A stretch of DNA of 64,000 nucleotides, taken from contig NZ_MUNO01000041.1 of NCBI RefSeq assembly GCF_002001015.1, positions 62,001 through 126,000 of the forward strand, given 5' to 3'. The notes under the pieces were generated by a model. That model did no database searches. It was not told the DNA's origin and worked only from the letters and a program-made list of their open reading frames with translations. The number at the start of each line of letters is the position of its first letter. Positions within the stretch are counted from its first letter, which is position 1. Below, piece after piece: positions 1 through 64,000 of the stretch. Source of the DNA: Polaromonas sp. A23. GTDB taxonomy: Bacteria > Pseudomonadota > Gammaproteobacteria > Burkholderiales > Burkholderiaceae_C. The translations under genes were made by a program, and so were the position numbers.

Positions 1-1743
1 AAGGTCCAGAACCTGACAGCCAACGCACCCATCACGCTGACCAACACCGGCAACAACGCCACCGCCGTCAACCTGCAGGCGACGGGCACCGGAGCGATTC
101 AATACACCAGCGGCACGGGCTTTGACGTGGCCGCTGTCAGCACCAGCGGCAATGCCACGCTATCTTCCGGCGGCGCGGTGACCCAGTCCGGCGCGATTGC
201 GGTAGCGGGCCTGGCGCTCACCGGTACGGGTGGGTCCCACACCTTGCGCCACGCAAGCAACGCCGTAACTACGCTGGCGGCCAACACTGGGAGCATTGAC
301 TACAGCCAGACCGGTGCGTTGATTGTCGGCACCGTGGGTGTGGCGGGCGTCACCACCACCGGCACCGCGAAAATTGAAACCACGGGCGCGGCGTCCAACC
401 TTACCCTGAACAACGCGGTGACATCCAGCGCCGGTGGCGACGCCATTGTTCTGAAGGCAGGTTCTTCCAACGCCGCCGGCACTTCCACCGGCGGGCAACT
501 GATCAACAACGTCGGTGTCAGCGGCATCGTGGCTTCCGTCGGACGTTATCTGGTGTACAGCGGTGATCCGGGCTCCACGACGGAAGGTGTTACCGGTTAC
601 AGCAAGCGTTACAACACCGCCGCCAGCTTCACCCCGGGCGGCAGTTCGAACATGTTTATGTACCGCATTGCACCCACACTGACCATCAGTGCCGACAACG
701 CAACCCGCGTTTATGGGGACGCCAATCCCGTGTTCACCGGCAGCCCCACCACCGGCTTCATTGATGGCGATACGGATGCCAGCGTCGGCACTTACCGCAG
801 TACGTCGGCGGTGTTCAACACGCCGGTGGCCGCCGGCCCGGTAACCATCACGCCCGGCGCCACCAACAATGAAAACTACACTTTGGTGCTGAACAGCGGC
901 CTGCTGACCATCACGCGAAGAAGCATCCCCCGCGTGACCGGCATCACGGCCGATAACAAAGTCGTGGATGGCAACACCAGTGCCACGCTCAACACCGGCG
1001 GCGCCGGCTTTCCCAACATGGTCCCGGGGGATGCGCTCAATGTGACCACCGCGATCGGCAACTTTGATACCCCATCGGTAGGCACGAACAAGACCGTCTA
1101 CATCACCGGCATCACCCTGGGCGGCGCTGCTGCGGACAACTACATACTGGCCAGTGACACCGCCACCACAACGGCCAGCATTACCGATTTGTCCAGTCTG
1201 GCCGGTGCATTTTTCCCGGCACCGCCACCAAGCATCACGCCACGTCTGAGCACCGGCGGGCTGACGGTTGCGGGCATGAATGCCTTGCTTGAAAACGCAC
1301 CAACCGCGTCGGGCGCTTGCCAGGCGTCAAGCGCCGCGGAGGAGAGCGCAGGCGGAGAATGTGTTTCGGTGGCGACGGTGCGCGAGGCCACCGACCAGGA
1401 GCCCGGCATTGTCTCGGTGACGGTGGCTGGTGCGACTGCAAGTGCGGGCTTCCGGTTCTCCCTTCCCGCAGGCCTGCTGGCATGGGCTGCGGCAAGTGGG
1501 GCACCGATTCAAGCCAGCACCCTCACCGGCCGGCCGTTGCCGGCGTGGTTGCGTTATGACCCGGATACCCGGGCCTTTGTGGCCAAGGCCGTGCCGGCCG
1601 GCGCCTTGCCGCTGCAAGTGCTGGTGATTGCCGGCGAGCGTTCGGTGGTGTTGACGATTTCCGAGGCCCAGGGTGACGGGTCGCCGCCGCGCAGGGTCAT
1701 TGTCGATCGCTCACCAGCGGCGCGGTCAGACAAACCGGGCTGA
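1..1743 (+). CDS. Large secreted adhesin (filamentous haemagglutinin/autotransporter type), C-terminal part
   Basis: The frame is open from the first base, so this is the 3' end of a much larger gene. The visible 580 residues begin with low-complexity Thr/Ala/Gly-rich beta-helix-type sequence (NTGNNATAVNLQATGTG style repeats). An MBG-like domain follows (around residues 220-310, core RVYGDANPVFTG) and then a YDG-like repeat (around 315-400, starting RVTGITADNKVVDGNTSA). The last ~150 residues carry a Cys pair and a cadherin/Ig-like segment ending in a charged tail. MBG and YDG repeats are typical of two-partner-secreted haemagglutinin-like exoproteins of Burkholderiales, which act outside the cell in adhesion. 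No C-terminal autotransporter barrel is visible, which favours two-partner secretion. Function is family inference. Confidence 0.8.
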   Translation, partial: KVQNLTANAPITLTNTGNNATAVNLQATGTGAIQYTSGTGFDVAAVSTSGNATLSSGGAVTQSGAIAVAGLALTGTGGSHTLRHASNAVTTLAANTGSIDYSQTGALIVGTVGVAGVTTTGTAKIETTGAASNLTLNNAVTSSAGGDAIVLKAGSSNAAGTSTGGQLINNVGVSGIVASVGRYLVYSGDPGSTTEGVTGYSKRYNTAASFTPGGSSNMFMYRIAPTLTISADNATRVYGDANPVFTGSPTTGFIDGDTDASVGTYRSTSAVFNTPVAAGPVTITPGATNNENYTLVLNSGLLTITRRSIPRVTGITADNKVVDGNTSATLNTGGAGFPNMVPGDALNVTTAIGNFDTPSVGTNKTVYITGITLGGAAADNYILASDTATTTASITDLSSLAGAFFPAPPPSITPRLSTGGLTVAGMNALLENAPTASGACQASSAAEESAGGECVSVATVREATDQEPGIVSVTVAGATASAGFRFSLPAGLLAWAAASGAPIQASTLTGRPLPAWLRYDPDTRAFVAKAVPAGALPLQVLVIAGERSVVLTISEAQGDGSPPRRVIVDRSPAARSDKPG

Positions 1744-1803
1744 GTTGGACCGGGCAACGCCTGGCTGCCGACGGGTCGGTTGTCATTTGCAAAAAGAGGC
1801 AAA

Positions 1804-1822
1804 ATGGCGCAAAATGCGCCAT
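1804..1822. promoter_or_regulatory. Perfect dyad overlapping the antitoxin leader: likely toxin-antitoxin operator
   Basis: ATGGCGCA-AAA-TGCGCCAT, an 8-bp perfect inverted repeat with a 3-nt centre. It ends next to the Shine-Dalgarno (AAAGGAG, 1823-1829) of the antitoxin start at 1836. Type II antitoxins usually bind such dyads and autoregulate. The assignment as an operator is inferred from position. Confidence 0.55.
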
Positions 1823-1835
1823 AAAGGAGTCCATC

Positions 1836-2180
1836 ATGACTGCGCCCAGCAACTTTGCTTCCGTCAAACTCCCAGCCAGCCTGGTGCAACAAGCACGCGA
1901 GGCCGCCCAGCCCCTGCGTCGTTCGGCTGCCGGGCAAATCGAGTACTGGGCCACACTTGGCCGAGTGGTTGAGCATTCCGGCCTGACGGTGCAAGAGGCA
2001 CAGACGGCAATTGAGGGGTATGAGGCGGCGGTGCGACAGGCACGCGGAAAAACACCTGATTCGCTGGAGACCCTAAAGCAGCGCGTACTGGCCGCCAGTA
2101 CCGATGGCACCCTGCAAGCCCGGATCCGCACCATTGTTGAAGAAAATCGTAAACAGGCGGTGCGACGGGCCGCTGCTTGA
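1836..2180 (+). CDS. ParD-like antitoxin of a type II toxin-antitoxin module
   Basis: 114 residues resembling the ParD-like antitoxin family: an N-terminal SVKLPASLVQQAREAA segment followed by RRSAAGQIEYWATLGR, as in ribbon-helix-helix proteins that bind the promoter DNA. The C-terminal half (from about residue 65) is charged and helical and would be the toxin-neutralising part. ATG follows a good ribosome site (AAAGGAG) that abuts a perfect dyad. The stop codon overlaps the next gene's TTG start by four bases, so the two are translationally coupled. Pairing with a zeta-like kinase rather than ParE is the unusual point. Not tested whether it neutralises the neighbour. Confidence 0.75.
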   Translation: MTAPSNFASVKLPASLVQQAREAAQPLRRSAAGQIEYWATLGRVVEHSGLTVQEAQTAIEGYEAAVRQARGKTPDSLETLKQRVLAASTDGTLQARIRTIVEENRKQAVRRAAA

Positions 2181-2776
2181 GCAAGCCCACTTTTCATCTT
2201 CTTGCAGGACCCAACGGCGCGGGCAAATCGACGCTCTACCGCGCCCTGGCGGCCGGCGGTACCTTCGGCGGCGAACTGGAGTTTGTTAATGCCGACCTGT
2301 ACGAACGAAGCCATTTGCAGCACATCGCCGACCCTCAAAAACGTTCCGAGGCAGCGCGTGAGTGGGCCGACGGACGGCGGGAGGCATTGCTCCATGCCAG
2401 GGTTGATTTCGTCAGCGAAACCGTCTTCTCGCACGAATCCAAGTTAAACCTTGTCAGTCAGGCCCAGTCGCTGGGTTATCAGGTGGTTCTCTATGTGGTG
2501 TCGGTGGGCGACCGGCGGCGCCTGCTGGCCCGGGTCAGCCAGCGCGTTCAGGAAGGTGGCCACAGCGTTCCGGCCAAACGCATTCTGGAACGCTACCCGC
2601 GCACCATGGCCAACCTCAAGAAAGCAGTGCGGCGCGCGGATCTTGCCTTTGTCTACGATGCCGCCGAAGTAGAGCGGGGCGCACATGTGCTGGTGGCAAT
2701 GTGCGAGAAAGAGCAGACCACCCTTCTGGTGAAAAAATTGCCGGCCTGGGTTGCCACGCTGCTGGCTGCAGCCTGA
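2177..2776 (+). CDS. Zeta-toxin-like P-loop kinase
   Basis: 199 residues with a Walker A motif GPNGAGKST at residues 11-19, the FVNAD segment typical of zeta toxins and an ETVFS segment. Zeta toxins phosphorylate UDP-N-acetylglucosamine (or other small substrates) and block peptidoglycan synthesis; some relatives use other substrates. It starts at TTG inside the antitoxin stop (TTGA overlap), which argues for coupled translation and a toxin-antitoxin pair. The family assignment is firm; the substrate is not known from sequence. Confidence 0.8.
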   Translation: MSKPTFHLLAGPNGAGKSTLYRALAAGGTFGGELEFVNADLYERSHLQHIADPQKRSEAAREWADGRREALLHARVDFVSETVFSHESKLNLVSQAQSLGYQVVLYVVSVGDRRRLLARVSQRVQEGGHSVPAKRILERYPRTMANLKKAVRRADLAFVYDAAEVERGAHVLVAMCEKEQTTLLVKKLPAWVATLLAAA

Positions 2777-2788
2777 CCGGCTGCGCCC

Positions 2789-4174
2789 TCATCCCCGCAT
2801 CAAGGCTTCAATTTCATCTGCCTTCACAGGCACGCCGCGCGTCATCAGCTCACAGCCCTTGGCCGTGACCAACGCGTCGTCTTCGATGCGGATGCCGATG
2901 TTCCAGAACTCTTTCGGCACCCCTTTGCCTGGCCGCACATAGATGCCGGGCTCGATGGTGGTGACCATGCCCGGCCGCAGAATGCGCGAGGGTTTGCGCA
3001 TCACGGTTTGGCCCAACGCGTCTTTTTCTTCGCGTGGCTTGCTGCCGGGTTCGGTGTAGTCGCCGCAGTCGTGTACGTCCATACCCATCCAGTGACCCGT
3101 GCGGTGCATATAGAACTGGCGATAGGCACCCGACTCCAGCACGTCGTCGACCTTGCCGTGTTTCCTTTTGTCGAGCAGGCCGGTGTCCAGCATGCCTTGG
3201 GCCAGCACGCGCGTGGCGGCGTCGTGCGGGTCCATGAAACGTTTGCCGGGTTTGGTGACTTTCACCGCTGCATCCTGTGCGGCCAGCACGATGTCGTACA
3301 GCGTGCGCTGCGCCGGTGTGAACTTGCCATCGGCCGGAAAGGTGCGGGTGATGTCGCTGGCGTAACCGTCGAGTTCACAACCGGCGTCAATCAGGCACAG
3401 CTCACCGGGCTTCAGCTCGGCGTCGCCCGCGCGGTAGTGCAACACGCAGGCATTGGCGCCTGCCGCGACGATGCTGGTGTAGGCCGGGTACTGTGAGCCA
3501 TGGCGGCGAAACTCGTGCAGCAGCTCGGCTTCCAGGTGGTATTCGCGTAGGCCGCCTTTGGTGCCGCTGCGCAGCATGGCGGCCGAGGTTTGCATCGCGC
3601 GCACATGGGCGCCCGCAGAAATTTTGCCGGCACGCCGCAGGATGGCGATTTCATGCGTGTCCTTGACCAGCCGCATTTCGTCCAGCAGCTTGCACAGGTC
3701 GTGCTGGCTCTGCGGGCATTCGGCACCGAAGCGGATACGGGCCCTGACCTTGGCCAGCCAGCCGTCCACCTGCGTCTCCAGGCCCGGGTGCGTGGCAAAC
3801 GGAAACCACACCGCGTTCTGGTTGGTCAGCAGGGCCGGCATTTTTTCTTCGAGGGCTTCGGCACTGAAAGCCATGTCAACGCCCAATGCGGCCGGCGCAG
3901 CTTTCGGGCCCAGGCGGATACCGTCCCAGATCTCGCGTTCCAGGTCCTTGGGCCGGCAAAACAGCGTGCTCTTGCCGCTGGCTTCAATGGCCAGCCAGGC
4001 ACCGGGCTCGTTGAAGCCGGTCAGGTAATAAAAGTAGCTGTCATGGCGGTAAGCGAAGTCGCTGTCGCGGTTGCGCGCCACTTCAGGGGCAGTGGGCAGC
4101 AGGGCAATGCCGCCGCCGGCAGCTTTGAGGGCACGTGCCACCGCGGCACGGCGTTTTTCGTAGATGGTGGTCAT
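2789..4174 (-). CDS. pepP: Xaa-Pro aminopeptidase (aminopeptidase P)
   Basis: 461 residues, the usual length. It has an N-terminal AMP_N domain (1-~165) and a C-terminal pita-bread peptidase M24B domain. The dinuclear Mn ligands are all visible: D263 (LIDAG), D274 (YASDITR), H361 (HRTGHWMG), E408 (TIEPGIY) and E431 (GIRIED). It removes the N-terminal residue from peptides with proline in position two, in the cytoplasm. The gene lies 16 bp downstream of the murU-like gene on the same strand, probably one transcript, an arrangement common in Burkholderiales. Confidence 0.95.
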   Translation of the reverse strand: MTTIYEKRRAAVARALKAAGGGIALLPTAPEVARNRDSDFAYRHDSYFYYLTGFNEPGAWLAIEASGKSTLFCRPKDLEREIWDGIRLGPKAAPAALGVDMAFSAEALEEKMPALLTNQNAVWFPFATHPGLETQVDGWLAKVRARIRFGAECPQSQHDLCKLLDEMRLVKDTHEIAILRRAGKISAGAHVRAMQTSAAMLRSGTKGGLREYHLEAELLHEFRRHGSQYPAYTSIVAAGANACVLHYRAGDAELKPGELCLIDAGCELDGYASDITRTFPADGKFTPAQRTLYDIVLAAQDAAVKVTKPGKRFMDPHDAATRVLAQGMLDTGLLDKRKHGKVDDVLESGAYRQFYMHRTGHWMGMDVHDCGDYTEPGSKPREEKDALGQTVMRKPSRILRPGMVTTIEPGIYVRPGKGVPKEFWNIGIRIEDDALVTAKGCELMTRGVPVKADEIEALMRG

Positions 4175-4190
4175 GGGTAAAAGCGTTTTC

Positions 4191-4883
4191 CTAACGTGGG
4201 ATGTTCAACTCGGCCAGACGCTCGGGCGTGCCCACGTCGGTCCATGGCCCTGAATATAGCGTTGCGCTGACAAGGCCGCTCTGCATGGCCTCGCGCAGCA
4301 ACGGTGCAAGTGCGGCTTTCTGGCCGACCGGCGTATTTTTGAACAGGGCCGGGCGATACAGGCCCACGGTGCTGTAGGTGAATTTTTCATCCGCCTGCGA
4401 CAGCGCCAGGCCAGCGCTGCTGATGCCGAAGTCACCTTTCGGGTTGTGCGGCGGATTCGGCACCAGGTAAATGTGTGCCAGCGCAGCGGAGGCAGCAAAC
4501 CGCTGCGCATCGGCCGTCGGAAAATCAAAGCCCGGCATGAACACGTCACCGGCAACCAGCCAAAAGGGTGCGTCCTGCAGCAGCGGCAGCGCGGTGGCAA
4601 TGCCCCCTGCAGTTTCCAGTGCGCCACCAAAAAGTGCGCCTTCATGCGAATAGCGGATGCGCAGGCCCCAGGCGCTGCCATCGCCGAGCGCGGCCGGAAA
4701 CTGGTCCTCCAGCCAGGCGGTATTGATCACCACCTCCTTCACGCCGGCGCGCGCAAGACTTTCCAGGTGCCAGGCGATCAGCGGTTTGCCTTGCACTGGT
4801 AGCAGCGGCTTGGGCGTCAGATCGGTCAGCGGGCGCATGCGCTCGCCGCGGCCGGCGGCCAGAATCAGGGCTTGGGTGGTCAT
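4191..4883 (-). CDS. murU: Nucleotidyltransferase, MurU-type (N-acetylmuramate 1-phosphate uridylyltransferase)
   Basis: 230 residues from ATG at 4883; a longer frame exists upstream but the family starts at MTTQALILAAGRGERM. The nucleotide-binding signature LAAGRGERMRPLTDLTPKPLLPV spans about residues 8-30 and VAGDVFMP supplies the metal-binding Asp. MurU makes UDP-MurNAc in the cell-wall recycling route that bypasses MurA. Its usual partner, the sugar kinase AmgK, is not next to it: the region upstream is an intergenic gap and the next gene is divergent. Glucose-1-phosphate-type substrates cannot be excluded. pepP follows 16 bp downstream. Confidence 0.8.
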   Translation of the reverse strand: MTTQALILAAGRGERMRPLTDLTPKPLLPVQGKPLIAWHLESLARAGVKEVVINTAWLEDQFPAALGDGSAWGLRIRYSHEGALFGGALETAGGIATALPLLQDAPFWLVAGDVFMPGFDFPTADAQRFAASAALAHIYLVPNPPHNPKGDFGISSAGLALSQADEKFTYSTVGLYRPALFKNTPVGQKAALAPLLREAMQSGLVSATLYSGPWTDVGTPERLAELNIPR

Positions 4884-4938
4884 ACAGGCTGTGATTATGC
4901 TTTTGTGAAGGCGAATTGGGTGTTTGCCCAGAGAATAC

Positions 4939-4970
4939 GGGCATAAGTAGCTACTGAAATCATAGCAAAA
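4939..4970. repeat. Partial copy of the dispersed AGCTATT repeat
   Basis: Contains AGCTACTGAAATCATAGC, which matches the 3' half of the repeat family seen at 17082, 23867, 33405 and 55728. It lies in the 203-bp divergent space between the murU-like and SPFH genes. Confidence 0.45.
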
Positions 4971-5086
4971 ATCAGGACTTGTATTGACGGGAAGAAAGAG
5001 GAAGCAACCCGCCGCAGCTTGGCTGTATGCGTAGACACGGCGCAAGGTTATTATCCGGCCACAACTCACCTCGAAGGGATCGCAGC

Positions 5087-6121
5087 ATGGCTCTCATGGA
5101 CTTCATCAAGAAACAGTTCATCGACATCATCCAGTGGACCGAAACCGGCGACGGCACCCTGGCCTGGCGCTTCCCGATGGCGGACATGGAGATCCAGTAC
5201 GGCGCATCACTCACCGTGCGCGAGTCGCAGATGGCGGTGTTCGTCAACGAGGGCAAGATCGCCGATGTCTTTGGCCCGGGCATGTACAAGCTGACGACGC
5301 AGACCATCCCGGTGCTGACCTACCTGAAGAACTGGGACAAGCTGTTCGAGTCCCCGTTCAAGAGCGACGTGTACTTCTTCAGCACGCGCCAGCAGGTTGA
5401 CCAGAAATGGGGTACACCGCAGCCCATCACCATTCGCGACAAAGATTTCGGAGCGGTGCGGCTTCGTGCTTTTGGCAACTACAGCTTCCGGGTGGCCGAT
5501 CCCAAGCTGTTTCACACGGAGATTTCAGGCACCCGCGATATCTACAGTGTGGGCGAACTCGATGGGCAGCTGCGCGGCATGGTTCTGCAGCATCTCTCGG
5601 ACGCGATTGCCTCCAGCGGCATTCCTTTCCTGGACCTGGCGGCCAACCAGATGGAGTTTGCCAAGGCCTTGTCGAACGAACTCTCGCCCGCATTCGCGGC
5701 CATCGGCCTCAAGCTCGAAGGCATGACGGTACAAAACGTCTCCTTGCCCGAGGAGTTGCAGAAAATCCTCGACCAGAAAATCGGCATGGGCATGGTCGGC
5801 AACGACATGGGCAAGTTCATGCAGTACCAGACAGCGCAGGCCATCCCCAAGTTTGCCGAAGGTGGCGGCTCGGGCGGCAGCGGTATTGCCGGTGACGCCA
5901 TGGGACTGGGCGCAGGCGTGGCGCTGGGCCAGGTGCTGGCGCAAAACCTGCAAAAAGGCTTGCAGGGTGAGCCGGCCCAGGCAGCCCCGGCTGTGACGGC
6001 GGTCAAGCCTGATGACGTCATGGCTACGCTGGAGAAGCTCGGTGAGCTCAAGGCCAAGGGCATCCTCACGCAAGAGGAGTTCGACGCCAAGAAGGTCGAA
6101 CTTCTCAAGAAACTGGTGTAA
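5087..6121 (+). CDS. SPFH-domain protein with C-terminal SHOCT domain
   Basis: 344 residues from ATG at 5087, preceded by AAGGGA. Residues ~1-250 form an SPFH/band-7-like 'virion core' domain (MALMDFIKKQFIDIIQW, then VRESQMAVFVNEGKIADVFGPG). A Gly-rich linker follows (EGGGSGGSG) and then a C-terminal SHOCT motif (LGELKAKGILTQEEFDAKK). SPFH proteins scaffold membrane complexes and SHOCT domains mediate oligomerisation. There is no signal peptide, so it is probably cytoplasmic and membrane-associated. It heads a same-strand set with DUF4178, DUF350 and polyamine enzymes, which suggests a joint envelope role. Confidence 0.85.
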   Translation: MALMDFIKKQFIDIIQWTETGDGTLAWRFPMADMEIQYGASLTVRESQMAVFVNEGKIADVFGPGMYKLTTQTIPVLTYLKNWDKLFESPFKSDVYFFSTRQQVDQKWGTPQPITIRDKDFGAVRLRAFGNYSFRVADPKLFHTEISGTRDIYSVGELDGQLRGMVLQHLSDAIASSGIPFLDLAANQMEFAKALSNELSPAFAAIGLKLEGMTVQNVSLPEELQKILDQKIGMGMVGNDMGKFMQYQTAQAIPKFAEGGGSGGSGIAGDAMGLGAGVALGQVLAQNLQKGLQGEPAQAAPAVTAVKPDDVMATLEKLGELKAKGILTQEEFDAKKVELLKKLV

Positions 6122-6152
6122 GCCATTGCCCGAACATGATTCCGTTCGGGCT

Positions 6153-6202
6153 GAGCTTGTCGAAGCCATGACATGCGCTGCGTGCAACACTTCGACAAGC
6201 TC
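6153..6202. repeat. Inverted repeat (REP-like) GAGCTTGTCGAAG / CTTCGACAAGCTC
   Basis: Perfect 13-bp arms at 6153-6165 and 6190-6202 separated by 24 nt, sitting between the SPFH and DUF4178 genes. The sequence resembles extragenic palindromes common in betaproteobacterial genomes. It could form a stem in the mRNA and attenuate or protect the transcript. Confidence 0.7.
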
Positions 6203-6229
6203 GGTGTGAGCGGTTAAGAAGCCCCCAGC

Positions 6230-7741
6230 TTGGCCACCCTTTCCCAACGCGCTTACCGCGCGCCATGCCCCGGCTGCGGCGCGCCGGTGGAGTTCCGCAG
6301 TGCACAGTCCACGCATGCGGTGTGCGGCTATTGCCAGAGCACTGTGGTGCGCGACGGTGACACCTTGTCCCGCCTCGGCAAGATGGCCGAGGTGTTCAAC
6401 GACTTCAGTCCGCTGCAATTAATGGCGTCGGGTACTTTTGACAACCGGCCCTTCACGCTTGTGGGGCGCCTGCAATACAAATACAGCAAAGGCACCTGGA
6501 CCGAGTGGCATGCCCTCTTCAACGACGGCAGCACGGCTTTTCTCAGCGAGGACAACGGCGCCTACGTGTTCACCTTGCCCACTGTCTTGCAGCGCGAGGT
6601 TCCGACTGCGACGCAGTTCCGCGTTGGCGCAACCACCGCGATCCAGGGCAAGCCGTTCAGCGTGGCGTCCAACGAACAGGTATCGCTGCTGTCGGCACAG
6701 GGCGAGCTGCCTCATCTGCCGGCGCTGGGCGCCTCGTTTGCCATGGTGGAGTTGCGCAGCGCCGAAGGTGAGGTGTTGAGCATTGACTACGGCCCGGTTC
6801 TGGCTGGGGCCGTGCCGGCCTTGTCGCTGGGCCGCGCGGTGTTGCTCGACGAGCTCAAGCTCACGGGTCTGCGCGACGAGTCGGCCAAGGAAGAAAAAGG
6901 CCGGCAGTTCAGCTGCCCCAACTGCGGTACGCAAGTCCAGGTGAGTCTGGCCACCAGCAAAAGCATCAGCTGCCCATCGTGCAACAGCGTCATTGACCTT
7001 TCCCAGGGCTTGGGCGGGGAGCTTAAACACGCCATCCAGAACGAGCCGGTCAATCCGCTGATTGCGCTGGGTACCACCGGTCAGCTGCTGGGTGTTGTCT
7101 GGCAGGTGGTCGGTTTCCAGCACCGCATGGGGTATGAGCCCGACGACGCCGACGAACACTTTGGCTGGGACGAGTACCTGCTGTACAACCGCAAGCGCGG
7201 TTTCGCCTTTCTGGTCGACGCCACCGACGGCTGGAGCATGGTCAAACCCGTGACCGGTGCGCCCGTGTTGAACGGCAACGCCCAAAGCGCCCGCTACCTC
7301 AACACCACCTATCAGCGGCAAAGCAGCTACCACGCCGAAACCAGTTACGTGGCGGGCGAGTTTTATTGGCGTGTGGAGCGCGACGAAAAAACCTTCAACC
7401 GCGATTTTGCAAATGGCAAATCATTGCTGTCGCAGGAGGAAGCTTCGAGCGAAGTGACCTGGTCCAGCGGCACCAAGCTCGAAGGTGACGTGGTGGCCAA
7501 GGCCTTCAACCTGAGTGGCAAACAAGACCTGTTCAAACGATCGGATGCCCAGCCGCTGAGCAGCGCATCGGGCATGGGTTGCGGCACCATCATTGTGGTG
7601 ATATTCCTGGTCCTGTTCTTCCTTTTTCTGATCAGCCGCTGTTCCCGCTGCGATTCGAATGTGGAAAACTGCTCCTCGTCAGGCACCCGTACGTCGAGCG
7701 GCTCCTACGGCGGCTTCTCCGGAGGCGGAGGGCACAAGTGA
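6230..7741 (+). CDS. DUF4178 protein with zinc ribbons and a C-terminal membrane anchor
   Basis: 503 residues. The frame begins with TTG (6230) and the protein with MATLSQRAYRAPCPGCGAP; no better start is visible and the ribosome site is weak. Two Cys4 zinc ribbons are seen (CPGCG...CGYC near residues 13-35 and CPNCG...CPSC near 227-250). DUF4178 cores flank them: GTFDNRPFTLVGRLQYKY and, later, WDEYLLYNRKRGFAFLVD. One hydrophobic helix (IIVVIFLVLFFLFLI) precedes a Ser/Gly-rich tail. The family is uncharacterised and recurs beside DUF350 and spermidine-synthase-like genes. The large soluble part is inferred to face the cytoplasm. Confidence 0.85.
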   Translation: MATLSQRAYRAPCPGCGAPVEFRSAQSTHAVCGYCQSTVVRDGDTLSRLGKMAEVFNDFSPLQLMASGTFDNRPFTLVGRLQYKYSKGTWTEWHALFNDGSTAFLSEDNGAYVFTLPTVLQREVPTATQFRVGATTAIQGKPFSVASNEQVSLLSAQGELPHLPALGASFAMVELRSAEGEVLSIDYGPVLAGAVPALSLGRAVLLDELKLTGLRDESAKEEKGRQFSCPNCGTQVQVSLATSKSISCPSCNSVIDLSQGLGGELKHAIQNEPVNPLIALGTTGQLLGVVWQVVGFQHRMGYEPDDADEHFGWDEYLLYNRKRGFAFLVDATDGWSMVKPVTGAPVLNGNAQSARYLNTTYQRQSSYHAETSYVAGEFYWRVERDEKTFNRDFANGKSLLSQEEASSEVTWSSGTKLEGDVVAKAFNLSGKQDLFKRSDAQPLSSASGMGCGTIIVVIFLVLFFLFLISRCSRCDSNVENCSSSGTRTSSGSYGGFSGGGGHK

Positions 7742-7780
7742 CACATCTGTCGGCATCCTTGTTTTTTTCTGGAGAACACC

Positions 7781-8002
7781 ATGGGACTTGAATGGCTTAA
7801 ACCCGCCGCTTTCCTCGGCTCGATCTTGTTCGCGCTGATCGGCGTGCTCATCTTCTGGCTGTGCTTTGTCATCATCGACAAAGTCACGCCTTACGATCTC
7901 TGGCACGAGATTGTCGAGAAGCAGAACATGGCGCTTGCGATGATCGTGGCGGCCATGTGTCTGGGCATTTCCATCATCGTAGCCGCCGCCATCCACGGTT
8001 AG
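7781..8002 (+). CDS. DUF350 small membrane protein
   Basis: 73 residues with two transmembrane helices (about 9-32 and 51-71) and the short charged loop IDKVTPYDLWHEIVEKQN between them, as in the DUF350 (YjfL-like) family. ATG follows CTGGAGA. It lies 39 bp after the DUF4178 gene, the order seen in other genomes, so the two products probably act together in the inner membrane. No biochemical activity is known. Confidence 0.85.
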   Translation: MGLEWLKPAAFLGSILFALIGVLIFWLCFVIIDKVTPYDLWHEIVEKQNMALAMIVAAMCLGISIIVAAAIHG

Positions 8003-8118
8003 GGCTACTGCGCGAGCTGGGGACGTCGTTGGGCGGTGCTCGGAATCCTCACGTACCTGAAGTACGTTCCGGTTCCTCCGCTCCGTCCGCCTAGTCCGCA
8101 GCCCGCTCGCTACGCCCT
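8001..8118. repeat. Long imperfect palindrome between DUF350 and the aminopropyltransferase gene
   Basis: Nested symmetric pairs share one centre: ACGTAC (8051-8056) / GTACGT (8062-8067) around CTGAA, then GGAA/TTCC, GGCGG/CCGCC, GAC/GTC and outermost AGGGC (8001-8005) / GCCCT (8114-8118). It begins in the stop codon of the preceding gene. I recall similar GTGCTCGGAATCCTC-containing elements in other Burkholderiales, so this is likely a dispersed intergenic repeat. The frame of the next gene reads through it, which argues against a start at 8036. Confidence 0.6.
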
Positions 8119-8128
8119 ACATATCGCT

Positions 8129-9661
8129 TTGTCTGCGCAAGAATCTCCATCCCCCCGCCCGCTCGAAGTAGCGCTGCTCGCCAGCGTCTTCGTCGTTGCG
8201 GCCTGCGGCCTGCTTTATGAGCTGGCGGCGGGGGCGATTGCGTCTTACCTGCTGGGCGACTCTGTTCTGCAGTTTTCCACCATCATCGGCACCTACCTCT
8301 TTGCTATGGGCGCCGGGTCCTGGCTGTCGCGATTTTTTGAACGCCAGCTGCCGGCTCATTTTTTACGCATAGAACTGCTGGTTGCCGTTATAGGTGGGGC
8401 ATTACCAGCTATTCTTTTCATAGCAAATGCGTACGCGCCGGGGGCTTTCCGGTTTTTGCTTTATGCGCTGGTGCTGGCGGTCGGCACCCTGGTCGGGCTG
8501 GAGATTCCGTTGGTCATGCGTATCCTCAAGCGCAACGTGGCCCTGAAAGACCTGGTTTCGCAGGTGCTGACCTTCGACTACCTGGGCGCGCTGGCGGTGT
8601 CGCTGGCTTTTCCTCTGGTGCTGGTGCCGCAACTCGGCCTGGTGCGCACCGGCCTGCTGTTTGGCCTGATGAATGCTGCGGTGGCCGTGTGGGCGTTGTG
8701 GCTGTTTCGCCATGAGCTGCGGCAATGGCGCGCACATGCGGTGGCTTGCGGGCTCACATTGGGTGCGCTGGCCGCGGGCCTGGCAGGGGCCGACCAGATC
8801 ACCACGCTGGCTGAAGACCATTTTTACCAGGACCGGATTGTTTTCACTGCGTCCACGCCCTACCAGCGCATCGTTGTGACCAACGGCAAAACCGGCCATC
8901 GCCTGTTCCTCAACGGCAACCTGCAGTTTGCCGAGCGCGACGAATACCGTTACCACGAAGCCCTGGTGCACCCGGCCATGAGCGCGCATGGCGCGCCCAA
9001 AAAAGTGGCGGTGCTCGGTGGCGGCGATGGCATGGCCGTGCGCGAGGTTCTCAAGTACGCCAGTGTTGAAAGCGTGACCCTGGTCGAGCTTGATCCGGCC
9101 ATGACCACCTTGTTCTCCCAGCAGTCGGCCCTGACCCAGCTCAATGGCGGCACCCTGAAATCTCCCAAAGTGACCATCGTGAATACCGATGCCTTTCGCT
9201 GGCTCGAGCAAACTAGCGACACCTTCGACGTGGTGATTGTTGACTTCCCCGACCCCACCAACTTCTCGGTGGGCAAGCTCTACACCAACTCGTTTTACGC
9301 CCTGCTCGACAAGCGCCTGGCCGCCAGCGGTTATGCGGTGGTCCAGACCACTTCTCCCCTGGTGGCGCGCAAGAGTTTCTGGACCGTTGTCACCACGATT
9401 GAATCAGTGGGACTGACGGCAACCCCCTATCACGCCAACGTGCCAAGTTTTGGCGAGTGGGGTTTTGTGGCGGCTGGCCGCCGGCCCTTCAGGCTGGCCG
9501 GTGCGCTGCCGGCGGACATGAAATTCCTCAACCTGCAAACCCTGCCCGCATTGTTTGATTTTCCGCAGGACATGGCGCGTGTTCCTGCGGAGGTGAACCG
9601 CTTGTCTAACCAGGCGCTGGTGCACACCTACGAGCGGGAGTGGGGCAAGGTTTCGCATTGA
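8129..9661 (+). CDS. Membrane-bound spermidine synthase-like aminopropyltransferase
   Basis: About 510 residues if TTG at 8129 is used; the frame extends to GTG 8036 but that part is a palindromic repeat. The N-terminal half holds about six to seven membrane helices (FVVAACGLLYELAAGAIASYL onwards). The C-terminal half is a spermidine-synthase fold: YQRIVVT, RLFLNGNLQFAERDEYRYHE, the nucleotide loop VAVLGGGDGMAVREVLKY and VDFPDPTNFSVGKLY with its catalytic Asp. It would transfer aminopropyl groups from decarboxylated AdoMet to a polyamine or other amine at the membrane. An AdoMet decarboxylase gene lies 1.6 kb downstream. A copy of a dispersed repeat (8384-8427) is embedded in the coding sequence. 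Confidence 0.85.
   Translation: MSAQESPSPRPLEVALLASVFVVAACGLLYELAAGAIASYLLGDSVLQFSTIIGTYLFAMGAGSWLSRFFERQLPAHFLRIELLVAVIGGALPAILFIANAYAPGAFRFLLYALVLAVGTLVGLEIPLVMRILKRNVALKDLVSQVLTFDYLGALAVSLAFPLVLVPQLGLVRTGLLFGLMNAAVAVWALWLFRHELRQWRAHAVACGLTLGALAAGLAGADQITTLAEDHFYQDRIVFTASTPYQRIVVTNGKTGHRLFLNGNLQFAERDEYRYHEALVHPAMSAHGAPKKVAVLGGGDGMAVREVLKYASVESVTLVELDPAMTTLFSQQSALTQLNGGTLKSPKVTIVNTDAFRWLEQTSDTFDVVIVDFPDPTNFSVGKLYTNSFYALLDKRLAASGYAVVQTTSPLVARKSFWTVVTTIESVGLTATPYHANVPSFGEWGFVAAGRRPFRLAGALPADMKFLNLQTLPALFDFPQDMARVPAEVNRLSNQALVHTYEREWGKVSH
8384..8427. repeat. Dispersed AGCTATT repeat copy inside a coding region
   Basis: GCCGTTAT...GGGGC...AGCTATTCTTTTCATAGC follows the same layout as the intergenic copies (GCCCTTAT...CGGGCGC...AGCTATTAAAAAGATAGC). 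Here it encodes part of a hydrophobic helix (LPAILFIANAY) of the aminopropyltransferase. Confidence 0.5.
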
Positions 9662-9674
9662 ACGGGTTGCCCGG

Positions 9675-11273
9675 ATGAAACGCCGCCACTTCCTCGCAGC
9701 CTCCGCCTTGCCGCTGACAGGTTGCGCACCGGCACCCGACATCACCGGTGGATTTGTCGGCGTGCAGCACCAGCGCGGCCATGTGCTGCGCGGCAGCACC
9801 AGCTGGCCGTTGCCCGCCAGAACCCGGCGCACCCGGGTGCTGATAGCGGGCGGTGGCGTGGCGGGCCTGGCCGCCGCACGCGCATTGCGCCTGCGCGGCA
9901 TGAACGACTTCACCTTGCTGGAACTCGAAGACACGGCAGGCGGCAACAGCCGCGGGGGACAGATCAACGGCATTGCCTGCCCCTTGGGCGCCCATTACCT
10001 GCCGGTGCCCGGCGACGATGCACCGCAGGTGCAGGATTTGCTGGAAGAGCTGGGCCTGCGCCGCCGCGTGGCGGGCCGCTGGACCTACGACGAACGGCAT
10101 CTGTGCCACAGCCCGCAGGAGCGTCTGTTTTTTCAGGGCCAGTGGCAGGAGGGCCTGCTGCCGATGCAGGGCGCCGGTCCGGAGGCGCTTTTGGCCTACC
10201 AGCGTTTTGCCAAACTGATCGACAACTTCGTGCGTGCTGGCGGGTTCACCATTCCTGCATCAAAACTGCCTTTGGCCGACGAACAACGAGCGCTGGATGC
10301 TATTACTTTTGAAGCATGGCTGGGCCGCAACCAGTTGCTGGAACCGCACCTGCGCTGGTACTTGGACTACTGCTGCCGCGACGATTACGGCGCTGGCATC
10401 GGGACGGTATCGGCCTGGGCCGGCATTCATTACTTTGCCAGCCGCCACGGTTTCCAGCCCCCCGGTGAGGGTGACAACAAGGACGGCGAGCGCGCAGGTC
10501 ACGAATCCGCCGTGCTGGCCTGGCCGCAGGGCAACGCCTGGTTGACGCAGCGACTGGCCGCGCCGTTGGGCGACCGGTTGCTCTCCGGCCGTGTGGTGGT
10601 CCGCGTGGCGGCGGGCAAGCATGGCGTCGAGCTTGATGCCTTTAACGTGGCCACCCAAAGCCTGGAGCGCTGGCAGGCCGATCAATGCATTCTGGCCCTG
10701 CCGTTGTTTCTTGCGGCGCGCGTGGTGGAAAACCCGCCGCCGGCCCTGCGCCAGGCGGCAGCGCAGCTGCGGTACGCGCCCTGGCTGGTGGCCAATATTC
10801 ATATCCAGGCAGCGCTGCATGACCGTCCTGGTGCAGCACCGAGCTGGGACAACGTGATTTATGGCGAGCAAGCCCAGGGCCTGGGCTATGTAGACGCCCT
10901 GCACCAGAGCCTGCAGCCGGTACCTGGTGCCACGGTGCTGACCTGGTACCGCGCCTTCGGGCTGGACCCGGCGCAGCGCCAGAACCTGTACCAGCAGCCT
11001 TGGGCGCACTGGCGTGACGCTGTGCTCAATGAGCTGTCTGTGCCGCACCCTGATTTACGCGACAAGGCCACACACATCGACGTCATGCGTTACGGCCATG
11101 CCATGAGTACCCCGGTACCCGGCATTCGCAGCAGTGCGGCGCTGGCCGCACTGCAGGCTGTGCAGCCTGCACCCTGGCGGCGCCTGCATTTTGCGCACAG
11201 CGACCTGGCAGGTTATTCGGTGTTTGAGGAAGCTTTTATCCAGGGCCATCAACGCGCCATGGCCCTGGCCTGA
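9675..11273 (+). CDS. FAD-dependent amine oxidase-like protein with lipoprotein-type signal
   Basis: 532 residues. The N-terminus MKRRHFLAASALPLTGCAP has twin Arg residues, a hydrophobic stretch and a lipobox-like LTGC, so export as a lipoprotein is likely. The dinucleotide motif VLIAGGGVAGLAAARALR (about 55-72) and GGNSRGG (about 95-101) place it in the flavin amine oxidase superfamily. The start is 13 bp after the aminopropyltransferase stop, so the two are probably co-transcribed. A polyamine or modified amine substrate is inferred from context only. It converges on the AdoMet decarboxylase gene with no space: the two stop codons together form TGATCA. Confidence 0.8.
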   Translation: MKRRHFLAASALPLTGCAPAPDITGGFVGVQHQRGHVLRGSTSWPLPARTRRTRVLIAGGGVAGLAAARALRLRGMNDFTLLELEDTAGGNSRGGQINGIACPLGAHYLPVPGDDAPQVQDLLEELGLRRRVAGRWTYDERHLCHSPQERLFFQGQWQEGLLPMQGAGPEALLAYQRFAKLIDNFVRAGGFTIPASKLPLADEQRALDAITFEAWLGRNQLLEPHLRWYLDYCCRDDYGAGIGTVSAWAGIHYFASRHGFQPPGEGDNKDGERAGHESAVLAWPQGNAWLTQRLAAPLGDRLLSGRVVVRVAAGKHGVELDAFNVATQSLERWQADQCILALPLFLAARVVENPPPALRQAAAQLRYAPWLVANIHIQAALHDRPGAAPSWDNVIYGEQAQGLGYVDALHQSLQPVPGATVLTWYRAFGLDPAQRQNLYQQPWAHWRDAVLNELSVPHPDLRDKATHIDVMRYGHAMSTPVPGIRSSAALAALQAVQPAPWRRLHFAHSDLAGYSVFEEAFIQGHQRAMALA

Positions 11274-11678
11274 TCACGCTGCGGGAACGGTCGCCGGGCT
11301 GCCCGCCTTTTGCCCGCGCCGCAGCGCATGCCGCTCCACATGTCCGGGCTGGAACAAGGCCACCAGCGTCTCCATCAGGGCCTCGGCCTTGGCGGAGTGG
11401 TCTGCCCCGAAGTTGCACACATACACATCCAGGGTGACGGCTCCCAATTCGGGCCAGGTATGCAGGCACAGGTGCGACTCGGCCAGCAAGACAGTGGCGG
11501 TGAAACCCGACGGGCCCGGTCCGGCGGCTGCAAACGAGTGGAAAAGTCGGGCGACCGGCTGCAGGCCGGCTGCATGGACAGCTTGCAGGCATTGCTCGCC
11601 CACCCGTTCCGCGTCGACCAGCCAGAAAGCTTCGCAGCGGCAGTCATGAAGATCGGCGGTGAGGTGCAGTCCGTGCAT
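11274..11678 (-). CDS. speH: S-adenosylmethionine decarboxylase proenzyme (bacterial SpeH type)
   Basis: 134 residues. The self-cleavage site is Glu67-Ser68 in AESHLCLHTWPE; Ser68 becomes the pyruvoyl cofactor. His73 and Cys88 (DVYVCNFG) match the processing and catalytic residues of the family. It makes decarboxylated AdoMet, the aminopropyl donor for spermidine-type synthesis. It is on the opposite strand, tail to tail with the amine oxidase gene, and divergent from tkt. Its C-terminal extension (~20 residues, RRGQKAGSPATVPAA) is longer than minimal SpeH. Confidence 0.92.
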   Translation of the reverse strand: MHGLHLTADLHDCRCEAFWLVDAERVGEQCLQAVHAAGLQPVARLFHSFAAAGPGPSGFTATVLLAESHLCLHTWPELGAVTLDVYVCNFGADHSAKAEALMETLVALFQPGHVERHALRRGQKAGSPATVPAA

Positions 11679-11822
11679 AAGCAGGCATTAAAACACCGGG
11701 CTGGCGCCAATCCGGCGACTTTCCACCAAACCCGGGGGAAACCCGTAGCCCCGGTAAAATAGCGGATTAAGCCTTTTATCCCCCACCCCCCGACTTCCCT
11801 GAACTTCCCGGAGCTTTGCCAG

Positions 11823-13868
11823 ATGGCCACTACAGAATTAATGGCAAATGCCATACGCGCGCTCGCAATGGACGCCGTGCAACAGGCCAACTCCGGCCAC
11901 CCCGGCGCACCCATGGGCATGGCCGACATGTCTGTTGCCCTCTGGGGCCAGCACCTCAAGTACAGCCCGCACAACCCGCAGTGGTTCAACCGCGACCGCT
12001 TTGTGCTGTCCAACGGCCACGGCTCCATGCTGATTTATGCGCTGCTGCACCTGACCGGCTACCCACTGCCCATCAATGAACTGAAAAACTTCCGCCAGCT
12101 GCACAGCAAGACGCCGGGCCACCCCGAGTTCGGCTACACCGCCGGCGTGGAAACCACCACCGGCCCGCTGGGCCAAGGCATCAGCAATGCCGTCGGCATG
12201 GCGCTGGCTGAAAAGCTGCTGGCGGCCGAATTCAACCAGGCCGACCATAGCATCGTTGACCACCACACCTATGTTTTCATGGGTGACGGTTGCCTGATGG
12301 AAGGCATCAGCCACGAAGCCTGTGCACTGGCCGGCGCCTGGAAGCTCAACAAGTTGGTCGCGCTGTACGACGACAACGGCATTTCCATCGACGGCCAGGT
12401 CGCACCCTGGTTCATCGACAACACCGCGCTGCGTTTTGCGGCCTACGGCTGGAACGTCATCGGACCGATCGACGGCCACAATGTTGACGCTGTCTCGCGC
12501 GCGCTGGCTGACGCCAAAAACAGCGCCGACAAGCCTACGCTGATCATTTGCAAAACCCACATCGGCAAAGGCTCACCCAATCGCGCCAACACGGCCAAGG
12601 CCCATGGCGAGCCGCTGGGCGCCGAAGAAATCAAACTCACCCGCGAAGCGCTGGGCTGGACACACGCCCCCTTCGAGCTGCCCAAGGAAGCCTACGAAGC
12701 CTGGGATGCCAAAGCCAAGGGCCTGGCGCTCGAAGCCGCCTGGGACGCGAAATTCACCGCCTACAAAGTGGCGCACCCTGAACTGGCGGCAGAATTCACG
12801 CGCCGCATGAAGGGCGAGCTGCCCAGGGCCTTCTCGCAGATCGCGGTGGACACCGTCGTCGGCGCCCACACCAAATATGAAACCGTTGCCTCGCGCAAGG
12901 CCTCGCAGCTGGCGCTTGAAGCCTTCACTGCCGGCCTGCCTGAAATGCTGGGCGGCTCGGCCGACCTGACCGGCTCCAACCTGACCAACACCAAGAGCAC
13001 ACCCGCGCTGCGTTTTGACCTGGCCGGCAATGTGGTGATGACCGAGACAGCCGAAGGTGGCAAGGTCATCGGCCGCCACATCAATTACGGTGTGCGTGAG
13101 TTCGGCATGGCCGCCATCATGAACGGCATTGCGCTGCATGGCGGCTACATTCCTTACGGCGGCACCTTTCTGACCTTCAGCGACTACAGCCGCAACGCTA
13201 TCCGCTTGGCTGCACTGATGAAGATCCGCGTGGTGCACGTGTTCACGCACGACTCCATCGGCCTGGGCGAAGACGGCCCGACGCACCAGTCGATCGAACA
13301 CGCCGCCAGCCTGCGCCTGATTCCCAACCTCGACGTCTGGCGTCCGGGCGACACCGCCGAAACCGCGGTGGCCTGGGCTGTGGCCTTGCAGAACAAAAAC
13401 AAGCCGACGGCCCTGCTGCTGAGCCGCCAGAACCTGCCTTACGCCCCCAAGAACGACCTCAGCGAAATCAGCAAGGGTGCGTATGTGCTGGCCGAGCCCG
13501 CTGAAGTGGGCCTGAACAAGAAAGCCCAGGCCGTCATCATTGCCACAGGCTCCGAAGTGCAGCTCGCGCTGAAGGCGCAGGAGCTGCTTGCCGCCAGAAA
13601 AATCGCGGTGCGCGTCGTCTCCATGCCGAGCAACACCACGTTTGACAAACAAAGCGCAGCCTACAAGACCAGCGTGCTGCCGGCCGGCATCCCCCGCATC
13701 GCGGTGGAGATGGGCGTTACCGATGGCTGGTGGAAATATGGCTGCGCGGCGGTGGTCGGCATCGACACCTACGGCGAATCGGCGCCGGCCCCGGTGCTGT
13801 TCAAGCATTTCGGCTTCACGCCCGAAAACGTGGCAGACACCGTGCGCAAGGTGCTGTCCAAAAAATAA
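11823..13868 (+). CDS. tkt: Transketolase
   Basis: 681 residues, full length. The thiamine-diphosphate domain starts near residue 5 ([21 protein letters not shown]) and contains [13 protein letters not shown] with the downstream Asn of the ThDP motif. The pyrimidine domain (about 350-530) and the C-terminal domain are both present. It interconverts pentose and triose/hexose phosphates in the pentose phosphate and Calvin pathways. gapA follows 58 bp downstream and both genes probably share a promoter in the 144-bp gap before 11823, where TAAAAT (11755-11760) is a possible -10. Confidence 0.97.
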
Positions 13869-13908
13869 GCACCGTGGCCCACAGGCGCATGGTGATCCCC
13901 GTTTTTAA

Positions 13909-14925
<1,017 letters not shown>

Positions 14926-14948
14926 TTCACTTCGGCATCGCCAATGAG

Positions 14949-14974
14949 AAAGCGCCTCCGGGCGCTTTTTTTTT
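14949..14974 (+). terminator. Intrinsic terminator after gapA
   Basis: Stem AAAGCGCC (14949-14956), loop TCCG, stem GGCGCTTT (14961-14968), running into a T tract. It ends the tkt-gapA unit. Confidence 0.9.
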
Positions 14975-15021
14975 CTCGGCGCAATGCTTCAGCCGCCCCA
15001 TCATCTGGAAAGATTAATGTC

Positions 15022-15252
15022 ATGCCCCTGACGTTCAAAAAGCTCAACGAGCAAGTGGTGAGTGTTCATCTGGACAGTGACGAGCTGGTGGGTCAACTCA
15101 AACTGATTGGTGGCGTGTGGAAGTTCAAGGCTATTGGCTACGCCGCAGACGGTCATATGGTGCCCGGCGGTGGCCTGCTGACGAACCACCACAACATGAC
15201 CTTCACCGCGCAGGATGCGGCGGTGATCAACGCAGGCTTGATGCCTGTCTGA
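15022..15252 (+). CDS. Small hypothetical protein
   Basis: 76 residues from ATG 15022 (MPLTFKKLNEQVVSVHLD). The longer frame starting at 14944 would begin inside the gapA terminator and is rejected. The sequence is soluble and beta-rich, with DELVGQLKLIGGVWKFKAIGY and a His-rich turn (TNHHN). I do not recognise a family. It lies alone between gapA and the convergent NTF2-like gene, with only 17 bp between their stops. Confidence 0.6.
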   Translation: MPLTFKKLNEQVVSVHLDSDELVGQLKLIGGVWKFKAIGYAADGHMVPGGGLLTNHHNMTFTAQDAAVINAGLMPV

Positions 15253-15269
15253 GTAGCCGGTTAACCCGG

Positions 15270-15716
15270 TCAGCCCGGTAGGGTCTGGCCGGGCCGTTCA
15301 TCGTCCCAGGCCATCGCGCTCATCTTCCAGCCCTCGGGCGTTTTGACGAACTGCGTCGAGATCATGCCTCGCGCCTCGAATGCCTCGCCCTTCATCGTGC
15401 CGGCCTTGCCGTAAGCACTGTAGCGATGGGCAATATTGCCGAAGATTTGCGTGGTTTCCGACAGCTCCCACTCCCTGAAGCGCGTCAGCGCACCGCCGTC
15501 CACCAGGGCCTGCCGCGGCGCGATGAATTCGTGCACGCTGGAGATCTCAGGCGCGGCCCCCGTGTTCTTGATCAGGAGGCCTGCGTCGATGAAGAGCGCA
15601 GGGATGTCGCCGTAAGGCGGCGCGCTGCCCGGCTCAAACGAGACAGCGCGAAAAAACGCAAGCGCCAGCGCATCCAGTTCGTTTTTGACCGCTTGGCGGT
15701 TGGGCTCCTGGCTCAT
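15270..15716 (-). CDS. NTF2-like (SnoaL/DUF4440-type) protein
   Basis: 148 residues, about the size of one NTF2-like cone domain: a first helix (QAVKNELDALALAFFRAVSF), then beta strands including HEFIAPRQALVDGG and a C-terminal ISTQFVKTPEGWKMSAMAWDDE. The family includes isomerases, cyclases and ligand-binding proteins; nothing here fixes the ligand. ATG follows AAGGAG. Four other NTF2-like genes or fragments occur in this window (50198, 51330, 62317, 62719). It is the last gene before a 197-bp gap holding a hairpin. Confidence 0.75.
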   Translation of the reverse strand: MSQEPNRQAVKNELDALALAFFRAVSFEPGSAPPYGDIPALFIDAGLLIKNTGAAPEISSVHEFIAPRQALVDGGALTRFREWELSETTQIFGNIAHRYSAYGKAGTMKGEAFEARGMISTQFVKTPEGWKMSAMAWDDERPGQTLPG

Positions 15717-15863
15717 GGCGTCTCCTTGTGTAGGCGGGAGTGTAGGCGTCTGCTGCCGCGCCCCATAGGCGGCGTTTGCGAAACCCGATATCGCCTGGGG
15801 GTACCGCGGGGAGACTGACCGGTAATGCCGGATTTATGCGAAAAGTGCCCTGGAGCACTGAAA

Positions 15864-15908
15864 AGCAAGCGCAAACAGCTATCAAAAATATAACAATGTG
15901 CGCTTGCT
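15864..15908. repeat. Hairpin AGCAAGCGCA / TGCGCTTGCT containing a repeat-family core
   Basis: Perfect 10-bp arms at 15864-15873 and 15899-15908 enclose AGCTATCAAAAATATAAC, which resembles the dispersed repeat core. It lies just beyond the 3' end of the pirin gene (minus strand) and could act as its transcript end, although no clear T tract follows. Confidence 0.55.
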
Positions 15909-15913
15909 GGGCG

Positions 15914-16954
15914 TCAGCCGCCCGCCGGCCGCTCCTCGCGCCCGCCGGGGTGCACCGCAAACCGTGCCGGGTCGCGCCCGTGCACCGGCGCGTCGCTGTC
16001 AAACGACCAGCCGCCGAATTGCGTGCGCTGGTAGTCGGCCATGGTCTGTGCAATCTCGGCCTGGGTGTTCATCACGAAGGGGCCGTACTGCACCACCGGC
16101 TCTGCAATGGGCTTGCCCTGGAGCAACAGGAACTCGGCCACTTCGCTGCCATTGACCAGCTCAATTGCCATGTCGGCGCGCACTTCGATGGCTGCAGGGC
16201 TGCGCACATTCTGGCCGCCAATGCTGACCGACTGGCCCTTGAAAAAATACAGATTGCGCCGCGAGCCCTTGCCGGCGGCCGGCAGCGTCCAGCGGGCGTC
16301 GGGCTCCATGCGCAGGGTCCAGATCGCCACGTCGGCATCAGCCTGGGCGGCCCACGAGTCGGGCGGCGGCGCCAGCGGCGTGCCGGCGTCCTGCAGGCTG
16401 CCGGCAATCACGGCAACTTCTGTCGTGCGCCCGTCGCTGTCCCTGGCTAGCAGGCGCGGAATGTCCTGCGACCAGAACATCGTGAAGTGTGGCTTGCTCA
16501 TCTTGCTGCGCGCAGGCAGGTTCAGCCAGATCTGGAACAGCTCCAGCGGGTTGTCGTTCTTTTCGTCAAGCAGGGGAAACATTTCTGCATGCACGATGCC
16601 CTTGCCAGCCGTTAGCCACTGCACGTCGCCTCGGCCGAAGCGCGCAGTGGCGCCCAGTGAATCCGAGTGGTCGATCAGGCCCTTGCGCACAATCGTGACG
16701 GTCTCGAACCCGCGGTGCGGGTGCGGCGGAAAGCCCGGCACCTTTTCACCGTGGTACATGCTCCAGCCATCCTTGCGGCTGAAGTCCTGGCCGATGGCGC
16801 GACCCGCCAGTGAGGCAGCAGGTCCCATGTCGGCATTGCCTTTGGGGTAAGCGTCGTCGTGGTACGCGCAGAACAAAAAGGGGTCGATGGTTTCCCACGG
16901 GAAACCAAGGGGCTTGATCTGGAGAACAGGGCTGGCGGCGGTGCTGGCAGACAT
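15914..16954 (-). CDS. Pirin-family protein
   Basis: 346 residues from ATG 16954 (MSASTAASPVLQIKPLGFPW) with AGAAAGG upstream; an in-frame earlier start overlaps the operator and is less likely. The bicupin shows the metal-binding HPHRGFET and HAEMFP motifs (His and Glu ligands) in the N-terminal cupin. Bacterial pirins act as quercetin 2,3-dioxygenases or redox regulators. The promoter region holds a perfect 12-bp dyad. No regulator gene is adjacent. Confidence 0.9.
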   Translation of the reverse strand: MSASTAASPVLQIKPLGFPWETIDPFLFCAYHDDAYPKGNADMGPAASLAGRAIGQDFSRKDGWSMYHGEKVPGFPPHPHRGFETVTIVRKGLIDHSDSLGATARFGRGDVQWLTAGKGIVHAEMFPLLDEKNDNPLELFQIWLNLPARSKMSKPHFTMFWSQDIPRLLARDSDGRTTEVAVIAGSLQDAGTPLAPPPDSWAAQADADVAIWTLRMEPDARWTLPAAGKGSRRNLYFFKGQSVSIGGQNVRSPAAIEVRADMAIELVNGSEVAEFLLLQGKPIAEPVVQYGPFVMNTQAEIAQTMADYQRTQFGGWSFDSDAPVHGRDPARFAVHPGGREERPAGG

Positions 16955-16979
16955 GACGGGGCCTTTCTGGCGTGAGACT

Positions 16980-17018
16980 TTGAAAGAACACATATAAGGT
17001 TACCCCGTGTTCTTTCAA
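16980..17018 (-). promoter_or_regulatory. Pirin promoter with 12-bp perfect dyad operator
   Basis: TTGAAAGAACAC (read on the minus strand from 17018) and GTGTTCTTTCAA flank 15 nt. TTGAAA at the outer edge serves as a -35 and TATATG, 16 bp further, as a -10, so the dyad straddles the promoter as a repressor site would. The regulator is unknown. Confidence 0.65.
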
Positions 17019-17081
17019 GCTGCACGCCAGCACCATCCAGGGTGCTCATTTCGGCCTTTTTGCAAGCAAAATATGCCGCTA

Positions 17082-17123
17082 GCCCATATTAATCGTGCGC
17101 CAACAGCTACTAAATAGATAGCA
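17082..17123. repeat. Dispersed AGCTATT repeat copy
   Basis: GCCCATATT...GTGCGCC...AGCTACTAAATAGATAGC, between the ABC permease 3' end and the pirin operator. It matches the family consensus derived from 23867, 33405 and 55728. Confidence 0.6.
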
Positions 17124-17163
17124 ACTGCGGAAGGGCTGCAGCACGCGGGGTGCCGCGCTTTCT

Positions 17164-17921
17164 TCAGACCTTCAGCTTCCACCCCGTGCGGAAGATCCAC
17201 CACACGGCGCCCAGGCACAGTGCCAGGAAGCACAGAATGGCCGCCACGCTGATACCCACGTTGACGTCGGCCACGCCGTAAAAACTCCAGCGGAAGCCGC
17301 TGATCAGGTAGACCACCGGGTTGAACAAGGCGATTTTTTGCCACAGCGGCGGCAGCATGTTGATGGAGTAAAACGCCCCGCCCAGAAAGGTCAGCGGTGT
17401 CACCACCATCAAGGGCACGACTTGCAGCTTCTGGAAATTGTCTGCCCACAGCCCGATGATGAAACCGAACAGGCTGAAGGTCAGTGCGGTCAGCAGCAAA
17501 AAGCACAACATCCAGAATGGGTGCGCAATCTCATAAGGCACAAACAGCCGCGCCGTCGCCAGAATCAGCAGGCCCAGCAAAACAGACTTGCTTGCCGCCG
17601 CGCCCACATAACCCATGACCACTTCCATGGACGACACAGGCGCCGACAGCAACTCGTAAATTGTTCCCGACCATTTCGGCATGTAGATGCCAAAGGCGGC
17701 GTTGGAAATGCTTTCATTGAGCAGCGACAGCATGACGAGGCCGGGGATGATGAAGGCGCCGTAACCAATGCCGTCAATGTCGCCCATGCGCGAGCCGATG
17801 GCTGCGCCGAACACCACGAAGTACAGCGAGGTCGAAATCACCGGCGAGGCGATGGACTGCATCAGCGTGCGGAAGGTGCGCGCCATTTCAAAGCGGTAGA
17901 TAGCGCGGATGGCGTGCCAGT

Positions 17922-17925
<4 letters not shown>
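17164..17925 (-). CDS. ABC-2 type transporter permease
   Basis: 253 residues with six predicted membrane helices and the ABC-2 layout: an N-terminal cytoplasmic helix ([20 protein letters not shown]), a helix pair around [12 protein letters not shown], and a late [19 protein letters not shown] segment. It forms the membrane channel for the ATPase encoded immediately upstream (ATGA overlap). The pair resembles exporters of the YadG/YadH (NodIJ-like) group. The substrate is unknown. Confidence 0.9.
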
Positions 17926-18884
<959 letters not shown>

Positions 18885-19170
18885 GCGGCGTCCTGAAGTG
18901 AAGGTGGTGCCGGAACAGGCCCGGCTGATTCTATCGAGTGCTGACAAAAATGGTTGAGTGGGGTTTTCAAGCCAGTCTGTCGGTGTCCCATGCGTTCCGA
19001 CCCGCCGATTAGGGACAGGCAGTGGTGTGGCCGTCCTACAGCTGACGAGGTGCGGCACGGTTAAGTTCAGTGTTCGTCCTTTGCACCTGCCCAGAAATAA
19101 TTTTGGAAGTTCATGGCCGAGGCAGAAAAACTGCCCGCGTATTTCACGCGCATGTTTCGCTCAACTCCTA

Positions 19171-20051
<881 letters not shown>

Positions 20052-20065
20052 GGGGCTGTTAAAAA

Positions 20066-20773
20066 TCAGGGTTTGGAATAGCTGAGCTCAGGATACCAGT
20101 CGCCGCCCCGGCCTTCAGGCGTGCTGTCCAGGATGGTCCAAAGCGGCATCAGGTCGGGCGCGCCGCGCGGGTCCTGGCCCGGGTCTGCGGTGCTCATCCC
20201 CATCTCGCCGCTCCAGAAATGACGCATGCTGCCGTCGCGCCGCGTGAAGACATTGAAGGCCGGCTCGTCCGCGTCGTCTGCGCTCACATAGTCGCGCGTG
20301 TAATCGCCACTGGTATCCGAATAAAGCCTCAGGTGACGCCAGCCGCGTTCTTTCTTGAACGCCAGCAGGCGCGCGATGGGTGAGCGCGCCACCACCACCA
20401 GTGCGATGCGCTGCGCAACATCTTCGGCTTCGCCGTCCCAGGCCGACAGCAGCGAGGTGCACATCGGGCAAGGCTGTTTGCGCTGGGGCCCGAACATGTA
20501 GCTGTAAACAGCCAGCGTTTGCTTGCCTGCGAACAGTTCCGACAAGCGCACCGGGCCGTCTTCGCCTTCAAAGGCGTAGTCTTTCGGCAGCACGCCGCCG
20601 GGCGGCAGCTCGCGGCGCTGCAGCGCCACTTTTTCGATGTGGCGCCTGAGCTCGATCTCCTCGGCGAGGAGCGCGTCACGCGCGCGGCGGTAGTCGCCAC
20701 TTTCGTTCGGAAAACGAACCCCGTTCTTCTGCGCCAGTTCGTTTGCCGATTTCAGTGCTTGCTGTGTGCTCAT
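20066..20773 (-). CDS. DUF899 thioredoxin-like protein
   Basis: 235 residues from ATG 20773 (MSTQQALKSANELAQKNG); the ORF upstream of this is not conserved-looking. Family features are the N-terminal ELRRHIEKVALQRRELPPGG, the thioredoxin-like CPMCTSLLSAW with two Cys, and the later HFWSGEMG segment. DUF899 proteins have a peroxiredoxin-like fold but no established reaction. Fifth or sixth gene of the operon divergent from TetR. Confidence 0.88.
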   Translation of the reverse strand: MSTQQALKSANELAQKNGVRFPNESGDYRRARDALLAEEIELRRHIEKVALQRRELPPGGVLPKDYAFEGEDGPVRLSELFAGKQTLAVYSYMFGPQRKQPCPMCTSLLSAWDGEAEDVAQRIALVVVARSPIARLLAFKKERGWRHLRLYSDTSGDYTRDYVSADDADEPAFNVFTRRDGSMRHFWSGEMGMSTADPGQDPRGAPDLMPLWTILDSTPEGRGGDWYPELSYSKP

Positions 20774-20829
20774 GGTCACTCTCCAGCTAGTTGGTTTGTG
20801 TGACGCTTTGTTGGCCGGGCCGGAAAGCG

Positions 20830-21312
20830 CTACTTCACCCGGCGGTATGTCGCCGTCATGAAACGCTTCCAGCTGCCGTCCGGCTGCAGCGTCTGCGAGT
20901 GCAATGTCCGCTCGTTCTTGCTTTTGATGGTGATCACGTCCTGGTAACGCACCGTTTTGCCGTCGCCGGCAAAGCTGGGGCCTTCGGTGTCCAGCGTCAG
21001 CACCTTGCCGGCTGCGTCCAGTGTGCCGCGATAAATCCACATGTGCGACATCATGGAGCCGGTCCAGCTGCCGAGGTAAGTCTTTTTCTCCACGTCGTAG
21101 CCCAGGGTCATCAGCATCTCGGCGGTGCCGCCTCCGGGCATGGTGCCGGTGCCTTCACAGACCACCCACAGCCCGCCGAGGCTGCGCACGTGTTCAGTGC
21201 CCGAACTCTTCATGACCTGCGCGTCGGGGCCCATGTCGCACTCACCCTCCATGGTCCACTCGCCCAGCAGCTGGTCCAGCCACTGGTGTTCCTTTTGCGG
21301 TTTGCTTTCCAT
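20830..21312 (-). CDS. DUF1579 protein
   Basis: 160 residues, typical of the DUF1579 family: QWLDQLLGEWTMEGECDM, then VRSLGGLWVVCEGTG and the C-terminal WKRFMTATYRRVK. It is predicted to be a lipocalin-like beta barrel in the cytoplasm. TAGGAG precedes ATG. It belongs to the detoxification-type operon; no reaction is known. Confidence 0.85.
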   Translation of the reverse strand: MESKPQKEHQWLDQLLGEWTMEGECDMGPDAQVMKSSGTEHVRSLGGLWVVCEGTGTMPGGGTAEMLMTLGYDVEKKTYLGSWTGSMMSHMWIYRGTLDAAGKVLTLDTEGPSFAGDGKTVRYQDVITIKSKNERTLHSQTLQPDGSWKRFMTATYRRVK

Positions 21313-21385
21313 TCAACAATCTCCTAAGGGCAAAAAAGAGCGGCCGCCCCGTGGCCGGCGTGCATCCGATTTCATGCAGGCGTGT

Positions 21386-21733
21386 TCATGAGGCCATCTG
21401 CGGCAGGTCGGACCACACCGGTCTTACCTCGATCGTTGCCGCCTTGGCCATTGGGTGACTGGCGGCAATGTCAATCGCTTCCTGTTCGTCGGCGCATTCA
21501 ATCAGCCCATATGCAGCCATTTTTTCCTTGCTGTTGGCGAAGGGGCCGGCGGTCAGTACGCGTTTGCCCTCCCGCACACGCACCGTCGTCGCTTCCCCGG
21601 GCGGGCGCAGCGGGTTGCTCTGCTTCAGGATGGCGCGTTTTTCCATGTCCTTGACCCAAACGCCGATCTCGCCGACCAGTGCAGGCGTGGGTACAAAGGA
21701 CGCGTCGTGGCAGATGATCAGCAGATATTGCAT
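21386..21733 (-). CDS. YCII-related (DGPF-type) protein
   Basis: 115 residues from ATG 21733 (MQYLLIICHDASFVPTP). The YCII fold is a ferredoxin-like dimer; here the segment VRVREGKRVLTAGPFANSKE corresponds to the region preceding the family's 'DGPF' loop (here AGPF), and AYGLIECADEQEAI follows. In many bacteria such genes sit with ECF sigma factors and PhnB-like genes; here with a TetR regulator. Its 5' neighbour (VOC) ends 14 bp upstream. Confidence 0.85.
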   Translation of the reverse strand: MQYLLIICHDASFVPTPALVGEIGVWVKDMEKRAILKQSNPLRPPGEATTVRVREGKRVLTAGPFANSKEKMAAYGLIECADEQEAIDIAASHPMAKAATIEVRPVWSDLPQMAS

Positions 21734-21747
21734 TCGGAAGCGCTCCT

Positions 21748-22179
21748 TCAAGGCATGGGCAGCGGGTTAATCACCATCCACGAAACACCGAAGCGGTCCA
21801 CCACCATGCCGAAAGCCGTGGCGTAGAAAGTTTTGCCAATGGCCATCTGCACCTGCCCGCCCGCGCTCAGCGCCTTGAACAGGCGCTCGGCCTCTGCATC
21901 TGTCGGCACGGTGATCGTCAGCGAGATGCCCTTGAATTCCGCATTGCCCGAGGCCATGCCGTCAGACGCCATGACGGTTGTTTCGCCAATGCGAAAACTC
22001 GCGTGCAGGATTTTTTCTTCGGTGCCGGGTGGCGGCGCGCAGCCGTCCGGGCCCGTCATGGGCTCCGGGTTTTCCTTGAAGCGCATCAGCCCGGTTACTT
22101 CAGCGCCCAGCGCCGTGCGGTAAAAGTTCAGGGCCTCTTCGCAGCGACCGTTAAAAAGCAGATACGGTTCGACTTTCAT
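21748..22179 (-). CDS. VOC family protein, PhnB-like
   Basis: 143 residues from ATG 22179 (MKVEPYLLFNGRCEEALNFY). PhnB-like glyoxalase/VOC fold: the first beta-alpha-beta-beta-beta unit ends in HASFRIGETTVMASDG, and the second ends in FGMVVDRFGVSWMVI, the family signature. VOC proteins bind a metal and small electrophiles or antibiotics; the ligand is unknown. GGAG-type ribosome site (AAAAGGAGCACACC). Part of the TetR-linked operon, paralogous to the first gene. Confidence 0.88.
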   Translation of the reverse strand: MKVEPYLLFNGRCEEALNFYRTALGAEVTGLMRFKENPEPMTGPDGCAPPPGTEEKILHASFRIGETTVMASDGMASGNAEFKGISLTITVPTDAEAERLFKALSAGGQVQMAIGKTFYATAFGMVVDRFGVSWMVINPLPMP

Positions 22180-22232
22180 GGTGTGCTCCTTTTGCAATGG
22201 TTGAGAAATCAATTGGCGCGCTTGTAGCAGAC

Positions 22233-22580
22233 CTACAGCGCGCGTCCGTCAAAGTGTGTCACTGCAACGCTTGCCAGATCAAGGTTTTCCAGGCAGCGGA
22301 TATTGATGGCTGCAATCTTGTTGCCCTTGGGGTCTACACCTTCGCCGAAAGGATGGATGCCGCATGTCGGACAAAACCGATGCTGGATGACATGTTTGTT
22401 GAAGACGTAGGTGCTGATGTCTTTTTCCGGCGTGAGAAGCCGCAGCTTGTCGTGCGGCACAAACCACAGCAGCGAACCCTTGCGTGAGCAGATCGAGCAG
22501 TTGCAGGCCAACGCCCCGGCGAGTTCGCCCTCCACTTCGAAGGCGATGCCGCCGCAGTGGCAGCTTCCCTTGTAGTTCAT
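22233..22580 (-). CDS. GFA family protein (second copy)
   Basis: 115 residues with GSCHCGGI, CNCSICSRKGSLLWF and CPTCGIHPFG zinc-binding segments. It starts 3 bp after the stop of the first operon gene, so translation is probably coupled. It is clearly related to the protein at 19650 but diverged outside the motifs, so not a recent duplicate. Confidence 0.9.
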   Translation of the reverse strand: MNYKGSCHCGGIAFEVEGELAGALACNCSICSRKGSLLWFVPHDKLRLLTPEKDISTYVFNKHVIQHRFCPTCGIHPFGEGVDPKGNKIAAINIRCLENLDLASVAVTHFDGRAL

Positions 22581-22583
22581 GGC

Positions 22584-23057
22584 TCAGGCCTCTGCGTAAG
22601 CTTGTTGCAGCTTTTTGATGTCCAGCTTGACCATCTGCATCATGGCTTTCATGACGCGCTCTGTCTTCACCGGGTCCTTGTCGCCCATCATCTTCATCAG
22701 CTCGCCGGGAATGATTTGCCATGACACGCCGAACTTGTCCTGCAGCCAGCCGCATTGCTGGATGGTGCCGCCGTCGGAAAGTTTTTCCCACAGATGGTCA
22801 ACTTCTTCCTGCGTCTTGCAGTCTACAAACAGCGATATGCCTGGCGCAAAGCCGAAGTCTGAGCCGGCGTTCAGCACCATGAACTGCTGGCCCTCGATCT
22901 CGAAAGTGCCCGTCATGAACGAGCCTGGCACACCTGGCCCGGTGCTGCCGTAGCGCCGGACATCGCCGATCTTCGAGTTTTTGAAGACCGAGGTGTAGAA
23001 ATTGAGAGCCTCTTCGGCCTGGGTGCCGAAGGTCAGAAACGTGGTGATTTTTTGCAT
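22584..23057 (-). CDS. VOC family protein, PhnB-like (first operon gene)
   Basis: 157 residues from ATG 23057 (MQKITTFLTFGTQAEEALNFY) with AAGGAGTCC upstream. The signature CGWLQDKFGVSWQIIP and an extended C-terminal helix (VMKAMMQMVKLDIKKLQQAY) are seen in the 3-demethylubiquinone-methyltransferase-like subgroup of PhnB proteins. It is the first gene of the minus-strand operon, transcribed away from the TetR gene across a 132-bp gap with candidate operators. Confidence 0.9.
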   Translation of the reverse strand: MQKITTFLTFGTQAEEALNFYTSVFKNSKIGDVRRYGSTGPGVPGSFMTGTFEIEGQQFMVLNAGSDFGFAPGISLFVDCKTQEEVDHLWEKLSDGGTIQQCGWLQDKFGVSWQIIPGELMKMMGDKDPVKTERVMKAMMQMVKLDIKKLQQAYAEA

Positions 23058-23158
23058 GCCGGACTCCTTGGAAAAATTTGGAAATAACTCAAAACAGTTG
23101 CCGAACCTCAAAATCAACGGTATTGTGTACGGCGTCCACAAGAGAATAGCAAAGATAA

Positions 23159-23171
23159 TGGACGCTGTCCA
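23159..23171. promoter_or_regulatory. Candidate TetR operator
   Basis: TGGAC-GCT-GTCCA dyad 19 bp before the TetR start. A related half site GGCGTCCACA occurs at about 23131-23140. Both lie between the divergent TetR and VOC genes, the expected place for autoregulation. Confidence 0.45.
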
Positions 23172-23189
23172 CATTAAACGTAACAAAAC

Positions 23190-23837
23190 ATGCCCTTCCC
23201 TTCGGTGACCCCGCCTCCCCGCAGCACCTACCGTCATGGCGACTTGCGGCGCGCGCTGCTGGAAGAGGGCATTGAGCTGGCGCGCACGGGCGGGCCTGAT
23301 GCTGTGGTGCTGCGTGAAGCCACGCGCCGCGCGGGTGTGGCGCCCAATGCCGCCTACCGCCACTTCGCCAGCCGCGAGGCCCTGCTGCATGCGGTGCGCG
23401 CGGCGGCGCTGTCCGCGGTGGCTGCGGCCATGGAAACCGAGCTGGCCAGCCTGCCCGCCGGTCTGCCGGCGGCCGACTTCGCCCGCGCCAGTGTTCGTGC
23501 CGTGGGCAGCGGTTATCTTCGCTTCGCCCAAACCGAGCCCGGCCTGTTCCGCACCGCCTTTGCCCGCTCCGACGTGTTGATGCAGGGCACGCCAGAAACG
23601 CCAACCGCCGGCCCCGGTGGCCTCAATCCTTTCGAACTGCTGGGCGCCGCGCTCGACAAGCTGGTGGAAGCCGGCGTGATGCCGCCCGAGCGCCGGCCCG
23701 GCGCCGAGTTTCTTGCCTGGTCAGCGGTGCATGGGCTGGCCATGCTGGTCGTTGACGGCCCGCTGGGGCCAATGATTGGCCCGCAGCTGCCGCAGATTGG
23801 GCAGCGCCTGCTGGACATGGTCGAAAAGGGCCTGTGA
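23190..23837 (+). CDS. TetR/AcrR family transcriptional regulator
   Basis: 215 residues. The N-terminal helix-turn-helix spans about 14-60 (YRHGDLRRALLEEGIELARTG, then VAPNAAYRHFASREALLHAV). The C-terminal ligand domain is of the WHG type, with GYLRFAQTEPGLFRTAF and HGLAMLVVDGPLG. It is divergent from the seven-gene GFA/VOC/DUF899/DUF1579/YCII operon and is its likely repressor; the inducer is unknown. Confidence 0.9.
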   Translation: MPFPSVTPPPRSTYRHGDLRRALLEEGIELARTGGPDAVVLREATRRAGVAPNAAYRHFASREALLHAVRAAALSAVAAAMETELASLPAGLPAADFARASVRAVGSGYLRFAQTEPGLFRTAFARSDVLMQGTPETPTAGPGGLNPFELLGAALDKLVEAGVMPPERRPGAEFLAWSAVHGLAMLVVDGPLGPMIGPQLPQIGQRLLDMVEKGL

Positions 23838-23866
23838 CCGCCGATTAACAATAAAAGGGGTTGTTG

Positions 23867-23910
23867 GCCCTTATCCCGCGGGCGCGAACAGCTATTAAAA
23901 AGAGAGCAAA
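23867..23910. repeat. Dispersed AGCTATT repeat copy
   Basis: GCCCTTATCCCGCGGGCGC then AGCTATTAAAAAGAGAGC, between the TetR gene and the convergent phosphatase gene. This is the clearest full-length copy in the window. Confidence 0.65.
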
Positions 23911-23955
23911 TGCAGTCAGCCGCGGGAAACCATGGCAACGGCTTTTCAGCAAGGC

Positions 23956-24279
23956 TCAGCGCAGATGGGGCGCCATCTTCTTCTCAAGCAGTGCCACCAG
24001 CTCCGGTTGCATGAAGGTGTAGTTGTCTGCAATGTCCAGGCACACCAGTTTCTTACCTTTGAGCTGCGGGCCGAACCGTTGCGCCAACTTGTTGCGGTGC
24101 GCGCGTTCCATCACGAAGATCACATCGGCCCAGCGAACCTGCTCCGCATCGAGCGGTGTGTCCGCGTCCGGCGCCAGGCCGGCTGAGTCAGTTTCAATGC
24201 CAGGGCGGCCTGCAAACTGCTGCTCCGCCGTGGGACTGCGAAGGCGGTTTCTGCTGCATATGAAAAGTAGCCGCTGCAT
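23956..24279 (-). CDS. Low-molecular-weight protein tyrosine phosphatase-like protein
   Basis: 107 residues from ATG 24279 (AGG at a suitable distance; a GTG two codons earlier is possible). The signature CSRNRLRS (Cys8, Arg14) is the CX5R phosphate loop near the N-terminus. It is shorter than classical LMW-PTPs (~150), lacking much of the middle, but matches a compact family. The acidic C-terminal LDIADNYTFM could provide the general acid. It lies 21 bp after the LysE gene on the same strand. Confidence 0.8.
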   Translation of the reverse strand: MQRLLFICSRNRLRSPTAEQQFAGRPGIETDSAGLAPDADTPLDAEQVRWADVIFVMERAHRNKLAQRFGPQLKGKKLVCLDIADNYTFMQPELVALLEKKMAPHLR

Positions 24280-24300
24280 GCGCACCTGGGTCGTCAGCGC

Positions 24301-24927
24301 TCAGCGCGCGCGGACTTCGTTGGCGGTGGTGACCAGCAGGCGCAGGCCCAACGCACCCACAATGGCGCCGGCAATGCGGTTCAGCCGCTGCCGCTGGCGC
24401 GCGTAACCCGCCTGCACGCGCGGGTGCGAAAATGCCAGGGCCAGAAAGATGTGCCAGCCAAGAGAGTTCAGAAAAACCAGGCCCACAGCCCAGGCCAGCA
24501 GCGAGGTACTGGGGTCTTGCGGAAGAGCGGTCGCAAAAACGCTGCCGAAGAACAGCGCCGACTTGGGGTTCATGATGTTGGTGAGAAAGCCCAGCCGAAA
24601 GGCAGCATACGGCGCGAGCATTTCAGCCGCCTGCCCATTGGCAGATGCGCCGGAGCGCCACAGCCGCCACGCTACGTAGCAAAGATAGATGCCCCCGGCG
24701 ACCTGTAGCGCGAAGCGCAGCCCCGGCATGGCCGCGAATACGGCGTTGACGCCAAGAATGGCCAACAAGGCCCAGGTCACCGCCACAGTGGTCACACCGA
24801 AGCTGGCATACAGCGCGCTTCTGCGCTGGCCGCCCGCCGCCAACTGGGAAATGACAAGCACATTGGCGCCCGGTGTCACAAGAACAACCCAGTGCAACAG
24901 CGCGATCGTGACAAGCGTGGTGAGCAT
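24301..24927 (-). CDS. LysE family translocator
   Basis: 208 residues from ATG 24927 (MLTTLVTIALLHWVVLVTPG). Six helices; the family motif VTPGANVLVISQLAAGGQRR is near residues 17-36, and a helix-breaking NIMNPKSALFFGSVF comes later. RhtB/LysE members export amino acids or homoserine lactones. Substrate unknown. It is divergent from the racemase-like gene and probably co-transcribed with the downstream phosphatase gene. Confidence 0.92.
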   Translation of the reverse strand: MLTTLVTIALLHWVVLVTPGANVLVISQLAAGGQRRSALYASFGVTTVAVTWALLAILGVNAVFAAMPGLRFALQVAGGIYLCYVAWRLWRSGASANGQAAEMLAPYAAFRLGFLTNIMNPKSALFFGSVFATALPQDPSTSLLAWAVGLVFLNSLGWHIFLALAFSHPRVQAGYARQRQRLNRIAGAIVGALGLRLLVTTANEVRAR

Positions 24928-25037
24928 GAGTGAAGCCTTGTTCAGAGAGAAAACAGCCAGCATAGCGGCTTTGCCCGGCCTCGCGGGCAGCCTTGCCAGA
25001 CTTGTTGTAAAACTGCTTTGGAAGGAATTCAACGCCC

Positions 25038-25742
25038 ATGCCACAACACATTGGAATCGTCGGCTGCTCCGCCGAAGGTGCTGCCCTTTGCTACCGCACT
25101 CTTTGCGCCGAGGGTGCACAGCTCCTCGGGCCCCACGCGCACCCAGAAATCTCCATGCACACACCCTCGCTGTCCGAGTATGTGGACTGCCTGGAGCGTG
25201 GCGACATGAAAGGCGTGGGCGAACTTATGATCGCCTCCGCCTACAAGCTCACCGCCATCGGCGCCGATTTTTTGATCTGCCCCGACAACACCATTCATCA
25301 GGCCTTTGACTATGTAGAGCCGCGCTCGCCCTTGCCCTGGCTGCATATTGCCGAGGTGGTGGCCGACGAAGCCGTGCGCCGCGGTTTTCGCCGCATCGGC
25401 ATCACTGGAACAAGCTGGCTGGTACGCAGCGAGGTCTATCCCGAAAAGTTCGCTGCGCGTGGCCTGCAATACCTGCGCCCCAGCGATGCAGAGCGCGACG
25501 AGCTGGGCCGCATCATCATGGACGAACTGGTGTGCGGGGTTTTCAGGCCCGAGGCGGTTGCCAGCTTCCAGCGCGTCATTGAACGAATGAAGAGCGAAGG
25601 TTGCGACGCCGTCGTGCTCGGCTGCACCGAGATCCCGCTCATCATCAACGACGGCAACTCGGCATTGCCCACGCTGGACTCGACACGCCTGCTGGCTCGG
25701 GCTGCATTGCAGCGTGCCATCGAGGAGCCGGAGTCGGCCTGA
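25038..25742 (+). CDS. Aspartate/glutamate racemase family protein
   Basis: 234 residues with the two catalytic Cys of PLP-independent racemases: Cys81 (LICPDNT) and Cys196 (LGCTEIPL). The N-terminus HIGIVGCSAEGAALCYR fits the YgeA-like subgroup. GAAGGAA precedes ATG. Divergent from a LysE-type exporter 110 bp away; an amino-acid substrate for both is possible but unproven. Its 3' end converges on the MFS gene with 19 bp between. Confidence 0.88.
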   Translation: MPQHIGIVGCSAEGAALCYRTLCAEGAQLLGPHAHPEISMHTPSLSEYVDCLERGDMKGVGELMIASAYKLTAIGADFLICPDNTIHQAFDYVEPRSPLPWLHIAEVVADEAVRRGFRRIGITGTSWLVRSEVYPEKFAARGLQYLRPSDAERDELGRIIMDELVCGVFRPEAVASFQRVIERMKSEGCDAVVLGCTEIPLIINDGNSALPTLDSTRLLARAALQRAIEEPESA

Positions 25743-25761
25743 AAACCAATGCGGCTTCTCC

Positions 25762-27228
25762 TCACGACACTTTGGCAGGCAGTATCCGGCGCGTTGCCGT
25801 GGCTCGGCTGGCAAGTGCCATGGCCAGCGCAATCACCACCAGAATCGCCGCCGCTGCAAACGTGACCTGCATTCCGGCAGCAACGGCTTCGGGCGGTGCG
25901 GCTGTGATGTCAACAGAGGCCGATGCAAACGCAAACACCGCGCCCATCACGGAGGCTCCGCTGATCAGCCCAAGATTGCGTGAGAGGCTGAGCATGCCGG
26001 AAATGACGCCTCGTTGCTCCGGCAACACGTCAACCATGACGGCGGTGTTGTTGGCCGCCTGAAACAGTTGATAACCGGGCGTCAGGACGGCGATGGCAAC
26101 CATGTAGCCCAGCACGCCGAACATTGCCGGCAGCACGCACAGCGCAAGCGCACCCGCTGCCATGGCAGTGAGTCCAGCAACGGCCGTGAACGGCGCGCCC
26201 ATGCGGTCCACCAGGCGCCCGGCGGGTACACCGCTCAGTGCGGAGATGATCGGGCCCATCGACATGACCAAGCCAACAAAAGCCAGCTTGAGCCCCAGCC
26301 CCTGGGACAGATAAAACGGCCCCACCACCAGAGTCGCCATCATCACCGTCGAGACCAGCACGTTCATGCCAAGGCTCGCACTCAGCATGGGGTCGCGGAA
26401 CATGGCCAGCCGGATCAAAGGCGATGCCACCCTCGCCTCAGTGAACACGAAGAGGCTGGCCCCAAGGCCAGCAGCCAACAGCAAAACCAGATTGAGCGAA
26501 CCAAAATTGCCACGCCCCATCGTGACGGCCAGTGCATACGCCGCGAGCGTGAGGGCAAGCAGCAACGTGCCCACCAGGTCAAAACCTGCGCGGGCGCCAT
26601 TGGGCTTCTGCTGGTCAAGAGGCAGGTAACGGTACGCAAGAAGAAAAGCCAGAATACCCAGCGGCATGTTGACGAGGAAGATAGCTTGCCAACCGAGCCC
26701 GGCAATCAGCACGCCACCGAGTGACGGACCGAGCGCGGTGCCAACAGCGGACATGGTGCCAAGCAGGCCCATGGCGCTGCCGGTTTTTGCCTTGGCCACC
26801 GTTTCGCCGACAAAGGCCATGGTGAGTGCCATCATGACGGCTGCCCCCAGGCCCTGGGCCGCCCGTGCGCCAATCAGCAGCCAGAGCGTAGGCGCCATGC
26901 CGCACAGGCCTGATGCCGCTGTGAACAGGAAAATTCCGGCAAGTAGCAGACGCCTTCGGCCAACAATGTCGCCCAGCCGCCCGACGCTGACGATCAAGGT
27001 CGTGATGGCGAGCAGATAGGCCAGCACGATCCACTGCACTTCCTGAAAAGACGCGTTGAAGGCTTGTGCCAGCGCTGGCAGGCCCACGTTGGCGATGCTG
27101 GTGCCCAGCGAAGACAGCAGCATCGAGAACGAAAGGCTGGCAAGCGCCCACCGCACCGAAATTACCTGCTTCGAACCTTCGCTTTCACTGCTTGCCGTAT
27201 CTTGATTTGTATTGATTGACGTCACCAT
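25762..27228 (-). CDS. MFS drug transporter, DHA2 (14-helix) type
   Basis: 488 residues from ATG 27228. Fourteen helices are apparent. The DHA2 motifs include WIVLAYLLAITTLIVSVGRLGDIVGRRR near residues 60-87 and LGPSLGGVL later. It probably expels hydrophobic toxic compounds with proton exchange. It is transcribed divergently from a LysR regulator, the usual control arrangement. Confidence 0.92.
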   Translation of the reverse strand: MVTSINTNQDTASSESEGSKQVISVRWALASLSFSMLLSSLGTSIANVGLPALAQAFNASFQEVQWIVLAYLLAITTLIVSVGRLGDIVGRRRLLLAGIFLFTAASGLCGMAPTLWLLIGARAAQGLGAAVMMALTMAFVGETVAKAKTGSAMGLLGTMSAVGTALGPSLGGVLIAGLGWQAIFLVNMPLGILAFLLAYRYLPLDQQKPNGARAGFDLVGTLLLALTLAAYALAVTMGRGNFGSLNLVLLLAAGLGASLFVFTEARVASPLIRLAMFRDPMLSASLGMNVLVSTVMMATLVVGPFYLSQGLGLKLAFVGLVMSMGPIISALSGVPAGRLVDRMGAPFTAVAGLTAMAAGALALCVLPAMFGVLGYMVAIAVLTPGYQLFQAANNTAVMVDVLPEQRGVISGMLSLSRNLGLISGASVMGAVFAFASASVDITAAPPEAVAAGMQVTFAAAAILVVIALAMALASRATATRRILPAKVS

Positions 27229-27306
27229 GAACTCCGTTTTCTGGCTCCCGAAATGGAGCTGTCTCAAGCGTAGTTCTTTGTCCGGTGTGGCGGAAGACGC
27301 AGCATT

Positions 27307-27323
27307 TGCATTTTATTCATGCA
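27307..27323. promoter_or_regulatory. Candidate LysR-type binding site
   Basis: TGCAT-TTTATTC-ATGCA dyad in the 136-bp space between the divergent MFS and LysR genes; it fits a T-N11-A LysR box. Confidence 0.45.
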
Positions 27324-27364
27324 CTCAACGCCATGTCACGGTCAAACTGCGCTATGGTCGGCGC

Positions 27365-28279
27365 ATGACCCTGCCCGACCTCAACCTGCTTGTCACCCTG
27401 GACGTGCTGCTTCAGGAAGGCAGCGTTGCACGTGCGGCAGAGCGTTTGCGGCTCAGCCCCTCCGCCATGAGCCGGGCACTGGCGCGCCTGCGCGAGACCA
27501 CCGGTGACCCGCTGCTGGTGCGGGCCGGGCGCGGCCTGGTTCCCACACCCCGGGCGCTGGAGCTGCGCGAACGCGTGAACCAGCTTGTGCAAGACGGGCA
27601 GGCGGTTTTGCGTCCGGCCAAAAAACTCAGGCTCAAGCAGCTGGTGCGCACCTTCACCCTGCGCACCAGCGACGGCTTTGTGGAGAACTTCGGCCCCAAG
27701 CTGATTGCCCGCATCAGCCAGGAGGCGCCCGGTGTACGGCTGCGCTTCATGCAAAAATCCGACAAAGACAGCACGCCCCTACGCGATGGCGTTGTCGACC
27801 TGGAAACAGGTGTGTTGGGGAAAACAACAGGGCCGGAGGTGCGGGTGCAGGCCTTGTTCCGTGACCGCTTCGTTGGCGTCGTACGCATGGGGCACCCCTT
27901 GAGCCAGGGCAAGCTCACGCCGGCACGCTACGCGGCAGGCAGGCACATCTGTGTTTCGCGGCGGGGCCAGGACAAAGGGCCGATTGACGAAGCCTTGAAT
28001 CCGCTAGGGCTGGAACGGGAAGTCGTCACCATAGTCGCGGGGTTTTCGGCAGCGCTGGCACTCGCCCGAACGTCCGACCTGATTGCCAGTGTTCCCGAGC
28101 GGCACACCGAAAACCTGCGCGCCGGCATGTACAGCTTTCCCCTTCCAGTCTCCGTGCCGGAGATCACGGTCTCGCTGTTCTGGCATCCGCGGCTGCATGC
28201 TGACCTGGCGCATCGCTGGCTGCGCGGCTGCGTACGCGACGTTTGCGCAGACCACCCCGCAGATTCAACAGCGCCCTGA
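27365..28279 (+). CDS. LysR family transcriptional regulator
   Basis: 304 residues from ATG 27365 (MTLPDLNLLVTLDVLLQEG). A winged HTH spans 1-65 (SVARAAERLRLSPSAMSRALARLRE) and a periplasmic-binding-like effector domain follows. The longer frame from 27212 overlaps the MFS start and is rejected. Likely regulates itself and the divergent efflux gene. Confidence 0.92.
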   Translation: MTLPDLNLLVTLDVLLQEGSVARAAERLRLSPSAMSRALARLRETTGDPLLVRAGRGLVPTPRALELRERVNQLVQDGQAVLRPAKKLRLKQLVRTFTLRTSDGFVENFGPKLIARISQEAPGVRLRFMQKSDKDSTPLRDGVVDLETGVLGKTTGPEVRVQALFRDRFVGVVRMGHPLSQGKLTPARYAAGRHICVSRRGQDKGPIDEALNPLGLEREVVTIVAGFSAALALARTSDLIASVPERHTENLRAGMYSFPLPVSVPEITVSLFWHPRLHADLAHRWLRGCVRDVCADHPADSTAP

Positions 28280-28398
28280 TCCGCTGCCAGGGCGCATCGC
28301 CGTCAGACCAGGGGGCAGAAAATTTGTCGTCCCTCGTCTGTCGGCCGCGCAGTTTTCTCCGGATACATTACGGGGAACAAAAAAGGGAGGAAGCTTGC

Positions 28399-28758
28399 AT
28401 GCCAGCCTGCGCCATCAGTCCATCGGATCGCCGCAAACAAGTCAGCCTGGTAGGCAACGACCTGCTCAGGCACTACGGCAAAAACCCCTATTACACCGTC
28501 GAGCAAGTTAAAAACGCCAACCGCCGGCAAGGCATCAAGGCCGACTTTGGCTGCTGGTCTCATGCCACCTTCAACACCCACGAAGACTTTGACAGCTACC
28601 ACGAGTCCATAGGCGAGAGCTGCGACTACCTGTCCATGAAGGGCGACATGTTGTCATCGGTCAGCACCGGGGGCGACAGCTCGTGGTTCGACCTCGACCT
28701 CTCGTGGCTGCAATTTCCCGATATAGACCTGTCGGCTTTCGATTTCTTTGACATTTGA
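28399..28758 (+). CDS. Small soluble protein, possibly DUF6559-like
   Basis: 119 residues from ATG 28399, with a strong GGGAGG ribosome site. The core LLRHYGKNPYYTVEQVKNANRR and CWSHATFNTHEDFDSYHESIGE resembles a small uncharacterised family I associate with DUF6559. The C-terminus is rich in Asp/Trp/Phe with no transmembrane helix. The next gene starts 17 bp downstream. Function unknown. Confidence 0.65.
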   Translation: MPACAISPSDRRKQVSLVGNDLLRHYGKNPYYTVEQVKNANRRQGIKADFGCWSHATFNTHEDFDSYHESIGESCDYLSMKGDMLSSVSTGGDSSWFDLDLSWLQFPDIDLSAFDFFDI

Positions 28759-28774
28759 TACATCCAGGCATCAC

Positions 28775-29194
28775 ATGAACACACCCGCCCGCCATCTCAT
28801 CTTTCACGGCACCATCGTGCTGCTGTTCGGCTTGCTCTGCGGTGGCCCTTACGCCAGCGCCATCAAACGCCAGGCCGCTGCGCACATCGTCCACTCCTGG
28901 CGCGTGGCCCATGCCAGCCTGCCAATGGGCGCAACAGTCATGCTTGCGGTCGGCGCACTGCTGTCGCACCTGGCAGGTGGCGCGGCCCTGCACTGGTTTA
29001 TCGCCGTCTCCCTCATCGTCTCGTCGTACGCCTTCTGCTTCTCACTGCCCCTGGCCGCCCTCGCCGGCCACCGTGGTTTGTCATCGGGCGGGCCGCTGTC
29101 GGCACGGTTGGTGTTTGCAGGCAACCTGCTGGGTGCTTGGGCATCGGGGCTGGCTGCAGCGGCGCTGGTGTATGCAGCTTATGTTTCGTTGTAG
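28775..29194 (+). CDS. Four-helix membrane protein
   Basis: 139 residues from ATG 28775. Four hydrophobic helices (about 8-28, 44-70, 72-95, 108-136). HLIFHGTIVLLFGLLCGG and WRVAHASLPMGATVML recall styrene-oxide-isomerase-like small membrane proteins, but the resemblance is weak and I would not assign that activity. It probably shares a transcript with the gene 17 bp upstream. Confidence 0.6.
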   Translation: MNTPARHLIFHGTIVLLFGLLCGGPYASAIKRQAAAHIVHSWRVAHASLPMGATVMLAVGALLSHLAGGAALHWFIAVSLIVSSYAFCFSLPLAALAGHRGLSSGGPLSARLVFAGNLLGAWASGLAAAALVYAAYVSL

Positions 29195-29290
29195 GCTATC
29201 GCGATAGAGAAATCATGATCTACCTGATGGGGCTGCACTCCGAACGCGAGCCCAGCCCCGTGTTCAAGCAATACTACAAATCCTGACACC

Positions 29291-29650
29291 GTGGCCAACG
29301 ACCGAATTTCCAAACTGCTCGAAGACATACGTCTTCTCGATCCTGAACGCTTCGAGCTTGTGCAGGCGCTGAGAAAAATCATTCTTGGTCTGGATTCCTC
29401 AATCACCGAAGAGGTGAAATACGGCGGCTTTCTGTTCTCCGCTGGAAAGCCATTTTGCGGAATCTTCTCCTATGCAAAGCACGTTTCCCTGGAGTTCGGT
29501 GAGGGCGCATCACTTCCAGACAAGTTCAAGGTGCTTGAGGGCGAAGGCAAGTTCCGCCGCCACATCAAATTGTCATCGGCTTCGGATATCACAGGCAAGC
29601 ATGTCCGTGAATATCTTGTTCTAGCGCTCAAGCTGGCAGCGAAGGCGTGA
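29291..29650 (+). CDS. DUF1801 protein
   Basis: 119 residues starting at GTG 29291. DUF1801 (YdhG-like) features: ERFELVQALRKIILGLDSSITEEVKYGGFLF, then FSYAKHVSLEFGEG and RRHIKLSS. Small cytoplasmic protein of unknown biochemical role. A short open stretch just upstream (29215-29286) may be the tail of a lost gene. Confidence 0.82.
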   Translation: MANDRISKLLEDIRLLDPERFELVQALRKIILGLDSSITEEVKYGGFLFSAGKPFCGIFSYAKHVSLEFGEGASLPDKFKVLEGEGKFRRHIKLSSASDITGKHVREYLVLALKLAAKA

Positions 29651-29707
29651 GAGTCTATTGCAACAAGATCTGATCCAACCATCAGTCAACAATTTATTCG
29701 TCGCTGA

Positions 29708-30214
29708 ATGAGTGAGAACTCGCCAATTCCCGAATACCGAACCTCCTGGTATGGACGGTTCGGCTATTTGATTATGGCGACCGCGAGTTCCGTAATGTTT
29801 GCGCCGATGGCGCTGCTGTTCTTGCCTGGCCCTTTTGGTTCTCAGCTATCTATTCCATTGGCAGCGCGGGTAGTTGCGGGACTCTCGTTATTCCTTTTGG
29901 GCTGGCTACTTCTGCTTTGCCTGCGCAGGTTGCTGGGTCCCGGCCGGCGAGTTGCGATCTATCCACGCGGGTTTATCTACCAGGGTCTTTTTGGTGCAGT
30001 GCGCGTGCTTTGGGCCGACATCGATTCATACTGGCTGGGCTATGGCGGCCGGTCTCCGTTCCTGTTTCTGTACGTGAGGCTGAAAGACGGCAGCGGAAAT
30101 CGCAAAAGAAAATTCAAACTGGATGTGTCGGGCCTGAACCCCGGAGCTGAACAACTGACTGAAGAGTTCTTGAAACGAACAGGGCTCAAGCCGAAACCTT
30201 CAACGACGTACTGA
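29708..30214 (+). CDS. Membrane protein with PH-like C-terminal domain
   Basis: 168 residues. Two helices (about 18-40 and 52-75) are followed by a soluble beta-rich part RVAIYPRGFIYQGLFGAVRV, as in bacterial pleckstrin-homology-like proteins (two membrane helices plus a PH fold). No recognised partner. No clear ribosome site; ATG 29708 is the only good start. Confidence 0.6.
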   Translation: MSENSPIPEYRTSWYGRFGYLIMATASSVMFAPMALLFLPGPFGSQLSIPLAARVVAGLSLFLLGWLLLLCLRRLLGPGRRVAIYPRGFIYQGLFGAVRVLWADIDSYWLGYGGRSPFLFLYVRLKDGSGNRKRKFKLDVSGLNPGAEQLTEEFLKRTGLKPKPSTTY

Positions 30215-30305
30215 CCCGACGGACTCACTCCACCGTTGACCACCTATTAACGTCACGCGTTCAAAACACGGCCTCCCCTCTACCCATGCTCTTGAAAGAA
30301 GCACC

Positions 30306-30686
30306 ATGACCCGTCAAATCGTATTCACCCCCAAGGCAGCCAAGCCGCCGCCGTCATACAGCCAGGCAGTCAAGGCCGCGGGCCTGGTTTTTGTTTCGGG
30401 TACAAGCCCGGCTGACCCTGCTACGGGCGCGTTCAAGGGCACAACCATTCAGGAACAAACCCGGCAGTGCCTGACCAACATACAGGCCATTCTTGAGGAA
30501 GCGGGCAGCTCCCTGGACAAGATCGTCAGTGTCACGGTTGTGCTGGCGGACGAAGATGATTTCGCGGGAATGAACGAGGAGTGGCTCAGGTGGTTCCCTT
30601 CGAATCCGCCCGCCCGCCAGGGCGCCAAGCTGCCCGCGCGCGTTCCTGGCCTGAAGGTGTCCGTCGCAGCCATTGCCGAGGCCTGA
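30306..30686 (+). CDS. RidA/YjgF family enamine/imine deaminase
   Basis: 126 residues with PPPSYSQAVKAAGLVFVSGT, then EQTRQCLTNIQAILEEAGSS and the C-terminal RVPGLKVSVAAIAEA (Glu near the active site). RidA trimers hydrolyse reactive 2-aminoacrylate-type intermediates. The usual C-terminal Arg (R-x-x-V) appears as ARVPGLKVSV. It precedes an SRPBCC gene by 59 bp. Confidence 0.9.
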   Translation: MTRQIVFTPKAAKPPPSYSQAVKAAGLVFVSGTSPADPATGAFKGTTIQEQTRQCLTNIQAILEEAGSSLDKIVSVTVVLADEDDFAGMNEEWLRWFPSNPPARQGAKLPARVPGLKVSVAAIAEA

Positions 30687-30745
30687 CCACTCTGCCCCTT
30701 ACGTCCAACTTTGGCGGCACAGAGTCGCCACTACTCCGTACACCT

Positions 30746-31156
30746 ATGCAAGTTGAGCACTCCGTCCTCGTCAACGCGGCGCCCGAGCGGTTGTTCTCTC
30801 TTTATGCCGACGTTTCCAACTGGAATCGCTGGGATCCAGACACCAAGGCCTCATCCATAGGTGGGCCGTTTCAGGCCGGAACGCGCGGCTCTCTCACGCC
30901 AACGAAGGGCAACACTGTCCCCATGCTTCTTACGTCGGTAGTTTCGGATCGCTCGTTCACGGTTGAGGTCAGGATTCCTCTTTTTCGCATGGTCTTCGAG
31001 CATGAACTACTGCCCATGGAAGAGGCCACCAAGGTCATTCATCGCGTCACCTTCTCAGGCGCGCTCGCGTTCCTGCTGGGGCGAGTCATCGGTTCGCAAT
31101 TGAACAAAGGCCTTCCGGTCACGTTAGCCAAGCTGAAGGCGTCGGCCGAGGCCTGA
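30746..31156 (+). CDS. SRPBCC (START-like) ligand-binding protein
   Basis: 136 residues from ATG 30746 (MQVEHSVLVNAAPERLFSLY). Polyketide-cyclase/SRPBCC features: an N-terminal strand, the DVSNWNRWDPDTKAS turn and a long C-terminal helix (QLNKGLPVTLAKLKAS). It binds a hydrophobic ligand in related proteins; the ligand is unknown here. Confidence 0.85.
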   Translation: MQVEHSVLVNAAPERLFSLYADVSNWNRWDPDTKASSIGGPFQAGTRGSLTPTKGNTVPMLLTSVVSDRSFTVEVRIPLFRMVFEHELLPMEEATKVIHRVTFSGALAFLLGRVIGSQLNKGLPVTLAKLKASAEA

Positions 31157-31240
31157 CGCTTTCATCCCGGGGTGGTTCGACAGCAATGGCAGTAGCATCC
31201 ATGTCGGACGCCTAGTGTTCGAAGACCTGATTCCCAGTCC

Positions 31241-32002
31241 ATGAAACCCACTCCCTCCATTCGAATTGCAGCCGCACAGACAGTCAGCACAGCGGGCGAT
31301 GTCGCCGCGAACGTGCGGACGCACACAAAGTTCATCGAGACGGCGCATCAGGCACAAGTCGACCTTCTCGTCTTTCCCGAGTTGTCGCTCAGTGGCTACG
31401 AGTTGCCGCTTCTCCAAGACTGCCGCCTGCAGCCCGACGACAGCCGTCTGGCGCCCATCCGGGACCTGGCGCAAAAGACCCGCATGACGGTGGTTGTCGG
31501 CGCACCCCTTGACCGCGGCGAGGGCGTTGCACCCTCCATCGCTGCCATCACGTTCTTGCCGGACGGAAGTACCTCGGTCTATTGCAAGCAATACCTGCAC
31601 CCCGGCGAAGAGAGGTATGTTGTTGAAGGTGCAGCGGGTAGCCATAGCCATGCCTTTTTTGACAAGTCGTTTGCGTTGGCAATCTGCGCTGATACCTCGC
31701 ACGAACAACACGCTGTGAGCGCGGCAGCTACCGGGGCGTCACTCTATCTGGCGAGCGTCCTTGTGTCGGAGGCCGGTTATGCAGCCGACTCTGCCAAGCT
31801 GCACCGCTACGCCACCGAACTCAACGTCGGCGTACTCATGTCCAATCATGGGGGGCCCTCTGGGGGCTATGTCTCCGCAGGCAGAAGCTCATTTTGGGCA
31901 CCGGGTGGAAAGTTGGTTGTCGCAGCACCCGGCGCCGGCGATTTTCTCGTCATTGCCTCTCATCGCGCAGGAGAATGGAGCGGCGAGGTACTCGCGGCAT
32001 AA
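31241..32002 (+). CDS. Carbon-nitrogen hydrolase (nitrilase superfamily)
   Basis: 253 residues with the catalytic triad Glu47 (VFPELSLSGYE), Lys116 (YCKQYLHPGEE) and Cys149 (LAICADTSHE). It hydrolyses an amide or nitrile in the cytoplasm; close relatives include omega-amidase-type and uncharacterised amidohydrolases. It stands alone with an 84-bp upstream gap. Confidence 0.92.
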   Translation: MKPTPSIRIAAAQTVSTAGDVAANVRTHTKFIETAHQAQVDLLVFPELSLSGYELPLLQDCRLQPDDSRLAPIRDLAQKTRMTVVVGAPLDRGEGVAPSIAAITFLPDGSTSVYCKQYLHPGEERYVVEGAAGSHSHAFFDKSFALAICADTSHEQHAVSAAATGASLYLASVLVSEAGYAADSAKLHRYATELNVGVLMSNHGGPSGGYVSAGRSSFWAPGGKLVVAAPGAGDFLVIASHRAGEWSGEVLAA

Positions 32003-32102
32003 AGCTGATCCCTCCTGACGTCCAGACCGCGTTCCGGCGCTCGCTCACTTCCACCTCGCGCCACAGTGAATCTCAAGCCGTAGCCTGAGCGGGCAGTTTC
32101 GC

Positions 32103-32672
32103 TCAACGCAGCGGCTTCGCCACAAAACCCACCACCAAGCCCTTGGGCGTCACGGTGATGGTGCTGGGCTCCAGGCCCATGCCGTCAGTCAAGGCCAGGT
32201 CTTTGGGCTGCAGCTGGTGCAGCACCACATCCTGCAGGGTTTGCTCGGCCAGCGCCGGGCCGTAAGCCTCAAGAATTTCCGCCTGCCGCGCGGGCATGCC
32301 TGAAAAGCGCAGGGCGTTGACTTTCAATTGATGCGCGCGAATCGACTGATCGGCGGCTTCATAACGCAGCGCGAAGTCCAGATCGAACACGCCGTTGTGG
32401 CGGTCGGGTAGCGCTGGGCCGCTGGCTTCCATTTGAATGGCGGCACCCAGGCGGTTCTGTTCAGGCAGCAGTCGCAGGTTGGGCGTCTGCATGTCTATCG
32501 CAAAGAAGCTGCCGGCCTTGTAGCGCCGCGGAAACCGTTTGCCCAGCGCCTCGCGCATTTGTTCGGTGGTAACGGTGTAACCAGACTGAGCCTGCGCCGC
32601 GCGCAGTGTCGAAGCCGCAGCCCAAACAAGACTTGCGCCCACCGCCAGCTGCAACACCGCGCGGCGCTGCAT
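32103..32672 (-). CDS. DUF1439 exported protein
   Basis: 189 residues from ATG 32672 (MQRRAVLQLAVGASLVWAAA), a Sec-type (or Tat-like RR) signal peptide ending at AAQA. The mature part starts QSGYTVTTEQMREALGKRFPRRYK and is beta-rich, as in the DUF1439 lipid-binding-like family. Probably periplasmic. The longer frame to 32786 would put the signal internally and is rejected. Confidence 0.8.
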   Translation of the reverse strand: MQRRAVLQLAVGASLVWAAASTLRAAQAQSGYTVTTEQMREALGKRFPRRYKAGSFFAIDMQTPNLRLLPEQNRLGAAIQMEASGPALPDRHNGVFDLDFALRYEAADQSIRAHQLKVNALRFSGMPARQAEILEAYGPALAEQTLQDVVLHQLQPKDLALTDGMGLEPSTITVTPKGLVVGFVAKPLR

Positions 32673-33022
32673 GGCTTCTCCTTCCGGATGCTCGGGTTGC
32701 TGCGCGGCTGCAGCACAGGAAGAAGCAGGGAACGTGGTGTCGGTGTTCACGGTGCGAGTGGCCTGAAATTTCATGGCAGTGTTCAAGTGGTCAAGTCAGC
32801 AAGGCTAAGCAACGGGCCCGCCTTGCGATGTAGGCCGATGCCCGGCTTGCAGGCAGGTTGCACGCCCGCCCGCCGCGCGCAGAGGAGGATGCACCGTTTT
32901 TGACCTGCACACCTTGTAACCTGCATACACGCATGGCCACATAAGCTATACACCCGCGACACCTCATCAGGGCCTACTGGCATGGCCCGGATGTCTTACC
33001 GACCGGGTGTCAGGATATTTTC
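32673..33022. other. 350-bp divergent intergenic region
   Basis: Lies between the DUF1439 gene and the lipoprotein gene. A possible promoter for the latter is TTGACC (32900-32905), 17-bp spacer, GCATAC. No ORF, repeat or RNA was recognised. Confidence 0.35.
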
Positions 33023-33355
33023 ATGAAAACGACGCTACTCGTGCTGGCTGCTGCAACCCTGTCGGGCTGCGCGGTGTACCCAGCACCTGCCTACGAGACC
33101 TATGAGACGCCGATGGTGGTGCCTTATGGGGTGGTCCAGCAGCCCACCTATATCTACGGCGGGGCATACCACTATGGTTATCGCTCCTATCCGCGTACTT
33201 ACAGCCGGCCGTACCAGCAGGTGGCTCCGGTACCCATGGTGCCGCAGGTGCACGTGCCGCACCCCGGCCATGGCGTGCGCGAGAGCATTCACGACCGCTT
33301 GCGCGAGGGGCCTCCGCTCCCGCGCCTGCCGGGTCTGCCGCGCCACCGCAGATAA
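33023..33355 (+). CDS. Small Pro/Tyr-rich lipoprotein
   Basis: 110 residues. The signal MKTTLLVLAAATLSGC ends in a lipobox, so Cys16 is probably lipidated. The mature chain is Pro/Tyr/Val-rich (PAPAYETYETPMVVPYG) with many Tyr-Gly and ends in a Pro/Arg tail (LPRLPGLPRHRR). It is likely disordered and attached to the outer membrane. No known family. Confidence 0.7.
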   Translation: MKTTLLVLAAATLSGCAVYPAPAYETYETPMVVPYGVVQQPTYIYGGAYHYGYRSYPRTYSRPYQQVAPVPMVPQVHVPHPGHGVRESIHDRLREGPPLPRLPGLPRHRR

Positions 33356-33404
33356 AGCCGATTTAAGGTGTTTTGACAAAATTCATAAGCAAAATCGCCG
33401 CTTT

Positions 33405-33446
33405 CCCCTTATTCGACGGGCGCTGATAGCTATAAAAACAATAGCG
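33405..33446. repeat. Dispersed AGCTATT repeat copy
   Basis: CCCCTTATTCGACGGGCGC then TAGCTATAAAAACAATAGC, in the convergent space between the lipoprotein and the sensor kinase. Confidence 0.6.
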
Positions 33447-33472
33447 TCTGGTGATGACGCATTCATTTCTCT

Positions 33473-36205
33473 CTACTCGGTCGGCGGTGGCTCAGTTGCC
33501 TCCGGCATTTTGAGGACACGCTGGATGGTGTGGAGCAAATCGGCGTTCGATGTCGAGGCCTTGAGCAGCACCGCATCCGGCCGCGATCTTCCGCCCGGGA
33601 GCACATCGCTTGCCGAGAAGACAATCAGCGACGGCCGGGGGTCCAGCGTATCAATAACCTCGACCAGATCCCACCCCGACTCCTTGCCCAGGGAGAGGTC
33701 CAGCAGGACCAGGTCAAACGGTTTGCTCAGCAGGCATTCGCGCGCCTCTGCAAGCGTGGCGGCAAACTCGAAGCTGGCGAAGTCCGCTGCAATGGCCGCG
33801 GTGATGTGCTGGATATCCAGGTCGTCTTCAACGTGAAGAATGCGCGGCTTCCTGCCCTTGAGCGCCGAGACGGCGCGCTGCATTGACGAGATGAGCCGGT
33901 CTTCGTCAATCGGCTTGGGCAGCCATTCAGACACCGCCGAAGGCCGTTGATCAAGTTTGAGTTCTCCCTGGCCTGGCAGTGCGGAGATGACCACGACCGG
34001 CAAAGACATGGTTTTTTCGTCGTTCCGCAGCGCGTCGAGAAATTCGCCGCCCGTCTGGCCGGGCAGCTTCAGGTCCAGCGTCACGGCGTCGAAGCCGCCC
34101 CGCGCCAGAAATTCGGACGCCTGCTCGGCGCTGTGCGCCATGTCCGAGTCGTAGCCGGCCTTGTCAAGCATGATGCCGATCAGCCTCGCCACATCAACGT
34201 CCCCCTCGCAGATCAGAATGCGGGGCCGCCGCGGCGGTAGCGGCTGGCCGGGCAAGGTTGTCACGGGCAGTTTCCATTCCGGCAGCTCGAAGAAAAACGT
34301 TGTGCCTTTTCCGGATTCGGTTTCAAAACCGATACTTCCGTCCATTCGTTCCACGATGGCGCGCGAAATATTCAACCCCAGGCCAGTACCGCTTTTTTGC
34401 CGTGTGTCCGACGAGTCCGCCTGTGAGAACTTCTGGAAAATGCGCCCACGAAACTCCTCGGGAATTCCGGGGCCGTGATCGTGTATCTCTACCCGCACAC
34501 CCAGGCCCTGGCGCTTGACATGAACATCCACGGTGCCGTCTGCAGGTGAAAACTTCAGGGCATTGGACAGCAGGTTGGTCACAACCTGGGTCAGCCGGTC
34601 CGGCTCCACGTTGACATGCATGTTCTCGTCTTCACAGTGAAGCGCCAGGCGCACCCCGGTTGCCAGGGCAAATCCTTCGTTTGCGGCAACCGCCTGCGTG
34701 ATCAGGGGGACCAGCGGCACCGGCTGCAGTTCCAGCTTCATCTTGCCGGACTCGATTTTTTCAATGTCCAGAATGTCGTTGATCAGGCGAATCAGGCGTT
34801 CGCAATTGCTTTTGGCAATTCCGACCAGGCTCTGCACTGCGTCCGGCAGCTTGCCCGCGACACCGCCGGCTATCAGGCCAAGCGAACCTCGTATGGAGGT
34901 CAGCGGCGTGCGCAGCTCATGGCTCACCGTCGAGACAAACTCGTTTTTCAGCTGGTCAATCCGCTTGAGCTCAGTGATGTCGGTCGCCAGCGAATAAAAA
35001 CCGATCACCTTGCCTTCATCATCGTCATCGCCATAACGCGGAAAATAGTTGACCACGAAGTGGCGACGACCGCCACGCGCCACGCGTTGCTTGCGTTCAT
35101 AGACGACCGGATAGCCAGCCAGCACTTCTTCAACCTTCGAACGCAGGGTTTTTTCGTAATATTCGTCGCCCATGAGCTCCCGCATGGTCTTGCCCAGCAG
35201 TTGTTCACTTGTCAGGCCGAAGGCGTCCTGATAGGCCCGGTTGTGAAAACGGCAGCGTTGCTCAGAGTCGACGTAAGCGACCAAGGCCGGGATGGTGTCC
35301 GTGATTTCATGCAGCAGCCGCTCGCTGGCGCGCAGGTTGTCGGTGGAGCGGCGCAGCGCTGTCGTGTCCCTGCCAGTTCCCCGGTAACCGGTGAAGCGCC
35401 CGGAGGCGTCGAAGATGGGCACCCCGCTGATGCTCAGGTAGCGGACCTCGCCCTTGGAGTCAAGCCGGGTCACTTCAAAATCCCGGAAGGCTTCATGCCT
35501 TTCAAGCAGTGCCTTGTGTGCCGCCCACACACTGTCATCCATGCCCACATGGGCAAGCTCCCAGCGCAGTTTGCCAATGCTTTGTGCACTCGTCACGGAC
35601 GCCATGTCTGCCACATCGCCCGAGATCTGGACAAAGCGAAAGTGTTCGTCCTGCTCCCAAAACCAGTCGTTGGAAAGCTCGACCAGCGCGCGGAAACGCT
35701 CTTCGCCTTCGCGCAGTATTTGCTCGGCGCGCTTGCGTTCGGTGATGTCCTGCATCTGGGAGATGAAGTGCAGCGGCGTTCCGTCAGCACCCCGCACCAG
35801 TGAACAGGTCAGGTGAGCCCACACAATGTGGCCCGACTTGTGCAGGTAACGCTTTTCCCGCTGGTAGGTTTCAATTTCACCGGCCAGTGCACGCTCGCGC
35901 TGCAGAAGGTCTTCCGCCAGGTCTTCCGGATGGGTGACGTCGAAAACGGCCGTGGTCAGCAGCTCGGCCTTCGAATACCCCAGCATGTCGCTGAACGCCT
36001 GGTTCACGCGGAGCCTGTGCGAATCAAGCGCCAGAACGGCCATGCCGATGGCTGCGTTTTCGAAGGCGCTACTGAAGTGCTGGTCGCCTTCAGTGCCGGG
36101 GTCTCCGTTCGCGGGTGCCTGCGCGCCTGCCTGCCGCGCCAGGTTTTCATTCAGACGCGTCAGCTCCGCGATGCGCTCGTGCAGGCTTTGGTCTTTCTGT
36201 TGCAT
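33473..36205 (-). CDS. Hybrid sensor histidine kinase with three PAS and two receiver domains
   Basis: 910 residues from ATG 36205 (MQQKDQSLHERIAELTRLNE), preceded by AGGA; the longer frame reaches into a MITE. Order: PAS (~44-156), PAS/PAC (~167-285), PAS/PAC (~297-412), HisKA with His429 in VSHELRTPLT, HATPase (~525-640), REC1 (from RPRILICEGD) and REC2 (from KPRILHVEDD). REC1 has Glu-Gly-Asp where the acidic triad is usually Glu-Asp-Asp/Asp-Asp, so metal binding may be altered, but LDLKLPG retains the phospho-Asp. No membrane segment, so a cytoplasmic sensor. No cognate output gene is adjacent. Confidence 0.93.
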   Translation of the reverse strand: MQQKDQSLHERIAELTRLNENLARQAGAQAPANGDPGTEGDQHFSSAFENAAIGMAVLALDSHRLRVNQAFSDMLGYSKAELLTTAVFDVTHPEDLAEDLLQRERALAGEIETYQREKRYLHKSGHIVWAHLTCSLVRGADGTPLHFISQMQDITERKRAEQILREGEERFRALVELSNDWFWEQDEHFRFVQISGDVADMASVTSAQSIGKLRWELAHVGMDDSVWAAHKALLERHEAFRDFEVTRLDSKGEVRYLSISGVPIFDASGRFTGYRGTGRDTTALRRSTDNLRASERLLHEITDTIPALVAYVDSEQRCRFHNRAYQDAFGLTSEQLLGKTMRELMGDEYYEKTLRSKVEEVLAGYPVVYERKQRVARGGRRHFVVNYFPRYGDDDDEGKVIGFYSLATDITELKRIDQLKNEFVSTVSHELRTPLTSIRGSLGLIAGGVAGKLPDAVQSLVGIAKSNCERLIRLINDILDIEKIESGKMKLELQPVPLVPLITQAVAANEGFALATGVRLALHCEDENMHVNVEPDRLTQVVTNLLSNALKFSPADGTVDVHVKRQGLGVRVEIHDHGPGIPEEFRGRIFQKFSQADSSDTRQKSGTGLGLNISRAIVERMDGSIGFETESGKGTTFFFELPEWKLPVTTLPGQPLPPRRPRILICEGDVDVARLIGIMLDKAGYDSDMAHSAEQASEFLARGGFDAVTLDLKLPGQTGGEFLDALRNDEKTMSLPVVVISALPGQGELKLDQRPSAVSEWLPKPIDEDRLISSMQRAVSALKGRKPRILHVEDDLDIQHITAAIAADFASFEFAATLAEARECLLSKPFDLVLLDLSLGKESGWDLVEVIDTLDPRPSLIVFSASDVLPGGRSRPDAVLLKASTSNADLLHTIQRVLKMPEATEPPPTE

Positions 36206-36691
36206 GCTGTCCTGCGTCTCTTTCCCTTGTTGCGGGCAATCCACGGCCACCTGTCTATCTTGAACCTTGCCAGCTTGATTTGACACCTCCCGGCACGGCA
36301 ATGGTATGTGGGATTTCCCGCCATCTCGATGATGCGCAGAGTACTCCTTCCCTGGTGGTATGCCTAGTGCAGTGTTGCACGCTATCTGGAACATAAAAAT
36401 GCGTCTTTTGTGCCATGGCTGCGTTGCAAATCCGCGCGATACCTGGGGTATCGCTGTGGTTTGCGCCTTGCCCTGACTCAAAATCCATCATTTTTATTTG
36501 TCCCATCAAGCATGCAACACTGCACTAGCGCGGTGCTGCAGGTGGCCAGTGCTTGACACTTCGCCTTTTAGCCATGGAATCGGCCAGTAGCCCAATGTCT
36601 ATGAGTGCAAGCAGCTATGAAAACAGGAGGGACAGGCTGTCGTTGCGGGAAGCCCGCGCTTGGCGCATCATTGGCAGCAGGAGGAATGGGC
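36206..36691. other. 486-bp intergenic region containing a MITE
   Basis: Holds the 165-bp element at 36364-36528. The rest is the divergent promoter space of the kinase and the B3/4 gene; no further gene was seen. Confidence 0.6.
36364..36528. mobile_element. MITE-like element with 16-bp perfect terminal inverted repeats
   Basis: CTAGTGCAGTGTTGCA (36364-36379) and TGCAACACTGCACTAG (36513-36528) are exact reverse complements, and the match continues three more bases with one mismatch. The outermost CTAG could be a 4-bp target duplication of the type made by IS5-group transposases. The 165-bp body has no gene of its own, but open frames run through it (for example the upstream extension of the kinase ORF). 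A non-autonomous element mobilised in trans is the best explanation. Confidence 0.7.
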
Positions 36692-37408
36692 ATGATTTTC
36701 AGTCACGCAAGTGATATCTGGGCGCACCACCCCGAGCTGGTACCGGGTGCGATGGTGATACAGGGTGTCAACCGGCATGCAGCCGTGGACAAACAGGTCG
36801 CGCGTTTCAGCGCCATGGCCGCGGCCCGGCTGGCAGCCAACGCAGAAGGCGAGCTGCCGGAAATCAAGGCCTGGCGCGCCACGTTTTCGATCATGGGGCT
36901 CAAGCCCACCAAATACCGCTGCGCGGCAGAAGCATTGCTGCGCCGCCTGCGCAAGGAAAACGAGCTGCCGCGCCTGCACCCATTGGTGGACTTGTGCAAC
37001 GCCATCTCGGCCGCCTTTGCCATTCCCATCGCCGTATTCGACATCAATAAAATTTCCGGCGACCTCGAAGTGCGCTACGCCACCGGCACCGAAAACTACG
37101 AAACCTTCTCCGGCGAGGTCGAACACCCCGAGCCCGATGAAATCATTTTTGCCGACGTGGCCGGCAGTGCCCACGCGCGCCGATGGACCAACCGGCAAAG
37201 CAGCCTGTCAGCCGTCAGCGCCGGCACCACCTCAGCATTGATCGTGGTCGAAGCCCTGCATGACCTGGCCTCGCAAGACGTGCGCACACTCCTGGCCGCC
37301 CTCATGCAGGAAATATCGGCCGCGTGGCCGGCGGCCAAGTCCAAGGCCCGTGTGCTCACGCGCTCCAAACCGCACTTTGAATTTGAAGCGGGGCAGGCAA
37401 CGCACTGA
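36692..37408 (+). CDS. B3/B4 tRNA-binding-domain protein
   Basis: 238 residues from ATG 36692 (GGAGG at 7 bp; an ATG six bases earlier is closer to it). The B3/4 fold of phenylalanyl-tRNA synthetase beta subunits occurs here as a free-standing protein: YRCAAEALLRRLRKENELPRLHPLVDLCNA and HPEPDEIIFADVAGSAHARRW. Such proteins are thought to edit mischarged tRNA or act on related substrates. Cytoplasmic; divergent from the kinase across the MITE. Confidence 0.82.
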   Translation: MIFSHASDIWAHHPELVPGAMVIQGVNRHAAVDKQVARFSAMAAARLAANAEGELPEIKAWRATFSIMGLKPTKYRCAAEALLRRLRKENELPRLHPLVDLCNAISAAFAIPIAVFDINKISGDLEVRYATGTENYETFSGEVEHPEPDEIIFADVAGSAHARRWTNRQSSLSAVSAGTTSALIVVEALHDLASQDVRTLLAALMQEISAAWPAAKSKARVLTRSKPHFEFEAGQATH

Positions 37409-37486
37409 CACACCGATGGCGCTTCGGCCTACACGGGGCGCGTGAATTTTTTAGAGCCCAACTGCAACGGCTGAAGTATGTACAAG

Positions 37487-37531
37487 ACACACATGTAAAG
37501 CGAATGCGCTGTCTTGAAACAGCATGTGTGT
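37487..37531. promoter_or_regulatory. Inverted repeat in the leader of the Ala/Lys-rich gene
   Basis: ACACACATG (37487-37495) and CATGTGTGT (37523-37531), with a smaller GCTGT/ACAGC stem inside. It lies ~90 bp upstream of the start and could be a folded 5' leader or an operator. Confidence 0.4.
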
Positions 37532-37619
37532 TGTGTCCCCGGCATGTCTTTGTGAAGCGTTGAACACTGGATCATCATGATTTTCAGCTGGTCACAACAT
37601 GCTTACTCAAAGGACTCTC

Positions 37620-38069
37620 ATGAACAAATTACTTGCCACCTTGATCGCTACCCTGGTTACCGGCGCTGCATTTGCACAAGTCACTGCACCCGCTACACCT
37701 GCCACACCAGCTGTGCCTGCTACTGCCGCAACAACGAAGGCAGAAGTCAAAGCCGACAAGGCCGTGGCAGCTGCAGTGAAAAGCGAAGCCAAGGTGGATG
37801 CCAAGGCCGACGCCAAGGTTGAAAAAGCAGAAATGGCAGCTGACACTAAGAAAGCCAAAGCTGCCGCTAAAGCCGACAAGGTAGATGCAAAAGCCGCTGT
37901 CAAAACCGGCAAGGCCGATGCAAAAGCAGACAAGGCCACCATCAAGGCCGATGCCAAGCTGGAAACTGTCAAGACTGATGCTGCAGCCACCAAGGCCAAT
38001 GCCAGCATTGAAACCAATGCAGTCAAGGCAGAAGGCAAGGCCGACGCGAAAGCAGCCGGCAGCAAGTAA
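37620..38069 (+). CDS. Ala/Lys-rich exported repeat protein
   Basis: 149 residues from ATG 37620 (AAAGGACT upstream). A Sec signal (MNKLLATLIATLVTGAAFAQ) is followed by a Thr/Ala/Pro linker, then ~110 residues of degenerate KAD/KA-type repeats (VDAKADAKVEKAE, KADKVDAKAAVKTGKADAK). The mature chain is predicted alpha-helical or disordered, with Lys and Asp/Glu alternating. It resembles histone H1-like or TolA-like Lys/Ala-rich chains only in composition. A strong terminator follows. Confidence 0.8.
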   Translation: MNKLLATLIATLVTGAAFAQVTAPATPATPAVPATAATTKAEVKADKAVAAAVKSEAKVDAKADAKVEKAEMAADTKKAKAAAKADKVDAKAAVKTGKADAKADKATIKADAKLETVKTDAAATKANASIETNAVKAEGKADAKAAGSK

Positions 38070-38107
38070 TTGCGAAGTGGTGGCTGTTAACAGCTGCCAA
38101 GTCGAAA

Positions 38108-38141
38108 CAAAAAAAAGACAGGCCTGGCCTGTCTTTTTTTA
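38108..38141 (+). terminator. Intrinsic terminator
   Basis: GACAGG-CCTGG-CCTGTC stem flanked by A and T tracts; symmetric enough to serve both the Ala/Lys-rich gene and the convergent zinc-ribbon gene. Confidence 0.9.
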
Positions 38142-38181
38142 TGGGCGCATGTCGCCTCAGAACTTGAATCGAAAAAGCGGT

Positions 38182-38433
38182 TTACCGCCCCACCACCGAC
38201 CAACCCGCATGCAGGTTGCTTTTGTCGTTCTCGTATTCCCACGCCGTGCCGCAGCGGTCACAGCTGTATTTGGTCACGTTGACCAGATGGCCGCCGCGCT
38301 TCTCCTGCCGGTTGGCGCCCTGCACAAGCTCGGGGTGGCCCGGGGCTTTGCGCCAGTTGCGCTGAATACCGGCGCATGAATCGCACAGCACCATCTTTTT
38401 CAGTTCGTTTTTTCGGTTCAGGTCTTCGGTCAT
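38182..38433 (-). CDS. Small zinc-ribbon protein
   Basis: 83 residues from ATG 38433 (MTEDLNRKNELKKMVLCDSC). Two CxxC pairs, CDSC (about 17-20) and CDRC near residue 59, would bind one zinc. Basic middle part. Possibly a nucleic-acid or protein adaptor; no family recognised. Divergent from the MerR gene (143 bp apart). Confidence 0.65.
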   Translation of the reverse strand: MTEDLNRKNELKKMVLCDSCAGIQRNWRKAPGHPELVQGANRQEKRGGHLVNVTKYSCDRCGTAWEYENDKSNLHAGWSVVGR

Positions 38434-38538
38434 GGTGCTGCTCTGGCGTTGCTGGGTATGCCCCATTGTCGCTCCAGGTACCGGGCAGGCGGTTTTTACC
38501 CGCGGTCACGGCCAGAACACCCCGCGCAAAGCAGGGGC

Positions 38539-38569
38539 TTGACTTCGAGTGCGCTCGAAGTTTTACAGT
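38539..38569 (+). promoter_or_regulatory. MerR-type promoter with 19-bp spacer and dyad
   Basis: TTGACT (-35, 38539-38544), a 19-nt spacer, and TACAGT (-10, 38564-38569). The dyad CTTCGAG-TGCG-CTCGAAG (38543-38560) fills the spacer. A long spacer with a central dyad is the hallmark of promoters that MerR proteins untwist. The ATG at 38576 is about where transcription would begin, so the mRNA may be leaderless. Confidence 0.85.
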
Positions 38570-38575
38570 CAATGC

Positions 38576-38971
38576 ATGACCACCGCACCCACCGTCTCTT
38601 TAAGCATTGCCGAAGCCGCGGAAGCCTCGGGGCTGAGCGCCTACACGCTGCGTTATTACGAACAGATCGGCCTCATTGCGCCGATTGACCGGCGTAGCGG
38701 CGCGCGCCGCTACAGCGACGCCGACATGCGCTGGCTCGAGTTTCTGGTGCGCTTGCGCGCCACGGGCATGTCGATGCGTGACATGCAGCGCTACGCCCAG
38801 CTGCTGCGCAAAGGCAATACCGCCGGCAGCCTGGCCGAGCGGCAAACCTTGCTGGAAGAACATGCCGCGCGACTGGAAGCCGGCATACGCGCCCAGCGCG
38901 AAACCCTGCAGTACATCCGCAAAAAGATCGGCCTGTACGAAGAACTGCGCGTTGTACCCAAACGCGCCTGA
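38576..38971 (+). CDS. MerR family transcriptional regulator (aldehyde/reductase-linked type)
   Basis: 131 residues from ATG 38576. HTH and wing SIAEAAEASGLSAYTLRYYEQIGL (residues ~9-32), then RRYSDADMRWLEFLVRLRATGMSM, as in the MerR subgroup next to aldo/keto reductases (YhdM/AdhR-like). No Cys suggestive of metal sensing is seen in the effector region. It probably activates its own promoter and the aldo/keto reductase gene 42 bp downstream. Confidence 0.92.
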   Translation: MTTAPTVSLSIAEAAEASGLSAYTLRYYEQIGLIAPIDRRSGARRYSDADMRWLEFLVRLRATGMSMRDMQRYAQLLRKGNTAGSLAERQTLLEEHAARLEAGIRAQRETLQYIRKKIGLYEELRVVPKRA

Positions 38972-39013
38972 CCCAGCCATCTACCCACTCCACTTACCCA
39001 TCCAAAGGACACC

Positions 39014-40012
39014 ATGATCAAAACCCGCACCCTCGGCCGCAACGGCCCTTCCGTCTCCGCCATCGGCCTCGGCTGCATGGGCATGAGCGACTTCTACAGC
39101 AACCGTGACGATGCCGAGTCCATCGCCACCCTTCACCATGCGCTGGACCGCGGCCTGAATTTTCTCGACACCTCGGACATCTATGGCCCGCATACCAATG
39201 AGCTGCTCATCGGCAAGGCCATCGCCGGTCGCCGTAAAGACGTGTTCATCGCCACCAAGTTCGGCATCATGCGCGACCCGGTCGACGAAACAGTACGAGG
39301 CGTCAATGGTCGGCCTGAATACGTCAAAGCCAGCTGCGACGCCAGCCTCAAGCGCCTGGGCATCGACCAGATTGACCTCTATTACCAGCACCGCGTCGAC
39401 AAAACCGTGCCCATTGAAGACACCGTGGGCGCCATGGCCGAGCTGGTGAAGGCCGGCAAGGTGCGTTACCTCGGCCTGTCTGAAGCATCGGCTGCCACCG
39501 TTGCCCGCGCCTGCAAGGTGCACCCCATCGCTGCATTGCAAAGCGAATATTCGCTGTGGACGCGCGACCCTGAAGTTACCGGTACCCTGGCCGCCTGCCG
39601 CGAGCACGGTGTGAGTTTTGTCGCCTATTCGCCGCTGGGCCGCGGCTTTCTCACGGGTGCGTTCAGCAAGCCCGAAGATCTGCCCGCCGACGACTACCGC
39701 CGCAAGTTCTCGCCCCGCTTTGCCGAAGAAAATTTCAAGCGCAACCTGGCCCTGGTCGATGCCGTCAAGCAACTGGCCGTGGCCAAAGGCGTCACCGCGT
39801 CGCAAGTCGCGCTCGCGTGGGTGCTGGCACAGGGCAACGACATCATTCCCATTCCTGGTACCAAGCGCCGCACCTATCTTGACCAGAACATCGCCGCGCT
39901 CGACGTTACGCTGAGCCCGGCCGAACTGGCCCAGCTCGACAAGGCCTTCCCGCCCGACGCTGCAGCCGGCCTGCGCTATCCTGCATCCTTTCTCGGCTCA
40001 GTCAACGCTTGA
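39014..40012 (+). CDS. Aldo/keto reductase
   Basis: 332 residues, AKR13-like. The catalytic Asp-Tyr pair is in [14 protein letters not shown], the Lys in IATKFG and the His in YYQHRVD. NADPH-binding segment [15 protein letters not shown] near 276-290. It reduces aldehydes or ketones. AAGGACACC precedes ATG; directly downstream of the MerR gene, so likely co-transcribed and induced with it. Confidence 0.95.
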
Positions 40013-40185
40013 GCCAGTGCAGCCGGGTCGCACACCTCTGCGCAGCTCTCAACCAGGGCGCTGTGTCCGAGCGGCGAGTTTTAAGATTCCTTTTAGACTT
40101 CGGGCATCTAATGCGGTCGCCGCAACGGGCTGCGCTGACAGGCGTCAGCCGGGCGGCATCTTCAATCCTTTTTAAGTTCTTAACC

Positions 40186-40941
40186 ATGAAACTTTCCCGC
40201 GCCCTTGCCTCTTGCTCCATCCTCGTGTCCGCCCTGTGCGCGTCCGCGTCTTTCGCTGCTCCGGCGGCGCATTGGGACTATCGCGGTAAGCACGGCGCCA
40301 CCCACTGGGGCGACATCGAGCCGGCGTACGAATCTTGCGCCAAAGGCCAGGTGCAATCACCCATCGACATTCGCAACGCCCAGGCAGCACAGTTGCCCGC
40401 GCTGGAGTTTTCATACGGCCGCGTGGCGCCGTCCATCGTGAACAATGGCCACACCATCCAGGTCAATGTGCCAAAAGGCCAGTTCCTGACCATTGCCGGG
40501 CAACGCTACGATCTTTTGCAGTTCCATTTCCACACGCCGAGCGAGGAGAAGGTGCAGGGCAAGCCGAGCGCCATGGTGGCGCATTTCGTTCACCGCAGTG
40601 AAGAAGGCAAGCTGGCCGTCGTGGCCGCGCTGATCCAGCCGGGCAAAGCCTCCACCGGATTCGACACGGTCCTGTCGCACCTGCCGCGGCAAGCCGGCGA
40701 GACGTTGACCGTTGACGGCCTTGAGCTCGACTTGGCGGGCCTGTTGCCCACCGAGCGGCGTTATTGGGACTTTGAGGGCTCTCTGACAACGCCGCCTTGC
40801 TCCGAGGGCGTGCACTGGATGGTGCTGACGCAGCCTGTCAAGGTTTCGGCGGGGGCCATTCGCCGTTTTCGCCAGCTTTACCCGGCCAACGCGCGGCCCG
40901 TTCAACCCCTGAATGGCCGCGTGGTGCGCATCTCGCAATAG
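40186..40941 (+). CDS. Alpha-type carbonic anhydrase, periplasmic
   Basis: 251 residues from ATG 40186. Sec signal MKLSRALASCSILVSALCAS... cleaved near AFAA/SFAA. Zinc ligands His114 and His116 (QFHFHTPSEE) and His133 (VAHFVH). Cys51 and Cys205 (TTPPCSEGVHW) form the conserved disulfide. It hydrates CO2 in the periplasm. A weak hairpin at 41006 may end the transcript. Confidence 0.95.
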   Translation: MKLSRALASCSILVSALCASASFAAPAAHWDYRGKHGATHWGDIEPAYESCAKGQVQSPIDIRNAQAAQLPALEFSYGRVAPSIVNNGHTIQVNVPKGQFLTIAGQRYDLLQFHFHTPSEEKVQGKPSAMVAHFVHRSEEGKLAVVAALIQPGKASTGFDTVLSHLPRQAGETLTVDGLELDLAGLLPTERRYWDFEGSLTTPPCSEGVHWMVLTQPVKVSAGAIRRFRQLYPANARPVQPLNGRVVRISQ

Positions 40942-41005
40942 CCCGTTCAGGGCGCTGGGCCGTCACTGGGTTTATTCCCAGGCGGACCCCCGGGTTTGCC
41001 CTTTC

Positions 41006-41022
41006 AAGCCTGTTTGAGGCTT
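41006..41022 (+). terminator. Weak hairpin after carbonic anhydrase
   Basis: AAGCCT-GTTTG-AGGCTT followed by ATT; possible terminator, short T run. Confidence 0.4.
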
Positions 41023-41170
41023 ATTGGCGCATAATTCAACTGTTTGGGTGGATTTCCATCCAGACAGGTTAGTGATCGGTCAGTTTCGCGCGCTACGGCG
41101 GTACTTCTCAGGTTTGTTGTGCTTTCGGGACCCCATCGCTTTTGTTTTATGTGTTTTTTGAGGAGTCCCC

Positions 41171-41539
41171 ATGGGCAATAAACTTTACGTCGGCAATCTG
41201 CCTTACACAGTGCGCGACGAAGATCTGCAACAGTCTTTCGGCCAATACGGTGCTGTCACCAGCGCCAAGGTCATGATGGAACGCGACACCGGTCGCTCCA
41301 AAGGCTTCGGCTTTGTGGAAATGGGCAACGATGCCGAAGCTCAAGCAGCTATCGCCGGCATGAACGGCCAATCTCTTGGTGGTCGCAGCATCACCGTGAA
41401 CGAAGCCCGTCCGATGGAGGCACGTCCTCCACGTAGCGGCGGCTTCGGCGGTGGTGGTGGTGGCGGCGGTTACGGCGGCGGCGACCGTTCCGGCGGTGGC
41501 GGTTATGGCGGCGGCGGCGGTGGCCGCGGCGGCTACTAA
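41171..41539 (+). CDS. RRM RNA-binding protein with Gly-rich tail
   Basis: 122 residues. RRM residues 1-80 with RNP2 LYVGNLPYTV and RNP1 SKGFGFVEM, then a 30-residue Gly/Tyr/Arg-rich tail (GGFGGGGGGG and GGDRSGGGGYGG). Such Rbp-type proteins bind single-stranded RNA and are often cold-induced in cyanobacteria and betaproteobacteria. GAGGAG precedes ATG. The leader from the preceding hairpin is ~150 nt and T-rich, as for cold-shock mRNAs; whether it acts thermally is not known. Confidence 0.92.
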   Translation: MGNKLYVGNLPYTVRDEDLQQSFGQYGAVTSAKVMMERDTGRSKGFGFVEMGNDAEAQAAIAGMNGQSLGGRSITVNEARPMEARPPRSGGFGGGGGGGGYGGGDRSGGGGYGGGGGGRGGY

Positions 41540-41613
41540 GCCCTGCAACCCCAGCCAACGGCAGAAATGCCGTAGCAAACCAGCTACCTCAGCCCTGCGC
41601 TGAGTAAAGCGTC

Positions 41614-41648
41614 AAAGGCTTCGAAACTTCGGTTCCGAAGCCTTTTTC
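41614..41648 (+). terminator. Intrinsic terminator after the RRM gene
   Basis: AAAGGCTTCG (41614-41623) pairs with CGAAGCCTTT (41636-41645), followed by T residues. Confidence 0.85.
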
Positions 41649-41821
41649 TTTGGAGGGGCGGTTCCCCGAAGAATCGCAATGACCGTACGCGCACATCTTC
41701 AAACACGAGACTCGGCGATGAATGTCTGGCGCCGCTGCGCTACGGATAGTTCTACGGATCGGGGACAAACTACGTCCCTGCCACATCATTCCCCTGTTTG
41801 ATTAAAAAGGGACGAAGGCCG

Positions 41822-41880
41822 ATCGTTAGCGATGGCTCTTACTCCTTTGCGAATGTTCACGACGTGGCCATCGCTACGAT
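41822..41880. repeat. Imperfect inverted repeat
   Basis: ATCGTTAGCGATGGC (41822-41836) and GCCATCGCTACGAT (41867-41880) pair with one bulged T; 30-nt loop. Unknown role; upstream of the Fic gene. Confidence 0.5.
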
Positions 41881-41945
41881 GAAAGCAAGGGGCAATTTGG
41901 ACGTTTCGGCGGGTTGGCGAGCAATTTGAGCCGTATTTCAGGCTC

Positions 41946-41970
41946 ATTCACCGTATTAAATGCGGTGAAT
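41946..41970 (+). promoter_or_regulatory. Dyad operator upstream of the Fic gene
   Basis: ATTCACCG-TATTAAATG-CGGTGAAT, perfect 8-bp arms. CATAAT at 41977-41982 may be the -10, placing the transcript start at or next to ATG 41989. Confidence 0.5.
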
Positions 41971-41988
41971 ATGCTTCATAATCCCCGC

Positions 41989-43119
41989 ATGGCCAGACCT
42001 CGTGCTCCTCATAACCCACGCTATATCTGGCAGCTACCCAACTGGCCGCAGCTCCAGTTTGACCTTGCTGCCTTGGCCGCGCAATTGGCGCAGGTGCATC
42101 GGGCGCAAGGCGAACTCATGGGGCGTATGGCCGAGTTGGGTTTGGCGGAGCGCGAGCAAGCCACCCTGCAGGTGTTGACCCAGGAGGTCATCAAAACCAG
42201 CGAGATTGAAGGCGAGCGGCTCAGCCTGGACGCCGTGCGTTCGTCCATCGCCCGCAGGCTGGGCCTGGATATCGGCGCCTTGGCTCCGAGCGACCGGCAT
42301 GTAGACGGCGTGGTGGATGTGGTGCTGGACGCCACACGCAACTTTGACCAGCCGTTGACCAGTGAACGCCTGTTTGGCTGGCATGCAGCCTTGTTCCCCA
42401 CCGGCTACAGCGGCAGGGTGCGCATTACCGTGGCCGCATGGCGCAACGACGCCAGTGGCCCCATGCAGGTGGTGTCCGGCCCAGTGGGCCGCGAGCGCGT
42501 GCATTTTCAGGCGCCACCGGCCAACATCTTGCCAGCACAAACCGAAGCCTTCCTGAGGTGGTTCAACGCAGCCCCGGTGGGGGACGCACTCATCAAGGCC
42601 GGGCTGGCTCATCTGTGGCTGGTCACGTTGCACCCGTTTGACGACGGCAACGGCCGCGTCAGCCGCGCCGCGGGCGACATGGCACTCGCCCGCGCCGAAG
42701 GCACCAGCCGGCGCTTTTACAGCTTTAGCGCCCAGATACAGCGAGAGCGCAAAGACTATTACGACCAGCTGGAGGCCACGCAAAAAGGCCCGCTGGACGT
42801 CACGCCCTGGCTCAGCTGGTTTCTGGGCTGCCTGCTGCGCGCCGTGCAGGGCGCAGACGCCACGCTGGCCGGTGTGCTGGACAAGGCCCAGTTCTGGCAA
42901 CGCTGGGCAGGCACGCCCATGAACGAGCGCCAAACCAAAGTACTGAATCGTGTGTTGGACGGCTTTGAAGGCAAGCTCACCAACGCCAAGTGGGCCGCCA
43001 TTGGCAAATGTTCCGCCGACACAGCGCTGCGCGATATCAACGACCTGCTGGCGCGCGGCGTGCTGCGCAGGCTGAAGGGTGGGGGGCGCAGCACGGGGTA
43101 TGAGTTGTGCGTCAAGTAG
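41989..43119 (+). CDS. Fic family protein (AMP transferase)
   Basis: 376 residues from ATG 41989 (MARPRAPHNPRYIWQ); the upstream in-frame start overlaps the operator. N-terminal DUF4172-like helices, then the inhibitory motif TSEIEG (about 70-75, the S/TxxxE-G/N class), and the Fic core HPFDDGNGRVSR at 215-226. The C-terminal ~90 residues form a winged helix (MNERQTKVLNRVLDGFEG, then RDINDLLARGVLRRL), so the protein may bind its own promoter. Fic proteins transfer AMP from ATP to target proteins. It stands alone, without a separate antitoxin. Confidence 0.93.
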   Translation: MARPRAPHNPRYIWQLPNWPQLQFDLAALAAQLAQVHRAQGELMGRMAELGLAEREQATLQVLTQEVIKTSEIEGERLSLDAVRSSIARRLGLDIGALAPSDRHVDGVVDVVLDATRNFDQPLTSERLFGWHAALFPTGYSGRVRITVAAWRNDASGPMQVVSGPVGRERVHFQAPPANILPAQTEAFLRWFNAAPVGDALIKAGLAHLWLVTLHPFDDGNGRVSRAAGDMALARAEGTSRRFYSFSAQIQRERKDYYDQLEATQKGPLDVTPWLSWFLGCLLRAVQGADATLAGVLDKAQFWQRWAGTPMNERQTKVLNRVLDGFEGKLTNAKWAAIGKCSADTALRDINDLLARGVLRRLKGGGRSTGYELCVK

Positions 43120-43129
43120 ACGCTGCTTG

Positions 43130-43888
43130 TTAGCGTCCAGCGCCAATACCCGACTGCAAACGCAAGCCGCGCAAACGCACGTGCGCAGCGTCTTCCATGT
43201 CCACCGGTAACTGCTGCTTGGCTTGCAAGTAGTGATTGGTAAACACATCCAGGTAAGCCTCCAGCGTTTGCGCAGCAAGCGTTTCACCGGCCAGCTCCAG
43301 GCACAGGGCCGCTACTTCAGACGTGCAAAAGTGTTCGTCGCGCTGCGAGCGGCGCAGCTTATAGCGGGAGAGCTGCTCGCTCTGCAGACTCAGCACAGGC
43401 AAGTGATTCAGGTAAGGGCTCTTGCGAAACATCTTTCGTGCCTCAGGCCAGGTGGCGTCGAGCAACACAAACAACGGGCGCTTGTTTACCGCGCCCGCTG
43501 CAACATCGGCAGGCAACACATCCGTCACCACCCGCTCCGCCGCCACAAACTCCCCGGGAAACACCAGGTACGGCTGCCACTGCGGGTCAGCCAGCAGGGC
43601 AAGCAAGGCAGGGTCTACCTCTGTGCGCGCCCACCCAAACGCAAACGTGTCTGCCACTACATCAGCAATCAGCCAGCCCGTGTTGCTGGGTTTCAGTGGT
43701 TCGATGTCCGCCATGACCAGGCACACGCCCGCACGCGTGGGCACCACGGGGCGCAAGGCGCACATGCAGTGGCTGGGGATCAGCCGGCAACCGGCGCAGC
43801 GCACATTGCGCGGGCCGCCGCGGGCCAGAAAGGGCTTGGAGGCGCGCGCCAGGCGCGCGGTGCGCAGAAGAGAAACGGCGTGGGTCAT
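43130..43888 (-). CDS. DTW-domain protein (tRNA-uridine aminocarboxypropyltransferase-like)
   Basis: 252 residues from ATG 43888 (MTHAVSLLRTARLARASKPF). The Cys-rich N-terminus (CAGCRLIPSHCMC) and the family signature DATWPEARKM (the DTW motif) match the TapT/YfiP family, which makes acp3U in tRNA from AdoMet. Cytoplasmic. It is 22 bp downstream of the fusion protein gene and same-strand; co-transcription is possible but the functions look unrelated. Confidence 0.9.
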   Translation of the reverse strand: MTHAVSLLRTARLARASKPFLARGGPRNVRCAGCRLIPSHCMCALRPVVPTRAGVCLVMADIEPLKPSNTGWLIADVVADTFAFGWARTEVDPALLALLADPQWQPYLVFPGEFVAAERVVTDVLPADVAAGAVNKRPLFVLLDATWPEARKMFRKSPYLNHLPVLSLQSEQLSRYKLRRSQRDEHFCTSEVAALCLELAGETLAAQTLEAYLDVFTNHYLQAKQQLPVDMEDAAHVRLRGLRLQSGIGAGR

Positions 43889-43910
43889 GGGCGAAGTGCC
43901 GTCAGCCGCA

Positions 43911-46640
43911 TCAAACCTTCTCAAGCTGCTGTTTCGCATGGGCTGCGCCCGTCCCGTTCGGTGCCAGCTCCAGGTAATTGCGAAACGCCTTCTTCGCCTT
44001 GTCGCCATCGCCCGCGCGGGCATGGGCGTCGCCCAGGTTCAGGTAGGCAATCGCGCGTGACGGGTCCATCTTCACGGTGTTCTCAAACCAGCGCGCCGCT
44101 TCCTTGAACTTGTCTTGCTTGAAATAAACAAAACCCAGGTTGTTGGCGGCCAGCGCAAAGTCGGGGCGCAGCTTCAGTGCTTCGGTGAACTGGGCCTCGG
44201 CCTCGGCATAAAGCTTTTCCTTGTAGAGCTGCAGGCCGCGGTCATTGGCGCGCTGGGCCAGTTGCCGTGCCGAGCTGGGCACCGCCAGCGGCGTGGTGAT
44301 CTTCTGTTCGCCTCCCTGCAGGTCTTTCACCACCACCGTTGCCGTGGGTGGCGCGGCCACCGGTGCATCGCTGCCGGCTGTGGGCGCGGCAGCAGGCGGG
44401 CGCGTGGCGTCCAGCTTGCTGTTCAGCGCAATCGCGTCGCCAGACAGCTGGCTTGTCTGCACGCTCAAAAACTCGGCCTCTACCGGCAGCGCAAACACAA
44501 AGTCGCCGCCTTCCGAGCCCGGCAGGCTGCCAAAGGCCGGCGTCTGCCGCGAAACGGACGCCACAGCCGGCGCCACATACGCGGCCAGCTCGGTGGCGGT
44601 GATCAAGCCGTCACCGTTCAAATCGGCCTTGCCGCCCATGGCCTGCAGCAGCGTCCAGGTAAAAACCGAGTGCCCGTTCGGCCCGCCGTCGGCCACCAGC
44701 TGGTCGGCGCCGCCGGCCGTCAGCATCTGCCGGCCCAGGCGTTTGGCGTTGTCACGCAGAAAGTTGCCAGAGCCCGCGCCGCGCGTCAGGCCCAGCCCGC
44801 TGTAGCAGGCGTCCATCACAAACAGCACATGCTTGGCCGTCAGGCTTTCAGCAATGTTCTGCAGCTCCGTCATCGGCACCGCGTCGGTGGCAATCTTGTT
44901 CGGGTCTGAATCTGCCGGAATGATGTAGCCCAAATCGCGGCCCGAGCTCAGCTGCCGTGTGGCGCCGTGCCCGGCAAAAAACACAAACAAGCGGTCGTTC
45001 TTCTTCATGCCGCTGTGCGCCAGCTTGTCATGAAAGGCGGCCAATATGCCGGTGCGCGTGGCCTCGCGGTTCTCCAGAGAGATCACGTGGTCGGTGGCAA
45101 AGCCAAAGCGCTGGATCAACGTTTCACGAATGGCACGCGCATCACGCACCGCGTACTGCAGCTTGGGCCAGCTGGCGTAGCCGTCAATGCCAATCACAAT
45201 GGCCCATGAATCGCTGTAGCCCGGGTTGGCCGCCTGCGGGGCGGGCGCCACGCCCGCGCCCTTGGCCACGGTAAAGCCGGTTCCGTCCCAGCTGGCAAAC
45301 TGGTAGCCGTCGGCCACCAGGCGCTCCAGAATGGCCGGCAGCGCCTTCACTGTGCGCTCATGAATGTCATGAAACAGCACAATGCCGCGGCCTTCCTTTT
45401 CAACAGACTTCAGCACCCGCTCCACGATGGAGCTGGGCACGGGGTCGGCCCAGTCCAGCGAGTCAATGTTCCACATGACAGAGCGCAGGTGCGCGGCTGA
45501 CAGCACGTCCAGCCCTTCGTCATTGCGCGCGCCATACGGAAAGCGAAAAAGCGGCGAGCGCCGCGCATCCACCGCTTTCAGCAACTCGTCGGTGCCCAGC
45601 ATTTCAGATTTGAGCCCCGCGCCATTGAGCTTGGAAAGCTGCGCATGCGTCATGCTGTGGTTGGCCAGCGTGTGGCCCGCCTCCATCAGCTTGCGGCTGA
45701 TGTCTGCGCGCGGCCCCAGCTTGGTTTTGCCGTCGGCCGCTACCGTGCCCAGGTTGCTGCCCACCTGAAAGAAGATGCCCGGCACGCTGTACTGCTTCAG
45801 AATGGCCGCAATCTCGTTGGTGTAGGTGCCGTGCGGGCCGTCGTCAAACGTCAGCACGATGGTCTTGGGCGGCAGGCTGTAGCCAAACACCTCGCCGTCT
45901 TCCTCGTTCTTGCCTTTGCGCGTGGGGGGCTTGGGCAGCGCGTAAGGCATCACCACGCCAAAGTCTTTCAAAATCTGCTCACGCGTGTAGCGCTTCTTCA
46001 GGCTGGCTACATAGTCTTCCCAGCGCTCACGCTTCAGCTCAATCGCGCGCGGCTCAAAGCGGCCAAACACCAGGCGAATTTCCTTCTCGTAATTACGCTC
46101 AATCTCCACCAGCGCATCCAGGTCTTCGCCAATGCGCTTGTGCAGCTTGATGGCCGGTAATGACGAATCAGCCGCCACACTGGTTTGCAGGCTACGCAGC
46201 AGCTCCCTAAAAGCCAACCGGTCAGCATCAAAAAGGCTACGGTCGCTTTCCACATAGTCCAGCAGGCCGGCAATCGCATCAAAGCGCTGCGGGTTGCCAG
46301 AAGCCACCAGCGCCGCCAGTTGCGCTTCAATCTCGGCCGCGCGCGCACGGTTGTCATGAAAAAGCCCCTGCCCCACCTGGTTGGCCATGGCCCGCTCGCC
46401 TGCACCCAGCTTTTTCTCATCAGCAAACAGCACAATGATTTTTCGGTAGCTGGCCAGCAGGTCTTGCATGCCCGTCAGGATTTTGCTGGTGTCGGGTGGC
46501 GTGGCGGCCAGAACATTAGGAACCGGTGGTGCGTTTTTCTTGCTGTTGCGTGCGTCAACAGAAATGACGATGGCGGTGGCCACCACCAGCAACAGGGCTC
46601 CTCCGGCAACAGCGAAGGCGATCTTTGTTTTTTTGTTCAT
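43911..46640 (-). CDS. Polysaccharide deacetylase - caspase-like peptidase - EF-hand - TPR fusion protein
   Basis: 909 residues. A single N-terminal membrane helix (about 7-28) and a ~200-residue helical part. Then a NodB-type deacetylase (~258-455) with TFDD 264-267, HSMTH 328-332, RFPYG 366-370 and FHDIH. Then a C14 caspase-like domain (~478-670) with His558 (FAGHGA) and Cys612 (DACYSG). Then an EF-hand (D673 to E684, DLNGDGLITATE). Finally about three TPRs (~793-895). The catalytic residues of both enzymes are present. Topology suggests a periplasmic anchored protein. The deacetylase probably acts on peptidoglycan or a surface glycan and the caspase on proteins, perhaps Ca-regulated. The combination is unusual; frames are intact, so this is not a broken gene. 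Confidence 0.9.
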   Translation of the reverse strand: MNKKTKIAFAVAGGALLLVVATAIVISVDARNSKKNAPPVPNVLAATPPDTSKILTGMQDLLASYRKIIVLFADEKKLGAGERAMANQVGQGLFHDNRARAAEIEAQLAALVASGNPQRFDAIAGLLDYVESDRSLFDADRLAFRELLRSLQTSVAADSSLPAIKLHKRIGEDLDALVEIERNYEKEIRLVFGRFEPRAIELKRERWEDYVASLKKRYTREQILKDFGVVMPYALPKPPTRKGKNEEDGEVFGYSLPPKTIVLTFDDGPHGTYTNEIAAILKQYSVPGIFFQVGSNLGTVAADGKTKLGPRADISRKLMEAGHTLANHSMTHAQLSKLNGAGLKSEMLGTDELLKAVDARRSPLFRFPYGARNDEGLDVLSAAHLRSVMWNIDSLDWADPVPSSIVERVLKSVEKEGRGIVLFHDIHERTVKALPAILERLVADGYQFASWDGTGFTVAKGAGVAPAPQAANPGYSDSWAIVIGIDGYASWPKLQYAVRDARAIRETLIQRFGFATDHVISLENREATRTGILAAFHDKLAHSGMKKNDRLFVFFAGHGATRQLSSGRDLGYIIPADSDPNKIATDAVPMTELQNIAESLTAKHVLFVMDACYSGLGLTRGAGSGNFLRDNAKRLGRQMLTAGGADQLVADGGPNGHSVFTWTLLQAMGGKADLNGDGLITATELAAYVAPAVASVSRQTPAFGSLPGSEGGDFVFALPVEAEFLSVQTSQLSGDAIALNSKLDATRPPAAAPTAGSDAPVAAPPTATVVVKDLQGGEQKITTPLAVPSSARQLAQRANDRGLQLYKEKLYAEAEAQFTEALKLRPDFALAANNLGFVYFKQDKFKEAARWFENTVKMDPSRAIAYLNLGDAHARAGDGDKAKKAFRNYLELAPNGTGAAHAKQQLEKV

Positions 46641-46940
46641 GAGTTGCTTTTTTATTCAGCCCTGGGCCGGGCTTTTGCCGAATCTACCATTCGGCGTGTT
46701 GGAGCTAGCCGTAGCCGTGGGGCTGATCGAAGAGAACTTTGATGCTGGCGACTGAAAAAAGGCAGCGGTTATCCTGGGTAGCTTAAGTATCAAGTTGATG
46801 CTGATGGAGTTGACCTGCGAGGTGCATCAATTGATACACAAGTGAATCGGATGGAGACACGAGAGGCTCAGTACGATGACAATAGGGAAACGCAACTCGG
46901 GAACACACTACTTCTTCTAGATGCCGGAAGCTGTGCTTAC
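46641..46940. other. 300-bp intergenic region between the fusion protein and patatin genes
   Basis: AT-richer than its neighbours. It contains an imperfect inverted repeat (46788-46801 and 46824-46836, TATCAAGTTGATGC / GCATCAATTGATA). It lies upstream of the fusion gene (promoter side) and downstream of the patatin gene. No ORF of interest. Confidence 0.5.
46788..46836. repeat. Imperfect inverted repeat
   Basis: TATCAAGTTGATGC and GCATCAATTGATA pair with one extra G in the left arm; 22-nt loop. May be an operator or a transcript end. Confidence 0.45.
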
Positions 46941-48020
46941 TTAAATGGCCGCCAGCCCCACCAATGCTGAACGGCCGACTTGATAGCCATGCCCTGAGAG
47001 TAGGTCAAACTCATTCTCAGTAACGCGGCGAAGCGTCGTAGGGAAGTCTGCGGGTTGCAAGCCATTAATAAGCTCGCTGGAACTAGCCGGGCTACCTATA
47101 TATACGTATGCGCCGTTGTCTCTATCTTTCTGAAGATAGTGCATAAACGCCCTAACTCTAAGCGCTCTTGCCTGCTCAGACATGATGTCGTTGACTCGCT
47201 TAAGCCTCCACGGATTTAGTGCATTTCGATCAAATCCCACGGTGAGCGGCGCTCCCGCATCTGACACCAATATGAAAATGTTCGAATGCTTAGAAAGGCA
47301 CTTACCCTGATCAAAAAAGGGCTCAAGGCCAAGATTGTCGTAAACCCCTCCATCGTAAATATGCAACCTCTTAAAGCCAAGTTGAACCACTTCGGCAGCT
47401 TCAACAGGTGCTCCCCAACTAGTACGTTTCTTCCACAAAAACTTGTTTGTATTTAGAGACAACGGCCCAAATGCGCCGGGAAATGCTGCAGATACTGCGA
47501 GAGCAGAAGCCAATGGAAAGTTACCCGGCGTAGCGTAGCCAAGGGAATAGTCTCCAATACTTTCTCGTTTGAAACGGAAACGTTTTCCGTTCTCTGCGGT
47601 AGTGCCATTGATAGACCATTCTGGTGTTTCCGGGAGGTCTGCGAGAGCACTCTTTACATCCCACTCTTCACGGAGTGCCGCTGCGAGGAGATTTGCTCGC
47701 GATAGTATGAAGCGCCAGTTCCATGGCAGAAGCAGCTGGCGTGCCGCACCGTACTGCAAGCTGAGCGCACAGAGCTTGTGCCTAAGGGTCGGATAGATGG
47801 ATGTTTGAAATTCCTCAGAATCTGGCCATCGCATTCCAGCCTCTTGCAAAATCAATCCAACTAGCAAACTGCCACCTGAGACAGTGGATATACGACTCAC
47901 ATCTCCCAACAGCCTTTTCTCTGCCAGGTATCGAAGAAGGCCTAGATGAAAAATCATCGCCCGCACCCCCCCGCCCGACAGAACAAGCGCAAGCTGAGAA
48001 GATGAGTTTTCTTTGGTCAA
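46941..48020 (-). CDS. Patatin-like phospholipase
   Basis: 359 residues. Oxyanion loop SGGGVR (15-20), nucleophile Ser48 in TVSGG, catalytic Asp223 in DGGVYDN. Such enzymes cleave acyl chains from phospholipids; in bacteria they serve as virulence factors or abortive-infection effectors (CapV in CBASS). No signal peptide, so cytoplasmic. Third gene of a same-strand run with two ComEC-like MBL proteins (24 bp after the first MBL gene), in a visibly AT-richer segment that suggests transfer. No CD-NTase is nearby. Confidence 0.9.
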   Translation of the reverse strand: MTKENSSSQLALVLSGGGVRAMIFHLGLLRYLAEKRLLGDVSRISTVSGGSLLVGLILQEAGMRWPDSEEFQTSIYPTLRHKLCALSLQYGAARQLLLPWNWRFILSRANLLAAALREEWDVKSALADLPETPEWSINGTTAENGKRFRFKRESIGDYSLGYATPGNFPLASALAVSAAFPGAFGPLSLNTNKFLWKKRTSWGAPVEAAEVVQLGFKRLHIYDGGVYDNLGLEPFFDQGKCLSKHSNIFILVSDAGAPLTVGFDRNALNPWRLKRVNDIMSEQARALRVRAFMHYLQKDRDNGAYVYIGSPASSSELINGLQPADFPTTLRRVTENEFDLLSGHGYQVGRSALVGLAAI

Positions 48021-48044
48021 CTGTTGGATCTCGCGGCGAAACAG

Positions 48045-48947
48045 TCAACGTGTCTGCAGTGTGTATTCAGTTTCAGCGGTGATACTTCCGATGTAGTTCG
48101 AAAATTTGGATTGACCGTATTGCTCTAGCTCCGGCCACTTGAAGCTTTCATTGGAAACGTAGAAGTGAACTTTCTTGCCGTCCGAATCCATTGTGATATC
48201 TCCCGCGCTGTTTTGCGTAATGGTCTGGTATCCGGTGTAGTAATGCAGATGCCTTGAAGGCGCCTCTCCAATTACTATTACTTGAGGGTCTAGCTTCTCA
48301 AGCCATGAATTGGGAATTTTTCCGGAGGTTCTCCCATGATGCGAGGCAAACACAATAGTTGTTTTTTTCAGCTCAATACTGCCAACTATTTTTTCCATGA
48401 AATCTGTTTCTAAATCACCAAGCCATAGAAAACTTGTATTACCTATTTGGTATCTAATCACTGCGGAAGTATTGTTAAAGCTTTCCCCCGCATCGCAGGA
48501 CGCCAAGGCTTTTTTAAAGTGCTCGTTCGAGAGGTCAGGCCAAAGAATTGAAATGCCGGACATGCCACGTTCATCGTCACCAATATTCATCCATTTTCGC
48601 TTTGAACCTTTTTCGATGTAAAACGCCCTATCGCTGTCACGAAGTTTGCAATATCGATTAAATGAGTCTGAGTCAGAATCTTTAATCGCTTGATTCTTGA
48701 CAACGTAAAAATTGACAATGGGGATTGCATCATCTAACAGCTCTATGCCTCCAAAATGATCATCGTCAGGATGAGTACAGATAAACCGTGAGATCTTTTT
48801 ATTCGCCTTTGCGGTTTTGAGTTCTTGAATTATTCGATCTGCGTTTTCGTTGCTCAAGTCGCAATCAATAATAGAAAAATTATCATTGTCATGTTTCAGA
48901 TAGAACATATCGCCCAGTCCCACAGAAAAACTTTTTATCACTGACAT
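48045..48947 (-). CDS. ComEC-like metallo-beta-lactamase-fold protein
   Basis: 300 residues from ATG 48947 with GGAGG upstream (an in-frame ATG 18 bp earlier is less likely). Metal motif THPDDDHFGG (H59-x-D61-x-D63-H64, the HxDxDH form), GDLE near residue 190 and SHHGRTSG, as in the cytoplasmic nuclease-like domain of ComEC/Rec2 and related soluble proteins. Predicted nuclease or phosphodiesterase. 24 bp upstream of the patatin gene; paralogue of the next gene only at motif level. AT-rich codon use. Confidence 0.85.
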   Translation of the reverse strand: MSVIKSFSVGLGDMFYLKHDNDNFSIIDCDLSNENADRIIQELKTAKANKKISRFICTHPDDDHFGGIELLDDAIPIVNFYVVKNQAIKDSDSDSFNRYCKLRDSDRAFYIEKGSKRKWMNIGDDERGMSGISILWPDLSNEHFKKALASCDAGESFNNTSAVIRYQIGNTSFLWLGDLETDFMEKIVGSIELKKTTIVFASHHGRTSGKIPNSWLEKLDPQVIVIGEAPSRHLHYYTGYQTITQNSAGDITMDSDGKKVHFYVSNESFKWPELEQYGQSKFSNYIGSITAETEYTLQTR

Positions 48948-49050
48948 GGTGCCTCCATTTGGCATTTTTTCTAAAATTTCATGCGACTAACTCTTGATGA
49001 GCGAGAGTTTTCTAATGAGATTTCATCTCACGTTCAAGTGCTTCGATATC

Positions 49051-49920
49051 TCACCCAAGGTACTCTGTATCAATAGTGAAATCCCCATTGGCGGACACAG
49101 TAATTTCTATGTGCCCGTCTCTTCGTGTAGTAAGCACGTGTCGGCGCTTCATCGTGGTTCTAACCAATACCCCGTCAGGGAAATTTTCGACAACGCGGGC
49201 TCTATAGGTCCCAGCCATTTTTTGAGTCTCATGCTGTATGGCTTTATCGGACATGATGATTGCTCGCGGTTGGCAGTATTTAAACAATTCTTCGCTGTAT
49301 CCATTCTCCCGTCCGTGATGTGAGGCAACGAGAACGTCCACACCTTGCAATGCCGCCCGAAAATCGTCGCGGGTCAGTAGAGCCAACCATCCTGCAGCTT
49401 CAAGATCTCCCGGGAAAAGGATCTTGAAACCCTGATACTCAAAAAATATGACAAGGCTAAGGTTGTTTGTGTCCTGGAACGCAGGGTAAGAGTTAAAGAA
49501 GGAGGTAAAAGTGATCCTTCCCATATGAGTGTCAAAAGGCTCCGGAATAGGGCTGTTGTAGGTCTCATGAATACTGAGAAATCGCTCAATGTCCGGGCCC
49601 AGCGAACCACTCTGTAGCTTGATAGCTCGAAGAATGGCGGGCGTTGGATGCGGGTTACGCGTCAGAGAAGCCACATGAATGCCCATTTCCCATAGGCTGT
49701 TTAGATCGCTCATGTGATCTAAATCTGCATTGGTAATGAAGAGGTAGTCGAGCTGAGTACGCCTGAGAACGTATCGAATATGTGTGCTTGGTCGCCAATC
49801 TTGAGCGTGCCCAGAATCAATCATGGCCAACCGACCCAGAACGCCGTTCTCGCGGTGAGATAACAGTGCGCACGCGCCATGTTCGACGTCGCAAATTCGA
49901 AGAATCATTTCCCCAGCCAT
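49051..49920 (-). CDS. Second ComEC-like metallo-beta-lactamase-fold protein
   Basis: 289 residues. The first motif reads TNADLDHMSD, with Asn replacing the first His of HxDxDH; PGDLEAAG and SHHGREN are intact, so metal binding may be partial or altered. The remainder is diverged from the neighbouring MBL protein. A second start (ATG 49908, MILRICDVEHGACALL) is possible. It heads the three-gene minus-strand run; 103 bp separate it from the other MBL gene. Predicted partner or regulator of that gene; no evidence beyond linkage. Confidence 0.82.
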   Translation of the reverse strand: MAGEMILRICDVEHGACALLSHRENGVLGRLAMIDSGHAQDWRPSTHIRYVLRRTQLDYLFITNADLDHMSDLNSLWEMGIHVASLTRNPHPTPAILRAIKLQSGSLGPDIERFLSIHETYNSPIPEPFDTHMGRITFTSFFNSYPAFQDTNNLSLVIFFEYQGFKILFPGDLEAAGWLALLTRDDFRAALQGVDVLVASHHGRENGYSEELFKYCQPRAIIMSDKAIQHETQKMAGTYRARVVENFPDGVLVRTTMKRRHVLTTRRDGHIEITVSANGDFTIDTEYLG

Positions 49921-49999
49921 CCCGCGCCCCTGATTACTAAATTAGTTTGTCGAATCACGCCCGCAAGCATTCTGAACTCAAACGGACAAAAAGTTACGT

Positions 50000-50023
50000 C
50001 TAAATACCCTCTCCTCTATTTAG
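50000..50023. repeat. Inverted repeat CTAAATA / TATTTAG
   Basis: Perfect 7-bp arms (50000-50006, 50017-50023) followed by a G run; in the 277-bp AT-rich gap at the right edge of the MBL/patatin segment. May mark a promoter, terminator or a junction. Confidence 0.4.
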
Positions 50024-50197
50024 GGGGGATTGATCAGGCGACCAGCTGGAACGACGTATTCGGCTAGCTGAGTTTTGCAGTTAAATATTTACAGAACACC
50101 CAACGCGGTCCGAGACTTCTCCGCTTTCCCCTTCATCCCTTGTCCTACGCCGCTGCTTTCGCGTCAGGCTTACCTTGGTCCATTTAGGAGACCCAAG

Positions 50198-50614
50198 ATG
50201 AGCAAGCAGCAGCAAGATTTCAAAACCTTCATGAAAGAGCGGCAGCAAGTCGCGGCAGCGTATGTCAGTGGCGATTCGGGGCCGTTGGGCCGTGTCGTGG
50301 CGCAGGAATCACCGGCCACCTTCATGAGCCCGGGCGGCGGGGTGGTGAAGGGCACGAAGGAAGTGTGGTCGCGTTACCAGCAAGATGCCGGCAGGTTTGA
50401 GCCGGGCAGCACGACCGAGCTGGAGGTTCTTGACATGGCGGCGGGCGACACCGTCGCGTACTGGACAGGCATTCAAAAGGCGCAGGCCCGCATGAAGGGT
50501 GAGCCAGAGCCCGTGGCGAACAAGCTGCGTGTGACCGAAGTGTTTCGCCGTGAAGGCGACTCGTGGAAGCTGGTGCACCGGCATGCGGATCCACTGACTG
50601 AGCCGAAACACTAA
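50198..50614 (+). CDS. NTF2-like (SnoaL/DUF4440-type) protein
   Basis: 138 residues from ATG 50198 (TAGGAG upstream). NTF2-like fold: FMKERQQVAAAYVSGDSGPLGRV, then PGGGVVKGTKEVWSRYQQD and EVFRREGDSWKLVHRHAD at the C-terminus. Cytoplasmic, ligand unknown. Part of it (around codons 63-96) is duplicated about 0.95 kb downstream at 51330. Confidence 0.85.
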   Translation: MSKQQQDFKTFMKERQQVAAAYVSGDSGPLGRVVAQESPATFMSPGGGVVKGTKEVWSRYQQDAGRFEPGSTTELEVLDMAAGDTVAYWTGIQKAQARMKGEPEPVANKLRVTEVFRREGDSWKLVHRHADPLTEPKH

Positions 50615-50676
50615 GGCCTCCCACGGCTTTCACTGCGTGTAGCTCCTTTCCCTCCTCGGGGGGCGTTGCGCCTGCG

Positions 50677-50804
50677 GTCTGGCCCTACTTGTTCATCTGG
50701 GCGATTCCGGGCTCCATGGTCTTGCTGCCCTTCTTGGCCTGGTTTCTGGATCGGCGGTGCAGAAAGAGCGCGCGGTCGAGCGCAGCCGGCTCGACAAGGA
50801 ATAA
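50677..50804 (+). pseudogene. Frameshifted small membrane protein gene (probable)
   Basis: One frame reads VWPYLFIWAIPGSMVLLPFL (a single membrane helix) from 50677. The adjacent frame, from about 50745, reads SAVQKERAVERSRLDKE and then a stop at 50802-50804, as expected for the charged end of such a protein. Together they look like one small single-helix protein broken by a -1 shift. The upstream DNA resembles non-coding sequence, so the start is unclear. A sequencing error is the alternative. Confidence 0.4.
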
Positions 50805-50911
50805 GCGGCGCCCTGCGCGTTGTTGCCGTTGTACTGGTTTGGCGGCTCGTCTCACAGCCGGTGCAGGCGTGCGCTGACACACCGGCATCGCCGCGTGGCT
50901 ACGGTGAGCTC

Positions 50912-51265
50912 ATGAACTGGTTTCACAAGCTTCCTGGCGCGCAGCGCTCCCCGTATGGCCTGGAGTGCCGGATATTGCGCCAGATCCCGCGTCTGCTGGT
51001 GGCGGCCATTGCGCTTCCTGCAATGGTGTCACTGCTGGCGCGGCTGTGGGCTGGAGAGCCTGGCGAGGCGCAGGACCGGCAGCTGCAGGTGTTCGACTTC
51101 CTGATGCTGGGCTTGGCCGGCACCGCGCTGTGGCTGATCGCCGCCCTCTGCTTGGTCTGCGTGATCATCTGGGTCATGAAGGGCCCGGCCTACGTGGCCG
51201 ATGCCTACTACCTGCCGGGCACACGGCGTGCCGGCGCTCCCGGCGCAGGCGCTGAGTCGCCCTGA
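50912..51265 (+). CDS. Small membrane protein
   Basis: 117 residues from ATG 50912 (MNWFHKLPGAQRSPYGLECRI). Two hydrophobic helices (LPAMVSLLARLW and LMLGLAGTALWLIAALCLVCVIIWV, about 36-50 and 65-90) and a Tyr-rich end VADAYYLPGTRR. No family recognised. It lies just after the probable frameshifted gene and may be its former partner. Confidence 0.6.
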   Translation: MNWFHKLPGAQRSPYGLECRILRQIPRLLVAAIALPAMVSLLARLWAGEPGEAQDRQLQVFDFLMLGLAGTALWLIAALCLVCVIIWVMKGPAYVADAYYLPGTRRAGAPGAGAESP

Positions 51266-51597
51266 AGCCCCGGGGGGGCGCTTGCAGCCGTGCCCTTCCG
51301 GTTTGCACCCTGACCGAAGCGATGCTGTCGCCGGCAGGTTTGAGCCGGGCAGCACGACCGAGCCGGAGGTTCTTGACATGGCGGCGGGCGACGCCGTCGC
51401 CTATTGGACCGGGATTCGAAAGGCGCAGCCCGCCGTGCCAGCTTCCTCTGCCGATTGTTCTGACCGTACGAAGAGGCGCTGACATTCCCGGTGACTTTTT
51501 TACTTGGGCCGCCCCCGTGTTCATGGGAGGCGGCGTTGATCAACTCGGCCTACATTTTCTAATGTGTGCTTTGTGGATTGGTAAAAAGGGACTTGCA
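51266..51597. other. 332-bp intergenic region with a duplicated gene fragment
   Basis: Mostly non-coding; contains the NTF2-like fragment at 51330-51432. The upstream extension of the SGNH ORF runs through it and is not likely to be translated. Confidence 0.5.
51330..51432 (+). pseudogene. Partial duplication of the NTF2-like gene at 50198
   Basis: GCCGGCAGGTTTGAGCCGGG and the following sequence to about 51432 matches 50387-50491 at nearly every base (a few substitutions, e.g. GAGCTGG/GAGCCGG). It encodes FEPGSTTEPEVLDMAAGDAV and soon stops. A recent local copy without start or end. Confidence 0.85.
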
Positions 51598-53490
51598 ATG
51601 AAACATCTGTCTTGTGTGGCTGCGCAAATTGGCGAGGGCGCAGCCAAGGTGCTGCAGAAAACTCTCAAGTCCCTGTTTCTTTTCGTCGCAGCGATTGGAA
51701 TCACCGGAACGGTGGCAGCGCAGCCAGCGCCTGTTGGACAGGAGGTGCGTCCGCGAATCGTCTGGGAAGTGAAAAACAGATTCCCTTTGTTCAGATCCGA
51801 GAGTGCATTGCCGGAAATTCTGAAATTGTCAGCTGGTAAACCTATGCTTGAATGGGCAACCCAAACCCTTGCGTCCAGGCCGGATCTGCTGGAGCCTCTC
51901 ACTTCTGACTATGTTTATTCACACAAAGGGGGGTGCAAAGGCAAGTCGGGTAAGCAGGAGTTCAAGACGCTCTGGAATCCGTGCACAGAAACATACGACC
52001 CAGAGCTGTTCAAGCTGCCAACGAGCCACGACATCTACGTACAGATAAAGCCCGCGCCGCCGGGAAAATGCGTGTTCAAACTCGGTAGCCTTCCGGGTGT
52101 TTCGGCAGATTGCGGTGTCCGTGTGGTCATTAGAGTGCCGCGCACGACAGAACCACAGGCACTGGTGGTCGAAGGTATTCCGGGTGTGCCTTCGCTTACG
52201 GAAAACATTCAGGTCCGTGACATTCTTCTTTTTGCTTTTGGTGACTCGTTTGCTTCCGGCGAATCCAATCCGGATGTGCCAGCCATTCACACAAATCACC
52301 CCACAAATGCCCCAACCGGAGAGGCCTTGTCAGGCGTTACCTGGCTGAATTCTCCTCATGAGCTGAAAAGAAAACCCAATTGGCAAGACAGAAGATGCCA
52401 CCGGTCGGTGCTCTCGTGGCCGATTCTTGCCGCGGCCAAGCTTGCTGCAGATGACCCGCACATGGTGGTCAGGGTTGCGTCGTGGGCGTGCACGGGGGCA
52501 GAAATTTCGGACGGTTTTTATTCCGCGCAACTTAAGAGCGGTGCAGACTCGTTGGGGGTGCCCGTTCAGCGTTCCCAGTTTGTGGCAGCACGAGAAGCCC
52601 TTTGCGAAAAGAAACCCGGTGGCAGCGGGAACAGCATCGACACGGTCGAGCATATAAAGGGGACGAAGAGCGGGATGAAAGGCGCAGCTGTGGGATGCCT
52701 CAAGGCAGACCGGACGCGTGAGATTGACGGCGTGCTTTTCACGTTTGGCGGAAATGACGTGTTCTTTGGCCCCGTGATCTTCGACGCCGTTGGCATCGTG
52801 GGAACACATATTCCTTTTGTAGATTGGGCGATCAAGCCGAAGCGTAAAAAAATGGTTAGAACACCATTGCAGGCCAGAGCCCGCATCGACGGAATAGCCG
52901 AAGTTCCTTTTTACGACAAGCTGCAGACCCGTTACACAGCACTTAACGCAGGGTTTGCTGCGCTGGGCGTGCCGCCAGAGAAGGTCTATCAAATCCAGTA
53001 CCCCAACCCGATGCAGGACCAGAACGGAACCTTATGTGCCAAATCGAAGTTTGATGGCATGGATACCCTGGAGAAGGTCCAGAGAAAAGCCAACCTGACG
53101 AAATGGGAGTCCGAGAACGCCCAGACAAACATGATCGTGCCGCTGCAAGATGCCATCCAACCAAGCCGCAACAAATGGAATGTGGTTGACGGGCATGTTG
53201 AAGCCATGAAAAAGCACGGCCTGTGCGCGTACGACAAGAACAAGGAGCTTGAGCTGGCGATGCCCAAACTGTCCTCAGGCAACTGGGTACGGAACTTCAA
53301 GCCTTCTGAATACAACCACTACGCGCCCACCGCGCGATGGTTTCGCACACCCGATGATGTTGTGATGGGCGTGTATTCAGGATCGTCATTCCTGCCTGTC
53401 TCCGGGGCATTTCATCCCTCGGCACAGGCACACTCCGCCATAGCCGACAAGGTGGTGGAGCATCTCAAGAAGCGCTTTACGAGTCCTTGA
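51598..53490 (+). CDS. Large exported SGNH/GDSL hydrolase
   Basis: 630 residues from ATG 51598. Long n-region then a signal-like helix (SLFLFVAAIGITGTVAAQ, about 23-40). Block I is GDSFASGES near residues 216-224, block III GGNDVFFG near 386-393, and the C-terminal HPSAQAHS holds the catalytic His. Multiple Cys suggest disulfides in an exported enzyme. Longer than typical GDSL esterases (~250-400) because of an N-terminal ~175-residue domain of unknown type. It probably cleaves an ester on a lipid or glycan. Confidence 0.85.
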   Translation: MKHLSCVAAQIGEGAAKVLQKTLKSLFLFVAAIGITGTVAAQPAPVGQEVRPRIVWEVKNRFPLFRSESALPEILKLSAGKPMLEWATQTLASRPDLLEPLTSDYVYSHKGGCKGKSGKQEFKTLWNPCTETYDPELFKLPTSHDIYVQIKPAPPGKCVFKLGSLPGVSADCGVRVVIRVPRTTEPQALVVEGIPGVPSLTENIQVRDILLFAFGDSFASGESNPDVPAIHTNHPTNAPTGEALSGVTWLNSPHELKRKPNWQDRRCHRSVLSWPILAAAKLAADDPHMVVRVASWACTGAEISDGFYSAQLKSGADSLGVPVQRSQFVAAREALCEKKPGGSGNSIDTVEHIKGTKSGMKGAAVGCLKADRTREIDGVLFTFGGNDVFFGPVIFDAVGIVGTHIPFVDWAIKPKRKKMVRTPLQARARIDGIAEVPFYDKLQTRYTALNAGFAALGVPPEKVYQIQYPNPMQDQNGTLCAKSKFDGMDTLEKVQRKANLTKWESENAQTNMIVPLQDAIQPSRNKWNVVDGHVEAMKKHGLCAYDKNKELELAMPKLSSGNWVRNFKPSEYNHYAPTARWFRTPDDVVMGVYSGSSFLPVSGAFHPSAQAHSAIADKVVEHLKKRFTSP

Positions 53491-53518
53491 TTGGCTGCGC
53501 TGATGAAGGTGCGAAACA

Positions 53519-54691
53519 TCAAATGACGTTCTTCTCCAGCAAGGCCCGCCCCTCCACCAGCCGCTGCACCGCGAGCGGCGACAAGTCCAGGCTGGTGTAG
53601 GCGCCCTCGCAAATCCACTCGGCCAAGCCACGCCCCACTGCGGGCGCCTGCTGCAGGCCGTGACCGCTGAAGCCGTTGGCCAGCAGCAGGTTGGCCAAGG
53701 CCGGGTGCGGGCCGAGCAGCGCGTTGTGGTCGTGCGTGTTGTATTCGTAGTAGCCGGCCCAGGCGCGTTGCTGGCGCAGGGCTTCAAAGCCGGGCACGCG
53801 GTTGGCCAGCGTGAGCCAGGCTTCGTCGAACAGGGCGTGGTCTACGTCCAGTGGCAGGTCGTTGTCGTCTTGCGCGGGCGGCAGGCCGCAGATCCACATT
53901 TCGCCTTCGGGCCTGAACCACAGGCCGCTCGGGTCGATCACCAGCGGGCAGTCGGGCGTTTTGGCGGGGCTTGAAAACCCATACACGCAGCGCCTGCGGC
54001 CGTACACCGGCAAGTCCAGCCCGGTGCCGGCCAGCAGCGGCCTGGCCCAGGCGCCTGCGGCATTCACTGCCCAGTCGCAGGGCAAGCTGGCGCCGCCTTC
54101 GAGCGTGACCGCGCTCACGCGGCCCTGGCTGTGCGCGAAGCCGGTGGCGTGCGCCTTGACGTACTGCACGCCCAGGCTGCGCGCCTTGTGCTTGAAGGCC
54201 ATGAGCAAACCGTAGCCATCGAACCAGCCTTCGCCCTCCAGGCCCAACGACGCCAATGCCAGGTCGTCCACCCGCAGCCACGGAAAACGCTGCTGCAGCG
54301 CGGCCGGATCCAACAGCGCAACTTTGACGCCGTGCGCGCGCTGAATGGCGTGGTTCTCGCGCAGGGTGGCGGCGCCGGCTTCGGTGGCCAGGTAAAGGTA
54401 GCCGCGCTCGGTCAAACCGATGTCGGGCACGTCGCCATCCACCGCCAGGTGCTGCTTGATGTTGCGCAAAAAGCCGATGCCGAACTGCGAGATTGCAATG
54501 TTGACCGGCTGCGAGAACTGCTGGCGTATGGAGCTGGCCGACAGCGCCGAAGAGGCCTGCGCATAAGTAGGGTCACGCTCGACCACGGTGATCTCGCCGT
54601 GAAAGCGTGCGTGTGACGCCAGAAAGTAAGCAATCGCGCTGCCTATCACCCCGCCACCGACGATGACGATTTTCTGCCCGGTTTGGCTCAT
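53519..54691 (-). CDS. FAD-dependent oxidoreductase of the DAO family
   Basis: 390 residues. Dinucleotide motif IVIVGGGVIGSAIAYFLA (8-25), SASSIRQQFSQPVN near 52-65 typical of sarcosine/dimethylglycine-oxidase-like enzymes, and a C-terminal HDHNALLGPHP plus NGFSGHGLQQAPAVGRGLAEW. It oxidises a secondary or amino-acid amine with FAD. Divergent from the SDR gene at 54901; substrate unknown. Confidence 0.92.
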   Translation of the reverse strand: MSQTGQKIVIVGGGVIGSAIAYFLASHARFHGEITVVERDPTYAQASSALSASSIRQQFSQPVNIAISQFGIGFLRNIKQHLAVDGDVPDIGLTERGYLYLATEAGAATLRENHAIQRAHGVKVALLDPAALQQRFPWLRVDDLALASLGLEGEGWFDGYGLLMAFKHKARSLGVQYVKAHATGFAHSQGRVSAVTLEGGASLPCDWAVNAAGAWARPLLAGTGLDLPVYGRRRCVYGFSSPAKTPDCPLVIDPSGLWFRPEGEMWICGLPPAQDDNDLPLDVDHALFDEAWLTLANRVPGFEALRQQRAWAGYYEYNTHDHNALLGPHPALANLLLANGFSGHGLQQAPAVGRGLAEWICEGAYTSLDLSPLAVQRLVEGRALLEKNVI

Positions 54692-54900
54692 CTGGTGTCT
54701 GCTCCCGCATCTGCTTGCATGGGGCTCATCCTAACGGTGTCGGAAGGGCCGTCGGTTGTGCTGCTTAGTCATGGCGGACGCCGTGGGCCAACTCATTGGA
54801 GGACAGGTCCGGAAGCGGCGAGCCCCGGGGCCGGTGAAAACCTACTCTTGTGTGTCGGGGCGTAGCGGCCTTTCATCATTTACAACACCACAGGACTTTC

Positions 54901-55650
54901 ATGAACAGACTTCAAAACAAACGCGCGCTCATCACCGGCGGAACCACCGGCATCGGCTTGGCCACGGCCAAACAGTTTCTGGCGGAGGGCGCACGGCTGG
55001 TGGTGACCGGTTTTAACGACGACACGCTGGCACAAGCCCGGCAGGAGCTGGGCGCCGAGGTGCACGTCCTCAAGATTGACGCGGGCGATGTGCAGGCGCA
55101 AGCCAGGCTGGCACAGCAGGTGGCCGACGTTTTTGGGCAGCTGGACGTGGCCTTTCTGAATGCGGGCATCGGCATCTTCCGGCCGCTGGAGCAGTGGGAC
55201 GAAGCGACGTTCGAGCGCCTCATGGCGGTCAATCTCAAAGGACCGCTGTTTCTGATGCAGGCTCTGCTGCCGGTGTTTGCCAACCCGGCTTCTGTGGTGT
55301 TGACGGCGTCGGTGGTTGCGCACATTGGCATGCCGACCTCCAGCGTTTACGCCGCGACCAAGGCGGGGCTGGCTTCGCTGGCGCGTACGCTTTCTGGCGA
55401 GCTGATCACGCGCGGCATTCGCGTCAACGCCCTGAGCCCGGGGCCGGTGACCACCCCGATCTACGGCAAGCTGGGCATGCCGCCGCAAGAACTGCAGCAA
55501 ATGGCCGACTCGATTCTGGCGCAGGTGCCGGCGCAGCGTTTTGGTACCGCAGATGAAATCGCCAAGGCGGCGGTGTTCCTGGCGTCCGACGAGGCGAGCT
55601 TTTCAGTGGGCAGCGAGCTGGTGCTGGACGGCGGGATGAGCGCGCTGTAG
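54901..55650 (+). CDS. Short-chain dehydrogenase/reductase
   Basis: 249 residues from ATG 54901 (MNRLQNKRALITGGTTGIG). Classical SDR: NAD(P) motif TGGTTGIG, NAG at LNAGIG, and catalytic Ser, Tyr and Lys in SVYAATKAG. C-terminal VLDGGMSAL. Oxidises or reduces a small carbonyl compound. 209 bp separate it from the divergent DAO gene. Confidence 0.95.
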   Translation: MNRLQNKRALITGGTTGIGLATAKQFLAEGARLVVTGFNDDTLAQARQELGAEVHVLKIDAGDVQAQARLAQQVADVFGQLDVAFLNAGIGIFRPLEQWDEATFERLMAVNLKGPLFLMQALLPVFANPASVVLTASVVAHIGMPTSSVYAATKAGLASLARTLSGELITRGIRVNALSPGPVTTPIYGKLGMPPQELQQMADSILAQVPAQRFGTADEIAKAAVFLASDEASFSVGSELVLDGGMSAL

Positions 55651-55727
55651 CGTCATTGCCCAGGCGGTAGGCCGTGGGGAGGCGTTTGAGGTGCCGGAGC
55701 GAAGATTTGCAAGTCAAATCGAGCTCT

Positions 55728-55770
55728 GGCCCTTTTAATTCGGGTGCCAATAGCTATTAATAAGATAGCG
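55728..55770. repeat. Dispersed AGCTATT repeat copy
   Basis: GGCCCTTTTAATTCGGGTGCC then TAGCTATTAATAAGATAGC; between the SDR and DUF3606 genes. Full-length family member. Confidence 0.6.
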
Positions 55771-55919
55771 GAAATTTTCTTTGGCATGCCAAAGACGTGC
55801 CGGAAAACCGCCCATGCCCACAGGCGTGTGGGGCCGTGTCTGACGCGCGGGGGCCAGCATGGGGGGTATGTTGGGGCATCGACATCTTGTTCGTACCCAT
55901 TTCGAAAAGAGGAGCACCC

Positions 55920-56111
55920 ATGCCCGGCGACACCACCAGGCGCGGCCCTGCTGACAGTTCACGTGTCAACGTTCACGAACCTTACGAGCTGCGCTATTGG
56001 ACAGAAAAATTCCAATGCTCGGCCGAGCAGCTCAAGGCCGCCGTTACAGCAGCGGGTACCAACGTTGCCGCGGTGCAGGCGCGCCTGCGCCACAGCAAAA
56101 TAACGCACTGA
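55920..56111 (+). CDS. DUF3606 protein
   Basis: 63 residues from ATG 55920 (AAGAGGAGC upstream). DUF3606 signature: RVNVHEPYELRYWTEKFQC then AEQLKAAVTAAGTNVAAVQA. Small cytoplasmic protein of unknown role, common in Burkholderiales. Confidence 0.88.
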   Translation: MPGDTTRRGPADSSRVNVHEPYELRYWTEKFQCSAEQLKAAVTAAGTNVAAVQARLRHSKITH

Positions 56112-56159
56112 CCGACCATCGGAACGCCGGGCGATTGCGCCGCCCCCGGTTTGGTTTCC

Positions 56160-56271
56160 TCAGGCTTGCCTGGGCGGCTTGGGCAGGAAACTAAACGCCA
56201 GCGCACCCAGCACCAGCAGCGCGGCAATGCTGGCCAGCCCGGTCCTGCCCGGTTCTATCGTCCTCCCCGAT
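56160..56271 (-). pseudogene. 3' remnant of a transporter-like gene
   Basis: The minus strand reads GLASIAALLVLGALAFSFLP-KPPRQA and a stop, a hydrophobic helix plus charged tail like the end of an MFS-type transporter. It is cut at its upstream side exactly where the AAAACTGGCACCT repeats begin. Confidence 0.45.
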
Positions 56272-56320
56272 AAAACTGGCACCTTTCCATGATGAAAAAC
56301 TGGCACCTCGAAAGTGCCAG
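56272..56320. mobile_element. Possible IS end (IS21-like terminal repeats)
   Basis: AAAACTGGCACCT occurs at 56272-56284 and 56296-56308 (24-nt spacing), followed by the CTGGCAC/GTGCCAG hairpin. IS21-family ends carry multiple short repeats of this style. No transposase is present, so this would be a relic. Confidence 0.35.
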
Positions 56321-56641
56321 CCTCGCCCTTATCCTTATACCCGGCCCCAACGGGGTTGTAATGCTGGGCCGCTCGCGTGCCTGTGGCGGGCCGGCTCAGG
56401 CGCCACACGCTGTGAAATGTGGCGCCTTGGCACGGTAAAAATTGGCATTTGGCGAGTACCAATCGCACACTAGGCTTGGCGCGCGCAATCCTCCAGACTG
56501 GTAAGTTTTGTGGATGGGAAGATGGTTCCTGCTGGTCGGTCCTGGCGATGCATATCGCCATGTTCGTATTAATTGTGGTACCTGCGGTGTGCTGCCGCGT
56601 CAGGCAGCGTTGCCGGGTCGGCACGTTACTGGAGTGAAGAA

Positions 56642-57268
56642 TTGAATGGCCTCTCAAACAAGCAGGACATGTTTGTCCTGATCGCAGACGACCACGCACT
56701 TGTGCGAGATGGCATCCGTGGCCTGGTTGCCGGCGTACTGGGGGACGTGCAATTCGTGGAAGCGGACGATGGCGACTCGTTGATGCAGGCGGCCTGCGCC
56801 AGACCGCTGGCGAGCGTGGCCCTGGTCGACCTGAACATGCCGGGCATGGAAAGGGGCTTCCGGCTTGTGGAGCTGGCGCGTTTGTGCCCTTCGCTGCCGC
56901 TGGTGGTGATTTCGGCGCTGACCTCCCCGGACGTGGTACGGCGCACGCTGGAGATTTCGACCGTTCACGCCTTCGTGTCCAAAAGCGCGCCCTCTGAACA
57001 GATCTGCGCGGCCATCGAAGCCGCCATGCAGGGCATCAAGCTGCCGTTCGCGCTGCGTGTGGCCGACACCAAACGCCCGGAGCTGCTTCTCACGCCGCGC
57101 ATGGAGGAGGTGCGCCAGCTGCTGCGCCTGGGCATGAGCAACAAGCTGATTGCCAGCACCCTGGGCATCACGGAAGGCACCGTGAAAAACTACATGAGCG
57201 AAATCTTCAAGGCGCTCAACGTGTCCAACCGCACGCAGGCGGCGCAGCTTGACTCCGAGAGCCTATGA
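56642..57268 (+). CDS. LuxR-family response regulator
   Basis: 208 residues from TTG 56642 (GGAG at 7 bp), or 199 from ATG 56669 (MFVLIADDHALVRDG). Receiver: acidic ADD, phospho-Asp in LVDLNMPGM, Lys in FVSKSAP. LuxR HTH at the C-terminus: EVRQLLRLGMSNKLIASTLG and ITEGTVKNYMSE. Its stop overlaps the kinase start (ATGA), so the two form a two-component pair. Confidence 0.93.
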   Translation: MNGLSNKQDMFVLIADDHALVRDGIRGLVAGVLGDVQFVEADDGDSLMQAACARPLASVALVDLNMPGMERGFRLVELARLCPSLPLVVISALTSPDVVRRTLEISTVHAFVSKSAPSEQICAAIEAAMQGIKLPFALRVADTKRPELLLTPRMEEVRQLLRLGMSNKLIASTLGITEGTVKNYMSEIFKALNVSNRTQAAQLDSESL

Positions 57269-58995
57269 CGCCGGCCAGGGATGAGCGGCCAGACCCTGAA
57301 GACAGCGCACACACGATAGCGTCGCTCTGGGCGCTGCGCCTCTGCGAATTGCTGTGCGCGCTGATGTTCGCAACGGCGTTGCCCTGGCAGCAGCCCTTTG
57401 CCTGGTTCGCGATCATTGCCGGGTTAGGCATGTTCCGGTGGTGGCATGTCAACCGCCCCTCCTTCAGAGCACGGCCCAGGCTGCAGCGCCGACGCATTTA
57501 CCGCATCTACATGTGGGTGCTGATGTCTTACGTCGGCAGCGCCTGCTACTTTCTCTATGTGCCGGGCAACGTGCCGATTCAGGCGGTGCTGATGAGTTAC
57601 CTCCTGGGCAACGCCACCTTGATTGCGGTGCGCCTCACGGGCGACCTGATGCGCACGACCATCGCCCTGTGCCTGGCGGTGCTGCCGACTTCGATACGCT
57701 TCATCGTGGAAGGCGCGGCCGACAACACCCTGCTGATGCTGATGGGTATTGGTGGAATTTTCATGACCATCACCATGGTGTTCCTCTCGCGCGCGCAGGA
57801 AAGCAGCGTGCTGCACCAGTACGAGCAGCGCCGGCGCGCCGAGGCTGCGACGAACGCGGTGGCCGCCATGGGGCTGAGCAAGTCCCGCTTTTTTGCGGCG
57901 GTCAGCCACGATCTGCGCCAGCCGGTGCACGCTATCGGGTTGTACCTGGCGCCTTTGCACGCCCTGGCACAGAACGCGCAGGACCGGGCCGCCCTGCGCG
58001 CCGTGGAAGGTATCAACCAGTCCTGGCGGGCCCTGGATGGCCTGCTCTCGCAGGTGCTGGACCTGACGCGCATGGACTCGGGTGTGGTGAAGGCCGACCT
58101 GCAACCGACCGAGATCGCGCCGCTCGTCACCAGCCTGGTCATGCAGCACAGTGCTGTCGCCGAGGCGGCCGGTGTGCGTGTGGTGGCGCTGGTCAGGCCG
58201 GGCGCCTTCGCGATGGCGGACGGGCTCATGCTCATCCGCATGTTGTCGAACTTGCTGGACAACGCCATCAAGTTCTCGCCGCCGGGTGGCTCGGTGCTGG
58301 TGGTGCTGCGCAATGGGGGCGGGCACTGGCGGCTGCAGGTGCGCGACAGCGGTGTCGGCATTGCGCAGAGCGCGCAGGAGAGGATTTTCGAGGAGTTCGT
58401 GCAGATTGATAACGATGCCCGCGACAGGCAGCACGGGCTGGGACTGGGGCTGGCGATTGCCAAGCGTTTTGCCTTGCTGATGAATGGCAACATCGAGGTT
58501 CGCTCCGCGCTCGGTCGGGGTTGCTGCATGACGATCACGTTGCCGCGGGCCAACCCACCGGCGGCGACAGAGGCGGCGGACGGTGTGGAGCATCGCCTGG
58601 ACACCGGCCCTGGCGAGCTTCTGCCGCAGACCGGTCACTTTGTACCCGTGCTGGCCATGCGCAACGTGTTGTTGGTCGAAGACGACTCGCTGGTGGCAGG
58701 CGCCACCCGCGAACTGCTGACTTCATGGGGTTTGCGTGTGCGGCACGTGGAAACTGCGGCAGAGGCTTTTCGCGAGGCCGAATACGGGGACGTCGCCATT
58801 TGCGATGCCCGGCTTCCCCACAGCGCGTCGGGGCTGGATGTTGCGCTTGCCATGCGCGATATTGGCAAGAAAGTGCTGCTGATCAGCGGCGAGACCAACG
58901 CCGCGTTGCGTGAGGCGGCGCAGCAGCATCAGCTGTTGCTGCTCACCAAACCCGTTTCCCCGCCACAACTGCTCTCTGCCCTGCAGAACCTGTAG
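57265..58995 (+). CDS. Hybrid sensor histidine kinase
   Basis: 576 residues. About five to six membrane helices within residues 25-175, then HisKA with His215 in VSHDLRQPVHAIG, HATPase (NLLDNAIKFSPPGGSVLVV, GLGLGLAIAKRF) and a C-terminal receiver with Asp in CDARLPHS and Lys in LLTKPVSPP. The DLRQPVHA H-box is typical of kinases paired with LuxR regulators. Inner membrane. A 132-bp gap separates it from the alpha/beta hydrolase gene downstream. Confidence 0.95.
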   Translation: MTPARDERPDPEDSAHTIASLWALRLCELLCALMFATALPWQQPFAWFAIIAGLGMFRWWHVNRPSFRARPRLQRRRIYRIYMWVLMSYVGSACYFLYVPGNVPIQAVLMSYLLGNATLIAVRLTGDLMRTTIALCLAVLPTSIRFIVEGAADNTLLMLMGIGGIFMTITMVFLSRAQESSVLHQYEQRRRAEAATNAVAAMGLSKSRFFAAVSHDLRQPVHAIGLYLAPLHALAQNAQDRAALRAVEGINQSWRALDGLLSQVLDLTRMDSGVVKADLQPTEIAPLVTSLVMQHSAVAEAAGVRVVALVRPGAFAMADGLMLIRMLSNLLDNAIKFSPPGGSVLVVLRNGGGHWRLQVRDSGVGIAQSAQERIFEEFVQIDNDARDRQHGLGLGLAIAKRFALLMNGNIEVRSALGRGCCMTITLPRANPPAATEAADGVEHRLDTGPGELLPQTGHFVPVLAMRNVLLVEDDSLVAGATRELLTSWGLRVRHVETAAEAFREAEYGDVAICDARLPHSASGLDVALAMRDIGKKVLLISGETNAALREAAQQHQLLLLTKPVSPPQLLSALQNL

Positions 58996-59127
58996 TTGCC
59001 GCGCGCTCGCAGCCGGCGCGTGCCTCGGGTATGACTAATTTCACGTGTTCGTTTCTTTGCGGCGTCGGTAAATTCGCCGGCATGGATTGCGCGCATCCGC
59101 GCGCTCCCGTTGCCCAGAGGAACGACC

Positions 59128-60063
59128 ATGAGCTACCAGTTTTCCCCGGAAACCAATTATTCCGGCACGCCCCAAGCGGTGATGCTGTCACAACCGCCGC
59201 GTGTCGGGCGCTTCGCGCAAACGCGCGGCATCGGCATCGTGCGTCATTTCTACCGCGTGCTTTGCCGCTTCACGCCTGGCCTGGCTGCACACCTGGCTTA
59301 TGCGCAGCTGGCCAGGCCGCCGCGCCCGGCTCTGAGCGAGCGGCACATCGCCATCCGCAAGCGGGCGCGGATGCAGCGCTTGCCGGCGGGGAAAAACAAG
59401 CTGGCTGTCTATGAATGGGGCGAGGGCCCGGCGATTCTGATGGTTCATGGCTGGGGTTCGCACGCCACACACATGGGCCGGATGATCGGCCCGCTGGTGG
59501 ACGCGGGGTTCCGTGTTGTTGCCTTCGATGCGCCCGCGCACGGAAAATCCTCGGGCGGCGCAACCGACCTGGTGCAGTTTGCCAACGCGGTGGCCGTTGT
59601 GGCCCGGCATGTGGGGCCGCTGCACTGCGTGATCGGCCACTCTTTTGGCGCGGCCATGGCGATGTATGCCGCCAGGGACTGGGGCGTGGTGACCGGCAAG
59701 ATGGTGCTCATCAGCTCCTTCAACCACTGCAACTGGTTTCTGCAAATGTTTGCGGAGCACGTCGGCCTGACCCCGGCGGTGCTCGATCGCATGCGCCAGA
59801 TGATGGCGAACCTGTATGGCGGCCGGCTGAAGTGGAGCCGCATGTCGGTGGTGGACATGGCCCGGCAGGCCGGATTTCCGATGCTGTTCGTTCATGACGA
59901 GGACGACCAGGAGATTCCTTTTGACCACAGCCTCGCGCTGGTGACCGCGCTCAAGGACGCGCAGTTCAAGGCGACCAGTGGTCTTGGACACCACCGCGTG
60001 GTGCGCCACCCTGAGGTCATCAGGGATGTGGTGGCGTTTGTCTCGCACCAGCAGGTGGAATAA
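59128..60063 (+). CDS. Alpha/beta-fold hydrolase
   Basis: 311 residues from ATG 59128 (AGAGGAACG upstream). Oxyanion segment HGWGSHATHM, nucleophile Ser in IGHSFGAAM, Asp in HDEDDQEIPF, His in GLGHHRVV. Likely esterase or lipase-type; the ~90-residue N-terminal part is a partly basic extension. First of four same-strand genes after the two-component pair; the next begins 13 bp after its stop. Confidence 0.9.
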   Translation: MSYQFSPETNYSGTPQAVMLSQPPRVGRFAQTRGIGIVRHFYRVLCRFTPGLAAHLAYAQLARPPRPALSERHIAIRKRARMQRLPAGKNKLAVYEWGEGPAILMVHGWGSHATHMGRMIGPLVDAGFRVVAFDAPAHGKSSGGATDLVQFANAVAVVARHVGPLHCVIGHSFGAAMAMYAARDWGVVTGKMVLISSFNHCNWFLQMFAEHVGLTPAVLDRMRQMMANLYGGRLKWSRMSVVDMARQAGFPMLFVHDEDDQEIPFDHSLALVTALKDAQFKATSGLGHHRVVRHPEVIRDVVAFVSHQQVE

Positions 60064-60076
60064 ATAGGAGCGCGTC

Positions 60077-61024
60077 ATGCAACACCCGAATTTTTTACCC
60101 ATGCGTCCCCGCGCCCACCGGCTGGCTTTTGTGCTGGGCAGTGGCGGTGTCCGCAGCGTTGCCGCGCTCGGTGTTGCGCAACGGTTGGCGCAAGAGGGCA
60201 TACGGCCCGACCTGATTGCCGGCTGCAGTTCTGGTGCCTTGTTCGGCGCACAGATTGCAATGGGCATGCAGGGCGATCAGGCCCTTCGTGCGGCGACAGC
60301 CCTGTGGTCGGCCGAGCTGACGCAGCAGCGCCGCTGGCGCGCCTATGTGCAGTTGCTGGTGCCCAGACTGGCGGGCTTTGGTGCTGGGTTTGCGCTGCGC
60401 GACGACCGGCTGATCGTCCAGCGCATTGCCCGAGCCTTTGGGGACCGCCAGCTGGAGCAGCTTGAAACGCCGTTGCGCGTGGCGGCCACGGACGCCGCCA
60501 GCGGCCAGCCGGTGGTGCTGACGCACGGCAGCGTCGTCGATTCGCTGCGGGCCAGCATGGCGGTGCCTATTATTTTTCCCAGCGTCGAAATTCGTGGCCA
60601 GCGCCTGGTCGACGGCGTTCTTTCAAACCCCTTGCCGCTTTCTGCCGTGACCGATGCCCAGGTGGTGGTGACGCTGGGCTTTAGAGGCGCCATGCCGCGC
60701 CGCGTCGATCGCCTGTCGCGGTTGGTGGCCCAGACCAGCACCACACTGATCAACAACCTGATGCAGGCGCGCATCGACGCGGCGCGCGCGGCCGGGCAGA
60801 CGGTGATCGGCCTCGAGCTGGGTCTGGACCGTCATGTCGGCCTGTGGGAAACCTCGGCCATGCCGTATCTCTTCGAGGCCGGCAGGCGTGCTGTGCAGGC
60901 ACGCCTGACGGATATTTTTGCCGCGCTTGAGCAGGCCGAGTCGTCGCCCACGTTGCCTCTTTTTGCTTTTCAACCACCAACCCATGCCATTGAGAAAAAT
61001 GACTTTCACTACCACGCACACTGA
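60077..61024 (+). CDS. Patatin-like phospholipase (second in window)
   Basis: 315 residues from ATG 60077 (TAGGAG). GSGGVRS (21-27), nucleophile Ser51 in GCSSG, catalytic Asp179 in VDGV (DGV instead of DG[GA]). Cytoplasmic lipid acyl hydrolase, RssA/YjjU-like size. Its 3' end overlaps the diiron gene by 26 bp, so coupled. The nearby alpha/beta hydrolase suggests joint lipid handling. Confidence 0.92.
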   Translation: MQHPNFLPMRPRAHRLAFVLGSGGVRSVAALGVAQRLAQEGIRPDLIAGCSSGALFGAQIAMGMQGDQALRAATALWSAELTQQRRWRAYVQLLVPRLAGFGAGFALRDDRLIVQRIARAFGDRQLEQLETPLRVAATDAASGQPVVLTHGSVVDSLRASMAVPIIFPSVEIRGQRLVDGVLSNPLPLSAVTDAQVVVTLGFRGAMPRRVDRLSRLVAQTSTTLINNLMQARIDAARAAGQTVIGLELGLDRHVGLWETSAMPYLFEAGRRAVQARLTDIFAALEQAESSPTLPLFAFQPPTHAIEKNDFHYHAH

Positions 61025-61928
61025 AAACTATGCCCGCTGCATTGCGGCGTCCACACGCGTTCGCTGGGACATTGGCCGCGACGTGATTCGCGGACGGGTT
61101 TTCGATTTTTCGAAACACTTCCTGCCCGACGGGCTCTCGCGCATCAGCCGGCTGGACTTTCTGCAACCGGCCGAGCAGGTCCACCTGAGCCAGATCCAGG
61201 GGCGGACCTATGCCAACATGTTCGGTCTGGTCGAACGCTTCATCGGCATCAAGATGCTGGAAATCACCCGCGACCACTGGTTTGGCGACCAGGTGGCGCT
61301 GGAAGCGTTGGTACGCTTCACCGATGAGGAACTCAAGCACCAGGAGCTGTTTCGCCGGATTGAACGCCTGGCCGCCGCAGGAATGCCTCCGGGCTATGAA
61401 TTCCTGCCCACCGCCAACGAGGTGGCCGCGCAGGTGCTGCAGGCCCCCACCTGGTCGGTGCTGGCGCTGACCTGCCACATCGAGCTGTTCACCCAGACCC
61501 ACTACCGCCAGAGCATCGAGCCTGACGACCATCTCTCGGAGCTGTACAAGGACGTATTCCTGTTCCACTGGCAGGAGGAGTCGCAGCACGCCATTCTGGA
61601 CGTGCTGGAGTGGGAGCGTGAGAACGCGCGCATTACGCCGCAGGAGCGCGATGAGGCGGTGGATGGGCTGATTGGCCTGGTAGGTGCGATCGACGGCATC
61701 TTGCAGAAACAGTCGCATGCCGACGCACACTATTTCGTGGTCACCTGCGGGCGGCGTGTGCCGCAGGCGCAGCTCGACAAGCTGGCCGCCGGCCTGCTGG
61801 ATGCGTACCGTTGGCAATACATCGTCTCCGGCGTGCAGCAAGCCAGGTTTCGCGAGCTGCTTGTCCAGATGATCACCGCCGATCAATGGCAGCGCATCCA
61901 GTCGGCCCTGAGCTCGCTGATGAGCTAA
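60999..61928 (+). CDS. Ferritin-like diiron protein (AurF-like)
   Basis: 309 residues from ATG 60999; ATG 60984 is also possible. Diiron ligands in a four-helix bundle: Glu80, Glu111xxHis114 (EELKHQE), Glu162 (HIELF) and Glu194xxHis197 (EESQHAI). This pattern matches diiron oxygenases or ferritin-like proteins. Cytoplasmic. It overlaps the patatin gene, and the Sel1 gene starts 15 bp later. An acyl or aryl substrate is inferred only from context. Confidence 0.82.
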   Translation: MTFTTTHTENYARCIAASTRVRWDIGRDVIRGRVFDFSKHFLPDGLSRISRLDFLQPAEQVHLSQIQGRTYANMFGLVERFIGIKMLEITRDHWFGDQVALEALVRFTDEELKHQELFRRIERLAAAGMPPGYEFLPTANEVAAQVLQAPTWSVLALTCHIELFTQTHYRQSIEPDDHLSELYKDVFLFHWQEESQHAILDVLEWERENARITPQERDEAVDGLIGLVGAIDGILQKQSHADAHYFVVTCGRRVPQAQLDKLAAGLLDAYRWQYIVSGVQQARFRELLVQMITADQWQRIQSALSSLMS

Positions 61929-61943
61929 ACCGGAAATATTTTT

Positions 61944-62294
61944 ATGTTCAATTCAACAATCCTCCAAAAAACAATCATCTCTGCCGTGCTGGCCTTCGCT
62001 TTTGCTGGTCCCGGCTTTGCCAGCAGTGAGGCGTCCAAAGCCCTCGAGGAGGCGCACCGCGCCTATTACCAAGGGGAGTCCGAACGTGCGCTGCTGATCT
62101 ACGAGCAGCTTGCCGCTGCTGGAAATGCCGAGGCGGCCGAACGCGCGGGGTTCATATTGCTTCGGGGGTCTGGCGCCGGTGTCCGGGCAGGCAAGGCCGA
62201 CCTTGCGCGTGCCACGACACTGCTGGCCCAGGCGGCCGGCGCCGGCCGTCTGGGTGCGGTCTTTCTACTCGGCCTGCTGGACAGTGCCGACTGA
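61944..62294 (+). CDS. Exported Sel1-like repeat protein
   Basis: 116 residues. Sec signal (MFNSTILQKTIISAVLAFAF, cleaved near FAS). One and a half Sel1/TPR-type repeats: ALEEAHRAYYQGESERALLI and NAEAAERAGFILLRGSGAG. Periplasmic protein-binding role likely. Last gene of the two-component-linked run. Confidence 0.85.
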   Translation: MFNSTILQKTIISAVLAFAFAGPGFASSEASKALEEAHRAYYQGESERALLIYEQLAAAGNAEAAERAGFILLRGSGAGVRAGKADLARATTLLAQAAGAGRLGAVFLLGLLDSAD

Positions 62295-62316
62295 AGCGCA
62301 TGCTTCGGGGCGCCAG

Positions 62317-62706
62317 TCAGCCCCGCGATACATCTGCTGCAACACACACCCAGCGATTCGATTGTTGAGCCCAGACGTCGGTGTAGCGCCCTTTGCCGGC
62401 CTGCCCGTCGGCCTGCGTAAAAGTCGTTCTGCCATGAACGATGGCGGTTTCGCCAAAAAGCCGAACAAGAACATCGTGGACAGCGAAGTCACCGACCTGA
62501 ATGGGCAATGCGGCCCGCTTCAGAAATTCGGCCCGACCAGACAGCGAGCCGTCGGCGTTGCTGTTGAGAAAATCCGGGGCGAGGTGGTTCTCAAACCAGG
62601 CCATGTTGGACGTTTTGACGGCGGTGATGAATTCCTGGTTCAGCCTGGTGAGCTGCGCTTCATCGCCGGGCTTGCCGGAATGGATCTGCGGGTTCTCCTG
62701 CTTCAT
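62317..62706 (-). CDS. NTF2-like (DUF4440) protein
   Basis: 129 residues: LTRLNQEFITAVKTSNMAWF, FLNSNADGSLSGRAEFLKR and YTDVWAQQSNRWVCVAADVSR, typical of DUF4440 ketosteroid-isomerase-like proteins. A tandem paralogue lies 12 bp upstream (62719). Probably co-transcribed from the shared promoter by the 21-bp palindrome. Confidence 0.88.
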   Translation of the reverse strand: MKQENPQIHSGKPGDEAQLTRLNQEFITAVKTSNMAWFENHLAPDFLNSNADGSLSGRAEFLKRAALPIQVGDFAVHDVLVRLFGETAIVHGRTTFTQADGQAGKGRYTDVWAQQSNRWVCVAADVSRG

Positions 62707-62718
62707 GGTTGTCCCTCG

Positions 62719-63102
62719 TTAAAAGCGGTTGAAATGCGCGGACACGCAAAGCCAGCGTTGCTGGCGGCGCGCGTAGATGTCGGTGTAGCGGCCGCTGCCC
62801 CACTTACCGTCCAGGCTTTTGTACCTGAAGCCCGCGTGAATCAGGGCAAGCTCGCCGACAAGGCGGATCTGCACGTCCACTGCCTGCAGGTTTGTGCCCG
62901 GGTACGGACCAGAGATTCTCTGGAGAAAGCCCGCGCGATCGACGATAGAGCCATCGCGGTGGCTGCTCAGAAAATCTTCCGCCAGGTGTTCCTGGTACCA
63001 CGCTGCATCGGACTGTTCGGCCGAACGGACGTAGTGCCGGTTGAGGTCTTCCAGTGTCTGGATGTCTTGCGTCCGGTCGGGGGCAAGGTCTGTTTGTTGC
63101 AT
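62719..63102 (-). CDS. NTF2-like (DUF4440) protein, tandem paralogue
   Basis: 127 residues from ATG 63102 (AAGGAG upstream). LNRHYVRSAEQSDAAWYQEH, FLSSHRDGSIVDRAGFLQR and YTDIYARRQQRWLCVSAHF align along the whole length with the protein at 62317, indicating an old tandem duplication. Divergent from the MocR regulator, which is the likely controller. Confidence 0.9.
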   Translation of the reverse strand: MQQTDLAPDRTQDIQTLEDLNRHYVRSAEQSDAAWYQEHLAEDFLSSHRDGSIVDRAGFLQRISGPYPGTNLQAVDVQIRLVGELALIHAGFRYKSLDGKWGSGRYTDIYARRQQRWLCVSAHFNRF

Positions 63103-63150
63103 GGGGAAAGCTCCTTGGTTGACGAATCCTGGGTGAAGCATAGTTTTGTA

Positions 63151-63198
63151 CTGGCTCTTTCAAAGAGCCAGATTTTCGTCATAGCAAGGTGCCAGATT
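63151..63198. promoter_or_regulatory. Palindromic operator and direct repeats between MocR and NTF2-like genes
   Basis: CTGGCTCTTT-C-AAAGAGCCAG is a perfect 21-bp palindrome at 63151-63171. GCCAGATT occurs twice (63167-63174, 63191-63198), a 24-bp direct repeat. MocR regulators commonly bind spaced direct repeats. Confidence 0.65.
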
Positions 63199-63292
63199 CG
63201 GCCGGGACGCGTATGATCTTCAGCTGTCGGCGCGGTTCATCCCGCACATTTTTTGCAAACGCAACAGCACCTGCCGCAACCTGCGCATTGCC

Positions 63293-64000
63293 ATGCTTCT
63301 AGCTTTCAAAAGTTCTGCGGCGCCCCTGAACCGGCGCGTGTACCTGGCGCTCAAGGGGGGCATCCGGGACGGCCGCTTTGCGCCGGGAAGCCGGTTGCCT
63401 TCGACGCGGGCGCTGGCGGCTGACCTCGGGGTTTCACGCAACACCGTCATGCTGGCCTACGAGCAGCTGGCCGCCGAGGGTTACGTGCTGAGCAAGGGCC
63501 GGTCAAGCACCACGGTCCTGGGTGCCCTGCCGCCGCAGCCTGCGGTGCGGCCGGTTGCTGAACGGGTGCAGCAAGGGCTGCAGGTATCGGCGTACGCCAG
63601 AAGAATGATGCAGGACAAGTCTTTGCCACCGCCCGCTGCCGCCTATGGCCGCCGGCCTGGTGTTCGCCAGGACTTCCGCTACGGCAGCGCTGCATTGGAC
63701 GAGTTTCCCAATGAAATCTGGCGGCGCCTGTTGTCGGTGCATGCCAGGCAAGCCAGCCGCGACACCCTGGGTTATGCGTTTCCTGCGGGCTACCTGCCGC
63801 TGCGGACGGCTCTGGCCGACTATCTCAAGCGCGCACGCGGGCTGCATTGCGATGCCGACCAGATCATCATCGTCAATGGCGCCCAGCAGGCGATCGACCT
63901 GGCGGCCCGTGTGCTTCTGGACCCGGGTGATGCGGTGGTGGTGGAGGAGCCGCACTACCCGGGTGCCACCAAGACCTTTGAGGCCAACGGTGCACGCCTC
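63293..64000 (+). CDS. MocR/PdxR-type regulator (GntR HTH + aminotransferase domain), 5' part
   Basis: 236 codons from ATG 63293 to the window edge, no stop. GntR-type winged HTH: RVYLALKGGIRDGRFAPGS and LPSTRALAADLGVSRNTV. After a linker, a class-I aminotransferase-like domain begins (FPNEIWRRLLS, YAFPAGYLPLRTALADYL, IIVNGAQQAIDLAARVLL). MocR proteins bind PLP and an amino compound to control transcription. Divergent from the DUF4440 pair across the palindrome. Confidence 0.92.
   Translation, partial: MLLAFKSSAAPLNRRVYLALKGGIRDGRFAPGSRLPSTRALAADLGVSRNTVMLAYEQLAAEGYVLSKGRSSTTVLGALPPQPAVRPVAERVQQGLQVSAYARRMMQDKSLPPPAAAYGRRPGVRQDFRYGSAALDEFPNEIWRRLLSVHARQASRDTLGYAFPAGYLPLRTALADYLKRARGLHCDADQIIIVNGAQQAIDLAARVLLDPGDAVVVEEPHYPGATKTFEANGARL

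Follow-up and report, generated by a model that had tools for sequence, protein, structure and literature searches.

It has been appreciated since the work of Asplund-Samuelsson et al. in 2012, who named the 'Xanthomonas-type metacaspase' (PMC3501461), that a polysaccharide deacetylase and a metacaspase can be joined in one protein. The 17 polysaccharide deacetylase-metacaspase sequences described there, from Xanthomonas, Xylella, Stenotrophomonas and two Acidobacteria, consist of a deacetylase, a metacaspase and one to three TPRs, with some members devoid of TPRs; they are about 100 kDa in size and have intact His-Cys dyads, and in Xanthomonas, Xylella and Stenotrophomonas the TrmE gene adjoins. 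Among prokaryotic caspase groups, this family is one for which a death phenotype has been claimed, in earlier work cited in PMC3501461. The main text of PMC3501461 makes no mention of 'EF-hand', 'EF hand' or 'calcium', and neither the N-terminal domain described below nor a lipobox was found in the sections of that paper at hand. Beyond this report, no paper among the matches listed from the open-licence literature is tied to the fusion, and PMC4933709 holds nothing on a deacetylase, an EF-hand, TPRs or location.

The calcium requirements of the related proteases form a second point of reference. Metacaspases mostly depend on calcium for their activity, with calcium sites in p20 and in the 280-loop of p10, and orthocaspases, which are without p10, are described as active without calcium, a calcium independence that has been proposed for them as a group (PMC5756287). 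Seven archaeal orthocaspases with an EF-hand motif have been reported (PMC6426788); as in the protein described here, an EF-hand and an orthocaspase domain occur together, but those proteins are archaeal, and the passage concerned mentions no NodB and gives no position of the EF-hand relative to C14.

The window, by which we mean the whole 64,000-nucleotide stretch of Polaromonas sp. A23 DNA that was analysed, encodes such a fusion in a single open reading frame of 909 codons plus stop at 43911..46640 on the minus strand, an extent supported by the ORF call and by full-length orthologues (ATG at 46640, stop codon at 43911-43913; the first-pass annotation of this DNA had not given the strand). 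The protein runs from an N-terminal anchor through an N-terminal domain, a CE4/NodB deacetylase and a caspase (C14) domain to C-terminal TPRs. The order deacetylase, C14 and TPR in one chain is that of the Xanthomonas-type metacaspase, which the window member also resembles in its size of about 100 kDa and its His-Cys dyad (PMC3501461); it differs in having a Rhodoferax MAG as its nearest named relative, among the matches listed, and in having no TrmE neighbour. The first-pass claim that NodB, caspase and TPR modules share one 909-residue protein is borne out by the reading frame and by Pfam, which places Polysacc_deac_1 at residues 256-386 (E 8.7e-26), Peptidase_C14 at 479-703 (E 1.2e-18) and TPR_1/TPR_2, three stretches each, at about 800-905, the TPR region as a whole covering residues about 795-905 (43926..44258, minus strand). 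No NCBIfam model matches at its cut-off among the best 25 of 33 models. The Polaromonas sp. A23 genome contains one full-length locus, and ten further matches are partial and weak, mostly to the TPR part.

Conservation was assessed in two alignments, A1 (16 rows) and A2 (26 rows), which share the window member and otherwise hold 15 of 16 and 25 of 36 available loci, picked for intact frames and variety; with two duplicates dropped, they comprise 39 distinct full-length fused proteins. Across the 26 rows of A2, the mean pairwise identity is 68% for C14, 58% for NodB, 57% for the TPRs and 43% for the N-terminal domain, so that C14 is the most conserved module.

The first-pass annotation had considered the fusion unusual, a view not supported in the light of the 17 deacetylase-metacaspase proteins already described in 2012 (in the parts of PMC3501461 at hand) and the wide spread of the architecture. 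The search for NodB-C14 fusions that it had suggested was fruitful: in 200 genomes of the same family, 24 match at E up to 1e-20 and 17 are full length (own genome included), the 16 other full-length copies being 53-76% identical, and Pfam matches to NodB, C14 and TPR occur in 26/26 members of A2. Since full-length orthologues carry the same junction around residues 455-480, an assembly artefact is ruled out. A scan of named genomes returned at least 591 stretches, at least 580 of which encode a relative; among the best 80 that were retained, the match covers the caspase domain in 36 (L030-L065), starting at residue 360 in L056 and at residue 259 in L059. Fused relatives among the matches listed come from Rhodoferax, Massilia, Janthinobacterium, Duganella, Undibacterium, Xanthomonas, Stenotrophomonas, Pseudoxanthomonas, Rhizobacter and others, as well as from Saccharospirillaceae bacterium, Myxococcaceae and Acidobacteriota MAGs. 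In the Xanthomonas locus L055, the frame ends before the end of the match, near the TPRs, and another from Xanthomonas, L059, has only a weak match to the N-terminal domain (19.9 bits). The copy in a 'Deltaproteobacteria' MAG (L046:7231-9936) is 69% identical to that of the window and groups with Oxalobacteraceae, which reflects either transfer or a binning error.

The distribution of the gene is patchy. It is present in 0/24 congeners and in 0/1 same-family congener, several of these genomes being incomplete, and among 321 genomes of the class a C14 domain at 72-74% identity is seen in just two besides the own genome, and the N-terminal domain accompanies it in both. Horizontal gain is possible, but the GC of the gene is native, and the DTW loci of congeners vary upstream. 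Further, six relatives (L021, L022, L028, L066, L067 and L068) are deacetylase-only, with no caspase within the stretch examined, and their existence indicates that the deacetylase and caspase activities are separable; they may have lost the caspase or may be older than the fusion. Five of them (L021, L022, L028, L067 and L068) form one clade (99) in the NodB tree, with L066 placed among the fused rows; the N-terminal profile finds L021, L066, L067 and, weakly, L068, and does not find L022 or L028. The fused rows are not one clade in the NodB tree (3 changes), where outgroup rows lie between deep fused rows at weak forks and on long branches, and are one branch of 17 rows (SH-aLRT 98) in the C14 tree, which was built by a quick method with the EF columns kept in.

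The CE4/NodB polysaccharide deacetylase domain spans residues 256-455 (45276..45875, minus strand), as delimited by Pfam and by alignment to the pneumococcal peptidoglycan deacetylase PgdA (2c1g; E 1.1e-27, 193 of its 211 residues aligned). Five catalytic motifs make up the CE4/NodB deacetylase motif set. All five align with 2c1g and are present by pattern in 39/39 distinct fused proteins, and the catalytic columns of both the CE4 and the caspase domains are invariant in 26/26 rows of A2, the same residues being invariant in A1. The active sites named in the first-pass annotation, TFDD (264-267), HSMTH (328-332), His558 and Cys612, are accordingly all found in place. Unlike PgdA, with which it has the five motifs in common, the fusion protein joins CE4 to a caspase and TPRs, and its substrate is only predicted. 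Among solved CE4 structures the best match is a peptidoglycan GlcNAc deacetylase, and chitin/xylan-type and MurNAc enzymes match too; as read from sequence, resemblance to CE4 enzymes leaves the substrate undecided.

The caspase-like C14 domain occupies residues 475-720 (44481..45218, minus strand), with its catalytic residues His558 and Cys612 encoded at 44967-44969 and 44805-44807 on the same strand. In 39/39 distinct fused proteins the pattern search finds both the His and the Cys motif, and the dyad is invariant in A1 and A2; a His-Cys dyad is also a feature of Xanthomonas-type metacaspases and of the p20 part of orthocaspases. When the C14 profile is compared with solved structures, metacaspases are nearest (4f6o, E 1.1e-8 over profile positions 8-148; 6w8s, E 5.8e-8); the His-Cys dyad and the p20 part are common to both sides, but the match to the type I/II metacaspases stops just after Cys612. 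Arg620, just behind Cys612, is kept by pattern in 39/39 fused proteins. We know of no NodB domain, TPR or export signal in type I/II metacaspases (4f6o, 6w8s).

An EF-hand loop has 12 residues, with D/N ligands at positions 1, 3 and 5 and Glu at position 12. The segment DLNGDGLITATE at residues 673-684 (44589..44624, minus strand) fits this canonical pattern and is kept in 39/39 distinct fused proteins, with positions 1, 9 and 12 invariant, positions 3 and 5 only N or D, and positions 4, 7 and 10 most variable. The EF-hand had been placed right after the caspase domain in the first-pass annotation; the loop is real, but its position is inside the C14 match, 61 residues past Cys612. Pfam EF-hand_5 scores 14.8 bits on the fusion protein, below the cut-off of 25.9, and matches 5/26 members of A2 at E up to 0.01. 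With the ligand pattern intact throughout the 39 proteins, the calcium site that had been put forward as a possibility is plausible. An EF-hand as a general feature of C14 domains was considered and rejected: a loop was found by pattern in 0/30 C14 loci (the best match per genome from 30 genomes, all with the DACR motif and hence a one-sided sample) and in 7/34 unfused C14 domains chosen for similarity to that of the window. The top-scoring unfused C14 domain compared, L170, is without an EF loop, and the C14 fold therefore does not need one. L170:4001-4846 lies on a Pseudoalteromonas piscicida plasmid, and its open stretch starts near the C14 domain.

The chain starts with a hydrophobic segment in 40/41 aligned rows, with a best 15-residue mean hydropathy of 1.6 to 3.0, and the remaining row (L012) has a visible lipobox; start codons were chosen by hand, and export was judged by the hydropathy window and a lipobox pattern. 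That pattern was scored in 20/41 rows; with L012 counted and the two duplicates dropped, it occurs in 19/39 distinct fused proteins. In the window member the only such feature is a signal anchor, a hydrophobic stretch at residues about 8-28 without a lipobox (46557..46619, minus strand), in agreement with the anchor assigned at first pass. By parsimony on the tree, the anchor type has changed at least 4 times (starred branches force 2), with the export-like start retained. The protein is probably envelope-anchored, and an outward or periplasmic orientation is suggested by orthologues with a lipobox; L057 and L065 might instead be secreted after cleavage and not stay anchored. Between the anchor and the deacetylase lies a conserved N-terminal domain, missed by the first-pass annotation, at residues about 50-232 (45945..46493, minus strand). 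It is unnamed, delimited by family conservation and helical by eye; no Pfam family finds its best-matching stretch in this region, and the profile of the domain has no PDB relative. A CarD fold was considered for it on the strength of a single-sequence search (E 0.0086-0.0092), and these matches were treated as chance because the profile search did not reproduce them (best E 0.11).

Overall, the sequence establishes the architecture, two intact active sites, an export- or anchor-like N-terminus and an EF loop that lies within the caspase domain, and the window protein is a real, well-kept member of a family that is known but has received little study. What is usefully added here is not the fusion, which was already on record, but its likely export and the position of an EF-hand within C14. 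As to function, the protein is most likely a calcium-binding envelope deacetylase and protease. The fuller reading that we favour, tentatively and at a probability of about 0.4, is that of an exported, membrane-tethered two-enzyme Xanthomonas-type metacaspase, in which an envelope glycan deacetylase and a calcium-supported caspase would serve envelope maintenance. It draws on the constant presence of NodB, C14 and TPRs, on the conservation of the motifs and of the EF loop with its ligand positions, on export-like starts and lipoboxes, on a peptidoglycan GlcNAc deacetylase as the best solved CE4 match, and on C14 as the most conserved module. It is weakened by L170 with no EF loop, by the deacetylase-only relatives, by the matches of CE4 to enzymes of other specificity, by the lack of an NCBIfam match at cut-off among the best 25 of 33 models, and by the description of orthocaspases as active without calcium in PMC5756287.

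In the two-enzyme reading, the protein would face the periplasm, where the CE4 domain would remove acetyl groups from a glycan of the wall or envelope, with peptidoglycan N-acetylglucosamine as the most likely substrate. An envelope protein would be docked by the TPRs, perhaps together with the N-terminal domain; calcium on the EF-hand would hold the caspase domain in its active shape, and the caspase domain would then cut the docked protein after Arg/Lys, possibly following self-cleavage in the loop at Arg620. Calcium would act as a signal of a permissive or structural kind, and the protein would be concerned with envelope maintenance and not with cytosolic killing. The first-pass idea that glycan sensing or wall damage could drive proteolysis is a hypothesis; in these data, coupling of the two enzymes goes no further than the joint conservation of both active sites.

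Of the other explanations, the one that survives best, though on balance we consider it unlikely, is that calcium at the EF-hand has a purely structural role and that the protease is constitutively active, with no calcium control. A single, near-invariant loop would suit such a site in a protein probably exposed to calcium from outside, as would the EF loops in the other C14 domains compared; set against this, the nearest solved relatives, the metacaspases, mostly need calcium (PMC5756287), so that regulation may still apply. The conserved EF loop also suggests that activity is not independent of calcium, at variance with the proposal for orthocaspases in PMC5756287, and calcium control, if true, would make the fusion family an exception to that proposal.

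Less probable still is the role proposed for the Xanthomonas orthologue, that of an executioner of programmed cell death (PCD), in which the caspase would kill the cell under metabolic stress. Caspase-deficient Xanthomonas mutants are reported to lack PCD (Gautam and Sharma, 2002; Raju et al., 2007; both cited in PMC3501461), the deacetylase-caspase gene is linked to PCD in PMC3501461, and the PADLOC 'caspase' profile matches the fusion protein (E 1.9e-20). However, the export-like N-termini argue against a simple cytosolic executioner, as they would be expected to keep the protease from cytosolic targets. Moreover, the Xanthomonas enzyme of the early work had a size of 55 kDa as against about 100 kDa for the type, for which PMC3501461 suggests processing; the PARP homology cited for the deacetylase part would fit badly with an intact CE4 domain; and in a 2014 paper on Xanthomonas PCD (PMC4006831) the terms caspase-like, metacaspase, deacetylase and caspase gene are all absent. 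The likely export and the near-invariant EF-hand make the death claim testable through the location of the protein, its need for calcium and each active site.

More doubtful again is a calcium-gated caspase outside the cytoplasm, whose EF-hand would be an activation switch and whose deacetylase and TPRs would aim it at damaged wall, such that a breach leads to proteolysis. The EF-hand would then perhaps take over from the loop that is sensitive to calcium in eukaryotic metacaspases; an EF loop in place of the metacaspase 280-loop is a lead.

Upstream of the fusion gene lies a low-GC block (46941-49920; 0.39-0.52 in 500-base windows) that encodes a patatin-like phospholipase, with no PADLOC match, and two metallo-beta-lactamase-fold proteins (the second below the Pfam cut-off), both of which match the PADLOC candidate defence family PDC-M48B (E 1.7e-139 and 6.2e-58). 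A defence role, in which the caspase would be an effector triggered by envelope attack from a phage, predator or competitor, is very improbable, for although the PADLOC caspase profile matches and the two candidate-defence proteins lie in the block directly upstream, the GC (0.62) and GC3 (0.77) of the fusion gene are like those of other neighbours and usual for the window, the eleven window neighbours are missing beside 64 relative loci save for two SDR matches of about 30% identity (the flanks of L005-L029 being short), the Xanthomonadaceae gene is reported to sit beside trmE, rnpA and yidC (PMC3501461), and a conserved block of neighbours was observed at the Xanthomonadaceae loci here.

In the window, the fusion gene is flanked by a DTW-domain gene and the patatin gene, with no TrmE neighbour; we do not treat such a neighbour as defining outside Xanthomonadaceae. 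Among the 16 neighbour clusters listed, most are limited to Xanthomonadaceae or to four Burkholderiales loci, and two span families (5 and 3 genera) at differing distances, the larger one on both strands. A fixed operon partner was not found, no neighbour gene keeping one place across families among these clusters, and this fits a protein without such a partner. A 722-residue ORF at 51322-53490 has no Pfam match at E 0.001 and no PADLOC match at E 0.01. Rfam gave no match within 36000-54000 and the promoter scan found 0 sites against 0.9 expected; terminator-like sites numbered 9 against 6.1 expected. The DTW-domain gene (43130-43888; Pfam E 8.1e-55) lies downstream on the same strand, with its likely ATG 22 bp past the fusion stop, and the two genes possibly form one transcript.
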